A stretch of 64,000 nucleotides of DNA from Promethearchaeota archaeon. GTDB lineage: Archaea > Asgardarchaeota > Lokiarchaeia > Sigyniarchaeales > SOKP01. The translations under genes and the position numbers were made by a program. The notes beneath the pieces are model-generated. The model was not told the origin of the DNA. It saw only the letters and a program-made list of their open reading frames with translations, and did not search any database. Each line of letters starts with the position of its first letter. Position 1 is the stretch's first letter. Below, in pieces: positions 1 to 64,000 of this stretch. The DNA is taken from positions 434,001 to 498,000 of the forward strand of contig JAUWGH010000001.1 in the NCBI GenBank assembly GCA_030606485.1, read 5' to 3'.

Positions 1-713
1 ATACTTTTTTCTAAATTTAATTATCTCTTGAAATAAAACATTTCCTGGTTTCCCACCAACAATCTCAAATTTAAGTTCAGGATAACTCTTTAGAATTTTA
101 GCTGCTTCCATTATAACTTTTATACCTTGTAATGGTATATATGTGCCATAAAAACCAATAATGAATTTGCTTTTCTCTCTATTATACTCTCGGGGATAAA
201 AAATTTCAGGATCAGAACCTACTAAAATTATCTTAATTTTACTTGGCTTTTGATAAAATAACTTAGAAAAGATCTTTCCATGAATTTTAGTATCCGATAA
301 TATTAAATCTGCTTTTTTAAATGAATAATAATCAATAAAATAAGAAATTTTTGCTAATATTGACTTCTCATTAATATATTTATAATCATAAACATATGAC
401 AAATAAGAAGAAATAAATGGATCATAAATAATGGGTTTATTAGTTAATCGCTTCACTTGAAGCACAGAATCGAACCCAGGATATCCAACTATTACTAAAT
501 CAAAATCCTGTGAAATTATTAATTTTTTTAATAATTTTAAACTAGTCTTAAATGAGTTAATTATATATCTTCCTTTATTAACTTCAATAAAAGTTGCACT
601 TTTTTCATTACATTCAATAACATTTATGCCATTATTAATTAAGCCTTTGATTAATACTCTATTTCGAATTGCTCCTCTGGAATAGGTCCCAAAATAACAA
701 ATGTTTATTGAAT
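1..713 (-). CDS. GT4-family glycosyltransferase, truncated by the window edge (C-terminus missing); not in the ORF track
   Basis: Reverse-strand translation reads (L)TNSINICYFGTYSRGAIRNRVLIKGLINNGINVIE...FDLVIVGYPGFDSVLQVKRLTNKPIIYDPF...KIKIILVGSDPEIFYPREYN..KFIIGFYGTYIPLQGIKVIMEAAKIL, typical of GT4. No ATG at the N-terminus; CTG or another non-ATG codon is needed. Confidence 0.8.
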
Positions 714-716
714 TAG

Positions 717-2279
717 TCAGATTTTAAACCCTTTTTTTTTAAAAATGAATATCCTTAAATCATTTAAAAATCTTTTTAATTCCTTAAATTTTAAAATCCT
801 AAATCCAAATAAAAGAATAAAATACGACCCTAGACATAATAAGCCTATAAAATAAGCATTTAACCCAAAACTCAGTTTTAAAATAAAAAATTCAAAAATA
901 ATTATGAGAATAGATATGACTAACTGAATTAATTTAAATTGCCATAAAGAAAGTTCAATAATCCTCGATAAACTATAAAAATATAAAATAAATATTACAG
1001 CCATGGATATAATAAATGCTGATGTTGCCGAATATATACCAAAATAAGGGAGGAAAATTACAGTTAATAAAACGTTTATCAAGGCTCCTATTACCTGAAT
1101 AATCAAAAATCTAATAGTTAATCCTTTTGCCACAAGAAATTTTGCTGTGAATTGATTCAAACTATAAAATAGACCACCTATTAAAATCAATTGAAAAACA
1201 TCTGAAAAGCTTGGATATTGACTTAGAATGCTTGAATAAAGAATTCCAAGAATTAAATTCGACATAATTATACATACCAACAATAAGGGAATAATTATAA
1301 CAACAACAAAAGTGAAAATCAACTTATAAATCGCCTTTATTTTATTTTGATCATTATGATAAAAAGCATCTGATTCATAAGGTAATAATAAATCATTTAC
1401 CGTTACTCCAAGCAACCCAATTAAATATATTGTTAAAGATAAAGATAAACCAAAAATCAGTGAAGCCTCATTACCTAAACTACTCAGTAATAATGGACCA
1501 ATCCGAGTATTTAAATAATAAAAAATATTACTTGCTAAAAGTGGTAAGCAGAATAAAATCAACTCCTTTTGTATTTTTAAATCTATAGATCCTTTAATTC
1601 TAAAATTCTTATTTGGATTCTTGTTTCGGTTTAATCCACGAAAAATAAAAAAAATAGCCACTCCATCTAATAAAAAATATGCTAAAATATAACTCAATGC
1701 CGCACCGATAAATCCGAGATTAAGAATCGCAACTAAACTAAATCCAAGTATTAAAAAAATTATAGATAAAAAAAAAATAACTGTTGCAACTCTACTTGAT
1801 AATTTTAATCCATACAAAACACCTTCAAAAAAACGATAAAATTCATAACCAATACCTCCTAATAAAAAAATAACCATGATCTCAGAATTTGGAAGCGAAA
1901 CTCTATAATCATAATTAAATATAAATGTAAAAATTACAATACCTAAGATTATTATTATAAGATTAACGAGTAAAAGAATCGTTCCATTATATAAATATCT
2001 CAACTGAATTTTACTCGAATCTCTCTGTAAGAATCTTGGCATCGCAATATGTAAGGTCAAAATCAAACTAAAAAAAAGGTTTATAAGATAAATAAAAAGA
2101 ATATAATCCCGGTTCGCTCCAATACTCAACCAATTAATCAATAAAATATTACTTACAATAAAAAAAAACACTTCACCAATCGCTTTCGCAATAAAAATTA
2201 GTGAAAACCGCCTTATAATGTCAAACTCAAATATAAGACCTTTTGTTTCGGACCTTTCTTTAATATTATTTTGCTCCAA
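717..2279 (-). CDS. Polysaccharide flippase (Wzx/MVF superfamily)
   Basis: 520 aa, about 12-14 hydrophobic segments; internal features resemble the Wzx/RfbX family. Confidence 0.85.
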   Translation of the reverse strand: MEQNNIKERSETKGLIFEFDIIRRFSLIFIAKAIGEVFFFIVSNILLINWLSIGANRDYILFIYLINLFFSLILTLHIAMPRFLQRDSSKIQLRYLYNGTILLLVNLIIIILGIVIFTFIFNYDYRVSLPNSEIMVIFLLGGIGYEFYRFFEGVLYGLKLSSRVATVIFFLSIIFLILGFSLVAILNLGFIGAALSYILAYFLLDGVAIFFIFRGLNRNKNPNKNFRIKGSIDLKIQKELILFCLPLLASNIFYYLNTRIGPLLLSSLGNEASLIFGLSLSLTIYLIGLLGVTVNDLLLPYESDAFYHNDQNKIKAIYKLIFTFVVVIIIPLLLVCIIMSNLILGILYSSILSQYPSFSDVFQLILIGGLFYSLNQFTAKFLVAKGLTIRFLIIQVIGALINVLLTVIFLPYFGIYSATSAFIISMAVIFILYFYSLSRIIELSLWQFKLIQLVISILIIIFEFFILKLSFGLNAYFIGLLCLGSYFILLFGFRILKFKELKRFLNDLRIFIFKKKGFKI

Positions 2280-2705
2280 TTAAATCCCAAATATCAACTT
2301 ACTTAAAGACAATTTATTGCATAACCGTAATATAATCCATTTAATAATTCAATAGATTTAACTTATTCGAATATTTCTAATTATATAAATTTCCTAGCAA
2401 AAAGCTTGAGCAACAATAATACTTTTAATTCTTGTTTTCTCTCAAGTTTTGTTATACTCACCTAATTTTGTGATTATGAGTATTTCAAAAGAAAAATGTA
2501 AGTCGCCAATTGGTAATTAGTTTTCTATGTTCAAAAATTGTATAAAAAATCAAACATCCTATATAGTATTCTTTCTCCAATATTTTTATTATCCAACTTA
2601 AAAACATTTTTAAACAAAAATATCTAATTAATTATTGAAATAGATCAGAAATCTTTTTAAAATACTACTATTTTAAAAAAAAATCACTATAATAAGGTAA
2701 TCTGC

Positions 2706-3545
2706 TTGACCAAGGAATTCTTAACAAGCATAAAATCTGAAACAAATTTTAAACCGTCAAAAAAAGTAATGAATAAATATTCTTATCAAGCAGAATCTTC
2801 TAAAATCTCATTGGAAAAAAGATTTCTAAAATTAAAAAAAGAGTCGAATTTTACCTTATCTATAGTAATTCCAGTATATAATGAGGAAAAATCAATTAGA
2901 AACATATTAAATCTAATCCCTCATAATGATGGGATTGAAATCATAGTAGTTGATGATGGCTCGACAGATAAAAGCTTCCAAGAAGCTATAGAAAGTGATA
3001 AATCAATTAAATTAATAAAACTTGATGTAAATCAAGGTTATGGAAATGCTATACTGACTGGCGTTAAAAATGCAAGTGGTGATATTATTATTACGATGGA
3101 TTCCGATGGGCAACATAACCCAAATGAAATATGCCGCCTGATTGAACCAATTTTAAATGATAAAGCTGATATATGCATTGGCTCGAGATATTTAGGAAAG
3201 TGTAATTATAATATTCCCCTTTTTACTCGACTTGGAGAATGTTTTATTGAAAAATCTCTGCAAATTCTATTTGGACAAAAAATTTCTAATAATCAAAGCG
3301 GCTTTCGAGCTTTTAAAAAAACAACAACTGATGTCTTTAAAAAAATTAAATTCAATGGCTTTGCATTTGCAACAGAGCTTTTAATAAAATCTAAGCTAAA
3401 AAATTATCGTATAAAAGAAGTCCCTATTGTATTAGAACCTAGAAAATATGGAATATCAAAAATTCGATTACTTAAACTAACAATCACTCTATTATCTTGC
3501 ATTGCATACTATTTTTTTATTAAAATTAAAAATAATAATAGATAA
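2706..3545 (+). CDS. GT2 glycosyltransferase, dolichyl-phosphate mannose synthase (DPM1)-like
   Basis: LSIVIPVYNEEKSIRNIL..IEIIVVDDGSTDKS..DIIITMDSDGQHNPNEI..IGSRYLG, followed by a C-terminal hydrophobic segment. TTG start. Confidence 0.88.
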   Translation: MTKEFLTSIKSETNFKPSKKVMNKYSYQAESSKISLEKRFLKLKKESNFTLSIVIPVYNEEKSIRNILNLIPHNDGIEIIVVDDGSTDKSFQEAIESDKSIKLIKLDVNQGYGNAILTGVKNASGDIIITMDSDGQHNPNEICRLIEPILNDKADICIGSRYLGKCNYNIPLFTRLGECFIEKSLQILFGQKISNNQSGFRAFKKTTTDVFKKIKFNGFAFATELLIKSKLKNYRIKEVPIVLEPRKYGISKIRLLKLTITLLSCIAYYFFIKIKNNNR

Positions 3546-3663
3546 AAGATTTTAATTTAATTTAAATCAATTCAAATGTTCATTTTAATAATCCTATTTT
3601 TCAAACATATGGTGATTTAAAATAAATATAGGTTTTTTATACTTACATCCTCAAGGTGAAAGT

Positions 3664-4845
3664 ATGGGCTCATTATACAGAGTAAGAAATTTTTGTCAAG
3701 GTTTAACAGAATTAGGTCATAAATGTTTTATATTTTCTCCGTATATTTTTTCTGAAGATTGGGGACCTTTAGTTAAATTTATTCAAATTCCTGTATTAAA
3801 ATCAAGAGGAAACATATCAAAACAAATTTATAAAATAATAAGATGGGTTCTGGATCTTCAATTCTTATCTCGTTATACAATATTACAACCAAAAATCCTA
3901 AATTCTATGATAAGTCGAGTTTCTCAGGGCTTATTTAATGTAATTAATTCAGAATTTATTTATCTAGATGTAATTATAGGAGAATCAGAGTTAGGTGGTT
4001 TAATGCTTATTCGAATAAAGGAAAAATTAAAAATTCCTATAATTGTCGATTTACAAAATTATTGGCCTGAAGAATTAGTAGAAAATAATATTATTAAGAG
4101 AAATCATAAACGCTATAAATTTCTAGTTGCTTTAGAAAAAAGTGTAATTGATAATGTGGATTTAGTTATAACTCCCAGTCTTGCCTTGAAAAAATTTCTT
4201 GCCAATAAATTTACTAATGGTAACTATTTAAAAATAAAAGCGATAATTAATGGGGGCATACCTTTTTTGGATAAACCTAAAAAAAAGGAATTTCCACCAA
4301 AAATAATTATGTCGGGATTAGTTGCTTATAGAAGCAATTATCAATTATTCTTAGAAAGCCTACCCTATGTGTTGAGAAAACATCCAGATACTCTAATTTA
4401 TGTAACTAGAAAAGGTGAAGATTTAAAAAAGATGATGAAATTAGCAAAAAACCGAAAAATTAAAATAAATTGGTACTGGAAAGCTTCATATAAGGAATTT
4501 CTTGACTTTTTAGCAGACTTTCATGTAGGTATAGTTACTTCATCACATAATTTATCGAGAAAATTAGGTTTTGTTACTAAAATATATGATTATTTTTCGG
4601 TCGGGGTTCCAGTTGTAGGAAATGATATTGGAGGTTGGACATCTTTAATCCACAAAGAGAAAGTGGGATTATTATCATCAAACGACCCTCAAGATTTGGC
4701 AAATAAAATTTTGCAATTTATTGACAATCCAGATATGTCATATGAGTATGGTGAAAGAGGAATTAAATTATTAAAGGACAAATATAGCGTAAAAAAATCT
4801 TCTCGAAATTTAATGGAGTGTATTGAACTAATCAATGATAATTAA
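3664..4845 (+). CDS. GT4-family glycosyltransferase; true N-terminus probably about 15 codons upstream
   Basis: GT-B fold C-terminal pattern (GFVTKIYDYFSVGVPVVGNDIGGW..). Upstream in-frame codons read FKINIGFLYLHPQGES before MGSLYR. Confidence 0.82.
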   Translation: MGSLYRVRNFCQGLTELGHKCFIFSPYIFSEDWGPLVKFIQIPVLKSRGNISKQIYKIIRWVLDLQFLSRYTILQPKILNSMISRVSQGLFNVINSEFIYLDVIIGESELGGLMLIRIKEKLKIPIIVDLQNYWPEELVENNIIKRNHKRYKFLVALEKSVIDNVDLVITPSLALKKFLANKFTNGNYLKIKAIINGGIPFLDKPKKKEFPPKIIMSGLVAYRSNYQLFLESLPYVLRKHPDTLIYVTRKGEDLKKMMKLAKNRKIKINWYWKASYKEFLDFLADFHVGIVTSSHNLSRKLGFVTKIYDYFSVGVPVVGNDIGGWTSLIHKEKVGLLSSNDPQDLANKILQFIDNPDMSYEYGERGIKLLKDKYSVKKSSRNLMECIELINDN

Positions 4846-4900
4846 AGCATAAATAAATAATAAATAGAATTGAAAAAAGGAGTTCAATTTAAAGAAAATT

Positions 4901-5728
4901 TTGAATATTATCCTAAATCTTTTATATAAAGTTAGAAATTCTATTCCCAAGAGAATCTATAACATTATCATTGGAAAAATTAAGCGTTCAAACATTTTCA
5001 AGATAATAATTGGTTTACCTTATGGAGTATTGCTATTGTCAAAATCAAAAACCTATCCCCGATTAATACCATTAAGAAAAAAAATTTACCCTATACCAAT
5101 AAATATTTTAGATATTTCTTCACTTGATGCTTTTTGGGAAATTTTCATTGGAAAAAATTATGAAAAATATAATAAAATTAAATCTGGAGACTTGGTTTTA
5201 GATATTGGAGGAAATGTTGGAATTTTTACGATTAAAGCAGCACAAGTTGTTGGTGATAAAGGGAAAGTAATTGTTATTGAACCAGAACCTAATAATGTTA
5301 AATTAATTAAAGAAAATACTAAAATTTTTAATAATGTGACCATAATTCCTAAAGCTGTTGGAAGTAAATCAGGTAAAGTTGAACTTCTTATAGGGAAGCA
5401 CTCTGGTTCTCATTCAATATATACTGAAGACGATTATTCACCTAATGATAAAATAATATCAATCCAAATAGATCTTTTAGATAATATATGTAAAGAATTA
5501 ACCCTTAACTTGATTGACTTTATTAAAATTGATGTAGAGGGGTGGGAACTTGAAGTTTTGAAAGGTGCTATAAATTCTTTAGAAAAAATTAAATTTTTTA
5601 CAATTGCCTCATATCATTCAAAGGAAATAAGAAGCCAACTAACAAAATTTTTAGAAAATAATAATTTTAAGGTTATTAATGATGGAGGTTTAACTCATGC
5701 GTTTAATAACTTATATTTTACAAATTAA
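4901..5728 (+). CDS. FkbM-family methyltransferase
   Basis: LVLDIGGNVGIFTIKAAQVVGDKGKVIVIEPEPNNVKLIKENTK...LIDFIKIDVEGWELEVLKGA. Confidence 0.88.
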   Translation: MNIILNLLYKVRNSIPKRIYNIIIGKIKRSNIFKIIIGLPYGVLLLSKSKTYPRLIPLRKKIYPIPINILDISSLDAFWEIFIGKNYEKYNKIKSGDLVLDIGGNVGIFTIKAAQVVGDKGKVIVIEPEPNNVKLIKENTKIFNNVTIIPKAVGSKSGKVELLIGKHSGSHSIYTEDDYSPNDKIISIQIDLLDNICKELTLNLIDFIKIDVEGWELEVLKGAINSLEKIKFFTIASYHSKEIRSQLTKFLENNNFKVINDGGLTHAFNNLYFTN

Positions 5729-5790
5729 AGTTTAGTTAATCAATAACAAAATTACAAATCTTTAAACATTTAGTATTTAAGTGTATAAAC

Positions 5791-5850
5791 ATGAAAAAAA
5801 AGATAGCAAAGAAAAACCCGTTAATTAATTTACAAAGTTCTAATATATGG
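5791..5850 (+). pseudogene. N-terminal fragment of a methyltransferase related to 6237..7265
   Basis: MKKKIAKKNPLINLQSSNIW resembles MRRKNAIKNPIYNLQISNLW at the start of 6237..7265; it then joins GT4-tail DNA directly. Confidence 0.7.
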
Positions 5851-5851
5851 A

Positions 5852-6112
5852 AAAATATATGATTATTTTTCGGTTGGTGTTCCAGTTGTAGGAAATGATA
5901 TTGGAGGTTGGACATCTTTAATTCGTGAAGAGAAAGTGGGTTTATTATCATCAAACGACCCTCAAGATTTAGCAGATAAAATTTTGCAATTTATTGACAA
6001 TCCAGACATGTCATATGAACATAGCGTAAGAGAAATTAATTTATTAAAAAAAAAATATAATGTGAAAGAAACAGGTAAAAAATTGATAAAATGCATTCAA
6101 AACATTATTTAA
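5852..6112 (+). pseudogene. 3'-terminal fragment of a GT4 gene (duplicate of the 3664..4845 tail)
   Basis: KIYDYFSVGVPVVGNDIGGWTSLIREEKVGLLSSNDPQDLADKILQFIDNPDMSYEHSVREINLLKKKYNVKETGKKLIKCIQNII*; near-identical DNA to 4579..4845. Confidence 0.88.
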
Positions 6113-6236
6113 TAATAATTATAAATAAGTTCAAATGAGATATTCTTCATATCGAATTAATAATCTATAAATATATAATAACTTTTAAAACAAATATAAA
6201 TTATTAGAGAAAAATTTAGTCAGATAAAGTGAATTT

Positions 6237-7265
6237 ATGAGAAGGAAAAATGCAATTAAAAATCCAATATATAATTTACAAATATCTAATCTATGGGCTA
6301 ATTTGGGTTTAAAAGAAAAACTCTATATACTTTTTAAAAAGATATTTTTATTTTGTCAAAGATTGGGATTTCATATAACACCGAACCACTTTTATTTTCC
6401 AATCCCAGATACAAGAACATTAAAGGATAAGTTATGGTTAAGGCAATCAAAGCTAGTTGGTATCGATATTAATGAGAATAAACAATTGGAACTTTTAACA
6501 CTTTTTTCATCAAAGTTTGAAAATGAATATAACAATTTTCCAATGCATAAAACTCAAATACCACATCAATATTACGTAAATAATGGTAATTTTAGAAGTG
6601 TAGATGGTGAAATTCTCTACTGTATGATGCGTTATTTTAAACCAAAAAAAATTATTGAGATAGGATCAGGTTTTTCCACTTATTTATCTGCACAAGCAAT
6701 TTTAAAGAATAAAAAAGAAGATAATAGTTATAAATGTAAATTAATAGCAATTGAACCCTATCCCAATAATATTTTAAAAAAAGGTTTTCCAGGTTTATCA
6801 AAACTAATCTCAAAAAGAGTACAAGATATTCCTCTTTCGTTTTTTAAGAAATTAAATGAGAATGATATACTTTTCATTGATTCAAGTCATATTTTAAAAA
6901 TAGGAAGTGATGTAGAATATGAATTTTTAGAGATTTTACCTAGACTTAATAAAGGTGTTCTTATCCACATACACGATATATTTTTACCTTCACAATATCC
7001 CAAAGAATGGGTTTTAAACCTATTCAGATTCTATACTGAGCAATATTTACTTCATGCATTATTGATTTTTAATAACAATTTTGATATATTATGGGCAGGA
7101 AGATATATGCATTTAAATCATTTTAATAAGTTGGAAATTGCTTTTAATTCATATAAAAGAGATAGGACACAGTTGGAAAAAGCTGATTTTAGTTCATTCA
7201 AAAGAAATCATAAAGATTGGCCAATAGAATGGCCAACAAGTTTCTGGATGAAGAAAGAAAAATGA
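6237..7265 (+). CDS. Class I SAM-dependent methyltransferase
   Basis: PKKIIEIGSGFSTYLSAQAIL...LIAIEPYPN...ILFIDSSHILKIGSDVEYEFLEILPRLNKGVLIHIHDIFLPSQYP. Confidence 0.8.
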   Translation: MRRKNAIKNPIYNLQISNLWANLGLKEKLYILFKKIFLFCQRLGFHITPNHFYFPIPDTRTLKDKLWLRQSKLVGIDINENKQLELLTLFSSKFENEYNNFPMHKTQIPHQYYVNNGNFRSVDGEILYCMMRYFKPKKIIEIGSGFSTYLSAQAILKNKKEDNSYKCKLIAIEPYPNNILKKGFPGLSKLISKRVQDIPLSFFKKLNENDILFIDSSHILKIGSDVEYEFLEILPRLNKGVLIHIHDIFLPSQYPKEWVLNLFRFYTEQYLLHALLIFNNNFDILWAGRYMHLNHFNKLEIAFNSYKRDRTQLEKADFSSFKRNHKDWPIEWPTSFWMKKEK

Positions 7266-7559
7266 ATATTATTTTCCATTATTATTAATTCTTTATTATT
7301 TGATTATCAAAGATATGTTTTCTTATAACTATATCTATTTATTAATACCAATTTTTATTAATATTAAGAATTACAATAAAAATTTTATATCTTTATTTGG
7401 TTTTCTCGTTAAATATCCATCAAACTCATCTAAATGATTTTATGGATGATAAAAGGGTCGAGATTTACAAAATGTGGGATTCAAAAGATTATAGGCTTGC
7501 CAGAAAGAAATTTTTTTGGTTATCAATCCATCGTTATAAAGCGCATTATTTCAATATAT

Positions 7560-8720
7560 TCTGCGAAATTTAATAAATATCAGCATAAAAAGTTGATTAT
7601 TTGAAATGGGTGCTAAAACTTAAGGAGAGATGTCTTTATAGAATTCCTAGAATAAAAATCCCGAGATTTGAAAATTATGCAGAATGGACAATCTCAAAAA
7701 AAGAATGGAATATATTCCATTATCTCCCGAAATTTGATGGGCTTTTTGAAAATTTATTTGAATTTAATGATTTTAGCTTTTTTAATGATCTTTAAGAGAA
7801 ACTTGAGGAAGAAGGGGTTTCTTTTAAGAATATGTTTATTATAGATGTTATTAAATACGAAATGTTAAGAGTAAATCTGGGCTTTAAAAATTATTCTGAA
7901 TTAGAAAAAATGAGCAAATTCATGAAACATTCCCTCTATTTAGCGTTACTCGTGATTATATTTTTTTTCTTACTGCAGCAGATATAAGTTACATTATAAA
8001 AGGAATTCCTGCCGAGGAATTATTTGCATTCTTTCAATTATTAGTCAAGGATTGTATTGATGTTGGGATAATTGTCTCTCGGATTCTAATCTGGGATGGT
8101 AATTTATCCGATCAAATTGTAGAAATAATAAGGATAAAAATAAAAGCTCATATAACGATCCTGACGCGGGATACGGTCGTCATATCGGAACGAAAAAAGG
8201 AGTAGGCTACGACCCCAGAATTTTTTATGCATATTGTTTTAATAGGTAGTTTCTGGTATATTTCAAAATATTTCCTGGGAACAGAAACGACACTTCAGCT
8301 TTTAAAGAAACGGTCGATGATTTTTTTCAGGTGTCCGAAGAAAAATGGTTGATCATAATAGCAGACTCTGGAGCGTATTCTCTTAAAAATTTAGAACATA
8401 TTACTTATAAAGGGATGGTACCTGTTATTTGTGCAAAAAAGAACATTAAAAATCAGCCCATTAAAGAATTAAAAGAGAAATTCTATTTTAATACGGATTT
8501 TATTCCCAAGGAATGGTCAATTAAATTGTTTTTAAAAATATATAGATTTCATCCGATGATTGAGCAAGGGAACTCCTTTAATAATACCTATTATAATGCT
8601 TCTTGGATGAATACGATGGGTTTGGACGCTGCAATCAAACTTAGAGTAACGATCTATATTATAGTTCTCTTAAAGGCCTTAACGGCTTATAAGTTGGGGC
8701 GACCCGATTTAGTTATGTAA
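7560..8720 (+). pseudogene. Decayed DDE transposase (frameshifts/stops), including ORFs 7601..7795 and 8331..8720
   Basis: Across frames: RILIWDGN.., FIRSNCRNNKDKNKSSYNDPDAGYGRHIGTKKGVGYDPRIFYAYC, EEKWLIIIADSGAYSLKNLEHITYKGMVPVICAKKN..FHPMIEQGNS..ALTAYKLGRPDLV. The D/D/E-type motifs are in correct order. Confidence 0.8.
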
Positions 8721-9016
8721 CCTTCCGCTTTTGAATCTTCCAGATACCTTAATTTTCGTGTAACTTTACCCAAGCTCGCAGAAGATTCAAATTTTTTAAT
8801 ATTTAAAGATGAGCAATAATTAAACCGACATAAAATTATTTAGTATAGAAATATTATAAACACGAAAAGAAATGTAAATAAATTCTTAAGTTATTAAGTT
8901 AAAAATTATTTAAATTTCTTTATTTATGTAATGCCAATAGAAAGCATTTAAATAAAGGTAACTTTAAAAAGAGGGATTCCTTAAGGTCAATAATTTTATG
9001 TTCGAAATAACAGGAT

Positions 9017-10630
9017 GTGATAGAATTAGAAGATAATCACAACTTAATTGAAAATATTTATACACTTTTTAAGGGGCAACTTATTGGGACGATCATTTCT
9101 ATGATCGGATCAATTTTTATAATTAGATTAATCTCAGTTGAAGAATATAGCCTTATAAATATTTCCTACATTATCACAATAATATTAATTTCTTTAGGGG
9201 ATTTCGGGTTAAATCCCGCTACCACTCATTTTATCGCCAAAAAGATGAATAAAAACGATATTGATGGAATAAGAAATATTATACGAATAAATCTAATTAT
9301 TAAAATCTTCATTGGATTATTATTTATGTTTATTATTGCTGTAAATGCTAATTTTATTGTTAACGAAATTTATAAAGTAGACGACGAAAGATTAATTGTT
9401 TTAATTCAAATTGCATCTATTGGAATCTTTACAACTATTTTATTTGAAGCGATAAATTCAATTTTTTTAGGTGCTGAATACATGAATTTGATTCGAACCG
9501 GAAATATTCTCTATAATTCATTGAAAGTGGGGTTATCAGTTTGGTTAATATTATTGAATTTAACTTTAATTGGACCCTTAATCAGTTTTGTTTTTTCTCC
9601 CTTAATTGTAGCATTAATTTATTTATTCTTTTTAAAAAAAAAATTTGGTAAAGATATTTCAATAAAATTTCAAATTGATTGGAAAGAATTAAAAAAAATG
9701 ATGAAATATGGTTATCCTTTATTATTAGTTTCATTAATAATGTCTATCCAAGCACAAATATATAGTTATATTTTATTTTCTTTTGGTTTTTTACACGAAG
9801 TTAGTTATTTTTATGTTAGCTTATTGAGCTCAGGATTAATTTTTATAATAATATTACCAATTTCATTAGCACTTTTTCCTGCTTTTTCTAAATTTGAATG
9901 GATTAAAAATGAGGAACAAAAAATATTAAAAATTTATTTCCAATTTTCTATTAAATTTGGGAATCTTATTACTCTACCGATTATTATTTTTATAATCATA
10001 TTCTCTAATGAAATATTTCCAATAATTTATGGAAATAATTATCTTTCTGCATCTCCTTTTATTTCAGTATATTTTTTAACGTATCTTTTGGTGCCCTTTG
10101 GTTTATTAACTATTCCTGCATTTCTAAACGGGCAAAAACATACAAAATCAGTGATGTATTTGGAATTAATAAAATTGTTTGGGGGAATATCTTTTGGATT
10201 GATTTTTATTCATATTTTTGGTGGTATCGGAATAATGATTGGAATTTTTATTGGTCAGATTTTAAGTGTTGTTTATGGAATTCTATTGATAAATAGGAAG
10301 TACGGTAGAGAATTACTTAGAAATTTTAAAGAGAATGTAATAATTTTTTTAATTGCAACGTTTGGAGGTATAATTACCTTTTTTTTATACAATACAATAA
10401 AAATTTTTATTTCAATAGAAATTTTGTTAATTAAATTAATTTTTCTTGGAGGTGTATTTTTATTTTATATAATTTTTTTTTATTTTATAGTGGGAATATT
10501 AAATCTAATAAATTATGATGAATTAAATTTCCTGGAAAAAAGTTTTATAAAATTTCCATTAATCTCTAAAATTTTTTTATTTTTTTCAAATGTAGAAAAA
10601 AAAATAATAAATTTAAGAAAAAAAGGATAA
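9017..10630 (+). CDS. Polysaccharide flippase (Wzx/MVF superfamily)
   Basis: 537 aa, many TM helices; LFKGQLIGTIISMIGSIFIIRLISVEEYSLINISY is Wzx-like. GTG start. Confidence 0.87.
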   Translation: MIELEDNHNLIENIYTLFKGQLIGTIISMIGSIFIIRLISVEEYSLINISYIITIILISLGDFGLNPATTHFIAKKMNKNDIDGIRNIIRINLIIKIFIGLLFMFIIAVNANFIVNEIYKVDDERLIVLIQIASIGIFTTILFEAINSIFLGAEYMNLIRTGNILYNSLKVGLSVWLILLNLTLIGPLISFVFSPLIVALIYLFFLKKKFGKDISIKFQIDWKELKKMMKYGYPLLLVSLIMSIQAQIYSYILFSFGFLHEVSYFYVSLLSSGLIFIIILPISLALFPAFSKFEWIKNEEQKILKIYFQFSIKFGNLITLPIIIFIIIFSNEIFPIIYGNNYLSASPFISVYFLTYLLVPFGLLTIPAFLNGQKHTKSVMYLELIKLFGGISFGLIFIHIFGGIGIMIGIFIGQILSVVYGILLINRKYGRELLRNFKENVIIFLIATFGGIITFFLYNTIKIFISIEILLIKLIFLGGVFLFYIIFFYFIVGILNLINYDELNFLEKSFIKFPLISKIFLFFSNVEKKIINLRKKG

Positions 10631-11154
10631 ATTAGAGTTCTTATATTAAATTGAAAAAGGTTGGATATATTCAAATCTCACCTAAATATCATATCACCAA
10701 ATATTTCTTGATAAACATCTTAAATTTTTAGATTTAATGTTATTTTCAACATTGGATAAAATTAGTGTTATTTTTTAAATTGGGTAGGTAGAAAAAATAT
10801 GATTTTAGATGAAATGTACTAAAATATCAAAAACTTTTTGAAGTAAATATCCAAGTCCAGTAAGTTTTAGTGCATCATCATGAAATTTATTGAAAATGCT
10901 ATTTAATTCTTTCATTCTAGAGGATATTATGTGTTTATATAAATTATAACAAAATTTTATTTTAAATTATTAGATTCGAAAGATTTCTTATCTAATTATA
11001 ATTTTTTTGATTATCTATAAGGTCTACTTATCATAATTAAACAAAGTTAATTTGATTTCATGTGTTTGCTAAAAACATTTTTAAAATAATTAATATTAAA
11101 TCCTTTATAATTTAAGAAATTATTAATTATTTTCACTCAATAGTTAAAATTGAG

Positions 11155-11961
11155 GTGTTCTTTTTATCTCCATCTAAAAATTCGACTTTCAAGCGCTTAA
11201 AACATCTGATTAATTTACATTTTTTTTCTTTTCGCGTTTTTCCATCTCGTATATTTGTACCTCATACATTATCTAGATGTTATGAATATCCTCTTGCTCT
11301 ACTTTATATTTCTGAACAAAAGATTGATCGCTTTTTAGATATTGGGCCATCTCTCGAATTTTTTCTTTATAATCTTCGGAAAGCTAAATCAATTTTTGGT
11401 TTAGATCCTGATCCTAGATTACAAAAAAAAATTCAAAAATTCTTGAAAAGGTTTCAAATTCCGAATAATAAGATTACATATATTAAAGGCGATATCACAA
11501 AAGCTCCATTTCCTGATAATTATTTTAATATGATAACCGCTATTTCGACGATAGAACATATTCCCGATAGAGGTGATGAACGAGCAATGAAAGAAGTCGA
11601 ACGAATCCTTAAACTGGGAGGAACTTTTATCCTCTCAGTTCCCTTTAAGAATAAATGGGATGCTTACTGGACAAATGAAGGTGGCATTCAAAGGTATTAT
11701 AACATTGATCACTTGAAAAAACGCCTAATATACAATACCAACTTACAAGTGGAAGAAATAAAGTTTTTTGGCAACTTTATTACAGGTTTTTTTTTACATC
11801 TCATCCTATTTTTACCAGGTAGAATGAAATTTTTACTTAATTGGATTGGTCTTCTGCTTGCACTCATGTTTTTCTCAGAAGTTAGCCCTTCTACTGCAGG
11901 AAAATTGGGAGGAGAGGTAATTATCCTCTTTAAAAAAATAAAAGATAGCAACAATAAATAG
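11155..11961 (+). CDS. Class I SAM methyltransferase (Methyltransf_11-like)
   Basis: DRFLDIGPSLEFFLYNLRKAKSIFGLDPD...DITKAPFPDNYFNMITAISTIEHIPDRGDERAMKEVERILKLGGTFILSVPF. Confidence 0.88.
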   Translation: MFFLSPSKNSTFKRLKHLINLHFFSFRVFPSRIFVPHTLSRCYEYPLALLYISEQKIDRFLDIGPSLEFFLYNLRKAKSIFGLDPDPRLQKKIQKFLKRFQIPNNKITYIKGDITKAPFPDNYFNMITAISTIEHIPDRGDERAMKEVERILKLGGTFILSVPFKNKWDAYWTNEGGIQRYYNIDHLKKRLIYNTNLQVEEIKFFGNFITGFFLHLILFLPGRMKFLLNWIGLLLALMFFSEVSPSTAGKLGGEVIILFKKIKDSNNK

Positions 11962-12381
11962 AAAATTTTTTTTCATACAACTTATTAAAAAAAAAAATTT
12001 TAAACAAAGGAAATTTAATCATAACTCCGAGTGAAAATTTAAGAAAATTTTAGAAACAAAATTTAATAAAGAAAAGAGATTAAAATTAAAACAATTACTA
12101 ATGGGAGAACCTCGATGAAAATACTAAATAATTTACCGATGTAAGATAAGAAAGATAAGAAGAATCCATTTTATATAATTTAAAAAGTTCAGCTTTATAG
12201 AAAAATAAAGGAATTAATAAGATATTTTATAAAATTCTTAAAAGTTTCTGTTTTTTGACACTCTAATACTATGCAAGAAAAAGTTTTTATCAATAAAAAG
12301 ATTAATTTTCTAAAGATTTTTCATATAAAAAACCAAGTAGTTAGATAAAATATAGAAGATAAAATTGATTGAAGTGAAATT

Positions 12382-15300
12382 ATGAAGAAAAAAAATATAG
12401 TAATCCTTTTTTTAACTATTTTTATCTTTATAATTACTTATTTTATTTCTTTAATAATTATCATAAATATTTTCTTTATAATTGGTTTAATTTTTTTTTC
12501 CATTACTTATTCTTTTTGGTTTTACTATTTTTTTTATAATTCTGACGAATCTAAAATTAGAATCATTAAAATATTTCGTTCGGGATGGTGGATTGAAATC
12601 TTAATAATATTTTTAATGCTATTAAGTTTGATGATTAATCCGCTTATAACTCCCATAGACAGTTGGCAAAACATCCCTTTTTTACTATATGTTCGCAGCA
12701 TAATATGGTTAATTGGATTATTATTTTTACCTGGTCATAATATATTTAGATTTTTTAAATTTTATACAAAATTATCAAATTCAATAAAATTTGTCGTATC
12801 GATTACTTTCTCTTTAATTTTTTTAGGTATTCTTACTCTCGTATTCCATTTTTATGATTTCACTTATTACTACATGCCGTTTTTCATTTTAATTTTTCTA
12901 ATTTTTACATCATTTTTATTTTGGAAAACACATAAAAAAAAAAAAAAACCATGTAATATCAATCAAGTTCACCAAGTGGGATCTAATACTTCTTTTATTT
13001 TCAATCTCATGTATATTTTTCGCTGGCGCTGTTCAATTATCTATGAATTATCTAATGCCTGGAGATGTTTGGACTTCAGTAAATTCTGCGACATTGATTC
13101 TTTCTGGTCAAAAGGAATTTTTTGAATCACTCGTTCCTGAATACCCAGTATTTTTCGGTTGCATTCTCTTTGGATTATCTATATCTTGCGGTTTTCCTTT
13201 TGTAAATACCTATGTTTTTCTTTTCCCATTAATAGCATTAAAATACGTGTGTTTTTTTTCCTTAATAAGGACATTGTTTCATCAAAATAAAAAAATCTCT
13301 GTATCTGCCACGATTTTTTACGGTTCAATGGAAGGTTTAGCATGGATAATTGGAGTTCTTACTTCTAAGCTTTCTGGTCATAATTTTTTTTGGGAGTTAT
13401 CTTATCGAACACAGGATATGTATTTTTCTGTTTTACTTGAATCAATTCAATTCCAATATAAAACTTTAGCAATTATAATGATTTTTACTTTTTTAATTTT
13501 ATTTACTTTAGGAGTAGAAGCTCATGTAAAAAAAAATAAAATTATTATTCTATTTTTCTCAACAATTTTTCTCTTATCTGCGTTTTACATTCATATGATC
13601 GAACTATTAATGATTCCTAGCATTTTTCTAATTACATTTTTATATGAATCTAAATTTAAAAAATTTTATAATATACTTTTTCTAATCTTGAATTTTTTAA
13701 TATTATTTATAATTCTTGACTTTTATATGAATGGTTATTACTCAAATCTATCTCTTTTAAAAGTATCATTACCATTGAATTATGTTTTTAGCCTTTTTGG
13801 ACTAACTCTAACTCAAGGTTTAATAATTTTTTCTTTAATTTTTATTTTTATTTTGGGAATGAGTTTTCTTATATTATTTTTATGTAAAAAAACATCAATT
13901 CGCTGTCTTTCAAAGATTCATATTCCGGAACAAAAGGTACAAAAATTAATGTTTGTCGCAAGAATCATTATTTTAATCCTAATATTTATATATGTAGGAT
14001 CAATTATCATATGGCTTAATCTTGACGATTCATATTATAATAATACACTTTTACATGCTGAAGAAACTATCTTGCCTTTTTTTATGTATTTTACAAGATG
14101 GGGCTTCATGGGTTTATTTGGTCTAATAGGAATTATGATATCTCCATGGAAGCAAAAATGGTTTAAGGTAGCAATTTTTTGGTTTTTAACTTCATTTATT
14201 ATAGGAAATATTTGGTGGGGTAGCGTAACAATTCAATTTCTTTTCCCTGTTTTGGCACTATTTGCTGTTATTGGCATAGAATTTTTAATTTCCAAGATTC
14301 CCTCATTAAACTGGAAAATTGGAAAGATCATCAAAAAATTTATCAAGAAAATTAAGTGGAAGGAAAACAATTTAAAACCAATTGAAACATGTGTAAAATT
14401 TATGAAGAAAATTAAGTGGAATAAAAACAATTTAAAACCAATTGAAACATGTGTAAAATTTATGTTTGTTATTGTGTTGCTTCTTGGCACATCATCGTAC
14501 ATTTATGGCACTAGCTATTATAGTCAACAAGAAAGTGTTACAAAAGATGAACAAGCACTTATTTTTAAATGGGTATATGAAAATGTTGAACAATCCTCAA
14601 CAATTTTAGTCCCTAATGATTACATATTTTATTTTGGAATAAATACCATATGTAATCGTACTACTTATATTTATACATCATTACCCAAAGAATTGAATTT
14701 TCCAAATATTCTTATAGTTAAGCAGATTTTTCAACAAAAAAGCATAAAATATGCTATTTTAGGAGAAGATTTAACACCATTAATGAAAGAAATTAAAGCA
14801 GATTCATTATTATTAGAAGATTATGGAACTTGGAAAATATATAAAATAATAATAATTTCTGGGACGTATATTGATTTTGTAGATGCAGATGGCTCTGATG
14901 CAAATTGTACTATTTCCATAGTTGCAAATAAAGATGGACATAAAAAAGTATTGAAAATTTTAGATAATAGTAATACTGGACAAATTAATTTTCATCATTA
15001 TTTTGATGCTCCACAAACTACTGGTATAATAGAATTTTATAGTTATGCAGAACAAACAGATAAACAAATAGGCTTTCCTTTTAAGGCTGTTGATTGGGGA
15101 TATGCAGTTTATCCTTTTATGGACTCTGATGGAAATTTTAAATATTCTCATGATGGTTGGAACGCTGTAACAGTACAATCATATAATGCTAATCAGTGGT
15201 ATCATCATAAAATTGTTTTTGATTGTGAGGGAGATTCTGGCTGGGGAACTTTTGATTGGTATATAGATGGAGTAAAGAAAGTCACAGCAGGAAGATTTTG

Positions 15301-15448
15301 GGGAGATACAGATAATATATATAGATGGTGGTTCTATACAGAAAATATACCTATTGATGCTGTTTTTTATTTTAATGCTATTGATTTTAGTTGGGCTTCT
15401 GGATATTATGATGGAAGAAATAAAGACGTAATATTGGACAGATTTTGA
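12382..15448 (+). CDS. GT-C/DUF1616-like multi-pass membrane protein with appended C-terminal beta-sandwich (lectin-like) module; split into ORFs 12382..13125 and 13043..15448 by a frameshift in an A15 tract
   Basis: ORF1 has ..SIIWLIGLLFLPGHNIFRFF... Reading frame 2 upstream of 13043 gives KWDLILLLFSISCIFFAGAVQLSMNYLMPGDVW, continuous with ORF2. C-terminus NANQWYHHKIVFDCEGDSGWGTFDWYIDGV..FYFNAIDFSWASGYYDGRN. Confidence 0.75.
12934..12948 (+). repeat. A15 homopolymer at the frameshift site
   Basis: cat-aaaaaaa aaaaaaaa-cc read directly; the frame change between the two ORF halves is required near here. Confidence 0.85.
14341..14460 (+). repeat. Tandem duplication, 2 x 60 bp (20 aa), in frame
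   Basis: tat(c/g)aagaaaattaagtggaa..aaaacaatttaaaaccaattgaaacatgtgtaaaatt twice; (K/x)KIKWxxNNLKPIETCVKFM x2; 57/60 match by eye. Confidence 0.95.
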
Positions 15449-15739
15449 GGAGTAGCTTCCAAGAAGCACGTTGATAAGATAAACAAAACTTTACTTCTCG
15501 GAGCTCTTGTAAATAACGTTCAAATAAATACAACTTCTGAAGATGCAACTTTGATTGAATAGGTCGGAGAGAAATTATATAAGGATAGTTATGCTCATAT
15601 AAAAGTAGTTGCTGATTTACAAACAGCCGCAGATAATGTAAGAACAAGAGAAGAACCTGTATTTAAAAATTATCAAATTTTAAAACAAAATATAGCAATT
15701 AATAAAAGAACAAATATCATACCTATTAAGCAAGGCTAA
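15449..15739 (+). pseudogene. In-frame continuation of the preceding gene beyond TGA, with one internal TAG
   Basis: Same frame as 13043..15448: DRF*GVASKKHVDKINKTLLLGALVNNVQINTTSEDATLIE*VGEKLYKDSYAHIKVVADLQTAADNVRTREEPVFKNYQILKQNIAINKRTNIIPIKQG*. Confidence 0.6.
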
Positions 15740-15836
15740 TCAAATGAAAAAGGAGTAAAAACAATAAAAAATTTAAAGTATATATACATGAATTTAATCA
15801 ATTTTTAGGTTTATTATATGCTAAAAGATAAAGATA

Positions 15837-16976
15837 GTGTATATAATGATTAATATAGACTTAATCGTACCACCTTTTGCATATTATCCAAATATTCCCT
15901 TTGTTTCACACAGATGGAATAGTTATTGGTTTCCTGTTTTGTTTTATCTTAAAGATCTTAAAAAAATAGGCGTAAAAATACGGTTTTTAAATTTTTTTGA
16001 ATTAAAATTTAGACATTTAGCGAAAATTGTAGGAATAGATTGTCGATTTTTTTTTAAAAATATAGATTACGGAAATTTCGGTGATATAAACTCAAATGGT
16101 AAAATTCCACTCAATTTTCTTGAAAAACTTAGAGATAACATTGATACTTTACTTTGGTTTGATACTTCCGATAGCTCAGGCACAACACAATTTGAAGTCC
16201 TACCTTATGTTGATCGATATTATAAACGGCAATTGCTTAAAGATAGAATATTATATAGCCGACAATTTTATGAAGATCGGATTTTTGCCGATTTTTATAC
16301 AAACTTATATAATTTTAAAAAAAACGATAAACGTATCACCATATATCCACTTGAACTTAAGTATAAAGATAAACTTGGTCTTTCATGGAATCTTGCACTT
16401 TTTGACTATAGGGTTAATAATAAACTAACTAGATTTATTAATGGATTTTCTAGAAAGATGGTATTACCATATTCGAATCCAAATAAAAAAAGAAATAAAT
16501 TGCTATCTGCACGTTTTGGAATTATATATAACATTAAATCCATATCATTTCAGCGAAAATCCCTGATTAAATTTATTAATAGAAAATTTAAAACAAACCC
16601 ATATATCTCTACCGGTTTTATTTCCAAGAAGGAATACCTCAAAGAAACTCATTCATCAAAAGCGATACTCAGTCCATTTGGTTGGGGAGAAATCTGTTTA
16701 CGTGATTTTGAAACTTTTATTGCTGGTGCTGCATTAATAAAACCTGCGATGGAACATCTTGAAACATGGCCTAATTTCTATCGAAATCAAGAGACTTATA
16801 TTTCTATACCATGGAAAATTGAAGAATGGGAATCAAGATTTAATGAGATTTTTGCTAATGAAAAATTACTATTAAAAATTGCGATTAATGGACAAAAGGA
16901 ATTCAAATCATTATGGACTAAAAAAGCAAAAGAACAGTTTTGTAATCGCTTTATTAATATGATTTCTCTAAATTAA
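15837..16976 (+). CDS. Probable glycosyltransferase (GT-B/exostosin-like C-terminal part)
   Basis: C-terminal SSKAILSPFGWGEICLRDFETFIAGAALIKPAMEHLETWPNFY..ETYISIPWKIEEWESRF. Confidence 0.6.
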   Translation: MYIMINIDLIVPPFAYYPNIPFVSHRWNSYWFPVLFYLKDLKKIGVKIRFLNFFELKFRHLAKIVGIDCRFFFKNIDYGNFGDINSNGKIPLNFLEKLRDNIDTLLWFDTSDSSGTTQFEVLPYVDRYYKRQLLKDRILYSRQFYEDRIFADFYTNLYNFKKNDKRITIYPLELKYKDKLGLSWNLALFDYRVNNKLTRFINGFSRKMVLPYSNPNKKRNKLLSARFGIIYNIKSISFQRKSLIKFINRKFKTNPYISTGFISKKEYLKETHSSKAILSPFGWGEICLRDFETFIAGAALIKPAMEHLETWPNFYRNQETYISIPWKIEEWESRFNEIFANEKLLLKIAINGQKEFKSLWTKKAKEQFCNRFINMISLN

Positions 16977-17292
16977 ATTTAAAATTAATCTATTTTAATA
17001 ATGAAAATGAATAAATAAGTTAATATCATTTTATAAAGTACTTTAAACATCAAAAAAGTTAACGATAAGGATAATATTATAATATCGTCCCAATATAAAA
17101 TATGCCAGTTATTATCCTTTTTATTTCGATTAAATCTTGATTCCCAATTTGGGAATATCTATTTTATAGATATTTTTATATGTTTATTATTAGATTTAAA
17201 AATGTTAATCTATTAAATATTTATGATAGTATATATAAGATTTAAATTTTTTATTAAATAAAAGAATTTAATACCTAAAGAGAAATTAGTGA

Positions 17293-18080
17293 TCTAATAT
17301 TCTTGTAGATTTAATAAGAAAAATTAAATTAGGTCTTACATCCAAAATTAATCCATTAGCTGCGATTAAAAAGATATATAATTGGCCCACTTACTTTTTA
17401 GATTTTTTTTATCTAATTAAAAAGAATTATATTATTTATCATATGAAAAATGGATTAAAATATTTTGTTAGAGCAAGAACTACTGATCGAGGTTTTATTA
17501 CTTCGATTGAATTAGCTGATGACTATAAATTAAATAAATTATTTTTACCAAAGATTCTATCGTAATAGACATTGGAGCTCATATAGGTATTTTTTCGGTT
17601 TTTATTTCTAGAACAGCGAGTAAAATTTATTCATATGAACCGATTCCAAATAATTTTAAAATGTTATTAAAAAATATCAAGATTAATAATTTAACAGATG
17701 TAATTAAACCTTTTAATTATGCTGTTTTTGATAAGAAAGAAAAAATAAAAATATACATTTCAAAACATAATACTGGTGGCCATTCTATTTATTGTAAAAG
17801 TAATAAGGACATTGAAGTTTTTACTATTACTTTAAAAGAAATATTTGAAAATAATGATATTTCTAAATGCGATCTACTTAAAATTGATACAGAAGGTTCG
17901 GAATATAAAATATTATATGGTTTGCCTAAAAATTATTTCACAAAAATAAAAAGAATCCATTTGGAATATCATGATATAAATAAAGAAAAATACAATCATA
18001 ATTATCTCATGCAATTTTTATTAAAAAATGGATTTAAATTAATTCATGAATTAGGTTATTTATTTGCAGAACATATTTAA
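17293..18080 (+). pseudogene. FkbM-family methyltransferase interrupted by a 1-nt frameshift near 17550 (ORF 17661..18080 is its 3' part)
   Basis: Frame A: LVDLIRKIKLGLTSKINPLAAIKKIYNWPTYFLDFF..GLKYFVRARTTDRGFITSIELADDYKLNKLFLPK; frame B: DSIVIDIGAHIGIFSVFISRTASKIYSYEPIPNNFKMLLKNIKINN..CDLLKIDTEGSEYKIL. Confidence 0.82.
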
Positions 18081-18385
18081 TTATGATTTTTGTGCTATCT
18101 TTCAGAAATTAACTAATTTAGTACAAAGAGTAAAAAATTTTTGTGTGTTTTATATGAGTTTAAAAAAAATCTTTATTAATAAAACACAAAGAGAAGGATT
18201 AATCTATGAAGTTGTGGATTTATTTAAATTTAAATTCTGTTACGCAACAAGTCGATTATCAATTATTACAAAATGAGAAGATGTATAAATACATCCATTT
18301 TCTTTAAATTTAAAAATTAACTTTACGTGAATCACTCTCAAAAAAAAATGAGAAATTAATATTCCTAAAATAAAAAAATATTAAA

Positions 18386-18458
18386 TAAGAATAAAATTAG
18401 TAGATATTATTATCGTAGTGCAGTTTTTATGATTCGATTCAATGGTCAAACTATTTTA
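18386..18458 (+). repeat. Upstream imperfect duplicate of the GT4 5' coding segment at 18490..18563
   Basis: aagaataaaattagtagatattattatcgtagtgcagtttttatgattcgattcaatggtcaaactatttt vs aagaataaaatcagtagataatattatcgcagggagcgggttttatgaaataattcaatgggcaaaatatttt. Confidence 0.8.
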
Positions 18459-19643
18459 AAAAAAAAAACTATTCTTATAATAAATCAAACAAGAATAAAA
18501 TCAGTAGATAATATTATCGCAGGGAGCGGGTTTTATGAAATAATTCAATGGGCAAAATATTTTCAAAGAGTGATATTTTTATGTTTTTCAGATGGTAAAC
18601 AATTTCTTTATAAAAAATTAGCAAATAATTTATTATTAATTGTCGCACCGTTTGATCTCTCTGGCTCAATTTTTAAATCTATGGAAAATATAATAAAAAA
18701 CCATTTTCAATTATTACTTATTTTAAAAAAAATCATTAAGATTTTCAAAATTGACCTTATCCGGGCAGAGAATCTATTGATTGCAGGATTACCTGCCTAC
18801 ATAATAAGTAAAATAACAAAGACGCCTTATATTACATGGCTAGTAGGTTTTGAACGAAAAGCACTTGAATCAAAATTTAAAAAAACTGTTTTAATAAAGA
18901 TATTAAAATTTTTTATTGTTATTTTAGAACATATTATTTTAAAAAATTCAAATTTTGTATTCGCTATATCTGAAGAATTAATGGAATTAACAAAACATAG
19001 AAATGCTCAAAATACCATTTTAAGCTCCAATTTTATCAATTTAAATTATTTTCCTCAAAAAAAATTTCAAGATTTTGATTCCTCGAAACCTAAAAAATTC
19101 AAATTACTTTATATTGGAAGATTGGAAAAGGAGAAAGGAATCGAGATTTTGATGAGAGCAATAAATATTATTTTGAAAAAAGGAATTAATTTGGAATTAA
19201 ATATAGTTGGTGCAGGTTCACTAAAAAAGTGGAGCGTTGATTATTGTAAGAGTAATAAGATTCAAGAAAAAGTTAAATTTTTAGGTAGGTTTGATTATTT
19301 CGAATTAACAAAAATATATCAAAATGCTGATATTTTCATTTTACCCTCATATACAGAAGGAATGCCCGCATCTTTAATGGAAGCAATGGCATCGGGTTGT
19401 GCATGTATAAGTACTAATGTAGGAATGGTACAGAAATTAGTTAAAGATGGGGAGAATGGAATCTTAATAGAACCTGGAAATCCTCAAATTTTAGCTAATG
19501 CAATTGAAAAATTAGTTTCAGATCCTGAAAAAATACTGAAATATGGAGAAGAGGGGCGTGAAATTATTAAAAAATTTACAAAAAATTATATAAAACTTCA
19601 TGGTACAATATATTCTAAAATAATTAGTATGAATAATAAATAA
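18429..19643 (+). CDS. GT4-family glycosyltransferase
   Basis: KLLYIGRLEKEKGIEILMRAINIIL..LNIVGAGSLKKW..VKFLGRF..ADIFILPSYTEGMPASLMEAMASGCACISTNVGMVQKLVKDGENGILIEPGNP. Confidence 0.93.
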   Translation: MIRFNGQTILKKKTILIINQTRIKSVDNIIAGSGFYEIIQWAKYFQRVIFLCFSDGKQFLYKKLANNLLLIVAPFDLSGSIFKSMENIIKNHFQLLLILKKIIKIFKIDLIRAENLLIAGLPAYIISKITKTPYITWLVGFERKALESKFKKTVLIKILKFFIVILEHIILKNSNFVFAISEELMELTKHRNAQNTILSSNFINLNYFPQKKFQDFDSSKPKKFKLLYIGRLEKEKGIEILMRAINIILKKGINLELNIVGAGSLKKWSVDYCKSNKIQEKVKFLGRFDYFELTKIYQNADIFILPSYTEGMPASLMEAMASGCACISTNVGMVQKLVKDGENGILIEPGNPQILANAIEKLVSDPEKILKYGEEGREIIKKFTKNYIKLHGTIYSKIISMNNK

Positions 19644-19728
19644 ACTATAAGGTCGAGGTTTTAAATTAATAATAAGAATCAATTGATATTTAATAAATTT
19701 TAAAATTTAATCTTAGAAATGATTTTTA

Positions 19729-20727
19729 ATGAATCTAAAAAATAAAAATGTTCTTGTTACTGGTGCCGATGGGTTTATAGGTAGTCATCTTGTGGAAGGA
19801 TTAATAAAAGAAGAATGCAATGTAAGAGCATTTGTTTTTTATAACTTTTTAAATTCATGGGGCTGGTTGGATACATTATCTAAAGAAAAAATTGATAAAA
19901 TTGATATATTCACAGGTGATGTTCGAGATCCTAATGGTGTAAGGCAATCAATTAATCATATTGATATAGTTTTTCATCTTGCTGCGTTAATTGCAATCCC
20001 TTATAGTTATCACTCTCCCGATACTTATGTTGATACAAATATCAAAGGAACTTTAAATATTTTACAAGCTGGGCGAGCCTTAAAATGTGAAAAAATTTTA
20101 ATAACTTCAACATCTGAAGTTTATGGAACAGCAAAATACGTTCCTATTGATGAAACCCACCCTTTCCAAGGTCAATCACCATACTCCGCGACTAAAATTG
20201 GTGCTGATCGAATTGCTGAATCGTTTTATCGAAGTTTTAACACACCGATCTCAATTGTCAGACCCTTTAACACCTATGGACCTAGACAGTCAGCACGAGC
20301 AGTTATTCCAACAATTATTACTCAACTTTTATTAGGAAAAAATGAAATCAAACTTGGTTCTCTTCATCCAACAAGAGATTTCGTATTTGTCGAAGATACT
20401 GTCAATGGCTTTATTGAAATTGCGAAATCAGACAAAACAATTGGAGAAGAAATCAATATTGCCACACAACAAGAGATTTCTATTGGTGATCTTACAAGGT
20501 TAATAATCAAATTATTAAACTCAAATGCAAAAATAATAACTGATCCTATAAGGATACGTCCCAAAAAGAGTGAAGTTGAAAGATTATTAGGAGATAATGA
20601 AAAAATCAAGAGATTAACCAATTGGAAACAAAATTATTCCTTAGAAAAAGGCTTAAAAGCAACAATTAAATGGTTTAAAGATAAAAATAATTTGAAACAA
20701 TACAAAAGTGATATTTTTAATTTATAG
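19729..20727 (+). CDS. NAD-dependent nucleotide-sugar 4,6-dehydratase/epimerase, LegB-like SDR
   Basis: NVLVTGADGFIGSHLVEGLIKEECNVRAFVFYNFLNSWGWLDTL..TSTSEVYGTAKYVPIDETHPFQGQSPYSATKIGADRIAESFYRSF..RPFNTYGPRQSARAVIPTII. Confidence 0.88.
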   Translation: MNLKNKNVLVTGADGFIGSHLVEGLIKEECNVRAFVFYNFLNSWGWLDTLSKEKIDKIDIFTGDVRDPNGVRQSINHIDIVFHLAALIAIPYSYHSPDTYVDTNIKGTLNILQAGRALKCEKILITSTSEVYGTAKYVPIDETHPFQGQSPYSATKIGADRIAESFYRSFNTPISIVRPFNTYGPRQSARAVIPTIITQLLLGKNEIKLGSLHPTRDFVFVEDTVNGFIEIAKSDKTIGEEINIATQQEISIGDLTRLIIKLLNSNAKIITDPIRIRPKKSEVERLLGDNEKIKRLTNWKQNYSLEKGLKATIKWFKDKNNLKQYKSDIFNL

Positions 20728-20738
20728 GAGGAAACATA

Positions 20739-21446
20739 ATGCAAGCAATTATTCTTGCTGGAGGGAAAGGTTCTCGTCTAAAGCCCTTTACCAAAATTAT
20801 TCCAAAACCACTTGTTCCAATCTCAGATGATTTATCAATTTTAGAAGTTGTTTTAAGACAACTGAAACATTATGGTTTTTCTGATATAATTCTTGCTGTA
20901 AGTCATATGTCTAAATTAATCATGGCATTCTTCCAAAATGGAGAAAAATTGGGGCTTAGCATTACTTATTCATTGGAAGATAAAATATTGGGAACAGCTG
21001 GTCCCATTGCTTTGATAAATAATTTGGAAGAAAACTTTCTTGTAATGAATGGTGATTTATTAACAACAATCAATTATAAAAGTTTTTATGATTATCATAT
21101 TAAAAACAATAGCGATCTTACAATTTCACTCTATCAAAAAGAAGTAATAATTGATTTAGGGGTAGTTGAAACAGAAAATTATGAATTCAAAAATTATATT
21201 GAAAAACCAACATATGTTTTTGACGTCAGTATGGGTATTTATGTTATGAACAAAAATATCGTTGATTTAATTCCAAAAAATGAAAAGATGGATTTACCAG
21301 AATTGGTTCTTAAAACTCAAAAATTTAAAAAGAAAATAAAATGTTATAAGGGAGATTATTACTGGTTAGATATTGGGAGAGTTGATGATTACGAAGAAGC
21401 AGTTGAAATTTTTAAAAAGAAAAGATCTCAGTTCCTGCCAGAGTAA
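20739..21446 (+). CDS. Sugar-phosphate nucleotidyltransferase
   Basis: MQAIILAGGKGSRLKPFTKIIPKPLVPISDDLSILEVVLRQL..ILGTAGPIALINNLEENFLVMNGDLL. Confidence 0.92.
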   Translation: MQAIILAGGKGSRLKPFTKIIPKPLVPISDDLSILEVVLRQLKHYGFSDIILAVSHMSKLIMAFFQNGEKLGLSITYSLEDKILGTAGPIALINNLEENFLVMNGDLLTTINYKSFYDYHIKNNSDLTISLYQKEVIIDLGVVETENYEFKNYIEKPTYVFDVSMGIYVMNKNIVDLIPKNEKMDLPELVLKTQKFKKKIKCYKGDYYWLDIGRVDDYEEAVEIFKKKRSQFLPE

Positions 21447-21488
21447 TTCTAATAATCTTTTGCAATATGATCAATCCGTGAGTTTAGT

Positions 21489-22394
21489 ATGAATAAAGTG
21501 TTAATTCTTGGTATAAATGGATTTACAGGCAAACATCTTCAAAAATATATAAAAAAACATAATCTAATGGAGAAATATTTATTTGTTGGTATTGATAAAT
21601 ATATTGAAAATAAAATTATCAAAATGAAATATATCCAACAAGACATATTGGATTATCAACAACTCCAAAAAATAATCTCATCTGAGAAACCAAATTTTAT
21701 AATCAATTTAATTGGATTATTTAAAGCAACTGAACCAGAATTAATTTTAAAAACAAATGCCGAAATTAGCAGATATCTCTTTGATATTATAATAAAAATG
21801 GATTTTTCTGTTAAAAAAATATTATTAATCGGATCTGCTGCAGAATATGGAAGATTTAAAAAATTACCTATTAAAGAAAGTAATGAATTAAATCCGGTTA
21901 ATTCATATGGATTAGCAAAAGTAATTCAAACCGAGTATGCAAAATATTATTATAGAAATTACAAAATCAATGTAAATATAGCAAGAACATTTAACATTTT
22001 AGGTCCTGGCATTTCTAAATCCCTTTCAATTGGTGCTTTTATAAATCAAATTAAAAAGTCAAATAAAGGAGATAATATTTATGTAGGAAATCTTTACACT
22101 AAACGGGATTTTCTGGATATAAATGATGTTGTTGATGCATATTGGAAAATTTTAATTCATGGTAAAAACGGAGAGGTTTATAACGTTTGCAGTGGAAAAT
22201 CATATTATATAATGGATATTCTTAAGTTCCTAATTGAAAATGAAAAGAAAGAACTGAATATCGTTGTCAAAAAAGAATATGTAAAAAAAAATGATATTTT
22301 AGATAGTTATGGTGATAATTCGAAATTAAAAAATGACCTTGGATGGGAAATGAAATACAATATTTTTGATTCATTAAAAAAAATGCTAAATTAA
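21489..22394 (+). CDS. NAD-dependent epimerase/dehydratase (RmlD/Rmd-like SDR)
   Basis: KVLILGINGFTGKHLQKYIKK..LLIGSAAEYGRFKKLPIKESNELNPVNSYGLAKVIQTEYAKYYYRNYKINVNIARTFNILGPG. Confidence 0.88.
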   Translation: MNKVLILGINGFTGKHLQKYIKKHNLMEKYLFVGIDKYIENKIIKMKYIQQDILDYQQLQKIISSEKPNFIINLIGLFKATEPELILKTNAEISRYLFDIIIKMDFSVKKILLIGSAAEYGRFKKLPIKESNELNPVNSYGLAKVIQTEYAKYYYRNYKINVNIARTFNILGPGISKSLSIGAFINQIKKSNKGDNIYVGNLYTKRDFLDINDVVDAYWKILIHGKNGEVYNVCSGKSYYIMDILKFLIENEKKELNIVVKKEYVKKNDILDSYGDNSKLKNDLGWEMKYNIFDSLKKMLN

Positions 22395-22396
22395 TA

Positions 22397-22555
22397 ATGA
22401 AATATGCAAAAATCTCTAGTAAATTTTATCGTTTGGATTATTTGTTTTTTGAGGATTCAGATAATCTTGATATTATATTTAAAATAAATCGGCAAATAAT
22501 TAATATAAGTGAATTTATTATTTTACAACTTTTAATAAAAAGAGATATCTACTAA
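22397..22555 (+). other. Small ORF (52 aa), possibly a gene remnant
   Basis: MKYAKISSKFYRLDYLFFEDSDNLDIIFKINRQIINISEFIILQLLIKRDIY*, starting 2 nt after the stop of the SDR gene. Confidence 0.3.
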
Positions 22556-22733
22556 AAGAATAATATTTAAGATTTTTAGATAAAACATAAGAATTAAATG
22601 AAAAAATTATTAAAAATCAGTGAGTGAAATTTATGATTGTTTAACTAACGGGAATTTAAATCTATTTATTAAATTATTAATTATAAGATATATTAAAAAA
22701 TTATGAAATCCAAAAATCAACAATTTTAAATAT

Positions 22734-25700
22734 TTAAATAGGTGCATAATAGACTGAAAAACCTTGATATTCATATAATTTCGTGTTAAAAAATTTTGAT
22801 ATTAAATCATCTTGAATATTTATTTTTCCAGCTTCGCTATTAAACAAAGTTTCTTCTTCAGAAAGAATGAGATATCGAATATTTTCTCGTTCTAAATAAT
22901 TAATTACCGTTGGTCCTAAAAAAATACAATTTTCTACATTGAAATCTGGCTCCCAAGAAAAATTAAATGCATCAAAATAAAAATCCCATCCAGAACAAAT
23001 CGTGCTTGAGAGAAATCTCATACCATCTATTTGAGAAACATTATTCCAGAAAATAAAATCACCATATTTTATATCATCAATAAAGAAATTCCATTTGTAT
23101 TGGTTTAATCCATTATATCCTCCAATAGAACATTCAAAGTCAATCCTAATATGATACCATGTGTTATTTTGTATATCTATGATTTTTTGATATTTATTGC
23201 CATTATAACTATAAATTGCACTCGAAATATTAAGTATAATTGGATTTTTTAAGCTCGAATAATCTAAATATTCTATACAAAAAAAGTTCGATACATCCAT
23301 AGTTCTAATGTAAAAATTAATAGTTCCATATTTCTGAGCAGAATCAAATTTAAATTGGAATTTTATTGAACCTGTTTTATTCTGATCTTCACATTTCAAA
23401 ACATTACAATGTCCATCTAATTCATCAATTATCCCAATCTTACAATTAAAATCACTTTCATTAATGAATTCCCAATCCCAACAATCTTTTTCCTGTAATG
23501 CAGTTTCAATTATTTTATTAATATAATATGCATTACAATCTGTCATATACTCTAACATCCTTTTTTTATCACTAGACCTAGATAAAAACGAACAATCAAT
23601 TGAAATATTAGACCGACGTGGAATATGTTCCGATATCCAACCTACTACTTGAGCTTCAGAATCTGAATAACCTCCAAAACCACTTTTATAAGAACATGCC
23701 CAATACATTCCTCCCAAAATAAAACTCGAAAATGATAAAACAATAAATATTGAGACTGATGAAAAATCAAAAATGTGTCTTAATTTTTTTCTTTTTATTA
23801 AAAGCCTACTATTTTTAAGTTTTTTCGTTAGTTTTATTAAGCCTATTGAAGCCATAATAGAAAAGGCTGGTATAGAATAAAACCAAATTCTATCAAACCA
23901 ATAAGTCATCAATAGATAGTCATATCCAGGTATTTCTTGAGGTATAGCAAAAGGATAATCTAAGAAAAATAATTTAAAAATAAGAATAGATGCTAATCCC
24001 AATGAAAAAAGAATCCATGATATTAAAACATAAAATAATTTTTTATTTTTTTTAAAACAAAAATAAGATAGATTTACAGCTAAAATACCAATAAATCCAA
24101 TATTTGTAAAGATTAACTCTATGTAAAATATTAAAAAATCTTTATTACTTAAATTATAATCAAGAAAAATTTTTTCTAGTATAATATTATATATTTCTAT
24201 TATTAAAAAGATAGAAAAAATAGTTAAAATAAATATAAAAATATTTTTTGCACTAGTTTTTATTCTCAACCTTTTTTTTAATTCAGAAACTTTTATCCAC
24301 AAAAAATTTTTTCTATATTGAGACTTTTTTTTTATATGGAAATATTTATCATATAATCTTTGAAGAATTATATAAAAAATGAAAACTCCCCCTAACACTG
24401 AATATATTAAAAAAGCCCTTATATTTTTTGGTATATCCAGTAAATTTGGAAAGAATCTAAAAAACTTATTAAGTTCTATTAAAAAGATATTACTTAAATA
24501 GAAGTATGTTAATAAATCAAAAAGAATTAAGAATAAAAAAATTAAAAATATAAAAAGAAAAAAAATCTGAATTTTTTTTTTTATTTTTTCTGAAAACAAA
24601 CAATAAAGGAGAATTAGATATAACCCTGCCATAAAAGGGAGTAAATAAATCATATAACTATGAATTAAAAAAAGAGCTCCAAGAATTAAAATTTTAAAAT
24701 CTTCAGTTTTTAACATTTGTTTGGTTTTAATTATTTTATTTGTATTAAATATAATAAAAAATAATGCTAATGAAGAAAATAATAAAAAATAACTATAGCT
24801 TTTATACCGAAAGAAAAAAACAAAGTCTTGTATTAAGGGTGACGTGTTTTCCAATCCTAAACCAGAGGTATAAAATAAACTTGAAAATGTTACCCCTAAA
24901 ATTGTGGATAAAATGATATATTTTTCTTTAAAATTATATAAAATAGCCTTTATAAACAAATATACAGAGGTTATAGATAAATAACAAAAAGGAGCTAACA
25001 TTGCATTAATATTAATATAAGGAAAACCACATAGAGCGCTTAAAGCGAAAGAATTATAACCCCAAAATAATAGATAATCATATTTTCTTTCAACTGGACT
25101 TGGATCTAAGGATCCAATATATTTGGCGGGACTTATACCAATCCAACTGTCCGAACCAACAAGATATTTTGCATTAATTTGAATTCCTAGAGAAATTAAT
25201 AGAATTCCTAATGCTACAACCAATATAATTAATGTATATTTCGAGATAGTGATTTCCACAATTTTTTCATCAATATTACCATTTCTCATCTTTTGAATAA
25301 TTAAATCAGAAAAAAATAAACCTAAAATTAATAAAAATAAAATTATTGTAATAGAATCTCTCAGAAATCCAATTTGGTCGAGTATTAAAACAGATGTACC
25401 TAAAAAAATAAGTGATAGAAGGGGATAAAGAGTAATTTTTATAATAAAAGGCTCGACTTTAAAGCGTTCATGAAGTGTATTTTTAGGAAAAAAAATTTTG
25501 AATAAGTTAGCTCCTGGAAGAAATAAACAACCAATCAAAAAAGAAATCGCTCTAAAATAATTAAGGATTCCAACTTGATTCCAATCAACAACAGTTGTCG
25601 TAAAGGAGATAGGAGGAATAAAAATGGTTATGCTCATAATTATCATGAGAATAATTTTAATAGAATTTTCCGACAAAAATCTAAATTTAAATAATATTTT

Positions 25701-25916
25701 ATTCTCATTATCGAGTTCAAAAATCATAAATGAGAAAAAAACAACGATAATTATTGCAAACCCTATGTATAAAAGAAATGGCATTCTATCGAAATAATTA
25801 AGGGGTTTAATGTATATTTGAGTTAAAAATAGTAAAAAGGCAACAATAAATACAAAAATAAAGAAAAAAATGATGGATTTTTGAAGAATGCTTCTATTTT
25901 CTCTCAATTTTAGCAT
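22734..25916 (-). CDS. GT-C/DUF1616-like multi-pass membrane protein with an internally inserted beta-sandwich (lectin-like) module
   Basis: N-terminal FRAISFLIGCLFLPGANLFKIFFPK; C-terminal extracytoplasmic part contains GHCNVLKCEDQNKTGSIKFQFKFDSAQKYGTINFY..NTWYHIRIDFEC..KWNFFIDDI..DFYFDAFNFSWEPDF between GT-C segments, then INYLERENIRYLILSEEE. Confidence 0.8.
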   Translation of the reverse strand: MLKLRENRSILQKSIIFFFIFVFIVAFLLFLTQIYIKPLNYFDRMPFLLYIGFAIIIVVFFSFMIFELDNENKILFKFRFLSENSIKIILMIIMSITIFIPPISFTTTVVDWNQVGILNYFRAISFLIGCLFLPGANLFKIFFPKNTLHERFKVEPFIIKITLYPLLSLIFLGTSVLILDQIGFLRDSITIILFLLILGLFFSDLIIQKMRNGNIDEKIVEITISKYTLIILVVALGILLISLGIQINAKYLVGSDSWIGISPAKYIGSLDPSPVERKYDYLLFWGYNSFALSALCGFPYININAMLAPFCYLSITSVYLFIKAILYNFKEKYIILSTILGVTFSSLFYTSGLGLENTSPLIQDFVFFFRYKSYSYFLLFSSLALFFIIFNTNKIIKTKQMLKTEDFKILILGALFLIHSYMIYLLPFMAGLYLILLYCLFSEKIKKKIQIFFLFIFLIFLFLILFDLLTYFYLSNIFLIELNKFFRFFPNLLDIPKNIRAFLIYSVLGGVFIFYIILQRLYDKYFHIKKKSQYRKNFLWIKVSELKKRLRIKTSAKNIFIFILTIFSIFLIIEIYNIILEKIFLDYNLSNKDFLIFYIELIFTNIGFIGILAVNLSYFCFKKNKKLFYVLISWILFSLGLASILIFKLFFLDYPFAIPQEIPGYDYLLMTYWFDRIWFYSIPAFSIMASIGLIKLTKKLKNSRLLIKRKKLRHIFDFSSVSIFIVLSFSSFILGGMYWACSYKSGFGGYSDSEAQVVGWISEHIPRRSNISIDCSFLSRSSDKKRMLEYMTDCNAYYINKIIETALQEKDCWDWEFINESDFNCKIGIIDELDGHCNVLKCEDQNKTGSIKFQFKFDSAQKYGTINFYIRTMDVSNFFCIEYLDYSSLKNPIILNISSAIYSYNGNKYQKIIDIQNNTWYHIRIDFECSIGGYNGLNQYKWNFFIDDIKYGDFIFWNNVSQIDGMRFLSSTICSGWDFYFDAFNFSWEPDFNVENCIFLGPTVINYLERENIRYLILSEEETLFNSEAGKINIQDDLISKFFNTKLYEYQGFSVYYAPI

Positions 25917-25949
25917 TTTTTAAGTTAATTTTGTATAATTTAATAATCT

Positions 25950-26077
25950 CTTTTATTTCTAAAATTTTATTTCAATTTTAAAAACATACATTTTATTTGA
26001 ATGAAAATCCTTCTATAAGAGAATCTCTATGTCTTTTTAATTTTAACAAATCCAATAGGAAAATTAAATCATTTTTT
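25950..26077 (-). pseudogene. 3'-end remnant of a wzx gene (duplicate of 31359..31492)
   Basis: ttatttgaatgaaaatccttctataagagaatctctatgtctttttaattttaacaaatccaataggaaaattaaatcattttt nearly matches the 3' end of 31407..32915. Confidence 0.88.
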
Positions 26078-26102
26078 ATTCACTTCTAATATGACAAATT
26101 TC

Positions 26103-29100
26103 TCATCTTTTAATGATCCTCTTGTTATACTTTATAAAATACCGTATAAATAGAATTATAGAAAATAAGCATATGATTATTGAAAGAGTTAAAATCAAAA
26201 CTAAACCATTATTGACAAAATTATCATTGACTAAATAAATAATACTATCGCTAACCATATCTGACTCTCCGAAGACATTCTTAAATTTTACAGATATTGT
26301 ATATTTAGTATTATTCTCAGAACCACTAATATTTATTTGTTTTGATGTGTTATAAATTTCCCAATCTGACCAAGATCCATTACCAATCTTGAAACACATC
26401 TCATTTGCATATGTTGAATATAATGTAAGATTTACTAATGTGTTGTTTGTGTAGATATCTCCGTTATTTATCGATATCGATGGATTTAAAGGTAAAAAGA
26501 TGTTTTTGTATATGATATCATCACTAACTATATCGGATTTCCCAAGATCATTTCTGAATTTCACGAATATTGTATATTCTGTGTTATTGACAGATCCATT
26601 TAGATATAAATGTTTTGATGTCTCGTAAGATTCCCAAATAGACCAAGAACCAGTATTATTCTTAAAACATACCTCGGTTGCATAAGTAGAAAATAATGTT
26701 AAGAATACCAATGTATCGTTTGTGTAGATATCTCCGTTGTTTATTGTCATCTGACAGACAGGATATATTGAATATCCGATATTTTTTAGATATAGTTTTC
26801 CATTAGTTATATTAAATTTTAAATTATATCCGATCTCTATTGTAGGATCAAAATGGAAACTATAATTAAAAGAATGATAAATTCCATCTACGGACAATGG
26901 AAATATATTATTATTTATTAATATATCAGCAAAATAAGAATATTTTGTATTATTGATGAATTTATAATTAAACCTTATTGTCATATCATACTTTTTATTA
27001 CAATCATCGTATACATCACCTTTAATATTTTTTTCTATTGTTGAATATTGATCCTCTGAAATTTTTATCCATTTATAATTTACACTTAAGTTTTCCAGAT
27101 ATAATTCAAAATCATTGGGTGTGTTTAATCCATAGAAATTTAATAAAATATCATTTGTAGAATTAATATGAGAAGAATTTAGAGGAAATGTATTTTCATT
27201 AAACGAAACATTATTGGTCGAACTATCAATTAGTTCCCATGAGTTTGAATCAAAATTCCAAACCGAAAAATCGATTAATTGGTTAACATTCGTTTTGTAT
27301 GAATAGGTTAGATTAAATGGTATTATATAGTTATCTTGTTTATCTAAATCTAATACCTCAAATGAGTAGTTTAGATTATTATTAATAGAATAATATACAT
27401 CATTATACCAACGAATATATCCTGCATATAAATCCGAATCACGGCTTATATGCCAATCAGCATCCTCATTAAAATAATAAAGATATTCGTTATGAGAAAT
27501 CTTTATTAATTGTGGATAACCACCTAATCGATCTCCCCAAAAACATATTTTTGGATCTTCCCATGCACTTGCATTATTAAAAACTGTTTGAGCATCGGAT
27601 ATTGAATATTTCTGATAACTCCGATAAAGTGGATGTCCCGCAATACTTCTATCTCTATACATTACGATAACTTTATCGGTTTCTTTGTCATATTCTATAT
27701 ATGATGGTTTTACACCACTACCATCTCCGAGATTTGTATATGTTATTTTACTCCAAGTCTCTCCATTATCAGAACTTGTGGTTTGTGCCACATAATTTCC
27801 ACCATATTCTTCTCTTATTAAGCCTATAAATCTTCCATTTCCTATATGTGTTATGGTTGTTTCATACCAATTATGACTTCCGTTATACAATATTGGTCCC
27901 TTCTCCCAAGTTTTTCCATAATCCGTTGTTTTAAGCAAATTTGTTGTATATATATTATCTGTTTCATTGAAACAATGTAATACTCTATAATATGTTCCCG
28001 ATACATTACTTGATTTGAGATTATCATAATAACTGAATATATTGGGATAAATATTCATAATACTTACGAAATCACTCCATTTTTCTCCTTCTAAACCATC
28101 TAATGAATATATATATCCCCGAGAACCATTCATATGATCTACAAATAGGAAGATAGTGTCATTAATTACACCGCCTTTTCCAGAGGGAAGTGTTTCATTT
28201 GTCCATAATAAAGTAAGATTCTGAGTTGTAAGATTAAAACGAAACTTTGCCATTTTTCTATCATCAATATAACCATGTTTCGATCCTATATTGCCATAAA
28301 AGTCTATTTCGTCTGATCCTTTTCTTATAGCAGTTTTCATATCATCATAAGTATCCGAATCCCGGACACGAAATGTATATGCTTCCCACATACCTGAACT
28401 TTTTATTCCATATCCGAATTGAGAATTAAAAATATTATTATTAAGATTAGAAGACCCATATTCGGTATCGGTTAATTCTTTTATATAATGAGGCATTTTC
28501 CGATCGGTTATTTGCCAATACTTAGAATCCCAAGAATAATAAATATCATCTATATATGCAAAATTATCAACATCATTATTTGAAGCAATAATTGTTATAT
28601 GATCCATTGCTATCGGATTTCCTTTAATTTTAATCATATCATTATAACCTAATATTATTCCTGTTTTGTTATCTTTTTTTATAATAACATCATAATATCC
28701 TTCTATACAATCAAAAGAAATTTCTATATAATACCATTGATTTGCGTTGAAATCACATATTTTTCCGTATATATTATATTCATAACTATACCATCCATTT
28801 ATATGATGTTTTATCTTTAATCCATTTTCTATAATTCCATTATATATATAAATAAAATGATTATCAGTAAGATCATTCATTGTTGCTCTAAATAGTAATG
28901 ATATACTTCCAGAAACTACACTTTCTGAAAAGATATTAGATATATTACAATTAATTCTATCATCATTATCATAAAGTTCGACAACATTACTATGGTTATC
29001 TAAATCTGGTATAACTTGAATCGATGTATTCCCAGATTCGGAAACATACCACCTATTAGGATTAGAACCTATACGATCATTAGAAAAATCATATGTGGTG

Positions 29101-29339
29101 AGATAAGAAGGGTTTGTAAAATTTATATTATGAAAATCATTTGCCGTATTTAGGCTTTTATCTATATTATAAGTGGAATTATATCCATCAAGACGTAAAT
29201 CGTTATCTATTTCTCCCGTTTCTGAGTAGACTATCTGGGAATGAATATTATCATAAAATGAAATAAATATGGGAGTAAAAAATATTAAAAAAATAAAGAT
29301 AAACCTAATATCTTTTTTCGATACCAATTCTTTCACCAT
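26103..29339 (-). CDS. Secreted/TM-anchored surface protein: signal peptide, lectin-like module, sialidase-like (Asp-box) region, two Ig/FnIII-like repeats, C-terminal TM
   Basis: N-term IRFIFIFLIFFTPIFISFYDNIHSQ; Asp-box-type motifs TTDYGKTWEKGP and SSDNGETWSKI; tandem repeats SINNGDIYTNNTLVNLTLYSTYANEMCFK..GSWSDWEIYNTSK; C-terminal VLILTLSIIICLFSIILFIRYF plus basic tail. Confidence 0.75.
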   Translation of the reverse strand: MVKELVSKKDIRFIFIFLIFFTPIFISFYDNIHSQIVYSETGEIDNDLRLDGYNSTYNIDKSLNTANDFHNINFTNPSYLTTYDFSNDRIGSNPNRWYVSESGNTSIQVIPDLDNHSNVVELYDNDDRINCNISNIFSESVVSGSISLLFRATMNDLTDNHFIYIYNGIIENGLKIKHHINGWYSYEYNIYGKICDFNANQWYYIEISFDCIEGYYDVIIKKDNKTGIILGYNDMIKIKGNPIAMDHITIIASNNDVDNFAYIDDIYYSWDSKYWQITDRKMPHYIKELTDTEYGSSNLNNNIFNSQFGYGIKSSGMWEAYTFRVRDSDTYDDMKTAIRKGSDEIDFYGNIGSKHGYIDDRKMAKFRFNLTTQNLTLLWTNETLPSGKGGVINDTIFLFVDHMNGSRGYIYSLDGLEGEKWSDFVSIMNIYPNIFSYYDNLKSSNVSGTYYRVLHCFNETDNIYTTNLLKTTDYGKTWEKGPILYNGSHNWYETTITHIGNGRFIGLIREEYGGNYVAQTTSSDNGETWSKITYTNLGDGSGVKPSYIEYDKETDKVIVMYRDRSIAGHPLYRSYQKYSISDAQTVFNNASAWEDPKICFWGDRLGGYPQLIKISHNEYLYYFNEDADWHISRDSDLYAGYIRWYNDVYYSINNNLNYSFEVLDLDKQDNYIIPFNLTYSYKTNVNQLIDFSVWNFDSNSWELIDSSTNNVSFNENTFPLNSSHINSTNDILLNFYGLNTPNDFELYLENLSVNYKWIKISEDQYSTIEKNIKGDVYDDCNKKYDMTIRFNYKFINNTKYSYFADILINNNIFPLSVDGIYHSFNYSFHFDPTIEIGYNLKFNITNGKLYLKNIGYSIYPVCQMTINNGDIYTNDTLVFLTLFSTYATEVCFKNNTGSWSIWESYETSKHLYLNGSVNNTEYTIFVKFRNDLGKSDIVSDDIIYKNIFLPLNPSISINNGDIYTNNTLVNLTLYSTYANEMCFKIGNGSWSDWEIYNTSKQINISGSENNTKYTISVKFKNVFGESDMVSDSIIYLVNDNFVNNGLVLILTLSIIICLFSIILFIRYFIKYNKRIIKR
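26233..26765 (-). repeat. Two tandem copies of a ~85-aa extracellular repeat inside 26103..29339
   Basis: TINNGDIYTNDTLVFLTLFSTYATEVCFKNNTGSWSIWESYETSKHLYLNGSVNNTEYTIFVKFRNDLGKSDIVSDDIIY vs SINNGDIYTNNTLVNLTLYSTYANEMCFKIGNGSWSDWEIYNTSKQINISGSENNTKYTISVKFKNVFGESDMVSDSIIY. Confidence 0.9.
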
Positions 29340-29572
29340 GATAATTTACTTCCCCATTTTATTCCGTAGTCTTCAAACATATACCAAGACATTGCATCAT
29401 GATAATATCTGGTTTTATAGGTTCTACCTACATAATTCTTTTCTTCAAATCTCCAGATAGAAAATTTACAATATAATTTCCATAATTTAAATGAAAGATT
29501 ATAAAATGTTTTATTTCTTTTTGTAACTCTTGAAATCCAATATAACAATTCCCGTATAATCCAATACTTCAT
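29333..29572 (-). CDS. Small basic/aromatic-rich hypothetical protein (79 aa), overlapping the start of 26103..29339
   Basis: MKYWIIRELLYWISRVTKRNKTFYNLSFKLWKLYCKFSIWRFEEKNYVGRTYKTRYYHDAMSWYMFEDYGIKWGSKLSW; same strand, short overlap with the downstream gene. Confidence 0.5.
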   Translation of the reverse strand: MKYWIIRELLYWISRVTKRNKTFYNLSFKLWKLYCKFSIWRFEEKNYVGRTYKTRYYHDAMSWYMFEDYGIKWGSKLSW

Positions 29573-29735
29573 TTTTTACCACATCAATTCCAATTCTAAC
29601 TCTATCTCATAATTCTCTGGCTCTTTTTTGGTTGATATAATAATATATCTCTTTTCTTTACTGTATATTTTTTTATTAATTATAATTATTGTATTTAGCC
29701 TTATTCTTTTTTTTCCTAACTCACTCACTTTTTAA

Positions 29736-30110
29736 TCACTTCCATTTAATTTCATAATTATCCAAATTTTCAAATTCTTTATCATCTTTCATAAGTTTTT
29801 TAAATCTTTCAAATTTTTTTCGTGATTGTAATATTTTTTCAATTTCTTTTATTCTTGATATTGCCGTTAAGACTTCTGTTAAATTAAAGTAATTAGGCAA
29901 AAATATTGAAAAAAGCAAATCTCCACTAAAAAAAACAATTAAAATGAGAGAAGGGAACAGAATTGAAAAATATTTTTCGAAAGTATGGGAAATTCTTTCT
30001 ATTAATGATATTTTCTCTTCTTCAAAATATTGGGAATAAATTACATGACTTAATGGGATTATTTTTGTAGATTCAATTATCATATTCCTCTTTGGCTGAA
30101 CTATAATCAA
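29736..30110 (-). pseudogene. Chimeric ORF: internal wzx fragment (about 29881..30057) fused to an unrelated charged C-terminus
   Basis: SHVIYSQYFEEEKISLIERISHTFEKYFSILFPSLILIVFFSGDLLFSIFLPNYFN is almost identical to a segment of 31407..32915; then TAISRIKEIEKILQSRKKFERFKKLMKDDKEFENLDNYEIKWK. Confidence 0.85.
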
Positions 30111-30141
30111 AATATTTAAAATTTAATTGTTTTTTAATAAT

Positions 30142-31302
30142 TTACAAATTTTTATTCAACAAATCAAAAATTTTTTTTGAGGATTTACCATCTCCGTAAG
30201 GATTTATAGCATTAGCCATTTTGAAATATTTTTTTTCCTCCGTTACAAGCGTTATAGTCTCTTCTACAATATTTTTTTTATTTGTTCCAACTAATTTTGC
30301 AGTACCAGCATCTACACCTTCCATCCTTTCAGTAACATCTCTAATTACTAAAACAGGTTTCCCTAGCGTGAGTGCTTCTTCTTGAACTCCTCCTGAATCA
30401 GTCAAAATAATGAGTGATTTACTCATTAGCCAGACAAAATGAGGATAAGTTAATGGATCTATTAAGTGAACATTCTTTATTTTAGAAAGGATACTATAAA
30501 CCGATTTCTTTATGTTTGGGTTTAAATGAACTGGACAAATTATTTCAAAATCAGGCAATTTTTCAGAAATTTCTTTAATTGCATAGCAAATATTTTCTAA
30601 AGGTTTTCCAAAACTTTCTCTTCTATGACACGTAATCAAAATTATTTTTGATTTACGCAAATTAATATTAGTTAAAATTTCCAAATTCGTAATAATTGAT
30701 TCTTCAAGTTCAGGATTATTTTCAATGATAGCTTTTGTTTGTAAAATCGCATCAATAACAGTATTTCCTACAATCCATACATTTTTTTCTATTCCTTCTT
30801 TCATTAGATTATCTTTCGCTTTATTTGTTGGAACAAAATGGTAATCGCTTATGTGATCAATTAAAACCCTATTAATTTCTTCAGGAAATGGTGAGTATTT
30901 ATTAAAACTTCTTAAACCGGCTTCTATATGAGTGATCTTTATTTTTTTATAAAAACCTGCTAATGCACCTATAAAGGCAGTTGTTGTATCTCCTTGTACA
31001 AATATTAGATTTGGATTACAATCATTAAGAACTTCTTCTAGGTTTTTAAGACCATTTGCAGTAATATCAAAAAGAGATTGGTTTGGTTCCATTAAATTCA
31101 AATCATAATCTACTTTTATATCAAAAAATGATAATATTTGATCCAACATCTCTCTGTGTTGCGCAGTAATACAGATTTTTATTTCATATTCAGAATATTT
31201 CCTAAATTCCTTAATTAAAGGCGAAATCTTTATCGTTTCAGGACGTGTTCCAAAAATAAACAAGATAATAGAAACGTTATTTTGGTTAATTGATGATTCC
31301 AT
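30142..31302 (-). CDS. wecB: UDP-N-acetylglucosamine 2-epimerase (non-hydrolysing)
   Basis: IILFIFGTRPETIKISPLIKEF..FVQGDTTTAFIGALAGFYKKIKITHIEAGLRSFNKYSPFPEEINRVLIDHISDYHFVPT..ILITCHRRESFGKPL..ILTDSGGVQEEALTLGKPVLVIRDVTERMEGVDAGTAKLVGTN. Confidence 0.96.
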   Translation of the reverse strand: MESSINQNNVSIILFIFGTRPETIKISPLIKEFRKYSEYEIKICITAQHREMLDQILSFFDIKVDYDLNLMEPNQSLFDITANGLKNLEEVLNDCNPNLIFVQGDTTTAFIGALAGFYKKIKITHIEAGLRSFNKYSPFPEEINRVLIDHISDYHFVPTNKAKDNLMKEGIEKNVWIVGNTVIDAILQTKAIIENNPELEESIITNLEILTNINLRKSKIILITCHRRESFGKPLENICYAIKEISEKLPDFEIICPVHLNPNIKKSVYSILSKIKNVHLIDPLTYPHFVWLMSKSLIILTDSGGVQEEALTLGKPVLVIRDVTERMEGVDAGTAKLVGTNKKNIVEETITLVTEEKKYFKMANAINPYGDGKSSKKIFDLLNKNL

Positions 31303-31406
31303 AGCGTGTCCCTATTAATTATTCGATAAACTATAAAAATTGCTTTTATTAAATGTAGGAATCTTTTATTTCTAAATTTTTATTTCAATTTTTAAAAATA
31401 TTCATT

Positions 31407-32915
31407 TTATTTGAATGAAAATTCTTCTATAAGTGAATCTCTATATCTTTTTAATTTTAACAAATCCAATAGGAAAATTAAATCATTTTTACGTAATTGT
31501 TTAAAAACAATTAATTCACCAAAAAATATTCCTAGAATTACAAAAATTGAAACAATTAGCAGTAAAAATTGATTTCCAATTAAAAAATTTAGTATGAAAT
31601 GTTTTATTAAAAATGAGATTAATAGGGAAGAGAGCGCAAAAATAATATGCGAAAGAATTATTTTTTGGGATGTAATATTGAAAAATTTTTTTGAAAAATA
31701 TCTATTAAAAATTAAAAATATGAAATATGGTATTGTTGCTGCAAGTGCATATCCTATTGTCCCTAATCCAAACAAATTAAAAATTAAAAAGTTTTCGGGG
31801 ATAAGAATAATCATCAACAGAAAAGTTAGAGATAAGAAAACAATATTCAAAGACGCGATCATATGCTGTTTTTTACCGGGTACCATGAGATTTCCATAAG
31901 GAGTTGAAGTTCCATAAATATATGGAATAAATATCATGATATACAATATTGGCAGGGAATTAAAGTAATTAGGTAAAAATATTGAAAAAAGCAAATCTCC
32001 ACTAAAAAAAACAATTAAAATGAGAGATAGGAACAGAATTGAGAAATATTTTTCAAAAGTATGGGAAATTCTTTCTATTAATGATATTTTCTCTTCTGCA
32101 AAATATTGAGAATAAATCACATGGCTTAAGGAAATTAAACTATTGGGTATCAGTAATATTAATGTAATAATTTGACTAATCAGAGATATTTGGGCAAGGG
32201 CTGCATGTCCAAAAGAAAAATCTAAAATGATATTATTGAAATTAATAACAAACACAGCCAATACTGAATTTATAATAAAAGGTTTTGTTTCTTTTAGGTA
32301 GTTCAAAGCCATTTGTTTTTGAGGTTTTTTTATAATAATCTCATTTTTAGACAAGATTAAAATTATAATTAGGAGAAGGAAATCAAATCCAAACTCAATA
32401 ATTCCAATAAACAATAGTGGATTAGAGATATTTGAAAGATTAAAGGCAAGAATTATTATTGAGGTGGATTTCCCTGAATTAATGAAAAAAAAAGGCAGTT
32501 CAGATTTGAAAATCTTTTTTCTTGCTATTAAATTATCCAGGAAAATACGAGTTAAGGAGAATGTAATTTTTGATAATAATAGTAATATAATAAAAAGAGA
32601 ATAATAGCTATTCCATAATTGAAATATTGTTATTAAAATGAGTGTAAAACAAATGCTCTCTATTATTAAAAAAAATCTGATTAGGAAAAATGTGCTGAAA
32701 TATTCATCAAAATCTTTTTTAATAGAATATCTAAAATGAATATTTTTGAATCCCATTTCTCTAAAAATAAATCCTAGTTCAATAAAGCTCCTAAATAGAA
32801 CCAAAATGCCCATTAATTCTATCTCAAGATTTAAAAAAAGAAAAAAAACAGCAATGGTGTATATTATATGATGTCCTAATTGAGAAACGACAGTAATAGT
32901 AAATTTTTCTTTCAT
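31407..32915 (-). CDS. Polysaccharide flippase (Wzx/MVF superfamily)
   Basis: 502 aa, multi-TM, Wzx-like; source-like sequence for two remnants elsewhere in the window. Confidence 0.85.
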   Translation of the reverse strand: MKEKFTITVVSQLGHHIIYTIAVFFLFLNLEIELMGILVLFRSFIELGFIFREMGFKNIHFRYSIKKDFDEYFSTFFLIRFFLIIESICFTLILITIFQLWNSYYSLFIILLLLSKITFSLTRIFLDNLIARKKIFKSELPFFFINSGKSTSIIILAFNLSNISNPLLFIGIIEFGFDFLLLIIILILSKNEIIIKKPQKQMALNYLKETKPFIINSVLAVFVINFNNIILDFSFGHAALAQISLISQIITLILLIPNSLISLSHVIYSQYFAEEKISLIERISHTFEKYFSILFLSLILIVFFSGDLLFSIFLPNYFNSLPILYIMIFIPYIYGTSTPYGNLMVPGKKQHMIASLNIVFLSLTFLLMIILIPENFLIFNLFGLGTIGYALAATIPYFIFLIFNRYFSKKFFNITSQKIILSHIIFALSSLLISFLIKHFILNFLIGNQFLLLIVSIFVILGIFFGELIVFKQLRKNDLIFLLDLLKLKRYRDSLIEEFSFK

Positions 32916-32960
32916 ATTTTCATTTTATAATTTATATAACTAAAATTTGTTTTAATTAAA

Positions 32961-33971
32961 TTATTTTTTAACAAAAATATAGAGCCTATAATTCCTTAAG
33001 ATAAAATTAATTTTAAAAATGGCTAATTCGCAATAATGTGGAAGCTTACAGTTAAATAATTGTATAAAATTGAAATATTTATGAATATAATATCTTATTA
33101 AAACAGGTATTTTTGTTCTGATTTTCATACTTTTATCCTTTATTAAATCAAATAAATTGATTTTTCTTTGAAGGAGATTTTGCTCGATTTTTGAGGTATT
33201 TAATTGATTTAATTTAGATTTTAATTGATAATTTATATCTCTTTGATTATAGTCCTTATATTTATTGAAAATATATTGATAGGTTTTATATCTATTTAAA
33301 AGATGTTTAGGATCTTTAAAACGACTGTATTCCCTAATACTTAACTCATGGATTCTATATTTAATCAATATTTCTTTTAAGATTAAAATAGATTTATCCT
33401 TATATTTCAATAATCTTAACCAATAATCATAATCTTCCATAGCTTTTAATTGAAAATTTTCATCCAATAAACCTATGGCATCGATAACACTTTTTTTCAT
33501 TAATACGCTTGAATTTTTAACGAAATTTCCCTTCAATAACAACTTAAAAGATATTCTTTTATTTTCTTTGATCGAAAAAAACTTAAAAGGATATTTTGAA
33601 GGAAAAGTTATTCCATTTGTGGAAACTAGCAAGATATCAGGATTCTTTTCTATGATATCAATTTGTTTTCCTAATTTTTGAGGTAACCATATATCATCGG
33701 AATCTAGAAAAGCAATAAATTCACCTTTTGCAATCTTTAATCCCTTATTTCTTGCTTTTGCTGGTAATCCACAATGTTTTTGCAAAATATATTTAATTCG
33801 ATTATCTTTAAAAGACTGAACTACTGTTTTTGTATTGTCTGTTGAGCCATCATCAATTATTAAGATTTCAAAATTTTGATAGGTTTGATTTAAAACAGAG
33901 TTGATTGTTTCTCCAATTAAATTAGCTCGATTATATGTCGGAATAATCACACTAACTAATTTTTTTTTCAA
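32961..33971 (-). CDS. GT2-family glycosyltransferase
   Basis: LVSVIIPTYNRANLIGETINSVLNQTYQNFEILIIDDGSTDNTKTVV..ARNKGLKIAKGEFIAFLDSDDIWLPQKLGKQ. Confidence 0.95.
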   Translation of the reverse strand: MKKKLVSVIIPTYNRANLIGETINSVLNQTYQNFEILIIDDGSTDNTKTVVQSFKDNRIKYILQKHCGLPAKARNKGLKIAKGEFIAFLDSDDIWLPQKLGKQIDIIEKNPDILLVSTNGITFPSKYPFKFFSIKENKRISFKLLLKGNFVKNSSVLMKKSVIDAIGLLDENFQLKAMEDYDYWLRLLKYKDKSILILKEILIKYRIHELSIREYSRFKDPKHLLNRYKTYQYIFNKYKDYNQRDINYQLKSKLNQLNTSKIEQNLLQRKINLFDLIKDKSMKIRTKIPVLIRYYIHKYFNFIQLFNCKLPHYCELAIFKINFILRNYRLYIFVKK

Positions 33972-34024
33972 AATAATTCCATGAAATATTATTTTGGATT
34001 CTTTTTAATAATTTAAGGTAATTT

Positions 34025-34996
34025 TTAATTTTTCAGTTTTGTATTTAATAATTTATTACATTTGGTATAAAAATCTCTTAAATCTCTACTCTTAAATATA
34101 ACACAACCTTCTGGTCTTGATGTAACATTGCTAGCCACAACAGGAGTCTCAAAATAAAGAGATTCGCGAATAGAAATTGAATCTCCATCCGTATTGGTTG
34201 GTCTTGCTAATAAATCAGCTTTTTTAAAAATTGGCCAAAGTTCTCTATGTCCAGTCAAAAAATAAAAATTCTCTTCAATTTTTAACTTTCTGATCAAATT
34301 TATCATTTTTTTTAAATAGAAAGTGTTTTTACTTTCATTAGCTAGGGCGAATATAAAGCCTAAATTTGGATAATTTTTTTTTAATTTTGCGGTTAATTCT
34401 ATACACAGATCAAGTCCATATAAATCAATATTATTGTAAAAATTTAGAAAACTTCCATTAGCTACAATTAATGGCTTTTTAACATTTAAAAAATCTATTA
34501 ATTCTGGTTTATAGGTATTAATAATTTTATTTTCTTCTTCAAGTGGTGGAGGCAGAAATGCATTTTTAACAAATATATTTTTATTTTTTACATTTAATTT
34601 TTTAATAAAATCTTCATACTCTGGATTTACAACTTGAATAAATTTCGCTTTATTCAACATATTTCTGATTAGAAATTTAATTATTTGATTTGATTTGTTA
34701 TAATGAACTTTTAGAGAGCGTCCATGAATAACAAGAGAAAATTCATGAATGCTAAAATTAGTTAAAAAATATAATATTAATGCATCCCTTATGGAAGTGG
34801 AATGGAAAATAAAATTTTTCTTTTTAAAATTTAATATTACATCTTTAAGCCACCAAGGTTTAAGTCTATTAAATCTCTTAAAATATTTATAATAATCAAT
34901 AAAAAGAGCATTCTTTTCTAATTTTGACAATCGATATAAATATACAGAAATTCCACCATATAGTGGAGGTACTGGGCCAATATGAACATCTTGCAT
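34025..34996 (-). CDS. GT4-family glycosyltransferase
   Basis: HIGPVPPLYGGISVYLYRLSKL..KKADLLARPTNTDGDSISIRESLYFETPVVASNVTSRPEGCVIFKSRD. Confidence 0.88.
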   Translation of the reverse strand: MQDVHIGPVPPLYGGISVYLYRLSKLEKNALFIDYYKYFKRFNRLKPWWLKDVILNFKKKNFIFHSTSIRDALILYFLTNFSIHEFSLVIHGRSLKVHYNKSNQIIKFLIRNMLNKAKFIQVVNPEYEDFIKKLNVKNKNIFVKNAFLPPPLEEENKIINTYKPELIDFLNVKKPLIVANGSFLNFYNNIDLYGLDLCIELTAKLKKNYPNLGFIFALANESKNTFYLKKMINLIRKLKIEENFYFLTGHRELWPIFKKADLLARPTNTDGDSISIRESLYFETPVVASNVTSRPEGCVIFKSRDLRDFYTKCNKLLNTKLKN

Positions 34997-35150
34997 TGAA
35001 AGAAATAACTACAAAATCTTTTTTTTACCTTTATAAAAAAATATGATTAACAATCTTAAAATTTATTTCATTTTTTCCTAATATTTATATAATAATCACT
35101 TTTTACCTAAAAAAAGTAAATTGATATTTGAATTTAAAAGATGAATATGC

Positions 35151-35186
35151 AATTCTATATCTAAGTGATATCAGTAATACGTTTTA
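35151..35186 (+). repeat. Direct repeat unit A flanking the GT2 gene 35251..36063 (unit B at 36306..36340)
   Basis: aattctatatctaagtgatatcagtaatacgttt vs aattctacgtttaagtgatatcaataataggttt; 29/34 identical by eye. Confidence 0.7.
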
Positions 35187-35250
35187 TTTTTATTAAAGAG
35201 ATTATTAAACCATCTAATAATTAAGATATTATAATTATAAACCAGTAGAT

Positions 35251-36063
35251 ATGTCCGATAATAATAAAAAAAGTGAAAAAAACAAAATAGTGGACGTGAT
35301 TATTCCGTTTCATAATGAAGAGGATTATTTAGAAAGATGCTTGAGTGCATTAAAAAATCAAAATTATATTCATAAAATAATAGGCATAAATGATTATTCC
35401 ATTGACAATTCTATAGAAATATGTAAAAAATTTAACATTCATGTTATTGATATGGAAATTCCACTCAACCAGAGAAAGTCTGAATTAGCAGATAATTTAA
35501 ATTTAGGGTTAAAAAATTCGGATTCAAAATATATTTTAAAACTTGATGCCGACATTGAATTAATTAATTCAAATTATATTGAAGTGTTAGTAGATTTTAT
35601 GGAAAGGAAAAAAAATAGAAAATATTTCTCTGTAGGAGGCCTTATTTACGTACTGAAACCAAAATGGTTAAAATTATTTAATTTATTCTTTACAAAAATC
35701 CCAAGAGGAGCTGCAAGAATATATCGAGCTAAAAACTTAAGGAAAATGGGAGGTTTTGTTTACAATAAAAAGTATAAATTTAAAAATACATATGGCTCAA
35801 TAGTTCATAGAAATATTGATTCTGCAACTGATAAATTAGCAAGAAAATTTCACTATAAAACAAAATTTATTCGAAAAGTTAAAGCTATTCATCATCGACC
35901 GTGTAAAATACACTTTACTTATAATTTGTTATCTGATTCGTTTTATAGAAATATGATTAAACTCTTTTGTGCCATAATCAGCTTTAGCCCAAAGATGATT
36001 CTTGAGGGACTCAAATATATTAAGATATACTTCAAATATAAGATTTTAAGCTCTATTAGATAA
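35251..36063 (+). CDS. GT2-family glycosyltransferase (paralogue of 55907..56719)
   Basis: VDVIIPFHNEEDYLERCLSALKNQNYIHKIIGINDYSIDNS..YILKLDADIELINSNYIEVLVDFME. Confidence 0.9.
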   Translation: MSDNNKKSEKNKIVDVIIPFHNEEDYLERCLSALKNQNYIHKIIGINDYSIDNSIEICKKFNIHVIDMEIPLNQRKSELADNLNLGLKNSDSKYILKLDADIELINSNYIEVLVDFMERKKNRKYFSVGGLIYVLKPKWLKLFNLFFTKIPRGAARIYRAKNLRKMGGFVYNKKYKFKNTYGSIVHRNIDSATDKLARKFHYKTKFIRKVKAIHHRPCKIHFTYNLLSDSFYRNMIKLFCAIISFSPKMILEGLKYIKIYFKYKILSSIR

Positions 36064-36246
36064 AATCAAAATAAACTCTAATTCAAATAATTAAATTAAC
36101 TGCATAAAATTTTAAATATTGAGCTTTTTCTTTGAAAAATTTAATGCTTGAGAACGTGAGAGAAAAATATCTATAATTAATTCTTTTCTCTCTTGGAAAA
36201 ATAAATCTGAATTTATAGAAAACATAAGAAATAATAATAATTTAAA

Positions 36247-36305
36247 TGGATGCATAATAGACGGTATCATCTTGATATTCATATAATGTCGTGTTAAAAA
36301 ATTTT
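36247..36305 (-). pseudogene. 3'-end remnant of a GT-C gene related to 22734..25916
   Basis: Reverse strand: FFNTTLYEYQDDTVYYASI* vs FFNTKLYEYQGFSVYYAPI* at the C-terminus of 22734..25916. Confidence 0.8.
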
Positions 36306-36549
36306 AATTCTACGTTTAAGTGATATCAATAATAGGTTTACTGATATTACCACAGTAAGGTTTTTTAAGAATTCGAGCTAGCATGTAATTATCATTCTGA
36401 GCTTAAAGATTATTTAAAATAGTTAAAAAATAGTAATTATACGATTTGAATGTTTTAATTTTGTTAAAAATTTACAAAATATGCTTTTAAGAAAAACTTT
36501 AAAGAATCTTTTTTAATAAATTACTTAATTATTAAAAGTCTAAGTTAGT

Positions 36550-37740
36550 ATGAAGATAATTTATTTTGTACATTATTTCCCCCCGAATACTGGAGCCGCA
36601 GCAGTTAATTCTTTTAAAATTACAACTTTTTTAGCAAAACATGGGCATAAAATAATTGTTTTAGCACCTAAGGAAATATCAAAAACATTTAAGTTAGAAA
36701 AAACTCTTCCAATTGGGAATTTAAAAAATTTCGAAATTATTAATTCTAATTCCATTATAAAATTCCCATTTAATCTTATTTTCTCTCATTATGAAAATAG
36801 TTTAAGAATATTACTCCGAATTAATAAAGAATTTAACCCCAATCTCTTAATGGCGCAATATCACGCGTTTCATTTTGCATCCGTAGCTGGAGGAATTTGC
36901 GCAAAACGAATGAAAATTCCTTATGTAATTCGTTCTCATGATATATTTATTGATTTAGATACGCTTCCTTTTTGGTATAGGAATTATGTTCAAATTTTTT
37001 ATCCAATTATTCGTAAATCGATTAAAAATTCAGACTTTTTTTACGTAACAACTTCAGAAATGAAGTATTATCTTGAAAAGCTTAAAGAATTTAGAAAAGT
37101 TAAGTTTAGAATCCATCATAATGGAGTAGATACAAATATCTTTTATCCCAAACCTGATAACACATTGAAACAACAATTTAATTGCGAAAATTTAATCCTC
37201 TACACAGGTTTATTATCGAAGGATTTAGGAATACAAAATCTGATTCAGGTTTTAGGAGAGGTTTTTAAGATTAAAAAGCAAACTCATATCTTAATAATTG
37301 GAGAGGGCTTTTATAAACAAAATATTATTGATTATGCCAAAAAACATGATTTTTTTGATAAAATTCACTTTTTGAAAGCAGTTCCTCATCGTGAAATTCC
37401 TTTTTATATTAATAATTGTGATATCGGAATTGGGCGATTGACTGATGTAAAAAGTTTGAAATATACCATTCCAGTTAAGTGCTTAGAGTATATGGCGTGC
37501 AAATTGCCTTTTATTACCTCAAAAATTTCGTCTGATCTATTAAAAAAAAATGATGTAGGTATTGAAATCAAAGATATAAATCAACCAAAGAGTATTGCGA
37601 ATAATTTAATTCATTTAATTGAGGATAAAGGTTTCAGAGAAAAATTGGGAATTAATGGTTTAAAGAAGGTTAAGGCAAAATTTAATTGGGAAAAAATTAT
37701 GGAAAGATTTATCATTGAATTGGAATTGATTATTAATTAA
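36550..37740 (+). CDS. GT4-family glycosyltransferase
   Basis: MKIIYFVHYFPPNTGAAAVNSFKITTFLAKHGHKIIVLAP..FRIHHNGVDTNIFYPKP..LILYTGLLSKDLGIQNLIQVL..LKYTIPVKCLEYMACKLPFITS. Confidence 0.93.
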   Translation: MKIIYFVHYFPPNTGAAAVNSFKITTFLAKHGHKIIVLAPKEISKTFKLEKTLPIGNLKNFEIINSNSIIKFPFNLIFSHYENSLRILLRINKEFNPNLLMAQYHAFHFASVAGGICAKRMKIPYVIRSHDIFIDLDTLPFWYRNYVQIFYPIIRKSIKNSDFFYVTTSEMKYYLEKLKEFRKVKFRIHHNGVDTNIFYPKPDNTLKQQFNCENLILYTGLLSKDLGIQNLIQVLGEVFKIKKQTHILIIGEGFYKQNIIDYAKKHDFFDKIHFLKAVPHREIPFYINNCDIGIGRLTDVKSLKYTIPVKCLEYMACKLPFITSKISSDLLKKNDVGIEIKDINQPKSIANNLIHLIEDKGFREKLGINGLKKVKAKFNWEKIMERFIIELELIIN

Positions 37741-37790
37741 AAATTAAATTAGGGTTATCTTAAAAAATAATAATAAAACTAGAAATAGAT

Positions 37791-39836
37791 GTGTTTATGA
37801 ATATATTTTACATTTTTTACCTAATTATTCTCTTCTTACCTGGTGAGACAATATTTCAATTGGGTTTTCTTAAAAAAAAAGAGAAGATCTTACAATTTTC
37901 AATAATTGAGCATTTAATATATGTTGTTATCATTGGATTATCTTTTTCTTCGACAGTATGTTTATTTCTAGCCATTTTTCAGCAATTAAATCTTCTTTTA
38001 TTAATTTTAATCGATTTAGGGGTTTTTATTATTAGTTTTTTTTTAAATAATTTTAATAAAAAATCCATAAATGACAATATATTAATTTTTAGAATAATAG
38101 AATATTTTAAATCTCGAGAAACTATTTCATTTAAGAAAATAATTAAAAATTATTACGTAACTATCTTTTCCGCGGTTATATTTTTTGTGATTTATCTTTT
38201 AATGTTAATGACTTTTAAATATATCCCAAATCATGATATATGGTATTTTACCCAATGGGCTATTGACATCGTTAAACATAATCCGAATATTCTATATTCA
38301 CAAGAAAATGTTGAATTATATTTAGGAGAAATTCTTTATATAAATTTCCAAAATTATTATTTGGCAATTTTTCTTTTATTTGATATAGAATTATGGGAAT
38401 TTCTCATTCATTATATTCTTCCATTAATTCCTTTAATTTGTTTATTTCTATTAATAATTAATTTTACTTCTTACAGGAGAGATCATAAGAAATATATACC
38501 GATAATCCTCTTATTTTCCAGTTATTATTTACTAAATTGGTTTTTTTATGCGTCTCCAGTAATTTTTTCAATTATTATTGGATTATTACTCATAAATTCA
38601 ATATTTGATAAAAAAAAAAGATCAGTTTTATTGATAATAATTCTTGGATTTTATATGTATCTCTTTCATACTATTACAACTGGCTTGTTTGCAATTAGTT
38701 TTTTCTTTACTTTTATATTCTTATTGCTAATAAATTTTAAAAATAAGGAAAAGAGAAAAGAATATAAAGATTTTATTAAAAGTAAAATAAAACTGTTTAT
38801 TTTTTTAATTCTGATTTTCTCAACAATGGTTATTTTAATTTTGATAATTTTCTCTACTCAGATTTTCGTTTTTTTAAATAAATATATTGGAGATTTATAT
38901 AATTTTCAAGAAAGAGCTTTTTCACCTAATATCCTTGATTGGTTTTTTGGGAATGTAGGAATTTTCATTCTTTTAATTAGTATTTTAACTATGTACTTTA
39001 TATATTCAAATATTCAAAATAAAAATATAGGATCTTTAAAAAACTTTGAAATTCCACAAAGTAAGATTAATGTCTTGTTTTTTTCTTGGTTCTTGCTTGT
39101 TGAGATGGTAATTATATGCCTATTTCTCCCGTATTGGTATTTCCTTACAGGAATTCCATATTTATATTACCGTTATTTTATCTATCTTGACCTATCGTGC
39201 ATAATTTTAGCACCCTTTGGTTTTCGGTTTATTATTAAACATATTCAAAATTTAAAGATTGAGAAAAAAAGAATATCTCAATATTTAAAAATTTTCAAAT
39301 TATCATTCTTTATTTCTATTGTAATTATGACATGGATACATTTTATTTATAAATATAATTTGGGAACACATTTTTCATATGTCCCGGAAGAGCATATTGA
39401 TACATATTTTTGGTTAAAATCTAATACACCTTCAAATTCAGTGTATTTTGTTTCACCATATACAAATTCTTCAACTGTATATATGCATTGCGTTCTGGAT
39501 GATAGAATTTTTATAAACCAGAGCTTGGGATGGGAGATTTTTAATGATTCATTGTATATTAATGGAGATAACGATAATTTTAATATTTTTATTGAGTATA
39601 ATTTTAAAAAAAGCAAACCGATTGATAAACGATGGGCGTATTCACAATCATTCCCTGAAAACTATACTGATAAAAAGGTTGATTACATAATTCTTGATGA
39701 CTATTATAATCATTATTTAACCAATCGCTTACTTCATAATAAAACATGTTTTGAGGTAATTAAATCTACTTTTAACTACGATCATCTTATTAGGAGAAAA
39801 TACATGATTTATGTTTTCCGTACAAAAAGCTATTAA
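37791..39836 (+). CDS. GT-C-like multi-pass membrane protein (tandem paralogue of 40040..42625)
   Basis: NIFYIFYLIILFLPGETIFQLGFLKKKEKILQFSIIEHLIYVVIIGLSFSS..; C-terminal WLKSNTPSNSVYFVSPYTNSST..DRIFINQSLGWE, typical of GT-C extracytoplasmic domains. Confidence 0.72.
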   Translation: MFMNIFYIFYLIILFLPGETIFQLGFLKKKEKILQFSIIEHLIYVVIIGLSFSSTVCLFLAIFQQLNLLLLILIDLGVFIISFFLNNFNKKSINDNILIFRIIEYFKSRETISFKKIIKNYYVTIFSAVIFFVIYLLMLMTFKYIPNHDIWYFTQWAIDIVKHNPNILYSQENVELYLGEILYINFQNYYLAIFLLFDIELWEFLIHYILPLIPLICLFLLIINFTSYRRDHKKYIPIILLFSSYYLLNWFFYASPVIFSIIIGLLLINSIFDKKKRSVLLIIILGFYMYLFHTITTGLFAISFFFTFIFLLLINFKNKEKRKEYKDFIKSKIKLFIFLILIFSTMVILILIIFSTQIFVFLNKYIGDLYNFQERAFSPNILDWFFGNVGIFILLISILTMYFIYSNIQNKNIGSLKNFEIPQSKINVLFFSWFLLVEMVIICLFLPYWYFLTGIPYLYYRYFIYLDLSCIILAPFGFRFIIKHIQNLKIEKKRISQYLKIFKLSFFISIVIMTWIHFIYKYNLGTHFSYVPEEHIDTYFWLKSNTPSNSVYFVSPYTNSSTVYMHCVLDDRIFINQSLGWEIFNDSLYINGDNDNFNIFIEYNFKKSKPIDKRWAYSQSFPENYTDKKVDYIILDDYYNHYLTNRLLHNKTCFEVIKSTFNYDHLIRRKYMIYVFRTKSY

Positions 39837-40039
39837 AATAGTTTTTTAAAGGTTTTTACTTAGTTAATAATGCTAAATAATCTTTAAGATTAAATATCTG
39901 TATATAATCTGATATCCTAAAAATAACATAATTGTTATAAGACTATAGTCGTTTTCTCTTATTATCCCAATATTTTTAATGAATTTAAGATAATTATTAT
40001 TATTATCTAATAAAGAGATTTTAACTATCAAGTGAGGAT

Positions 40040-42625
40040 ATGAATTTATTTTATATATTTTATTTAATAATTCTTTTCTTACCAGGGGAAACGATTATTC
40101 AACTTTGTTTCCCATTAAAAGAAAAGATATTAAGATATTCAATTTTAGAGCATTTAGTTTATCTTGTCATTTTAGGTTTATGTTTCTCCTCTCTTATATC
40201 TCTTCTTCTTTCGATTTCTCAAAGATTAAGCATTTTTTCATTAATTATGATAAATGTTCCTTTCTTTCTGATGTCTTTCTTCTTAGATATCTATAATATA
40301 AAACTGATCAATAAATCTGTTTTGATTTTTAGAATTATTAAGGCAATAAAATTAAAAGGCAATTTTCTCAAGATTCTTAAAAAGGATTATTTAGTATCAA
40401 TAATAATCTCAATTGTTTTTATTTTTTTTTTTATAAGTCTTTTAAAATCTTATCTTTATATTCCAGCTAAAGACATTTGGCGTTATGCTGAATGGGCAGT
40501 AGATATTGCTAAATACCAACCAAATATATTACAAGATAGGCATCATATTAGTTGGTATTTAGGTGAAATATATTATACAAAATTTTATAATTTCTTTTTA
40601 AGTTCAATGATACTTGGAGATGTAGAATCGTGGGATTTTATTATACAATTTATTATTCCCATTTTGATAATCATTTTATTGATTTTATTAATTATTGATT
40701 TTACAAGTAAAATCAATAAGAAAATAAATTTTCTTCCGGTAATTTTTTTATCCTCTTCTTATTATCTATTAAATTGGTTTTTTTACAGCTTACCTACAAC
40801 TATTGCGTGTATTTTGGGAATTCTATCCATAATATCTTTATATAATAAAAAAAAGCGTTCATATTTAATGTTCGGGTTATGTGTAATTTTTGCATATTTA
40901 TTTCATACAGCAACGGCTTTATTATTTTTAATACCCATAGGTCTGAATCTAATAATATTATTTTTAATTAAAATTAGTTCAAAAGAATTAAGAAGAATAT
41001 TATTACGAAAAATTAAAGAGAAATTTTACATTTATATTTTCCTTTCAATAGTCATTTCCGCTATAGTTATTGGGGGGGTTATTGTTTTTTTTACTCCAAT
41101 TCTATTTTCACCTACATATTTTGAGCAGTTTCTTGATCAATATCCTCGTATACAAAGCAGATTAAAAAATTATGAAATAAGATCTCTTCCACCTGACTTA
41201 TTCTTTTGGATTCGGGATTTACTTGGACCACATATTCTTTTACTAAGCTTATTTTTAATTATTTTTTTAGTTCGAAAATTTATAAAAAACGAGAAAATTA
41301 ATTTTTTTAAATCTAAATATTCAGGGCGTTTTTCAAATGGAAAAGTTAAAACTCAGGACATTACATTAAACAATTTATTTTTTTTTTGGGTTTTTCTAGT
41401 TATTTTAATATTAATTTGTATTTTTTTACCAATCTGGTATTGGTTTTCAACATTTCCATACCAGTACTATAGGTATTTTATATATATTGATTTAGCATGT
41501 TTATTTCTTGCCCCGTTTGGTTTTGATTTGATAATAAAATATTTGGCCCAAAAAAAATATAAGAAAAAAAGAATCTCAAAACATTATGTAAAAATTTTTT
41601 ACGTATCTTTTATTAGCCTAACATTATATTTTTCATCATTCCATTTTTTTATAAGAGATTACAATCTTTATAATGTCTATGAAGATATCCCGGAAGCCAA
41701 TCTAAATATCTATTATTGGTTAAGAGACAATACTGATAATGATTCAATTTATTGTGCTTCTCCTTATTCTGATTGTGGCGAGATTTATTATCATCCTATT
41801 TTGAATGATCGAAAATTTCTTGATCCAAGTTATCAATATCGTTTTTTCAATGATTCTCAATATAGTTCTATTTATGATATTGATTATCTTCATTTTCTCC
41901 GTTATCTATATGTATTAAGGAAATTAATAAATCTACGATTTGCTAGTTCAGATTATACTGCTATATATACTAAAGATAAAGTTGATTATATTATTTTAGA
42001 TGATTATTATAATCCGAATTTAAGTAAATTAATGAGTCTCGACAATAATTCCTTTCTGATGCTTAAAAATTGGACAGATTGGAGACCTTTTACAAAAGAA
42101 CCTTATCATATATATCTTTTTTACTATAAAGATTATTATAATTTTTTTTTTAATCCAACTTTTGAATATGAATATCCTGAATGGTTTTTAGTTGAGGAAA
42201 AATATAATGAAACCTTGAACCGTTCCGATTTTGATCCTTATGAAGGAGATTATTCTCTTCTTTATAATAGAAGTGTTCTACTTCGAAGAGGCTATTTTAT
42301 AATAAGTAAAGATTTTACATTATCTTCTCAATATAATTATTCATTTTCATGCTATTTGAAATATATATTGTATCCAAATGAGAATGCAACTTTAACAATT
42401 AGATTCTTAATTAACTATTATGATTATGATTGGAAATTAATATCCCATGAAAATGTTTATACTCTAAAAAATTACAATTTTTTAATGCCTTATTCATTAG
42501 TGAATTTCACTTTTCCAATAATTCCTGGGAGCTATTATGAACAAATTGAAGTTGAATTAGAAATTACTCCGTCAAGCAAAGTCATAATACTATTAGATAA
42601 TATATTTTTAAAAAGAGTTGTTTGA
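40040..42625 (+). CDS. GT-C-like multi-pass membrane protein with extra C-terminal CBM-like beta-sandwich
   Basis: NLFYIFYLIILFLPGETIIQLCFPLKEKILRYSILEHLVYLVILGLCFSS; extra C-terminus NPTFEYEYPEWFLVEEKYNETLNRSDFDPYEGDYSLLY..YEQIEVELEITPSSKVIILLDNIFLKRVV. Confidence 0.72.
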   Translation: MNLFYIFYLIILFLPGETIIQLCFPLKEKILRYSILEHLVYLVILGLCFSSLISLLLSISQRLSIFSLIMINVPFFLMSFFLDIYNIKLINKSVLIFRIIKAIKLKGNFLKILKKDYLVSIIISIVFIFFFISLLKSYLYIPAKDIWRYAEWAVDIAKYQPNILQDRHHISWYLGEIYYTKFYNFFLSSMILGDVESWDFIIQFIIPILIIILLILLIIDFTSKINKKINFLPVIFLSSSYYLLNWFFYSLPTTIACILGILSIISLYNKKKRSYLMFGLCVIFAYLFHTATALLFLIPIGLNLIILFLIKISSKELRRILLRKIKEKFYIYIFLSIVISAIVIGGVIVFFTPILFSPTYFEQFLDQYPRIQSRLKNYEIRSLPPDLFFWIRDLLGPHILLLSLFLIIFLVRKFIKNEKINFFKSKYSGRFSNGKVKTQDITLNNLFFFWVFLVILILICIFLPIWYWFSTFPYQYYRYFIYIDLACLFLAPFGFDLIIKYLAQKKYKKKRISKHYVKIFYVSFISLTLYFSSFHFFIRDYNLYNVYEDIPEANLNIYYWLRDNTDNDSIYCASPYSDCGEIYYHPILNDRKFLDPSYQYRFFNDSQYSSIYDIDYLHFLRYLYVLRKLINLRFASSDYTAIYTKDKVDYIILDDYYNPNLSKLMSLDNNSFLMLKNWTDWRPFTKEPYHIYLFYYKDYYNFFFNPTFEYEYPEWFLVEEKYNETLNRSDFDPYEGDYSLLYNRSVLLRRGYFIISKDFTLSSQYNYSFSCYLKYILYPNENATLTIRFLINYYDYDWKLISHENVYTLKNYNFLMPYSLVNFTFPIIPGSYYEQIEVELEITPSSKVIILLDNIFLKRVV

Positions 42626-42778
42626 AAAAAATTATCTTTTAATATAAATTAAATTAATTCTTTTCGAGAAAAAATATTTAATGAACTGGTATTGCATTTC
42701 GATTTTTAATTTTCTACTAATTAAGATACTATTTTTCAAAATTTTTTTAACAATTCTAATACTTTTCTTATTAAAAAA

Positions 42779-44956
42779 GTGTTTAATCCCAAGGAAAGGT
42801 CAAATTATTTGGAGAAAAAATGGATTTTTCTTATAATTCAGTTTTTATGTATTTTTAGTTATTTATTTGTGTTTTTTTGTAATTTTAATATTTTATTTTT
42901 AAAAATTTTCTTAGGTATAATTTTCCTCCTTTTTATTCCCGGATATAATTTAATAAATATCTTATTTCCGGAGTTTTCTATAAAAGTTAGGTTAGGATTA
43001 TGCTCAGTATTTAGCTTGGGCTTAGAGGTTTTAATTATGTTAATTTACTATATTGTTGGTGTATCACTCCCTAACAGTAATCCATTTTTTTTTGATATTA
43101 ATATATTAGTCATTTTATTCTCTATTCTTTCAGTTCTATTGATACTTATTTATTTTTTTAAGTATTCCGATTATGAAAAAATTTCGATGAATACCAATGG
43201 ATGTATTAGGCGGGTCTATTATAAATTCAAAAATAATAAATTCTATGTTATTTTAACGTTTATCTTTATTATAGATTTAATTTTATTATGTCTTAACGTA
43301 TATTTAAATAGAGTCTCATTAACAAGAAACCAAATTCGTATTCAATATTCTGAAAATTTTACATTTTTCTATTATTGCGATTTTTATTTTTATATTTTTT
43401 ATTCTATAGCGATAATATTATTAATTTTTTTTGCGGTTAGATTTCAAAATAAAATTTTATTTATTTCTCTCGTTTGCCTGTTTTTATACAGTCAATTAAT
43501 TATTCCCTATTTACAAATTGGAGATTTCTTTGTCTATGATGCTATTTTCTTAGAAGATTTGATTTTATCCTACAATAATTATGGCTTAACTCCAATGGAG
43601 AAGTATGGTGGTTTAATAATAAATCTTGAAGATTCTTTTTGGGGGTTAAGATATATTACGAGCACTTTCTTTGGAATTTTATTAATTAATTTTACTGGAA
43701 CTGATATTTTTTTTTCACTAAGTTTTTTATATCCCTTAAGTATTTGTCTATCTCCTTTTTTTATTTATGGTTTAATTGAACATCTCTCGAATAATAATAA
43801 TAAAAAAGAAAACTCTATAAAAATTTTGACATTATTCGCAATTTTTAATCCTATTTTTTTAAAATTTGGACACACAGCAACAACAGTTGTTATTGGATTT
43901 AATATTTTCATCATATTGATTTTTCTTCTCTATATCATCTTTAAAACTCAAATTTTAAGTATAAAATATATTTTAGTTATTATTTTTCTATATTCTTTTT
44001 TGAGTTTTACTCACATTGAAGAAGCATTGTATTATCTACCTATCCTTTTTGTAGTCGGGGTTTTTTCTATAATTTTTATAGAAAAGGAATTACAACGTCC
44101 CAATTTTTTATCAAAAAGTATAAATGGTAAATCTTTTATTAAGAAATATTGTATTTTATTTGGAATTTTAATATTGTTATTTTATGTGAGCCAAGAGTTT
44201 TTAGGGTATTTTTCCACATATATTTCGTTTTTTAATAATTTTCCACTATTCAATTTTATTTTTACTCTCTATTCTGATTCAAAAATCTTATCATTTCCTT
44301 TTATTTTTGAAAGACACGTTAGTTTAAGCTTATTTATAATTATAATATGTTTTTTAATTCCAATTTTGATGTATATTCTATTTTTTTTAATAAATTTTTA
44401 TAAATCTAAACTAGCTAATATTAAAGCCATTTTTGTGAATTTTTTCAATAAATTTCAAAAATTTTTAACACAAAGGAAAATTAGGTTTGGCTTTCAATTA
44501 ATGTTAATTATATCTTTTATCTTAGCCCCTATTTTTCTAAATTTCATTATAGGTGTTTATGGAGAAGAGGTTGGTAAAATTTTGGAATTCGATGGTATTT
44601 TAATTATTTTGGAAGTTATTATATTATATAATTTTTTCATTATTCAGATTTTCATGTTTGTTAAAAATCTATTATTTTATAAACAAAATAAGTCGTATGA
44701 ACTATTTTTTCTAATAATTTTAGTTTGTTTAACTGGTTCAATTGGTTTTTTTGCCTTATCATCAATCCGTATAGCATTTATTGTTTATGAATTGCAAAAA
44801 TTTATTTATCTACTTATTTTTTTTAATGTATTTTTAATGAAAGAGAATTACTTCGTAGATCTCAGAAAAAAGAAATTTAAATATTTCTTAATGCTCATCT
44901 TTATTATGATGATAGGTGGTTTAACTATTAGTTTTAGAAAATTAAAATTCGGTTAA
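42779..44956 (+). CDS. DUF1616/GT-C-like multi-pass membrane protein (paralogue of 50618..52729)
   Basis: LGIIFLLFIPGYNLINILFPEFSIKVRLGLCSVFSLGLEVLIMLIYYIVGV; many TM segments; ends GGLTISFRKLKFG. Confidence 0.68.
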   Translation: MFNPKERSNYLEKKWIFLIIQFLCIFSYLFVFFCNFNILFLKIFLGIIFLLFIPGYNLINILFPEFSIKVRLGLCSVFSLGLEVLIMLIYYIVGVSLPNSNPFFFDINILVILFSILSVLLILIYFFKYSDYEKISMNTNGCIRRVYYKFKNNKFYVILTFIFIIDLILLCLNVYLNRVSLTRNQIRIQYSENFTFFYYCDFYFYIFYSIAIILLIFFAVRFQNKILFISLVCLFLYSQLIIPYLQIGDFFVYDAIFLEDLILSYNNYGLTPMEKYGGLIINLEDSFWGLRYITSTFFGILLINFTGTDIFFSLSFLYPLSICLSPFFIYGLIEHLSNNNNKKENSIKILTLFAIFNPIFLKFGHTATTVVIGFNIFIILIFLLYIIFKTQILSIKYILVIIFLYSFLSFTHIEEALYYLPILFVVGVFSIIFIEKELQRPNFLSKSINGKSFIKKYCILFGILILLFYVSQEFLGYFSTYISFFNNFPLFNFIFTLYSDSKILSFPFIFERHVSLSLFIIIICFLIPILMYILFFLINFYKSKLANIKAIFVNFFNKFQKFLTQRKIRFGFQLMLIISFILAPIFLNFIIGVYGEEVGKILEFDGILIILEVIILYNFFIIQIFMFVKNLLFYKQNKSYELFFLIILVCLTGSIGFFALSSIRIAFIVYELQKFIYLLIFFNVFLMKENYFVDLRKKKFKYFLMLIFIMMIGGLTISFRKLKFG

Positions 44957-44958
44957 AA

Positions 44959-47175
44959 ATGTCTGAAGAATCAAACGATGCGCCTCTAATTTCTATAGTA
45001 GTAGGTGTTCGAAATATGGAAGACACCATTGAATCCTGTATCAATAGTTTATTAAATCAAACTTATAAAAATAAAGAAATTATTATAATAAATGATGGTT
45101 CAGATGATAAGACATTACCAATAATACAAAAAATTAAAAGAGAAAATAATAAAATTGCATTTAAGGTAATTACAACTGAGAAAAAAGGTATTTCCCATGC
45201 ACGAAATTTAGGATATGAACTTGCAAAAGGTGAATTTGTAGCTTATTCCGATGCAGATTGTATCTTAGTAAAAAATTGGTTAGATGTAGTTATTCCCCAT
45301 TTTAAAGATCCAAAAGTAGCACTAGTTGGAGGCGTCACGATATTTAGATCTGATAATTCCTATTCTTCAATTTATAGACAAATTGAGTTTGAAAAAAGAT
45401 ATGAAAATATAACAAAGAAAGAAGTTGTTTGGGCTGGGGGTCCGGGATCAATATTTAGAAAATCAGTTCTAGAAGAAATCGGAGGCTTTAATCCTAACTG
45501 GATTCATGGAGAAGATGCTGAAATTTCATTTCTTATTTATGAAAAAAATTATAAAATAATAAAGGAAAACTCCGCCATTACATATCATGTTGCTGAAAAA
45601 AATTTTAAGAGATTAATCTTTAAAGGATATAGAGATGGAAGAGCATATGTTAGAGCTACTTTTTTTCACCCAAAAACTTCTTTAAAAAATAAATTTAATA
45701 CTTCATGGTATTTATCCTATGATATGGTTTTTCAACCTATATTATATGGCATTTTATTAATGCTAATACCTACGATTTTACTCTTATGGTTGTTTAATAT
45801 TTATTATTTTATTATAGTGTGGGGAATATGGGACGCACGTTTTCCAAATGTATTCAGAATAAGTATCTATATATTTATTATCTTATTCTCCTTTCTATTC
45901 TTTTATTCATTTATTCCCTCATATTATGTAGCGAAAAGAATTAAAAATAAGAAGGTTAGTTATTTTATTAAAAGCATCTTTTTACACATTATTAGAGGAT
46001 TTGCTTGGGGGCTAAGTCTTATTTTTGGAATTATCAATGCTATCCGATATAAGTTTTTTTCTCTTACAAAATTAGACGATTATAAACTGTTAGATAGTCA
46101 ATATTATTATAAATTAAAACCAATCGAGAATAAAATTACCAATATTGATTATTCAAGTATTAAATCAGAAGAAATGGATTTAATTTCAATCGTGATTGTC
46201 ACTTATAATAATGAAAAAACAATAAAAGCTGTACTTAATTCAATCTTCAATTCATTTTTTAAAAATTTAGAAATTATTATAATCGATTGTAATTCTCAGG
46301 ATAAAACAGTAGAAATTGTTAAAAGTTTTAAAAATCTAAAAATTAGACCATTTTTTTTGGAAAAAAATATAGGATATGCTAAAGCGAACAACTTTGGAGC
46401 TAAAAAAAGTAAAGGTAAATTCGTCATTTTCTTAAACCCAGACGCAGTTTTTGAAAAAAACACTATTTCTGGTTTATATCATACATATCAAGAATTAAGA
46501 AAAAACTATAATAAAATCATTTTATCTCCTAAAATTAATATTTTATCCAAAGGGCTCCAAATTTTCAAAATTGGAACAATTAACTCGATGGGATTTGCAT
46601 TTTTCGATCATTTGGATGGATATAAAGAAAAAGTTATTCAAAAGACAGATTTCGTCTCTGGTTGTTGTATTTTTATAGCTCTACAAGACTTTTTTGATTT
46701 AAATGCCTTTAATTCAAAATATTTTATGTATTACGAAGATGTAGAATTCTCAATTAGAGCGAGATATCGTAGATATAAATTGTTTGTTATTAACAATCTT
46801 TCTATTACGCACTTGAAATCAGATTTAGATTATAAATTAAATAAAAATAAATACTATTTTGTTGAAAGGAATAGAATTATAACTTTACTTCGATATAATC
46901 CTAGAAAAAAGAAGAATATTATCAAAATTATATTATTTGAACCAATATCAATTATTCATGCACTTTTTAATGGATTCTTGTCTATGCGAGCATTGATTTA
47001 TTCATATTTTTTAAAAAATAGGAAAACAAAATCTTTTGAAAATCTAAAAAATAAGGTAGTTATTAGCAATAAAACGCGAACTAAAGATCTTTTCTTTTTT
47101 TCTGGTTTTAAACCACAATATCAATTTCTTTTAATTTTTTTCGAATGGTATTTAAAAATTCTAAATAAAATTTAA
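44959..47175 (+). CDS. Bifunctional protein: two GT2 domains separated by TM helices
   Basis: N-terminal ISIVVGVRNMEDTIESCINSLLNQTYKNKEIIIINDGSDDKT..AYSDADCI; second ISIVIVTYNNEKTIKAVLNSIFNSFFKNLEIIIIDCNSQDKTVEIVK..GKFVIFLNPDAVFEKNTISGL..YYEDVEFSIRARYRRYKLFVINNLSITHLKS. Confidence 0.92.
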   Translation: MSEESNDAPLISIVVGVRNMEDTIESCINSLLNQTYKNKEIIIINDGSDDKTLPIIQKIKRENNKIAFKVITTEKKGISHARNLGYELAKGEFVAYSDADCILVKNWLDVVIPHFKDPKVALVGGVTIFRSDNSYSSIYRQIEFEKRYENITKKEVVWAGGPGSIFRKSVLEEIGGFNPNWIHGEDAEISFLIYEKNYKIIKENSAITYHVAEKNFKRLIFKGYRDGRAYVRATFFHPKTSLKNKFNTSWYLSYDMVFQPILYGILLMLIPTILLLWLFNIYYFIIVWGIWDARFPNVFRISIYIFIILFSFLFFYSFIPSYYVAKRIKNKKVSYFIKSIFLHIIRGFAWGLSLIFGIINAIRYKFFSLTKLDDYKLLDSQYYYKLKPIENKITNIDYSSIKSEEMDLISIVIVTYNNEKTIKAVLNSIFNSFFKNLEIIIIDCNSQDKTVEIVKSFKNLKIRPFFLEKNIGYAKANNFGAKKSKGKFVIFLNPDAVFEKNTISGLYHTYQELRKNYNKIILSPKINILSKGLQIFKIGTINSMGFAFFDHLDGYKEKVIQKTDFVSGCCIFIALQDFFDLNAFNSKYFMYYEDVEFSIRARYRRYKLFVINNLSITHLKSDLDYKLNKNKYYFVERNRIITLLRYNPRKKKNIIKIILFEPISIIHALFNGFLSMRALIYSYFLKNRKTKSFENLKNKVVISNKTRTKDLFFFSGFKPQYQFLLIFFEWYLKILNKI

Positions 47176-47285
47176 ATGAATTTTGTTTTAATTGAATGTT
47201 AAAATTTTCAAAAAAATTAACTATTTAATTTAATTATAATATTAAAAAAAAATACAAATTTTTTGAAAGTAAAAATAAGAAATCA

Positions 47286-48998
47286 ATGAGTAAAAATACT
47301 TATATTTTAGCTATAAATGATGGTCATGATTCTTCAATTGCATTGTTAAAAAATGGTAAAATTATTTTTGCTATTGAAGAAGAAAGATTGAGAAATATAA
47401 AGCACTTTTCTGGGGTTCCAATCCAATCATTATTTTTTTTATTTAATTATATTCCTATTAAACCAGAAGATATTGATCTTATCACAGTAGTCAGTTTAGT
47501 TCGAACTTATAATCCTAGTGATGTTCAGGTTCCTTTTTATATTAAAATTTATTCAAGATTTGCAAAATTAATTCAATTAAGACCAGTTCATAAAATTACA
47601 AATAAAATTCTTAGACGTTTGCGAAAGCAAAAAGATTTATTAAATATTTTAAAACATCTGAATCTTTCGGAAAAACCAATTGTTTTTATAGAACACCATC
47701 ACGCTCATGCAGCAAGTGTTTATAGGAATTCTCCTTGGGGTGAAGACGAAAGGGTATTGATATTTACGGCGGATGCTGCTGGAGATGGATTAAGTGCAAC
47801 AGTTTCTATAGGGTATAAAAATAAAATTAAACGCATTGCTGAATCAAATTTTTTTAATAGTTTAGGTAGATTTTATACCGAAGCAACTGGATATTTAGGA
47901 TTGAAGAGAGATAATGATGAATACAAATTAATGGGACTTGCACCTTATGGAAATTACAAATATTCTATTAATACTCTTAAAAAAATTATTCAAATAGATG
48001 ATAAAAATCCTTTAGAATTTAAAAATAAGACAAACTATTGGATGTATTCAATGGCCCAACATTTACAAAAACGCTTCAAGGAGCATCGATTTGATAACGT
48101 TGCTGCGGCAACACAAAAACATTTCGAAGATCTAATGATAAAATGGATAACAAACGCAATAAAGAAAACAAATATTCATAAAATTGCAATGAGTGGAGGA
48201 GTCTTTTTAAATGTTAAAGTAAATAAAAAAATACGTGAATTAAAGGAAGTTGAAAAAATGTTTGTATATCCCGCAGCGGGAGACGGGGGAACTGCTGCTG
48301 GTGCAGGTTTAGAAGCATATTTCCAATATTGTAAAATAAAAGATTTAAAATATAAACGATTTCCGTTAAAACAAATATATTATGGCCCTGAATATGATAA
48401 TGCTTTAATTGAGAAGTATCTTGAGAGATATAAAACAAAATATCATTATGAAAGAATTGATAAAATTGAAGAATATCTAGCAGAAAATATAATAAAGGGA
48501 AAAATATTTGGTAGATTTTCAGAAAGAATGGAATGGGGCCCAAGAGCACTTGGAAATCGTAGTATTGTTGCAGATCCACGGGAAATCAAAGTTATTAAAA
48601 AAATAAATGAAATGATAAAATATAGAACTTGGTGGATGCCATTTGCTCCAACAATTTTAAAAGAGAGAGCAGAAGATTATCTTGTTAATCCGGTTAAAGC
48701 ACCATATATGATTGATGCGTTTGACACAACCTCAAATAGAAAAGATATAATCGCTAGTATTCACCCTTATGATGAAACATGCCGCCCTCAAATATTAGAA
48801 GAGGATTGGAATCCATCTTATCATAGATTAATTTCAAAGTTTCAAGAATTAACTGGTGTTGGAGCTGTACTTAATACAAGTTTTAATTTACATGGATATC
48901 CAATTGTTTGTTCACCTAGGAATGCGTTATGGGTATTAGATAATTCGAAATTAGATGGTGTTGCGATAGGAAATTATTTAATTTCAAAAAGGAAATGA
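47286..48998 (+). CDS. Carbamoyltransferase (NodU/CmcH family)
   Basis: YILAINDGHDSSIALLKNGKIIFAIEEERLRNIKHFSGVP..IVFIEHHHAHAASVYRNSPW..AADAAGDGLSATVS-like stretch..WGPRALGNRSIVADPR..MPFAPTILKERAEDYL. Confidence 0.96.
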   Translation: MSKNTYILAINDGHDSSIALLKNGKIIFAIEEERLRNIKHFSGVPIQSLFFLFNYIPIKPEDIDLITVVSLVRTYNPSDVQVPFYIKIYSRFAKLIQLRPVHKITNKILRRLRKQKDLLNILKHLNLSEKPIVFIEHHHAHAASVYRNSPWGEDERVLIFTADAAGDGLSATVSIGYKNKIKRIAESNFFNSLGRFYTEATGYLGLKRDNDEYKLMGLAPYGNYKYSINTLKKIIQIDDKNPLEFKNKTNYWMYSMAQHLQKRFKEHRFDNVAAATQKHFEDLMIKWITNAIKKTNIHKIAMSGGVFLNVKVNKKIRELKEVEKMFVYPAAGDGGTAAGAGLEAYFQYCKIKDLKYKRFPLKQIYYGPEYDNALIEKYLERYKTKYHYERIDKIEEYLAENIIKGKIFGRFSERMEWGPRALGNRSIVADPREIKVIKKINEMIKYRTWWMPFAPTILKERAEDYLVNPVKAPYMIDAFDTTSNRKDIIASIHPYDETCRPQILEEDWNPSYHRLISKFQELTGVGAVLNTSFNLHGYPIVCSPRNALWVLDNSKLDGVAIGNYLISKRK

Positions 48999-49010
48999 TG
49001 ATTTTTCAAA

Positions 49011-50186
49011 ATGAAAATTGCAAGAATAATTCCATATTTTAAATCGGGTTTTGGAGGGCCAGTCAATCATCTTAAGAAATTATTATTAGGTATGCAAGAT
49101 TTGAATATTGAGAATTATATCTTAACTACAAATATTGATAAGAAAAACTCTTTATTAAGTAAGAACCAAATTCTTTATTTAAAAAATTTTAAAATTTTTA
49201 AATATGTTCCGCTTTTAAAATTTTATCATTTTTTTTTGACACCGCAAATGATTGTTGATTTAATAAAAAATAAATTTGATATAATTGATTTACGATGTTT
49301 TAGAAACTTTCAAGTTGATTTTGCTTTACTTTTTTATTCAATTTTCCGAAGAAATATCCCAATAATTTTTAATACTCATGGAACATTGTCAACACCAGAT
49401 CTTTCAAGAATTAAGAATCTATTTAAGAAAGTATATTATACTTTTTTTGAGAAATTTTTACTAAAAAGAGTAAATTATTTCATTGTTGTGTCTCTCTCAG
49501 AAAAAAATATATTAGTCGAAAAAGGAATTCCATCTGAAAAAATCTTAGTTATCTCTCATGGTAAAAACCTATTAATCGATTCAAATGATATTAAATCAGG
49601 AAATTTTCGAAATAAATATAAAATTGATAAAAATACCATTCTTATTTCATGCATTGGTCGAATTTATCAAGGAAAAGGAATTCAATATTTATTAAGAGCC
49701 GTTCCAGAATTAAAAAAAAATATTAAAAATTTTAAAATCATTATTACAGGTAAAAATGATGGGTTTCTTGACTATTTGCAAGAATTAATAAAAAGTCTTA
49801 AAATTGAAAAAGAGATTCTTTTGGTGGGATTTTTATCAAAAAAGGATGATCAACTCTGGGAATTATATAAAGATACAGATTTTTTAGTTTCACCTTCATT
49901 ATCAGAAAGTTTTGGGCATGTATTTATAGAAGGAATTTCTTTTAAAATACCAATTCTTTATTCAAATCAAAATAATCTATTTTTAAAAGATGGCAAAAGT
50001 GGTATATATACTCCTTTTGGAAATTATAAAAAAATTGCTGAGGCAATAATCAACCTAATTAACAAACCAAAACTTAAAGATCTTCTTGTTTCAAATGCAA
50101 TTTTAGCATTAAATGATTTTCCAACTTGGGAGAAAATTTTTAAAATTCATAATAAATTATATCAAATTTTAAAGAAGAAGAGATAA
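49011..50186 (+). CDS. GT4-family glycosyltransferase
   Basis: MKIARIIPYFKSGFGGPVNHLKKLLLGMQDLNIENYILTTN..ILISCIGRIYQGKGIQYLLRAVPELKK..LVSPSLSESFGHVFIEGISFKIPILYSNQNN. Confidence 0.93.
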   Translation: MKIARIIPYFKSGFGGPVNHLKKLLLGMQDLNIENYILTTNIDKKNSLLSKNQILYLKNFKIFKYVPLLKFYHFFLTPQMIVDLIKNKFDIIDLRCFRNFQVDFALLFYSIFRRNIPIIFNTHGTLSTPDLSRIKNLFKKVYYTFFEKFLLKRVNYFIVVSLSEKNILVEKGIPSEKILVISHGKNLLIDSNDIKSGNFRNKYKIDKNTILISCIGRIYQGKGIQYLLRAVPELKKNIKNFKIIITGKNDGFLDYLQELIKSLKIEKEILLVGFLSKKDDQLWELYKDTDFLVSPSLSESFGHVFIEGISFKIPILYSNQNNLFLKDGKSGIYTPFGNYKKIAEAIINLINKPKLKDLLVSNAILALNDFPTWEKIFKIHNKLYQILKKKR

Positions 50187-50199
50187 TCTATTATTATAT

Positions 50200-50575
50200 T
50201 GGTACATTTATCCAATTTATATTTGGGATACAGTTACAATGTGGGATGTAAAAGTCAAGTATTTTTTTTTATGATGGTAATTTTAAATATTTTATTGAAA
50301 TCCCTCACCCTTATCCATTATTAGTTCCTCTAAATCTAAATTATTTTTATTCAATTTTTTTCCAATATCATTATTTCACTAAAATTGTATTTATCTCCTA
50401 TTTCTTTTTCCTAATTATATTTGTATATTATTCATTTAGATTTTTTAAATTAAACAGATCCTATTCGTTAATTATTTCTACTTTTTTAGTCCTAAGTTCT
50501 AGTAGGTATCATTCTCTTTATTATTTTGCATATAGCCACCTTGAATTAAAATTCATCATTATTGAAAATACATAA
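50200..50575 (+). pseudogene. Fragment of a GT-C/ArnT-like membrane glycosyltransferase with a poly-T frameshift near 50262..50270
   Basis: WYIYPIYIWDTVTMWDVKVKYFF / YDGNFKYFIEIPHPYPLLVPLNLNYFYSIFFQYHYFTKIVFISYFFFLIIFVYYS..; removing one T from the T9 run restores the frame. Confidence 0.75.
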
Positions 50576-50617
50576 AAAGAACATTTTAATGAATTAAAAG
50601 AATTATAAGAATATAGA

Positions 50618-52729
50618 ATGAAATTTAATAGATACTATTTAGTTCTTGAGTTTTTTATTATACTCCTTTATTTATTAATGAATTTATTTTCGATAATTAT
50701 TTTCCCGATAAACATTATATTAGGATTTATTTGTATTTTATTTTTACCTGGATATAATCTTTTAAAATTGATAAGACCTAATTCAAATTTGATTGAAAAA
50801 TTAGGTTATTCGACATTTTTTAGTCTTGCAATTGAAAATATCCTAATGTTTATTATTTATTTTAGCTTTTTTAATTATGTTCAAAAATCTGGAAGGTACG
50901 CCTTTATATTCTGGCATGAACTGTTGATTTTAATAATTCAAATAATCAGCATTTTTCTTATTTTACTAAATATATTTTTAAACAAGAGTCAAAAAAAAAG
51001 TAATAAAATAATTAAATATTTCAAAGGAATAAAGAAAAATATTAACCAAAAGGATTTATTGATTATTACAGGGCTACTTGTTTCATTAATATTTCTATGC
51101 ATTTCTGTATTTTTCAATGAAGTGAAATATGATAATTTTAGTACAGTTAAAAAAGATTATCTATTAAATTTCACATTTTTTTCTCGCGTTCCTTTAATCT
51201 TTTATATCTTTTTAACTTCATCTATAATTTTTTTAGTATATATCCTATTTCAAGTAAAAAATAAATATTTAATGTTATTTTCTATGAGTATTTTTCTTTA
51301 CTGTTTATGGATCCTCCCATATCTTCAAATAAAAGGAGTTGTAGCCTCAGATATGGATTTTTTAAAAACGATTTATGAAAATTATCTAATTTTTGGAATT
51401 AATTCCAATGAAGTTGGTTGTTTTATCATATTATTTAGGACCTTTAAATCTATTAGATATTCCACAAGTCTTTTTACTTCAATCTTATTAACATTCGGCA
51501 TGAAATCAGATGTCGATTTCGCATTAGTGTTTCTTTATCCACTAATTTTTATATTTATACCATTCTTTTTTTACTCGATTTTTCAAAAATTTTCAAAAAG
51601 TAAAAATGAAAACGAAATTTCATTGCGAATCTTAATGCTACTTGTAATTATAACGACTTCTATCATAAAAAATGTTCGAACTCCCACTACAGCTATTATC
51701 GGCTCAATAACATTCATTATTTTAATCATAGAATTTTTTAAATTTATTAACGATGATAATAGGAAATTAAGAGAAATATTTCTTTTTATTTTCCTCTACT
51801 TTTTTTTAACTCTAACTCATCTTGAGGAATGTGTTTATTTTTTATTATTGATGCCATTATATACCATTTATTTTATCCTATTTAAACTCAAGGACAATAG
51901 TGATAATAGAGAAATAATAAAATCGTTAAAAAGATTTTTTTTAATTATTGGCTTACTATATTTAATTTTATCAACTATATTTATAACATTACAGGAATTT
52001 TTTGGTTCCACGATTTATTATTTTGGAAAATTTAGAGATATACCTTACATCTCGATAATTTTTGATATGTATTGGAGTACAAGAGTAGTATTATATCCAC
52101 TTATGGAAGGGTGCCTTTCTATTAGTCTTTTTTTACTCGGAATAACTATAATTGGAATTAGTGGGTCTATTATAATTTTATACTTATTCTTCTCTAGTTT
52201 TTTTCATATTTTGATAAAAATTTATAATAAACTTATTGGTATTATCAGTAAAATTCATAGTTTCCTTTCAAAACTAATTTCTGTGAAAATTATACAAATA
52301 GCAATTCCATTTTTATTATTTAGTATGATAATCGGAATTGATTTTATTTTTCCCTATCTTGAAATGGAAGGATTTCTCATAATAATTGAAGTTGTCTTAA
52401 GTTATTCAATAATCGTGTTCAATGTATTTTTATTTATTAAAGGGGTTCCCTATTATCGTACTCATAAAAATAAACAAGATTATTTTCTGATCCTTATGGT
52501 TATATTGTTTGTCTTTATGATATTTTTAGGTATTGGAGATCTGCTTCTTGCATGGTATCATTTTAATTCTAGAATTATCACGTTTTCGATTTTTTATAAT
52601 TTGATGATAATACAAAATACTTATTTCGATGATTTTATAAGTAAGAAGAATAAATATTTAGTAATTTTAGTGTTTTTACTTCTCGGCTTTGGAACATTTT
52701 ACAGCTTAAGAAAATTAGGTTTTGGATAA
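50618..52729 (+). CDS. DUF1616/GT-C-like multi-pass membrane protein (paralogue of 42779..44956)
   Basis: GFICILFLPGYNLLKLIRPNSNLIEKLGYSTFFSLAIENILMFIIYFSFF; ends LLLGFGTFYSLRKLGFG. Confidence 0.68.
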   Translation: MKFNRYYLVLEFFIILLYLLMNLFSIIIFPINIILGFICILFLPGYNLLKLIRPNSNLIEKLGYSTFFSLAIENILMFIIYFSFFNYVQKSGRYAFIFWHELLILIIQIISIFLILLNIFLNKSQKKSNKIIKYFKGIKKNINQKDLLIITGLLVSLIFLCISVFFNEVKYDNFSTVKKDYLLNFTFFSRVPLIFYIFLTSSIIFLVYILFQVKNKYLMLFSMSIFLYCLWILPYLQIKGVVASDMDFLKTIYENYLIFGINSNEVGCFIILFRTFKSIRYSTSLFTSILLTFGMKSDVDFALVFLYPLIFIFIPFFFYSIFQKFSKSKNENEISLRILMLLVIITTSIIKNVRTPTTAIIGSITFIILIIEFFKFINDDNRKLREIFLFIFLYFFLTLTHLEECVYFLLLMPLYTIYFILFKLKDNSDNREIIKSLKRFFLIIGLLYLILSTIFITLQEFFGSTIYYFGKFRDIPYISIIFDMYWSTRVVLYPLMEGCLSISLFLLGITIIGISGSIIILYLFFSSFFHILIKIYNKLIGIISKIHSFLSKLISVKIIQIAIPFLLFSMIIGIDFIFPYLEMEGFLIIIEVVLSYSIIVFNVFLFIKGVPYYRTHKNKQDYFLILMVILFVFMIFLGIGDLLLAWYHFNSRIITFSIFYNLMIIQNTYFDDFISKKNKYLVILVFLLLGFGTFYSLRKLGFG

Positions 52730-52859
52730 GGAAATCTTTTCAATTATAATTTTACAATGAATATTGATAACAAAGATTAAACCTTTTATTCCGCTTATAC
52801 AATATAATAAATAATTTATGTAAAACATAAATATAGAAATTAATTTTTATTTTCATATT

Positions 52860-55319
52860 ATGCCTGAAAATTCTTTATCTGTTGAAGAAAAGGAAATACT
52901 TAAAAAACCCTTTGAATTATTTGAATTTTTACATAAACATTACAAGATTTTCCTATTATTTGTCAGTTTTAACTTAATTTTTTTAATTTCCTTTATTTTT
53001 TTTTCAATGATTGATAGGAATTGGAATTGGCTCAACTCAATCTTTCAATCAGATACTTTAAATATTTCAGGATATATGGAACTTCTTTTCTTCAAAATAT
53101 TTAATTATGTAAAGCTAACATATGCATTTCTTTTGTTTTATTTAGTTCCAGGGATTTTAATTGCAAACTTATTATTTACCGCAAAATTCAAACTCGATTT
53201 TTTAATTTTGAGTTTAATCACAGGTGTATTATGGGTCTCACTTCTATTTGCTCTTTTAGGATGTATATTTGGCTATTCTTATTATTTATTTTTAGTTATT
53301 AATATTTCTATTATAATTGTACTTGCATTTCTGAATTATCTACAGTGGTTAAAAAATAATAAAATTGAAAATCGATTCATTAATATTGAAATTATTAAAC
53401 GAATTGGAGCGAAAGTACCAGCTAAAATCCCTGTAGAAAAAGTTTCTGGTACCGATCATCTAAAGGAGACAAAGGGAATATCTTACGAAGAAGTTTTTCT
53501 AAAACCATATTCTAAAATCGAATCTATAGCTTGGAGAATTATTGTATTCATTGCTGCATTTTCTTTTTTATTTGCTAGTTTAGTGAAGTTCGTACCTTAT
53601 GATACTGATGCTCAAGGGTTTGGATTTTTAGCTTTGGTTGTTAGGGATGGATGTACTATCGATACATTAGAACCATTTTCTGATATAAAATACATTTATG
53701 GACCTATTTATTTCATTACAATCGCTTTTTTGTCTAATTTAACTGGTGCGATTATTCCAGATGTAATGGTGTTTTTTGGAGGGCTTAGCGCTTTTCTTAT
53801 TGTAATTTTTTTAGGTTATGTCTTAACTATAATTACTAAAAAAAGAATCATTGGGATAATTGGTTCTTTTTTTATAATGTATATGTCTCACCGACTTTGG
53901 ACAACATTTTTAGATACCGGTTATACCTCATTATTTGGTCATATCTTTTTACTAATTTTTATTGGTTTTCTTTTTCTTAGCATTAGGACAAAATATAAAA
54001 GATATATCGTATTTTCTGGAGCAAGTTTTGCTTGTTTAATGATGACTCACCCAGATACATTGTTCAATGGGATATTTTTCTCTGTTTCAATAGTAATCAG
54101 TCTATTAATCTATTGTTTGGTTTATTTCTTGTCTCAAAATAATAAAGTAGAAAAGACTCAATCAAAAACTAAATTATTGAATGTTTTTTTGTGGGAATTT
54201 ATCGTAATAATTATTATTTTTTTGATAGCCATAGGATTTTCGATCGTATATTACTATCGAGTTATTGGTTATATTTTCTCACCAACAGAAAATATGTTGA
54301 GTAAAATGGGTGGTCTACATTCCACCTATTTTCCTACATATATTAATACAATATTTAGAAATCGAGATCCAACTTTAATGTTCGGTATATTTCTTATATT
54401 AGATAATTGGATTGAGATTTTCAGCATCCTCTTCTTAGTAATTGGGATTATTGCTGCAATATTTCTGTGTTTTAAGCAGAAAAGCAACGACATTCTATGG
54501 TATCTCTCTTTCCCGATTTGTTTGATTTTAATTATTGATTTTGGCTCTTTTGGGATAATAAATAATCTGTTAAAAGATAATATTATTTTAGGACCTATTA
54601 TCGGGCTTAATTATCCTTTTATGACTTCCTGGCGAGGACCGATGATCTTTGAGCCACTAATTTTTGCAATAGGATTTTTAACAATTATCTTCTTTCTAAT
54701 AAAAGCAATCAAAAAATTAGTTATTATATTAAAAATAGAGAGATTTGTTGAAAAAACCCAAAAAAAATTTAAATTAGATTGGAAAGTGTTCGTTATTGGG
54801 GTTATAGTAATTCATAGCTCCATTTCTTACGCATTCTCACCAAGAATTTTGTTCTATAATATCCCTCAATTTTTTGTTCCGCATTCCCCCGACTTAAGTA
54901 GTCCTCTACCTCTTAAAGTTGATTTGCGAAAAACTTGTGGTTCATGCTGTTTTGCCGATTATTACGATCTTCTCATGTTTGAATGGATTCGCGAAAATAC
55001 TGAGAAAGATATTATGATTCTCAACGATAATGGATTTCCTGGACATTGGGTGCCATCTTTTACCGAAAGGGAATGTGTCTTTTGGAGGTCTCAACCCTTT
55101 TTTGAAGAAAATGTTTATTTAATTTCAAAAGATTCTTCAATTTTTACAAATCCAACAGAAGAAGATTGGGAAATGTTGCTTGAAAATAATGTCACGCACA
55201 TATTAACCTCTGATTTATCTCCAAATGAAGTATTTGATACAGTTGTATGGTTAGAACAAGTTCATAAAATAAATAATGCTGTTCTTTATCATGTCATTCA
55301 ATTAGATGAAATTAGTTAA
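52860..55319 (+). CDS. GT-C-like multi-pass membrane glycosyltransferase candidate
   Basis: LLFYLVPGILIANLLFTAKFKLDFLILSLITG; first loop KFVPYDTDAQGFGFLALVVRDGCTID..IYGPIYFITIAFLSNL; C-terminal WIRENTEKDIMILNDNGFPGHWVPSFTERECVFW. Confidence 0.7.
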   Translation: MPENSLSVEEKEILKKPFELFEFLHKHYKIFLLFVSFNLIFLISFIFFSMIDRNWNWLNSIFQSDTLNISGYMELLFFKIFNYVKLTYAFLLFYLVPGILIANLLFTAKFKLDFLILSLITGVLWVSLLFALLGCIFGYSYYLFLVINISIIIVLAFLNYLQWLKNNKIENRFINIEIIKRIGAKVPAKIPVEKVSGTDHLKETKGISYEEVFLKPYSKIESIAWRIIVFIAAFSFLFASLVKFVPYDTDAQGFGFLALVVRDGCTIDTLEPFSDIKYIYGPIYFITIAFLSNLTGAIIPDVMVFFGGLSAFLIVIFLGYVLTIITKKRIIGIIGSFFIMYMSHRLWTTFLDTGYTSLFGHIFLLIFIGFLFLSIRTKYKRYIVFSGASFACLMMTHPDTLFNGIFFSVSIVISLLIYCLVYFLSQNNKVEKTQSKTKLLNVFLWEFIVIIIIFLIAIGFSIVYYYRVIGYIFSPTENMLSKMGGLHSTYFPTYINTIFRNRDPTLMFGIFLILDNWIEIFSILFLVIGIIAAIFLCFKQKSNDILWYLSFPICLILIIDFGSFGIINNLLKDNIILGPIIGLNYPFMTSWRGPMIFEPLIFAIGFLTIIFFLIKAIKKLVIILKIERFVEKTQKKFKLDWKVFVIGVIVIHSSISYAFSPRILFYNIPQFFVPHSPDLSSPLPLKVDLRKTCGSCCFADYYDLLMFEWIRENTEKDIMILNDNGFPGHWVPSFTERECVFWRSQPFFEENVYLISKDSSIFTNPTEEDWEMLLENNVTHILTSDLSPNEVFDTVVWLEQVHKINNAVLYHVIQLDEIS

Positions 55320-55383
55320 ATCTAAATTAAGGATTCATAGATTTCAATGTATTTTTTAAATTGATTTTTACATGTGAAATTTT

Positions 55384-55828
55384 TTAAAATATATTCTCTA
55401 CTTTTTCTCTCCACTTCTTTTTTTTTTTAGGATTTTCTAAATAAAAAGAAATTTTTTCAGCTAAATCCTCATCATTTTCAGAATGAAAAATATCTCCTGA
55501 AATACCTGATTTAACTATTTCGGTTAATCCTTTAACATCACTTACAATGAGTAATTTTTGCATTGCCAAAATTTCTAGAGGTTTTTGTGGAATAACTAAG
55601 TTGCAAACTGTCACATTTATACGTGGAATTATTAAAATATCAAAAAGTGTATAGTATTCTTTTATTTCTTTATAAGGAATAATACCAGTAAATATTACCT
55701 TACCCCCGATTCTTAATTCATGAATTAATTTACTCAACTCAAACTTAAGTTCATTAATTATTCTACCGACAAGTAATACGACTAAATTTTCGAATTTTTT
55801 TGAAATTTTTGCAAATGCTTTTAAAATC
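55384..55828 (-). pseudogene. C-terminal half of a GT4 glycosyltransferase (5'-truncated; includes ORF 55384..55737)
   Basis: LKAFAKISKKFENLVVLLVGRIINELKFELSKLIHELRIGGKVIFTGIIPYKEIKEYYTLFDILIIPRINVTVCNLVIPQKPLEILAMQKLLIVSDVKGLTEIVKSGISGDIF. Confidence 0.85.
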
Positions 55829-55910
55829 TATAGAAAAATTACCGTTATGGGAGGAAGTTATTAAAAAACATTATAAACTATACCAACTATTAAAAGAAAA
55901 AAAAATATGA
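55827..55910 (+). pseudogene. 3' tail of a GT4 gene like 49011..50186, ending in an ATGA overlap with 55907..56719
   Basis: SIEKLPLWEEVIKKHYKLYQLLKEKKI* vs ALNDFPTWEKIFKIHNKLYQILKKKR* of 49011..50186. Confidence 0.72.
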
Positions 55911-56719
55911 AAAATAAAAATATTAAAATTAGAAATGAACCGTTAGTGGATGTAATTATTCCATTTTATAATGAAGAAATCTATTTACCAAGTTGTATTT
56001 TATCTTTAAAAAGACAGAAATATATTAAAAAAATAATTGGTATTAATGATTTTTCCACTGATAATTCTAAAAGTATTTGTAAAAAACATAATCTTTATGT
56101 GATTGATATGGATGTTCCAAGCAATTTAAGAAAATCTTTACTAGCAGATAACTTAAATTTGGGGTTAAAACATTCGGATGCAAAATATATTTTTAGAATT
56201 GATGCAGATACTGAATTAATTAGTTCAAAATATATTGAAATTTTAGTAGATTTTATGGAAAATGAAAAAAATATGCAATATTATTCAGCAGGAGGTCTCG
56301 TTTATGTAATAAAACCAAGATGGTTAATGATTCTTAATAAATTCTTTAGAAAAATTCCAAGAGGAACTGCAAGAATTTATCGCAGGAGAATTTTAGAAAA
56401 AATAGGAGGTTTTAATTATAAAGAAAACATTTTATATACGAGTACTTTTGGTCGAATGGTTTATGAAGAATCTGATACTGCAACTGACAAAGTAGCAGAA
56501 AAATTGCACTATAAGACTAAATTTATTAGAAAAATTGAAGCCATTCATCACAGACCTTGTAAAATACACTTTACCTATAACTTAATTAGTGATTCATTTT
56601 ATAGAAATATGGTTAAATTATTTTGTGCTTTAATTGGCTTTAGTCCAAAGATGATTCTAAAAGGAATTCAATATTTAAAAATATTATTCAGATATAAAAT
56701 TTCAAGACTTATTGGATAA
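55907..56719 (+). CDS. GT2-family glycosyltransferase (paralogue of 35251..36063)
   Basis: VDVIIPFYNEEIYLPSCILSLKRQKYIKKIIGINDFSTDNSKSIC..YIFRIDADTELISSKYIEILVDFME; identical length and collinear with 35251..36063. Confidence 0.9.
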   Translation: MKNKNIKIRNEPLVDVIIPFYNEEIYLPSCILSLKRQKYIKKIIGINDFSTDNSKSICKKHNLYVIDMDVPSNLRKSLLADNLNLGLKHSDAKYIFRIDADTELISSKYIEILVDFMENEKNMQYYSAGGLVYVIKPRWLMILNKFFRKIPRGTARIYRRRILEKIGGFNYKENILYTSTFGRMVYEESDTATDKVAEKLHYKTKFIRKIEAIHHRPCKIHFTYNLISDSFYRNMVKLFCALIGFSPKMILKGIQYLKILFRYKISRLIG

Positions 56720-56903
56720 TCAGAGAATTAAGTCAATCAAATTCAAAAAAATTTATTAGAGGATAATTAATTTCTTATATTTGGTTATTTCATAGAATTA
56801 TTGAATTTTATCCCATTTATAGATTTAAATAAAAATTTAAATATAAAATAAAAATTTAACTCCATACATAAAAAGCCTATTGAAAAATTCAATTTATTTT
56901 GAG

Positions 56904-57008
56904 AATTGTATAGTTAATAGTCCTTGGACCTTTCTAGACATCAATTTGATGGGCATTGAAGAAGGCATAAAAAAAACATACGAATGGCTTAAAAAGAGGA
57001 ATATTTAA
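56904..57008 (+). pseudogene. 3' tail of an NAD-dependent nucleotide-sugar epimerase/dehydratase
   Basis: CIVNSPWTFLDINLMGIEEGIKKTYEWLKKRNI*, resembling the 'leeGi..T..W' ending of SDR epimerases. Confidence 0.6.
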
Positions 57009-57067
57009 TCGTTATTTTTTAAAATTTCTCAAACTTTTTTATTAAAATTTTAAAGATATAATATATT

Positions 57068-57195
57068 CTATAAATTCCCTTTTACAATTTGAGACCAATT
57101 ATATTTATTTTTAACCATAACTAATGCATTATTTCTTAATTTAATCTTTTTTTTTATTTTCAAAAATCGTATAAAGCCAAATGGTTGAGCAAGAA
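57068..57195 (-). pseudogene. 3' tail of a GT4 glycosyltransferase, minus strand
   Basis: ILAQPFGFIRFLKIKKKIKLRNNALVMVKNKYNWSQIVKGNL*; the end resembles GT4 C-termini (..V.NKYNW..I..). Confidence 0.6.
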
Positions 57196-57201
57196 TGACG
57201 A

Positions 57202-57425
57202 GATTCGATACAGCATAATGAAAACGGTTGGTTATTAGAACAAAATAATGCGGAAACCCTAGAAAAACTTATAGAGAAAGTTCTTTCTGACGATGAAAAG
57301 TTTAAAAAAAAATGAGACAAGCAGCTCGTAAAAGAGGTGAATTTTTTTCTGAATATAAATTTGGCAAGAGTGTTATTGAATTTTTCGAGATGCTAATAGA
57401 AAAATACAATTTAATAAAAAAAGAA
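57202..57425 (+). pseudogene. 3' tail of a GT4 gene like 60652..61818, with a poly-A frameshift near 57304..57312
   Basis: DSIQHNENGWLLEQNNAETLEKLIEKVLSDDEKFKK / MRQAARKRGEFFSEYKFGKSVIEFFEMLIEKYN vs DTITHNKNGWLLKENNAKNLGKLIEKVLSDNKKLKLISQGALKKSEFFSKNNFRQRIVDLYENLIEKYN. Confidence 0.87.
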
Positions 57426-57439
57426 TACCTTTTAAAAAA

Positions 57440-58933
57440 TCATATTTTTATGTTTAAACCTCTAATAGCATGCATGATTTTAGACTTTTCATTAGATTCG
57501 ATAATGCTTTGTAAGTGTTTATTTTTTATATCCCTGAATTCATCAACTAAATTAGAATTTTGTTTTATCAAATTAATTTTTTCCCCTTGATCTTCTATTA
57601 AATTGTATAAATATTCTTCATTCTTTTCTTCATCATAAATATATTTCCAAGTCTTCTTTCTAATAGAAAATATTTTATATCCTAACTTGCTGTTTCTTCT
57701 AAATCTTCCTGCTTTTTGATATGACTCTGAAATAACAAAATCTTTTCGATTTATTTCTCTATCTTGCATTATAGGAAATAAATTTCTTCCTTGGAATAAA
57801 TTGGGTATTATTACTCCAAAATAATCTAATATTGTAGGAGCAATATCCATCAATTGAACCATTTCACTAATTCTTTTTATTTTGGGTTTTTTTCCAAGTT
57901 CAATTATGAATAGGGGAACTCTTAAAAGTTCATCATAGACCTGACCCCCATGACTTAAAAATTTATGTTCATAAAATGATTCCCCATGGTCGGCAGTAAT
58001 AATAATTAGACAATGTTTTTTAAATCTCTTGATAAGATAATTAAATAGCTTACCTAGCTGCTCATCAACGTAATTAATTTCACCATCATACAGATCAATT
58101 AATTTATTTAACATTTCGGGAGTCATTTGATTTTTATGGCTCCAAAAAAGGTTATTTAATAAAAAATCACTCTCATTTGCGTCTATACTGTTTTTTCTGA
58201 ATTTTAATAAATTTTTTAATGGAGGGTTATATGGCCAATGAACATCCATAAAATGAGCCCAAATAAATAGAGAGCGTGTTGAGTTAAAATTTTCAATAAA
58301 ATTAATTAATTTTTTTACGATATATGATGCGGTAAATTCTTTACGATTAATAAGAGTAATATTATCCCTTAAAAAATCTATATTATTAAGGATACTTCTA
58401 ATTTTTTCACATCTTGCAAGATGATTAATTATTTTAAAAAATATCTTTTTAAAAATTATATTTCTTAAAAACTTAGAAATATGATTCATAATTAATTCTT
58501 TAATCATTAAGGGTTTTTTACCACTCATATCTCCTTTTTTTTTAATATCTATTTCATGGTTTAATTCTAATGAGTCTAAAAAAATATCAAATCCACGATG
58601 ATAATTAAAAAACCTTCCTAAGTTAGGATTACTATGGATTCCATAGCATATAATTTTATTTTCATTCAATACTTGAGGAAATGTTATTTTTTGGTTAGGT
58701 AATGGACTAAAATCTCCATTTAAATAAGGAAGAATTGAAGTAAATATTGAAGAAAATGAAGATGATGTTTCTGGACCATTAGCAATAGCGTTTGAAAAAG
58801 ATACACCGTTCTTAACAAATTTCTCTAGATTTGGTGCAGTATTTCGGTGATATTTATTTATTCTCAAATGGTCGGGTCTCAAGCAATCTATAGTAAGAAA
58901 AATTACGAGTTTTCGCTTAGAATTATGTGTCAT
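57440..58933 (-). CDS. Alkaline-phosphatase/sulfatase superfamily hydrolase or phosphotransferase
   Basis: VIFLTIDCLRPDHLRINKYHRNTAPNLEKFVKNGVSFSNAIANGPETSSSFSSIFTSILP..LIIITADHGESFYEHKFLSHGGQVYDELLRVPLFI. Confidence 0.88.
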   Translation of the reverse strand: MTHNSKRKLVIFLTIDCLRPDHLRINKYHRNTAPNLEKFVKNGVSFSNAIANGPETSSSFSSIFTSILPYLNGDFSPLPNQKITFPQVLNENKIICYGIHSNPNLGRFFNYHRGFDIFLDSLELNHEIDIKKKGDMSGKKPLMIKELIMNHISKFLRNIIFKKIFFKIINHLARCEKIRSILNNIDFLRDNITLINRKEFTASYIVKKLINFIENFNSTRSLFIWAHFMDVHWPYNPPLKNLLKFRKNSIDANESDFLLNNLFWSHKNQMTPEMLNKLIDLYDGEINYVDEQLGKLFNYLIKRFKKHCLIIITADHGESFYEHKFLSHGGQVYDELLRVPLFIIELGKKPKIKRISEMVQLMDIAPTILDYFGVIIPNLFQGRNLFPIMQDREINRKDFVISESYQKAGRFRRNSKLGYKIFSIRKKTWKYIYDEEKNEEYLYNLIEDQGEKINLIKQNSNLVDEFRDIKNKHLQSIIESNEKSKIMHAIRGLNIKI

Positions 58934-58963
58934 TTTAATTAAAAATTACTTTAATCATTTATT

Positions 58964-59098
58964 CTATATGGGATTATTATCACTCACAATAATTTCAATT
59001 TCATTGCTTTGAGAAGTAATTATCTGATTGATAATGTTATTAATTCTTTCTGGACGGTTGTACGAAGGCAAACAAAAGCTAAGCAATACCTTAGACAT
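58964..59098 (-). pseudogene. N-terminal fragment (44 aa) of a GT2 glycosyltransferase
   Basis: MSKVLLSFCLPSYNRPERINNIINQIITSQSNEIEIIVSDNNPI*, matching a GT2 nucleotide-binding start and ending where the family would continue. Confidence 0.8.
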
Positions 59099-59106
59099 GA
59101 TTATTT

Positions 59107-60264
59107 TTAGATTTTTTTAATTGTAATAAGTTTTTTTATATTTTCTTTTATTTTATATTGTTCTCTCGCACTATCTCCTTTTTTCAAAAGAGAATAAAGA
59201 GAGAAGCCATTTTTGCTTTTAATATCAAGTTTTTTTCCAATCAAATCGTTAATTGTATGAATTAAATCAAATAGTGTAACTTTCCTATGATATTTTTTAC
59301 CTCCAAACTCGTTATTAGGGAATTTTATTAACAACGGGATCTCCTTTTGCAATTCAAACCGACCATGATGGTAGAAAGCATAAAAATCCCATTTACAACT
59401 AAATCTGCTTTTTATATCTGGAAGAAATTTAATAAATTTATGAATTACATTGTATTTCTCATAAATAAAAAAAAGTTTTTTTGTTAAATATCTTCCTATA
59501 TCACCTAAACCTTCACCGTGATCAGAGGTAATTATAATCATTGAATCATCATACATTTTATTTTGCTTTAATAATGAGATTAATTCTCTAACATATATAT
59601 TAATAAGTTCGTAAATTCTCGTGGAATAAGCTTTTTTTACAAATTTTTCGGTTAACTCTTTATTTATAACCCTTTTTAATAGTTTTTTCCCGATCTCAAT
59701 ATAACTTTTGCCTTCAATTTTATTTTTTAAATAATTATTAATGCCATAAATAAAATGAGCATTCCAAAAATGCAGAAAAATAAAATTGTTTTCATCCTTA
59801 TTGATATTTATATATTCCTCCCATTTATTGGGGATATTTCGATCTTCATCATCTGCTGCCCCATAATAATCTTCAAGCGTATCTCCATATAATTTTTTAT
59901 TCCAATTCGATTCCGGTACCATTCCTAAATCATTTATCATTTCATCACGGAAAGGTCTATAGTTTTTTATGTAAGGTTCCACAATATGTTTAAGGGGGTA
60001 TCCGTTGATAATTGCACTATTACAGAAAGAACGTGTTTTAAATCCCAACTTTTTTAATTGAGCTGGAAAATTTTGATTTTTTGCTTTATTGAAATAATCA
60101 CCGAAAAACATTGTATAATGAGAGATAAATGTAGCCGTATATATCGAATAGCAATTAGTAAAATCTACAAAATTATTTTTTAATTCATCTAAAGTGTTTT
60201 TAATCTTATTAAAAAAAAAATCTCTTCTAACGCTATCAAGAACTATAAGTATAATATTTTTCAT
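59107..60264 (-). CDS. Alkaline-phosphatase/sulfatase superfamily protein
   Basis: MKNIILIVLDSVRRDFFFNKIKNTLDELKNNFVDFTNCYSIYTATFISHYTMFFGDYF..SMIIITSDHGEGLGDIGRYL..YHHGRFELQKEIPLLIKFP. Confidence 0.87.
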   Translation of the reverse strand: MKNIILIVLDSVRRDFFFNKIKNTLDELKNNFVDFTNCYSIYTATFISHYTMFFGDYFNKAKNQNFPAQLKKLGFKTRSFCNSAIINGYPLKHIVEPYIKNYRPFRDEMINDLGMVPESNWNKKLYGDTLEDYYGAADDEDRNIPNKWEEYININKDENNFIFLHFWNAHFIYGINNYLKNKIEGKSYIEIGKKLLKRVINKELTEKFVKKAYSTRIYELINIYVRELISLLKQNKMYDDSMIIITSDHGEGLGDIGRYLTKKLFFIYEKYNVIHKFIKFLPDIKSRFSCKWDFYAFYHHGRFELQKEIPLLIKFPNNEFGGKKYHRKVTLFDLIHTINDLIGKKLDIKSKNGFSLYSLLKKGDSAREQYKIKENIKKLITIKKI

Positions 60265-60303
60265 TAGATTCTCTATATTTTAATTTTTCTAATTTTTTTA
60301 TTA

Positions 60304-60495
60304 ATGAAGTCAATTTTAGGAATTGTAGCAACAATTGTTTCTGTGTTTATTACTGTTCATTTACCTAAGGAATATATAATATTTTATACTGGAATACTTA
60401 AAATATTTGTCGAGTTTATTTTATTTCATAAGAAAAAATTCAAATTTTCTTGGATTGAGCGGGGATTCATCACCTTCTCTTTAATTTTCAAATAA
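60304..60495 (+). pseudogene. Possible 3' remnant of a membrane protein (Wzx-like tail?)
   Basis: MKSILGIVATIVSVFITVHLPKEYIIFYTGILKIFVEFILFHKKKFKFSWIERGFITFSLIFK; hydrophobic, then basic. Assignment is weak. Confidence 0.3.
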
Positions 60496-60651
60496 ACCCA
60501 GATTATTAATTAAGATATTTTTAATTGACATGTAATAATACTTATTAAAACTCAATTATTATTAGCCTTTGTATTTAAAGAATTAATGATACATATTAAA
60601 AATGAAACTATTTGACTCTTTTAAAAAAGCAAACATTTTCACTTTCCAATA

Positions 60652-61818
60652 ATGATTGTTCTCATTTGTTTGAGTTTTTTTGGTCCAGGAGCTGTAATGA
60701 GGCGTGCAAGAGAAGAAGTAAAAGCATTATTAAATGCTGGACATCATGTAACTGTCATTACTGATTTAAAATATTCTCAATATCTAAATACATTTAAGGA
60801 ATTCAAAAATAAACCTTATATAATACCGATCAAACCATTTTATCTACATCCCAGACCAATACGGAAGGTTTCACTCAGGATAATTTCACGAGAATTATCT
60901 TTTGCTTTTCAGTGCTATTATCATCTTAAAACGCTGGCCAAAAAAGAATCTATTGATTTAATTGTGAGTCATCAAACGACTATTTGTTATGCTGTGGCTC
61001 GATTCGCAAAAAAAAATAAGATCCCAAGTGTTTTCGTTATTCAAGAATTAATAAAAGATAATATTGCTACTAAAAGCAATCCATATAATTGGTTAACCAC
61101 GCAATTGTATAAACATTCAAATCGATATGCATTATCGAATATGCACTATTCAATTGCAGTTTCAAATTACATAAAAAATTTGGCAATTAAAGAGAGAGCT
61201 AGACCAAAAAATGTTTTTGTGAACAATAATTTCGTTGATACGCAAATTTTTCAACCTGATGAAGAAAAAACCAAAGACATTGATGTATTATACATTGGAC
61301 GCCTTTCTATCGAAAAGGGTGTAAATATTTTAATCAATGCAACTAAGTACCTTTCTAGAAATAGGAGTATTTTAATTATTGGAGATGGAATTTTACGCAA
61401 AAATTTGGAATATCAAGCTCAGCATTCAAAATGTAATATAAAATTTCAGGGTTGGGTTGAACATATATTACTTCCACAATTTATCCAACGTGCTAAAATT
61501 GTAGTAGCACCTTCATTGTCAGAAGCACATGCGGCTGTTCCATTAGAAGCTATGGCTTGTGGTGTTCCTGTAATTGGTAGCCAAGCAGGAGGTATGTCAG
61601 ATACAATAACTCATAATAAAAACGGTTGGTTGCTAAAAGAAAATAATGCAAAAAATTTAGGAAAACTTATTGAAAAAGTTCTATCTGATAATAAAAAATT
61701 AAAGTTAATAAGTCAGGGTGCGCTTAAAAAATCAGAATTTTTTTCTAAAAATAATTTTAGGCAAAGAATAGTCGATTTATACGAGAATTTAATAGAAAAA
61801 TACAATGCGAATAATTAG
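60652..61818 (+). CDS. GT4-family glycosyltransferase
   Basis: SFFGPGAVMRRAREEVKALLNAGHHVTVITDL..DVLYIGRLSIEKGVNILINATKYL..IIGDGILRKNLEYQA..VVAPSLSEAHAAVPLEAMACGVPVIGSQAGGMSDTITHNKNGWLL. Confidence 0.96.
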   Translation: MIVLICLSFFGPGAVMRRAREEVKALLNAGHHVTVITDLKYSQYLNTFKEFKNKPYIIPIKPFYLHPRPIRKVSLRIISRELSFAFQCYYHLKTLAKKESIDLIVSHQTTICYAVARFAKKNKIPSVFVIQELIKDNIATKSNPYNWLTTQLYKHSNRYALSNMHYSIAVSNYIKNLAIKERARPKNVFVNNNFVDTQIFQPDEEKTKDIDVLYIGRLSIEKGVNILINATKYLSRNRSILIIGDGILRKNLEYQAQHSKCNIKFQGWVEHILLPQFIQRAKIVVAPSLSEAHAAVPLEAMACGVPVIGSQAGGMSDTITHNKNGWLLKENNAKNLGKLIEKVLSDNKKLKLISQGALKKSEFFSKNNFRQRIVDLYENLIEKYNANN

Positions 61819-61876
61819 TTGTCAAGTAAAAATTAAATTAATAAATAGTATAAAAAGGAAATAATAGAGAAGTTTA

Positions 61877-62905
61877 ATGTTAAAAATAGATTTTAATTTA
61901 TCAATTTTAATCCCAGCGTGGAATGCAGAAAAGTATATAGAAAACACTATTAAATCTCTCTTAAAAAATAATTATGAAAACTATAAAATCATTATAATTG
62001 CAGGAGGTTCGGATGAAACTTATAATCTTGCGTTGAAATTACAAAAGGAGAATCTTAATAAGATTATTGTCTTAGAGCAGAAAATCCCTCATATAAATAA
62101 GGCATTAAATATTGGCTTAAAAGAAGCAGATGGAGATATAATTGTTCTTACAGATATAGATTGTATTTTTTTTAAAGAATGGCTATCAAAAATAAATGAA
62201 ATATTTCAAAACAAGAAATATAATGTCATCACTGGTACTGCTTTTCCATTTCAAGATAGAAATAATTCTCTTGCAGAATTCTGTAATCTAACTGTTGGAT
62301 ATTTTATTGCTAGTCGTGAGCAGGCTGAAGTTATCGATGGAGGTAAATTGTGTGGTGCAAATTCAGCATTCAGGAAAAATATTTTTTTAAAAAAACTTGG
62401 AAAATTCAATGAAAATATAAAAACTCAGGATGATAGGTACTTAGGCTTACAATTTAATAAACATGGAGAAAATATCTTTTTTTTCAAAGATATTTATGTA
62501 TATACCGAATATTATACAGATAATTTAAAAAATTTTTTAAAAAGAGAGATCCGATGGACAAGAAGTAAGTTAATTTCTTTAAATAAAAAAACTTTCCTTC
62601 AAATTTTAATTTCACTTGGAATTGGATTATTTAAACTATTTTATCCCATTGTAGCGGTATTATTAGCGTTATTATTTTTTAATATTTCATATATTTTGTT
62701 ATTTCTATTACCTTGGATTATGATATATTTTTATGTTCTCATTAAATATTACTTCAAATTAAAGAAATCCAGTATTAAAGTATACGAACAACTACATAAA
62801 AAATTCAGTTATAAGAATGCATTTAAAATAGTTCCACTAATGTTTTTTATCTCGGCAATACCTCCAGTAATCGGTTATTTATTACCAAAAGGGGATAAAT
62901 GGTGA
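61877..62905 (+). CDS. GT2-family glycosyltransferase with C-terminal TM helices
   Basis: LSILIPAWNAEKYIENTIKSLLKNNYENYKIIIIAGGSDETYNLALKL..DGDIIVLTDIDCIFFKEWLSKI..FLKREIRWTRSKLIS. Confidence 0.93.
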   Translation: MLKIDFNLSILIPAWNAEKYIENTIKSLLKNNYENYKIIIIAGGSDETYNLALKLQKENLNKIIVLEQKIPHINKALNIGLKEADGDIIVLTDIDCIFFKEWLSKINEIFQNKKYNVITGTAFPFQDRNNSLAEFCNLTVGYFIASREQAEVIDGGKLCGANSAFRKNIFLKKLGKFNENIKTQDDRYLGLQFNKHGENIFFFKDIYVYTEYYTDNLKNFLKREIRWTRSKLISLNKKTFLQILISLGIGLFKLFYPIVAVLLALLFFNISYILLFLLPWIMIYFYVLIKYYFKLKKSSIKVYEQLHKKFSYKNAFKIVPLMFFISAIPPVIGYLLPKGDKW

Positions 62906-62935
62906 TGTTAGAAAATAAATATTTACTATTAAAAA

Positions 62936-63886
62936 TTAATATCTTGAACCTTTAAAATGACCTATTGTTTCTACTTTCTTGGTTAATTTTCCCAAAAAAG
63001 TTCTAACTTTTTGAAGATTTTCAAAAAATTCGAAGAAGAACATAGTAAAAATATGCTTATTCTTTAAATATTTTTTATTAGGTATTTTCATCATTTTATT
63101 CAAGACATATAAAAAAATAATTGGTGGAAATAAAACCAAAATTGCACCCAAAAACATCTCGATAATTATAATTCTCTTATTATCTTTATGTAAATCATAA
63201 AACGCAGAATACCATCGATTTGTGCCTTTTAATAAAAATCTTGTATTATCTAATCTTGGGGTTATAACACAAGCAGTATTTACAAATCCCAATTTTTTAT
63301 TATTTTTTTTTAAAACCATACTCATGTAATAATCTACTCCAGCAGTACTCTTATTTGTAAAGAAATTTTCGACACCAATCTCATTTATAATCTCCCTTTT
63401 TAAAGAGATTGTAGCGGCACCTAATAAAGAAGATAAATTGTTAGGATTACTAGCCCAAATTAACTTACTAATGATGTGATGATTATAAATAAAGCCTTTT
63501 TGAATTTTAGGTAAATAATTACACCCAACAGCATCAAATTTTTTTAAAAATTTAACAATTTCAATTGCGAAATTTGAGGAAACAATTGTGTCAGCATCTA
63601 TTAAACTAATATAATCCCCCTTTGCTTTTTTTATTCCTTTAATTAAAGCACCTGATTTAAAATCTCCTAAATTCTGTTTGAGTGTAAAAACTTTATCGAA
63701 ATTCTCTAATTTTATTTCCTTACAAATAATATATGTGTTATCAGTTCCACCTGCAACAAAAATTAATTCACTATATTTGAAAGGTAATTTTAATCTTCGA
63801 AGAAATTCAGATGTTTCTAATATGACTTTTTGTTCATTCCATGCAGGAATGATTATTGATAGAGTTTCATTCATAGGAAATTTCAA
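62936..63886 (-). CDS. GT2-family glycosyltransferase with C-terminal TM
   Basis: LSIIIPAWNEQKVILETSEFLRRLKLPFKYSELIFVAGGTDNTYIICKEI..AKGDYISLIDADTIVSSNFAIEIVKFLKKFDAVGCNYLPK..GTNRWYSAFYDL. Confidence 0.92.
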   Translation of the reverse strand: MKFPMNETLSIIIPAWNEQKVILETSEFLRRLKLPFKYSELIFVAGGTDNTYIICKEIKLENFDKVFTLKQNLGDFKSGALIKGIKKAKGDYISLIDADTIVSSNFAIEIVKFLKKFDAVGCNYLPKIQKGFIYNHHIISKLIWASNPNNLSSLLGAATISLKREIINEIGVENFFTNKSTAGVDYYMSMVLKKNNKKLGFVNTACVITPRLDNTRFLLKGTNRWYSAFYDLHKDNKRIIIIEMFLGAILVLFPPIIFLYVLNKMMKIPNKKYLKNKHIFTMFFFEFFENLQKVRTFLGKLTKKVETIGHFKGSRY

Positions 63887-64000
63887 TTCCTTATCTAAAT
63901 TTTATGAATTAGTATAATTTACAAATTTCTTTACTACAATAACTGATTAGAAATTTATTTTTAAGAAATTAAATGCATCTTTATTTAAATAATAAGAGAA

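Follow-up and report, generated by a model that had tools for sequence, protein, structure and literature searches.

Insertion with long target duplication, in which the inserted genes come to lie within a long direct repeat of their target, is known from the restriction-modification genes of Helicobacter pylori (Nobusato et al. 2000, as cited in PMC1643837 and PMC3031569). In fungal mitochondria, mobile ORFs replace the 3′ ends of genes, as in atp6 of Allomyces and in atp6, atp9, cox2, and nad3 of Glomus (PMC3630166), and for plants, repeat-flanked gene circles that integrate by homology have been proposed (Woodhouse et al. 2010, PMC2869330). PMC8813620, which deals with the mobile elements of Asgard archaea, contained none of the terms sought for such duplications.

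Two wzx-derived repeats in a surface-glycan cluster

The window, i.e., the whole stretch of 64,000 nt that was analysed, comprises positions 434001–498000 of contig C10 of a Lokiarchaeon genome of 3.75 Mb in 13 contigs, and holds a large surface-glycan cluster with glycosyltransferases, nucleotide-sugar enzymes, flippase-like proteins, a carbamoyltransferase, and sulfatases. An intact gene on its minus strand (31407–32915) encodes a wzx-like polysaccharide flippase of 502 aa with homologues in 13 of the 79 genomes of the order. The protein resembles Wzx/MurJ-type polysaccharide flippases in being a polytopic membrane protein encoded within a glycan cluster, and differs from them in that it has no Pfam or NCBIfam match itself, although some homologues match Polysacc_synt (the Wzx flippase profiles PF01943 and PF13440, Polysacc_synt among them, were matched by 3/13 and 2/13 homologues). 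An AlphaFold model computed without an alignment had a mean pLDDT of 46 and was set aside.

Self-BLAST of the window confirmed a duplication described in the earlier note, i.e., that the 3′ end of wzx and an internal piece of the gene recur on the minus strand in the correct order, and shifted the coordinates given there (25950..26077 and 29881..30057) by a few bases at most. Positions 29882–30061 repeat 31958–32137 (wzx codons 260–319) over 180 nt at 93.3% identity with 12 mismatches and no gaps (271 bits). Positions 25949–26076 repeat 31362–31490, i.e., the wzx 3′ end and 45 nt beyond the stop codon, over 129 nt at 94.6% identity with 6 mismatches and 1 gap (198 bits). The best score in 100 Markov-shuffled sequences was 37 bits, which rules out chance for both repeats. 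Outside both blocks, ungapped identity drops at once to background (0.1–0.45). Neither the intervening wzx stretch of 467 nt (31491–31957) nor the wzx 5′ half (32138–32915) has a second copy in the window, and the whole genome assembly holds no wzx-like sequence beyond the intact gene and the two remnants. A collapsed assembly is an unlikely source of the remnants because the copies differ by 5–7%.

The intact gene is followed by a gene for a WecB-like UDP-GlcNAc 2-epimerase (386 aa; 30142–31302, minus strand; PF02350, E 2e-120), and 80 nt separate the stop codon of wecB from the start of the remnant tract, which corresponds to wzx codon ~260. Its internal block is open and lies inside a spurious 124-aa ORF (29736–30110); no clear relatives were found for the 48-aa tail fused to it. 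The 3′-end block lies 27 nt after the stop codon of a sialidase-like gene and 33 nt before its downstream neighbour, a gene for a multi-membrane protein of 1060 aa (22734–25916, minus strand). Between the two blocks, 3,805 nt (26077–29881) stand in place of the 467 nt of wzx.

Collinearity, the common strand, and equal divergence from the intact gene (12/180 vs 6/128, Fisher p = 0.62) fit a single wzx-derived tract split by about 3.8 kb, and the collinearity suggests one contiguous displaced half, the middle of which would have been lost. Where a second wzx copy split by about 3.8 kb of cargo had been proposed in the earlier note, the single interrupted tract is thus retained, while the missing 5′ half makes it a split 3′ half instead of a split copy. 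Alternatively, two independent insertions could have occurred at wzx, e.g., one with wecB and one with the sialidase-like gene, so that the remnants never formed one tract. The 129-nt block by itself has the standard form of gene, insert, and copied 3′ end, and successive remnants of one gene are known from the locus C8:203543 (see below), which has two; the correct order, the same strand, and the equal divergence of the blocks make this reading quite improbable, as does the 180-nt block, which ends inside wzx, unlike a simple 3′-end displacement.

As the earlier note had it, a surface protein of 1078 aa (26103–29339, minus strand) and a small ORF (79 aa; 29333–29572, minus strand) lie within the 3,805-nt interval; the latter had no relatives at E < 1e-3 in 65 family genomes. 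The 1078-aa protein matched BNR_2 (E 3e-7; 30.7 bits, slightly below the cut-off of 31.4) and the PDB neuraminidases 3h6j and 2w38 (E 4e-7), with a BNR/Asp-box region at ~446–660, in which two Asp-box-like motifs were read in the sequence. An N-terminal hydrophobic segment and a C-terminal transmembrane segment were read likewise, a pair of tandem repeats is found at the C-terminus, and the label of a LamG-like domain at ~78–275 stems from sequence reading with no profile match. The protein is probably a BNR-propeller/Asp-box sialidase-like protein, and sialidase activity is a guess. It shares the C-terminal domain of the 1060-aa protein. A phage origin was rejected, as the phage collection gave no match. 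Single open frames of 11,600–14,800 codons in four family genomes (G034:C3, G025:C47, G044:C48, and G007:C163) have domains in common with the 1078-aa and 1060-aa proteins.

No transposase was found among the ORFs of the interval and no inverted repeats of at least 30 nt at its ends, so the segment does not have the make-up of a composite or IS-type transposon. In the wzx insert, no endonuclease, toxin-antitoxin, or recombinase gene was found, and its ORFs gave no match to LAGLIDADG, GIY-YIG, or HNH. A diversity-generating retroelement, with the 3′ end as variable repeat and a template repeat nearby, was rejected, as the mismatches are not adenine-specific and the interval ORFs have no reverse-transcriptase Pfam match.

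Divergence of the remnant and its proposed origin

In the 180-nt block, 9 of the 12 differences are synonymous and 3 nonsynonymous, where a nonsynonymous fraction of 0.76 is expected under neutrality (p = 3e-4); the three coding differences of the 3′-end block (2 nonsynonymous, 1 synonymous) are too few for a neutrality test. The synonymous bias implies that most of the divergence arose while both alleles were functional and under selection, and in the 180-nt block it rules out a recent in situ duplication. A recent event, concluded in the earlier note from the high DNA identity, is not supported in view of these synonymous differences and of the family-consensus E273, which is kept in the remnant and replaced by A in intact wzx. 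The remnant's loss of function does look recent, since there are no in-frame stops and changes at conserved columns are L296P, Y491H, and E498G. Judged from the sequence, the two alleles would be old functional paralogues or, as we prefer, alleles of different lineages.

The former would follow from a tandem duplication of the whole gene around wecB, with both copies functional for a while, until the 5′ half of the downstream one was deleted and the sialidase segment interrupted the rest. Collinear remnants and the synonymous bias suit such an old functional paralogue; we nevertheless consider this course unlikely, because it requires an extra 5′ deletion that ends directly after wecB and a 5′ half that leaves no trace.

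With moderate confidence, we instead regard the remnants as the displaced native 3′ half of a single wzx, produced by insertion with long target duplication. An incoming segment, about 7% diverged and made up of wzx aa ~258–502 (codon ~258 to stop) and wecB, would have integrated into wzx through one-sided homologous recombination, in a Campbell-type or one-ended manner. Its foreign 3′ half would complete wzx, so that the intact gene would be a chimera from about codon 258, while the native 3′ half would be pushed downstream of wecB, with a target duplication of at least 776 nt. The displaced half, now unselected, would later have exchanged 467 nt for 3.8 kb with the sialidase-like gene and so have been split. 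This model accounts for the synonymous bias, for the lack of a second 5′ half, and for a tract that begins 80 nt past the end of wecB. We infer that wzx underwent such an event, the order of the steps, and that wecB arrived in the same segment; the intact 3′ half would, on this model, be foreign. Direct repeats of 93–95% identity still flank both wecB and the insert as a whole, and deletion by recombination between them may be possible, which is a guess.

An uninterrupted allele, for which a comparison with related genomes had been suggested in the earlier note, was not found: all four congeners lack a wzx homologue, a search of the named genome contigs confirmed no wzx relatives there, and none of the 13 homologues in the order (30–43% identical), each with a different gene set around it, represents such an allele. 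The closest of them is 42–43% identical and lies in another gene neighbourhood.

Displaced gene ends elsewhere in Lokiarchaeal genomes

Among end-type remnants in 1.66 Mb (four sampled stretches of three Lokiarchaeal genomes), about 18 of 22 were 3′ ends and 4 were 5′ ends (binomial p = 0.004), with classes assigned by eye, some remnants not independent, and the bias noticed post hoc. An excess of ~18:4 in four stretches is not expected from the random decay of full duplicates, which also weighs against a whole-gene duplication of wzx.

A proven analogue lies in the same genome as wzx, at C8:320064–323738. Downstream of a gene of 135 aa (A) come two ABC transporter genes, a 146-nt copy of the 3′ end of A, and a further gene (C). 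In the congeners G001, G002, and G003, A adjoins C with a single A 3′ end, i.e., the site is empty. The displaced remnant is 98, 97, and 93% identical to the native A 3′ end of these congeners, and the intact gene's own 3′ end 85, 84, and 83%. As the remnant is closer to the native end than the intact gene is, the 3′ end that now completes A is foreign and came with the insert, by which the native end was displaced. The transporter genes are located elsewhere in G001 and G002. Repeat-like sequences upstream of the inserted transporter (in C8:320001–323800) also flank these transporter genes in G002; they are possibly the ends of some element.

At C8:203543, a gene has two remnants, and a MazE/PIN pair lies between it and one of them; this remnant is 80 and 78% identical to congeners' 3′ ends and the intact end 75 and 72%. 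In G002 (C299, 2472–3395 of the extracted piece), the counterpart of this gene, which is AMP-ligase-like, is separated from a displaced 3′ end by a LAGLIDADG endonuclease gene, and the displaced end is ~99% identical over 165 nt to the intact end at C8:203543. This insertion is a direct archaeal parallel to the mitochondrial mobile ORFs. The remnant loci C10:322594 and C10:552718 are not conserved in the genus when compared with congeners, and the remnant cases of G015 could be followed in relatives only up to a contig end or a loss of homology.

One locus bears on a further explanation of the wzx remnants, namely a tandem duplication of the wzx 3′ part with its downstream gene, selected for the latter, after which one downstream copy was replaced. 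A genuine case exists nearby, with C10:300123–301795 copied as 302063–303511 and paralogous genes 73.5% identical. It is, however, the sole one among 18 remnant cases with a clearly homologous downstream pair in the expected position, and the 1060-aa gene after the wzx remnant is unrelated to wecB, so we hold a duplication of this kind to be highly unlikely for wzx.

Partial copies of other gene 3′ ends, and one further repeat, were observed in the window. At 5852–6106, the C-terminal 85 aa of the glycosyltransferase 3664–4845 recur (89% over 219 nt, with identity high on the 5′ side and falling towards the 3′ end), and a gene for an FkbM-type methyltransferase (4901–5728) lies between. Positions 57202–57410 are the displaced 3′ end of the glycosyltransferase 60652–61818, with two sulfatase genes between (57440–60264); beside this displaced end, a second 3′-end remnant (~57060–57174) derives from the gene C10:499808–500956, outside the window. 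At 36220–36308, 13.5 kb away from the 1060-aa gene, its 3′ end recurs next to a GT2 gene, which has a 34-nt direct repeat on either side (35151–35184 and 36306–36339). Inside an 801-aa ORF (13043–15448), a 70-nt unit occurs twice with 96% identity and a 10-nt overlap (14335–14464).

Relation to known systems and meaning for gene gain

The likeness to the H. pylori case lies in inserted genes bracketed by long, directly repeated target sequence, which at wzx consists of the 129-nt and 180-nt repeats on the same strand. There, a single target copy is seen in another strain; here, the counterpart is seen at C8:320064, and wzx is absent from the congeners. The genes involved also differ, being mainly restriction-modification genes in H. 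pylori and transporter, metabolic, toxin-antitoxin, and glycan genes in the archaeon, and the Lokiarchaeal repeat is, unlike that in H. pylori, usually the 3′ end of a gene.

As with the fungal mobile ORFs, the intact gene at C8:320064 ends in foreign sequence while its native end is displaced downstream, and the identity signature there (93–98% for the native vs 83–85% for the inserted end) compares with 91–98% vs 64–81% in fungi (PMC3630166). The fungal inserts encode a homing endonuclease, whereas none was found at wzx or C8:320064 and a LAGLIDADG protein is encoded in the G002 copy of C8:203543. Since the wzx insert has no endonuclease, we do not claim that it belongs to the mobile-ORF class. 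The plant gene circles are similar in that ordinary genes lie between genic direct repeats and insertion is explained by homologous recombination; they differ in concerning plant nuclear genes, and circles are hypothetical in both cases.

The proposed wzx insertion would have an already known form; of greater interest is that such remnants recur in Lokiarchaea. We tentatively propose, as a possibility short of an expectation, a recurrent and possibly recombinase-free mobility in Lokiarchaea, in which single genes or small operons would travel with a copy of a neighbouring gene's 3′ end and insert into that gene. The foreign 3′ end would repair the gene and the native one would stay behind, and gene gain across these genomes would be marked by hybrid genes and 3′-end scars. 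Such a scar, a native 3′ end displaced next to a gene that ends in foreign sequence, would make gene gain readable in Asgard archaea. If general, variable surface-glycan loci would gain epimerases, sialidases, and sulfatases without transposases, and some Asgard genes would be hybrids, which would affect gene trees.
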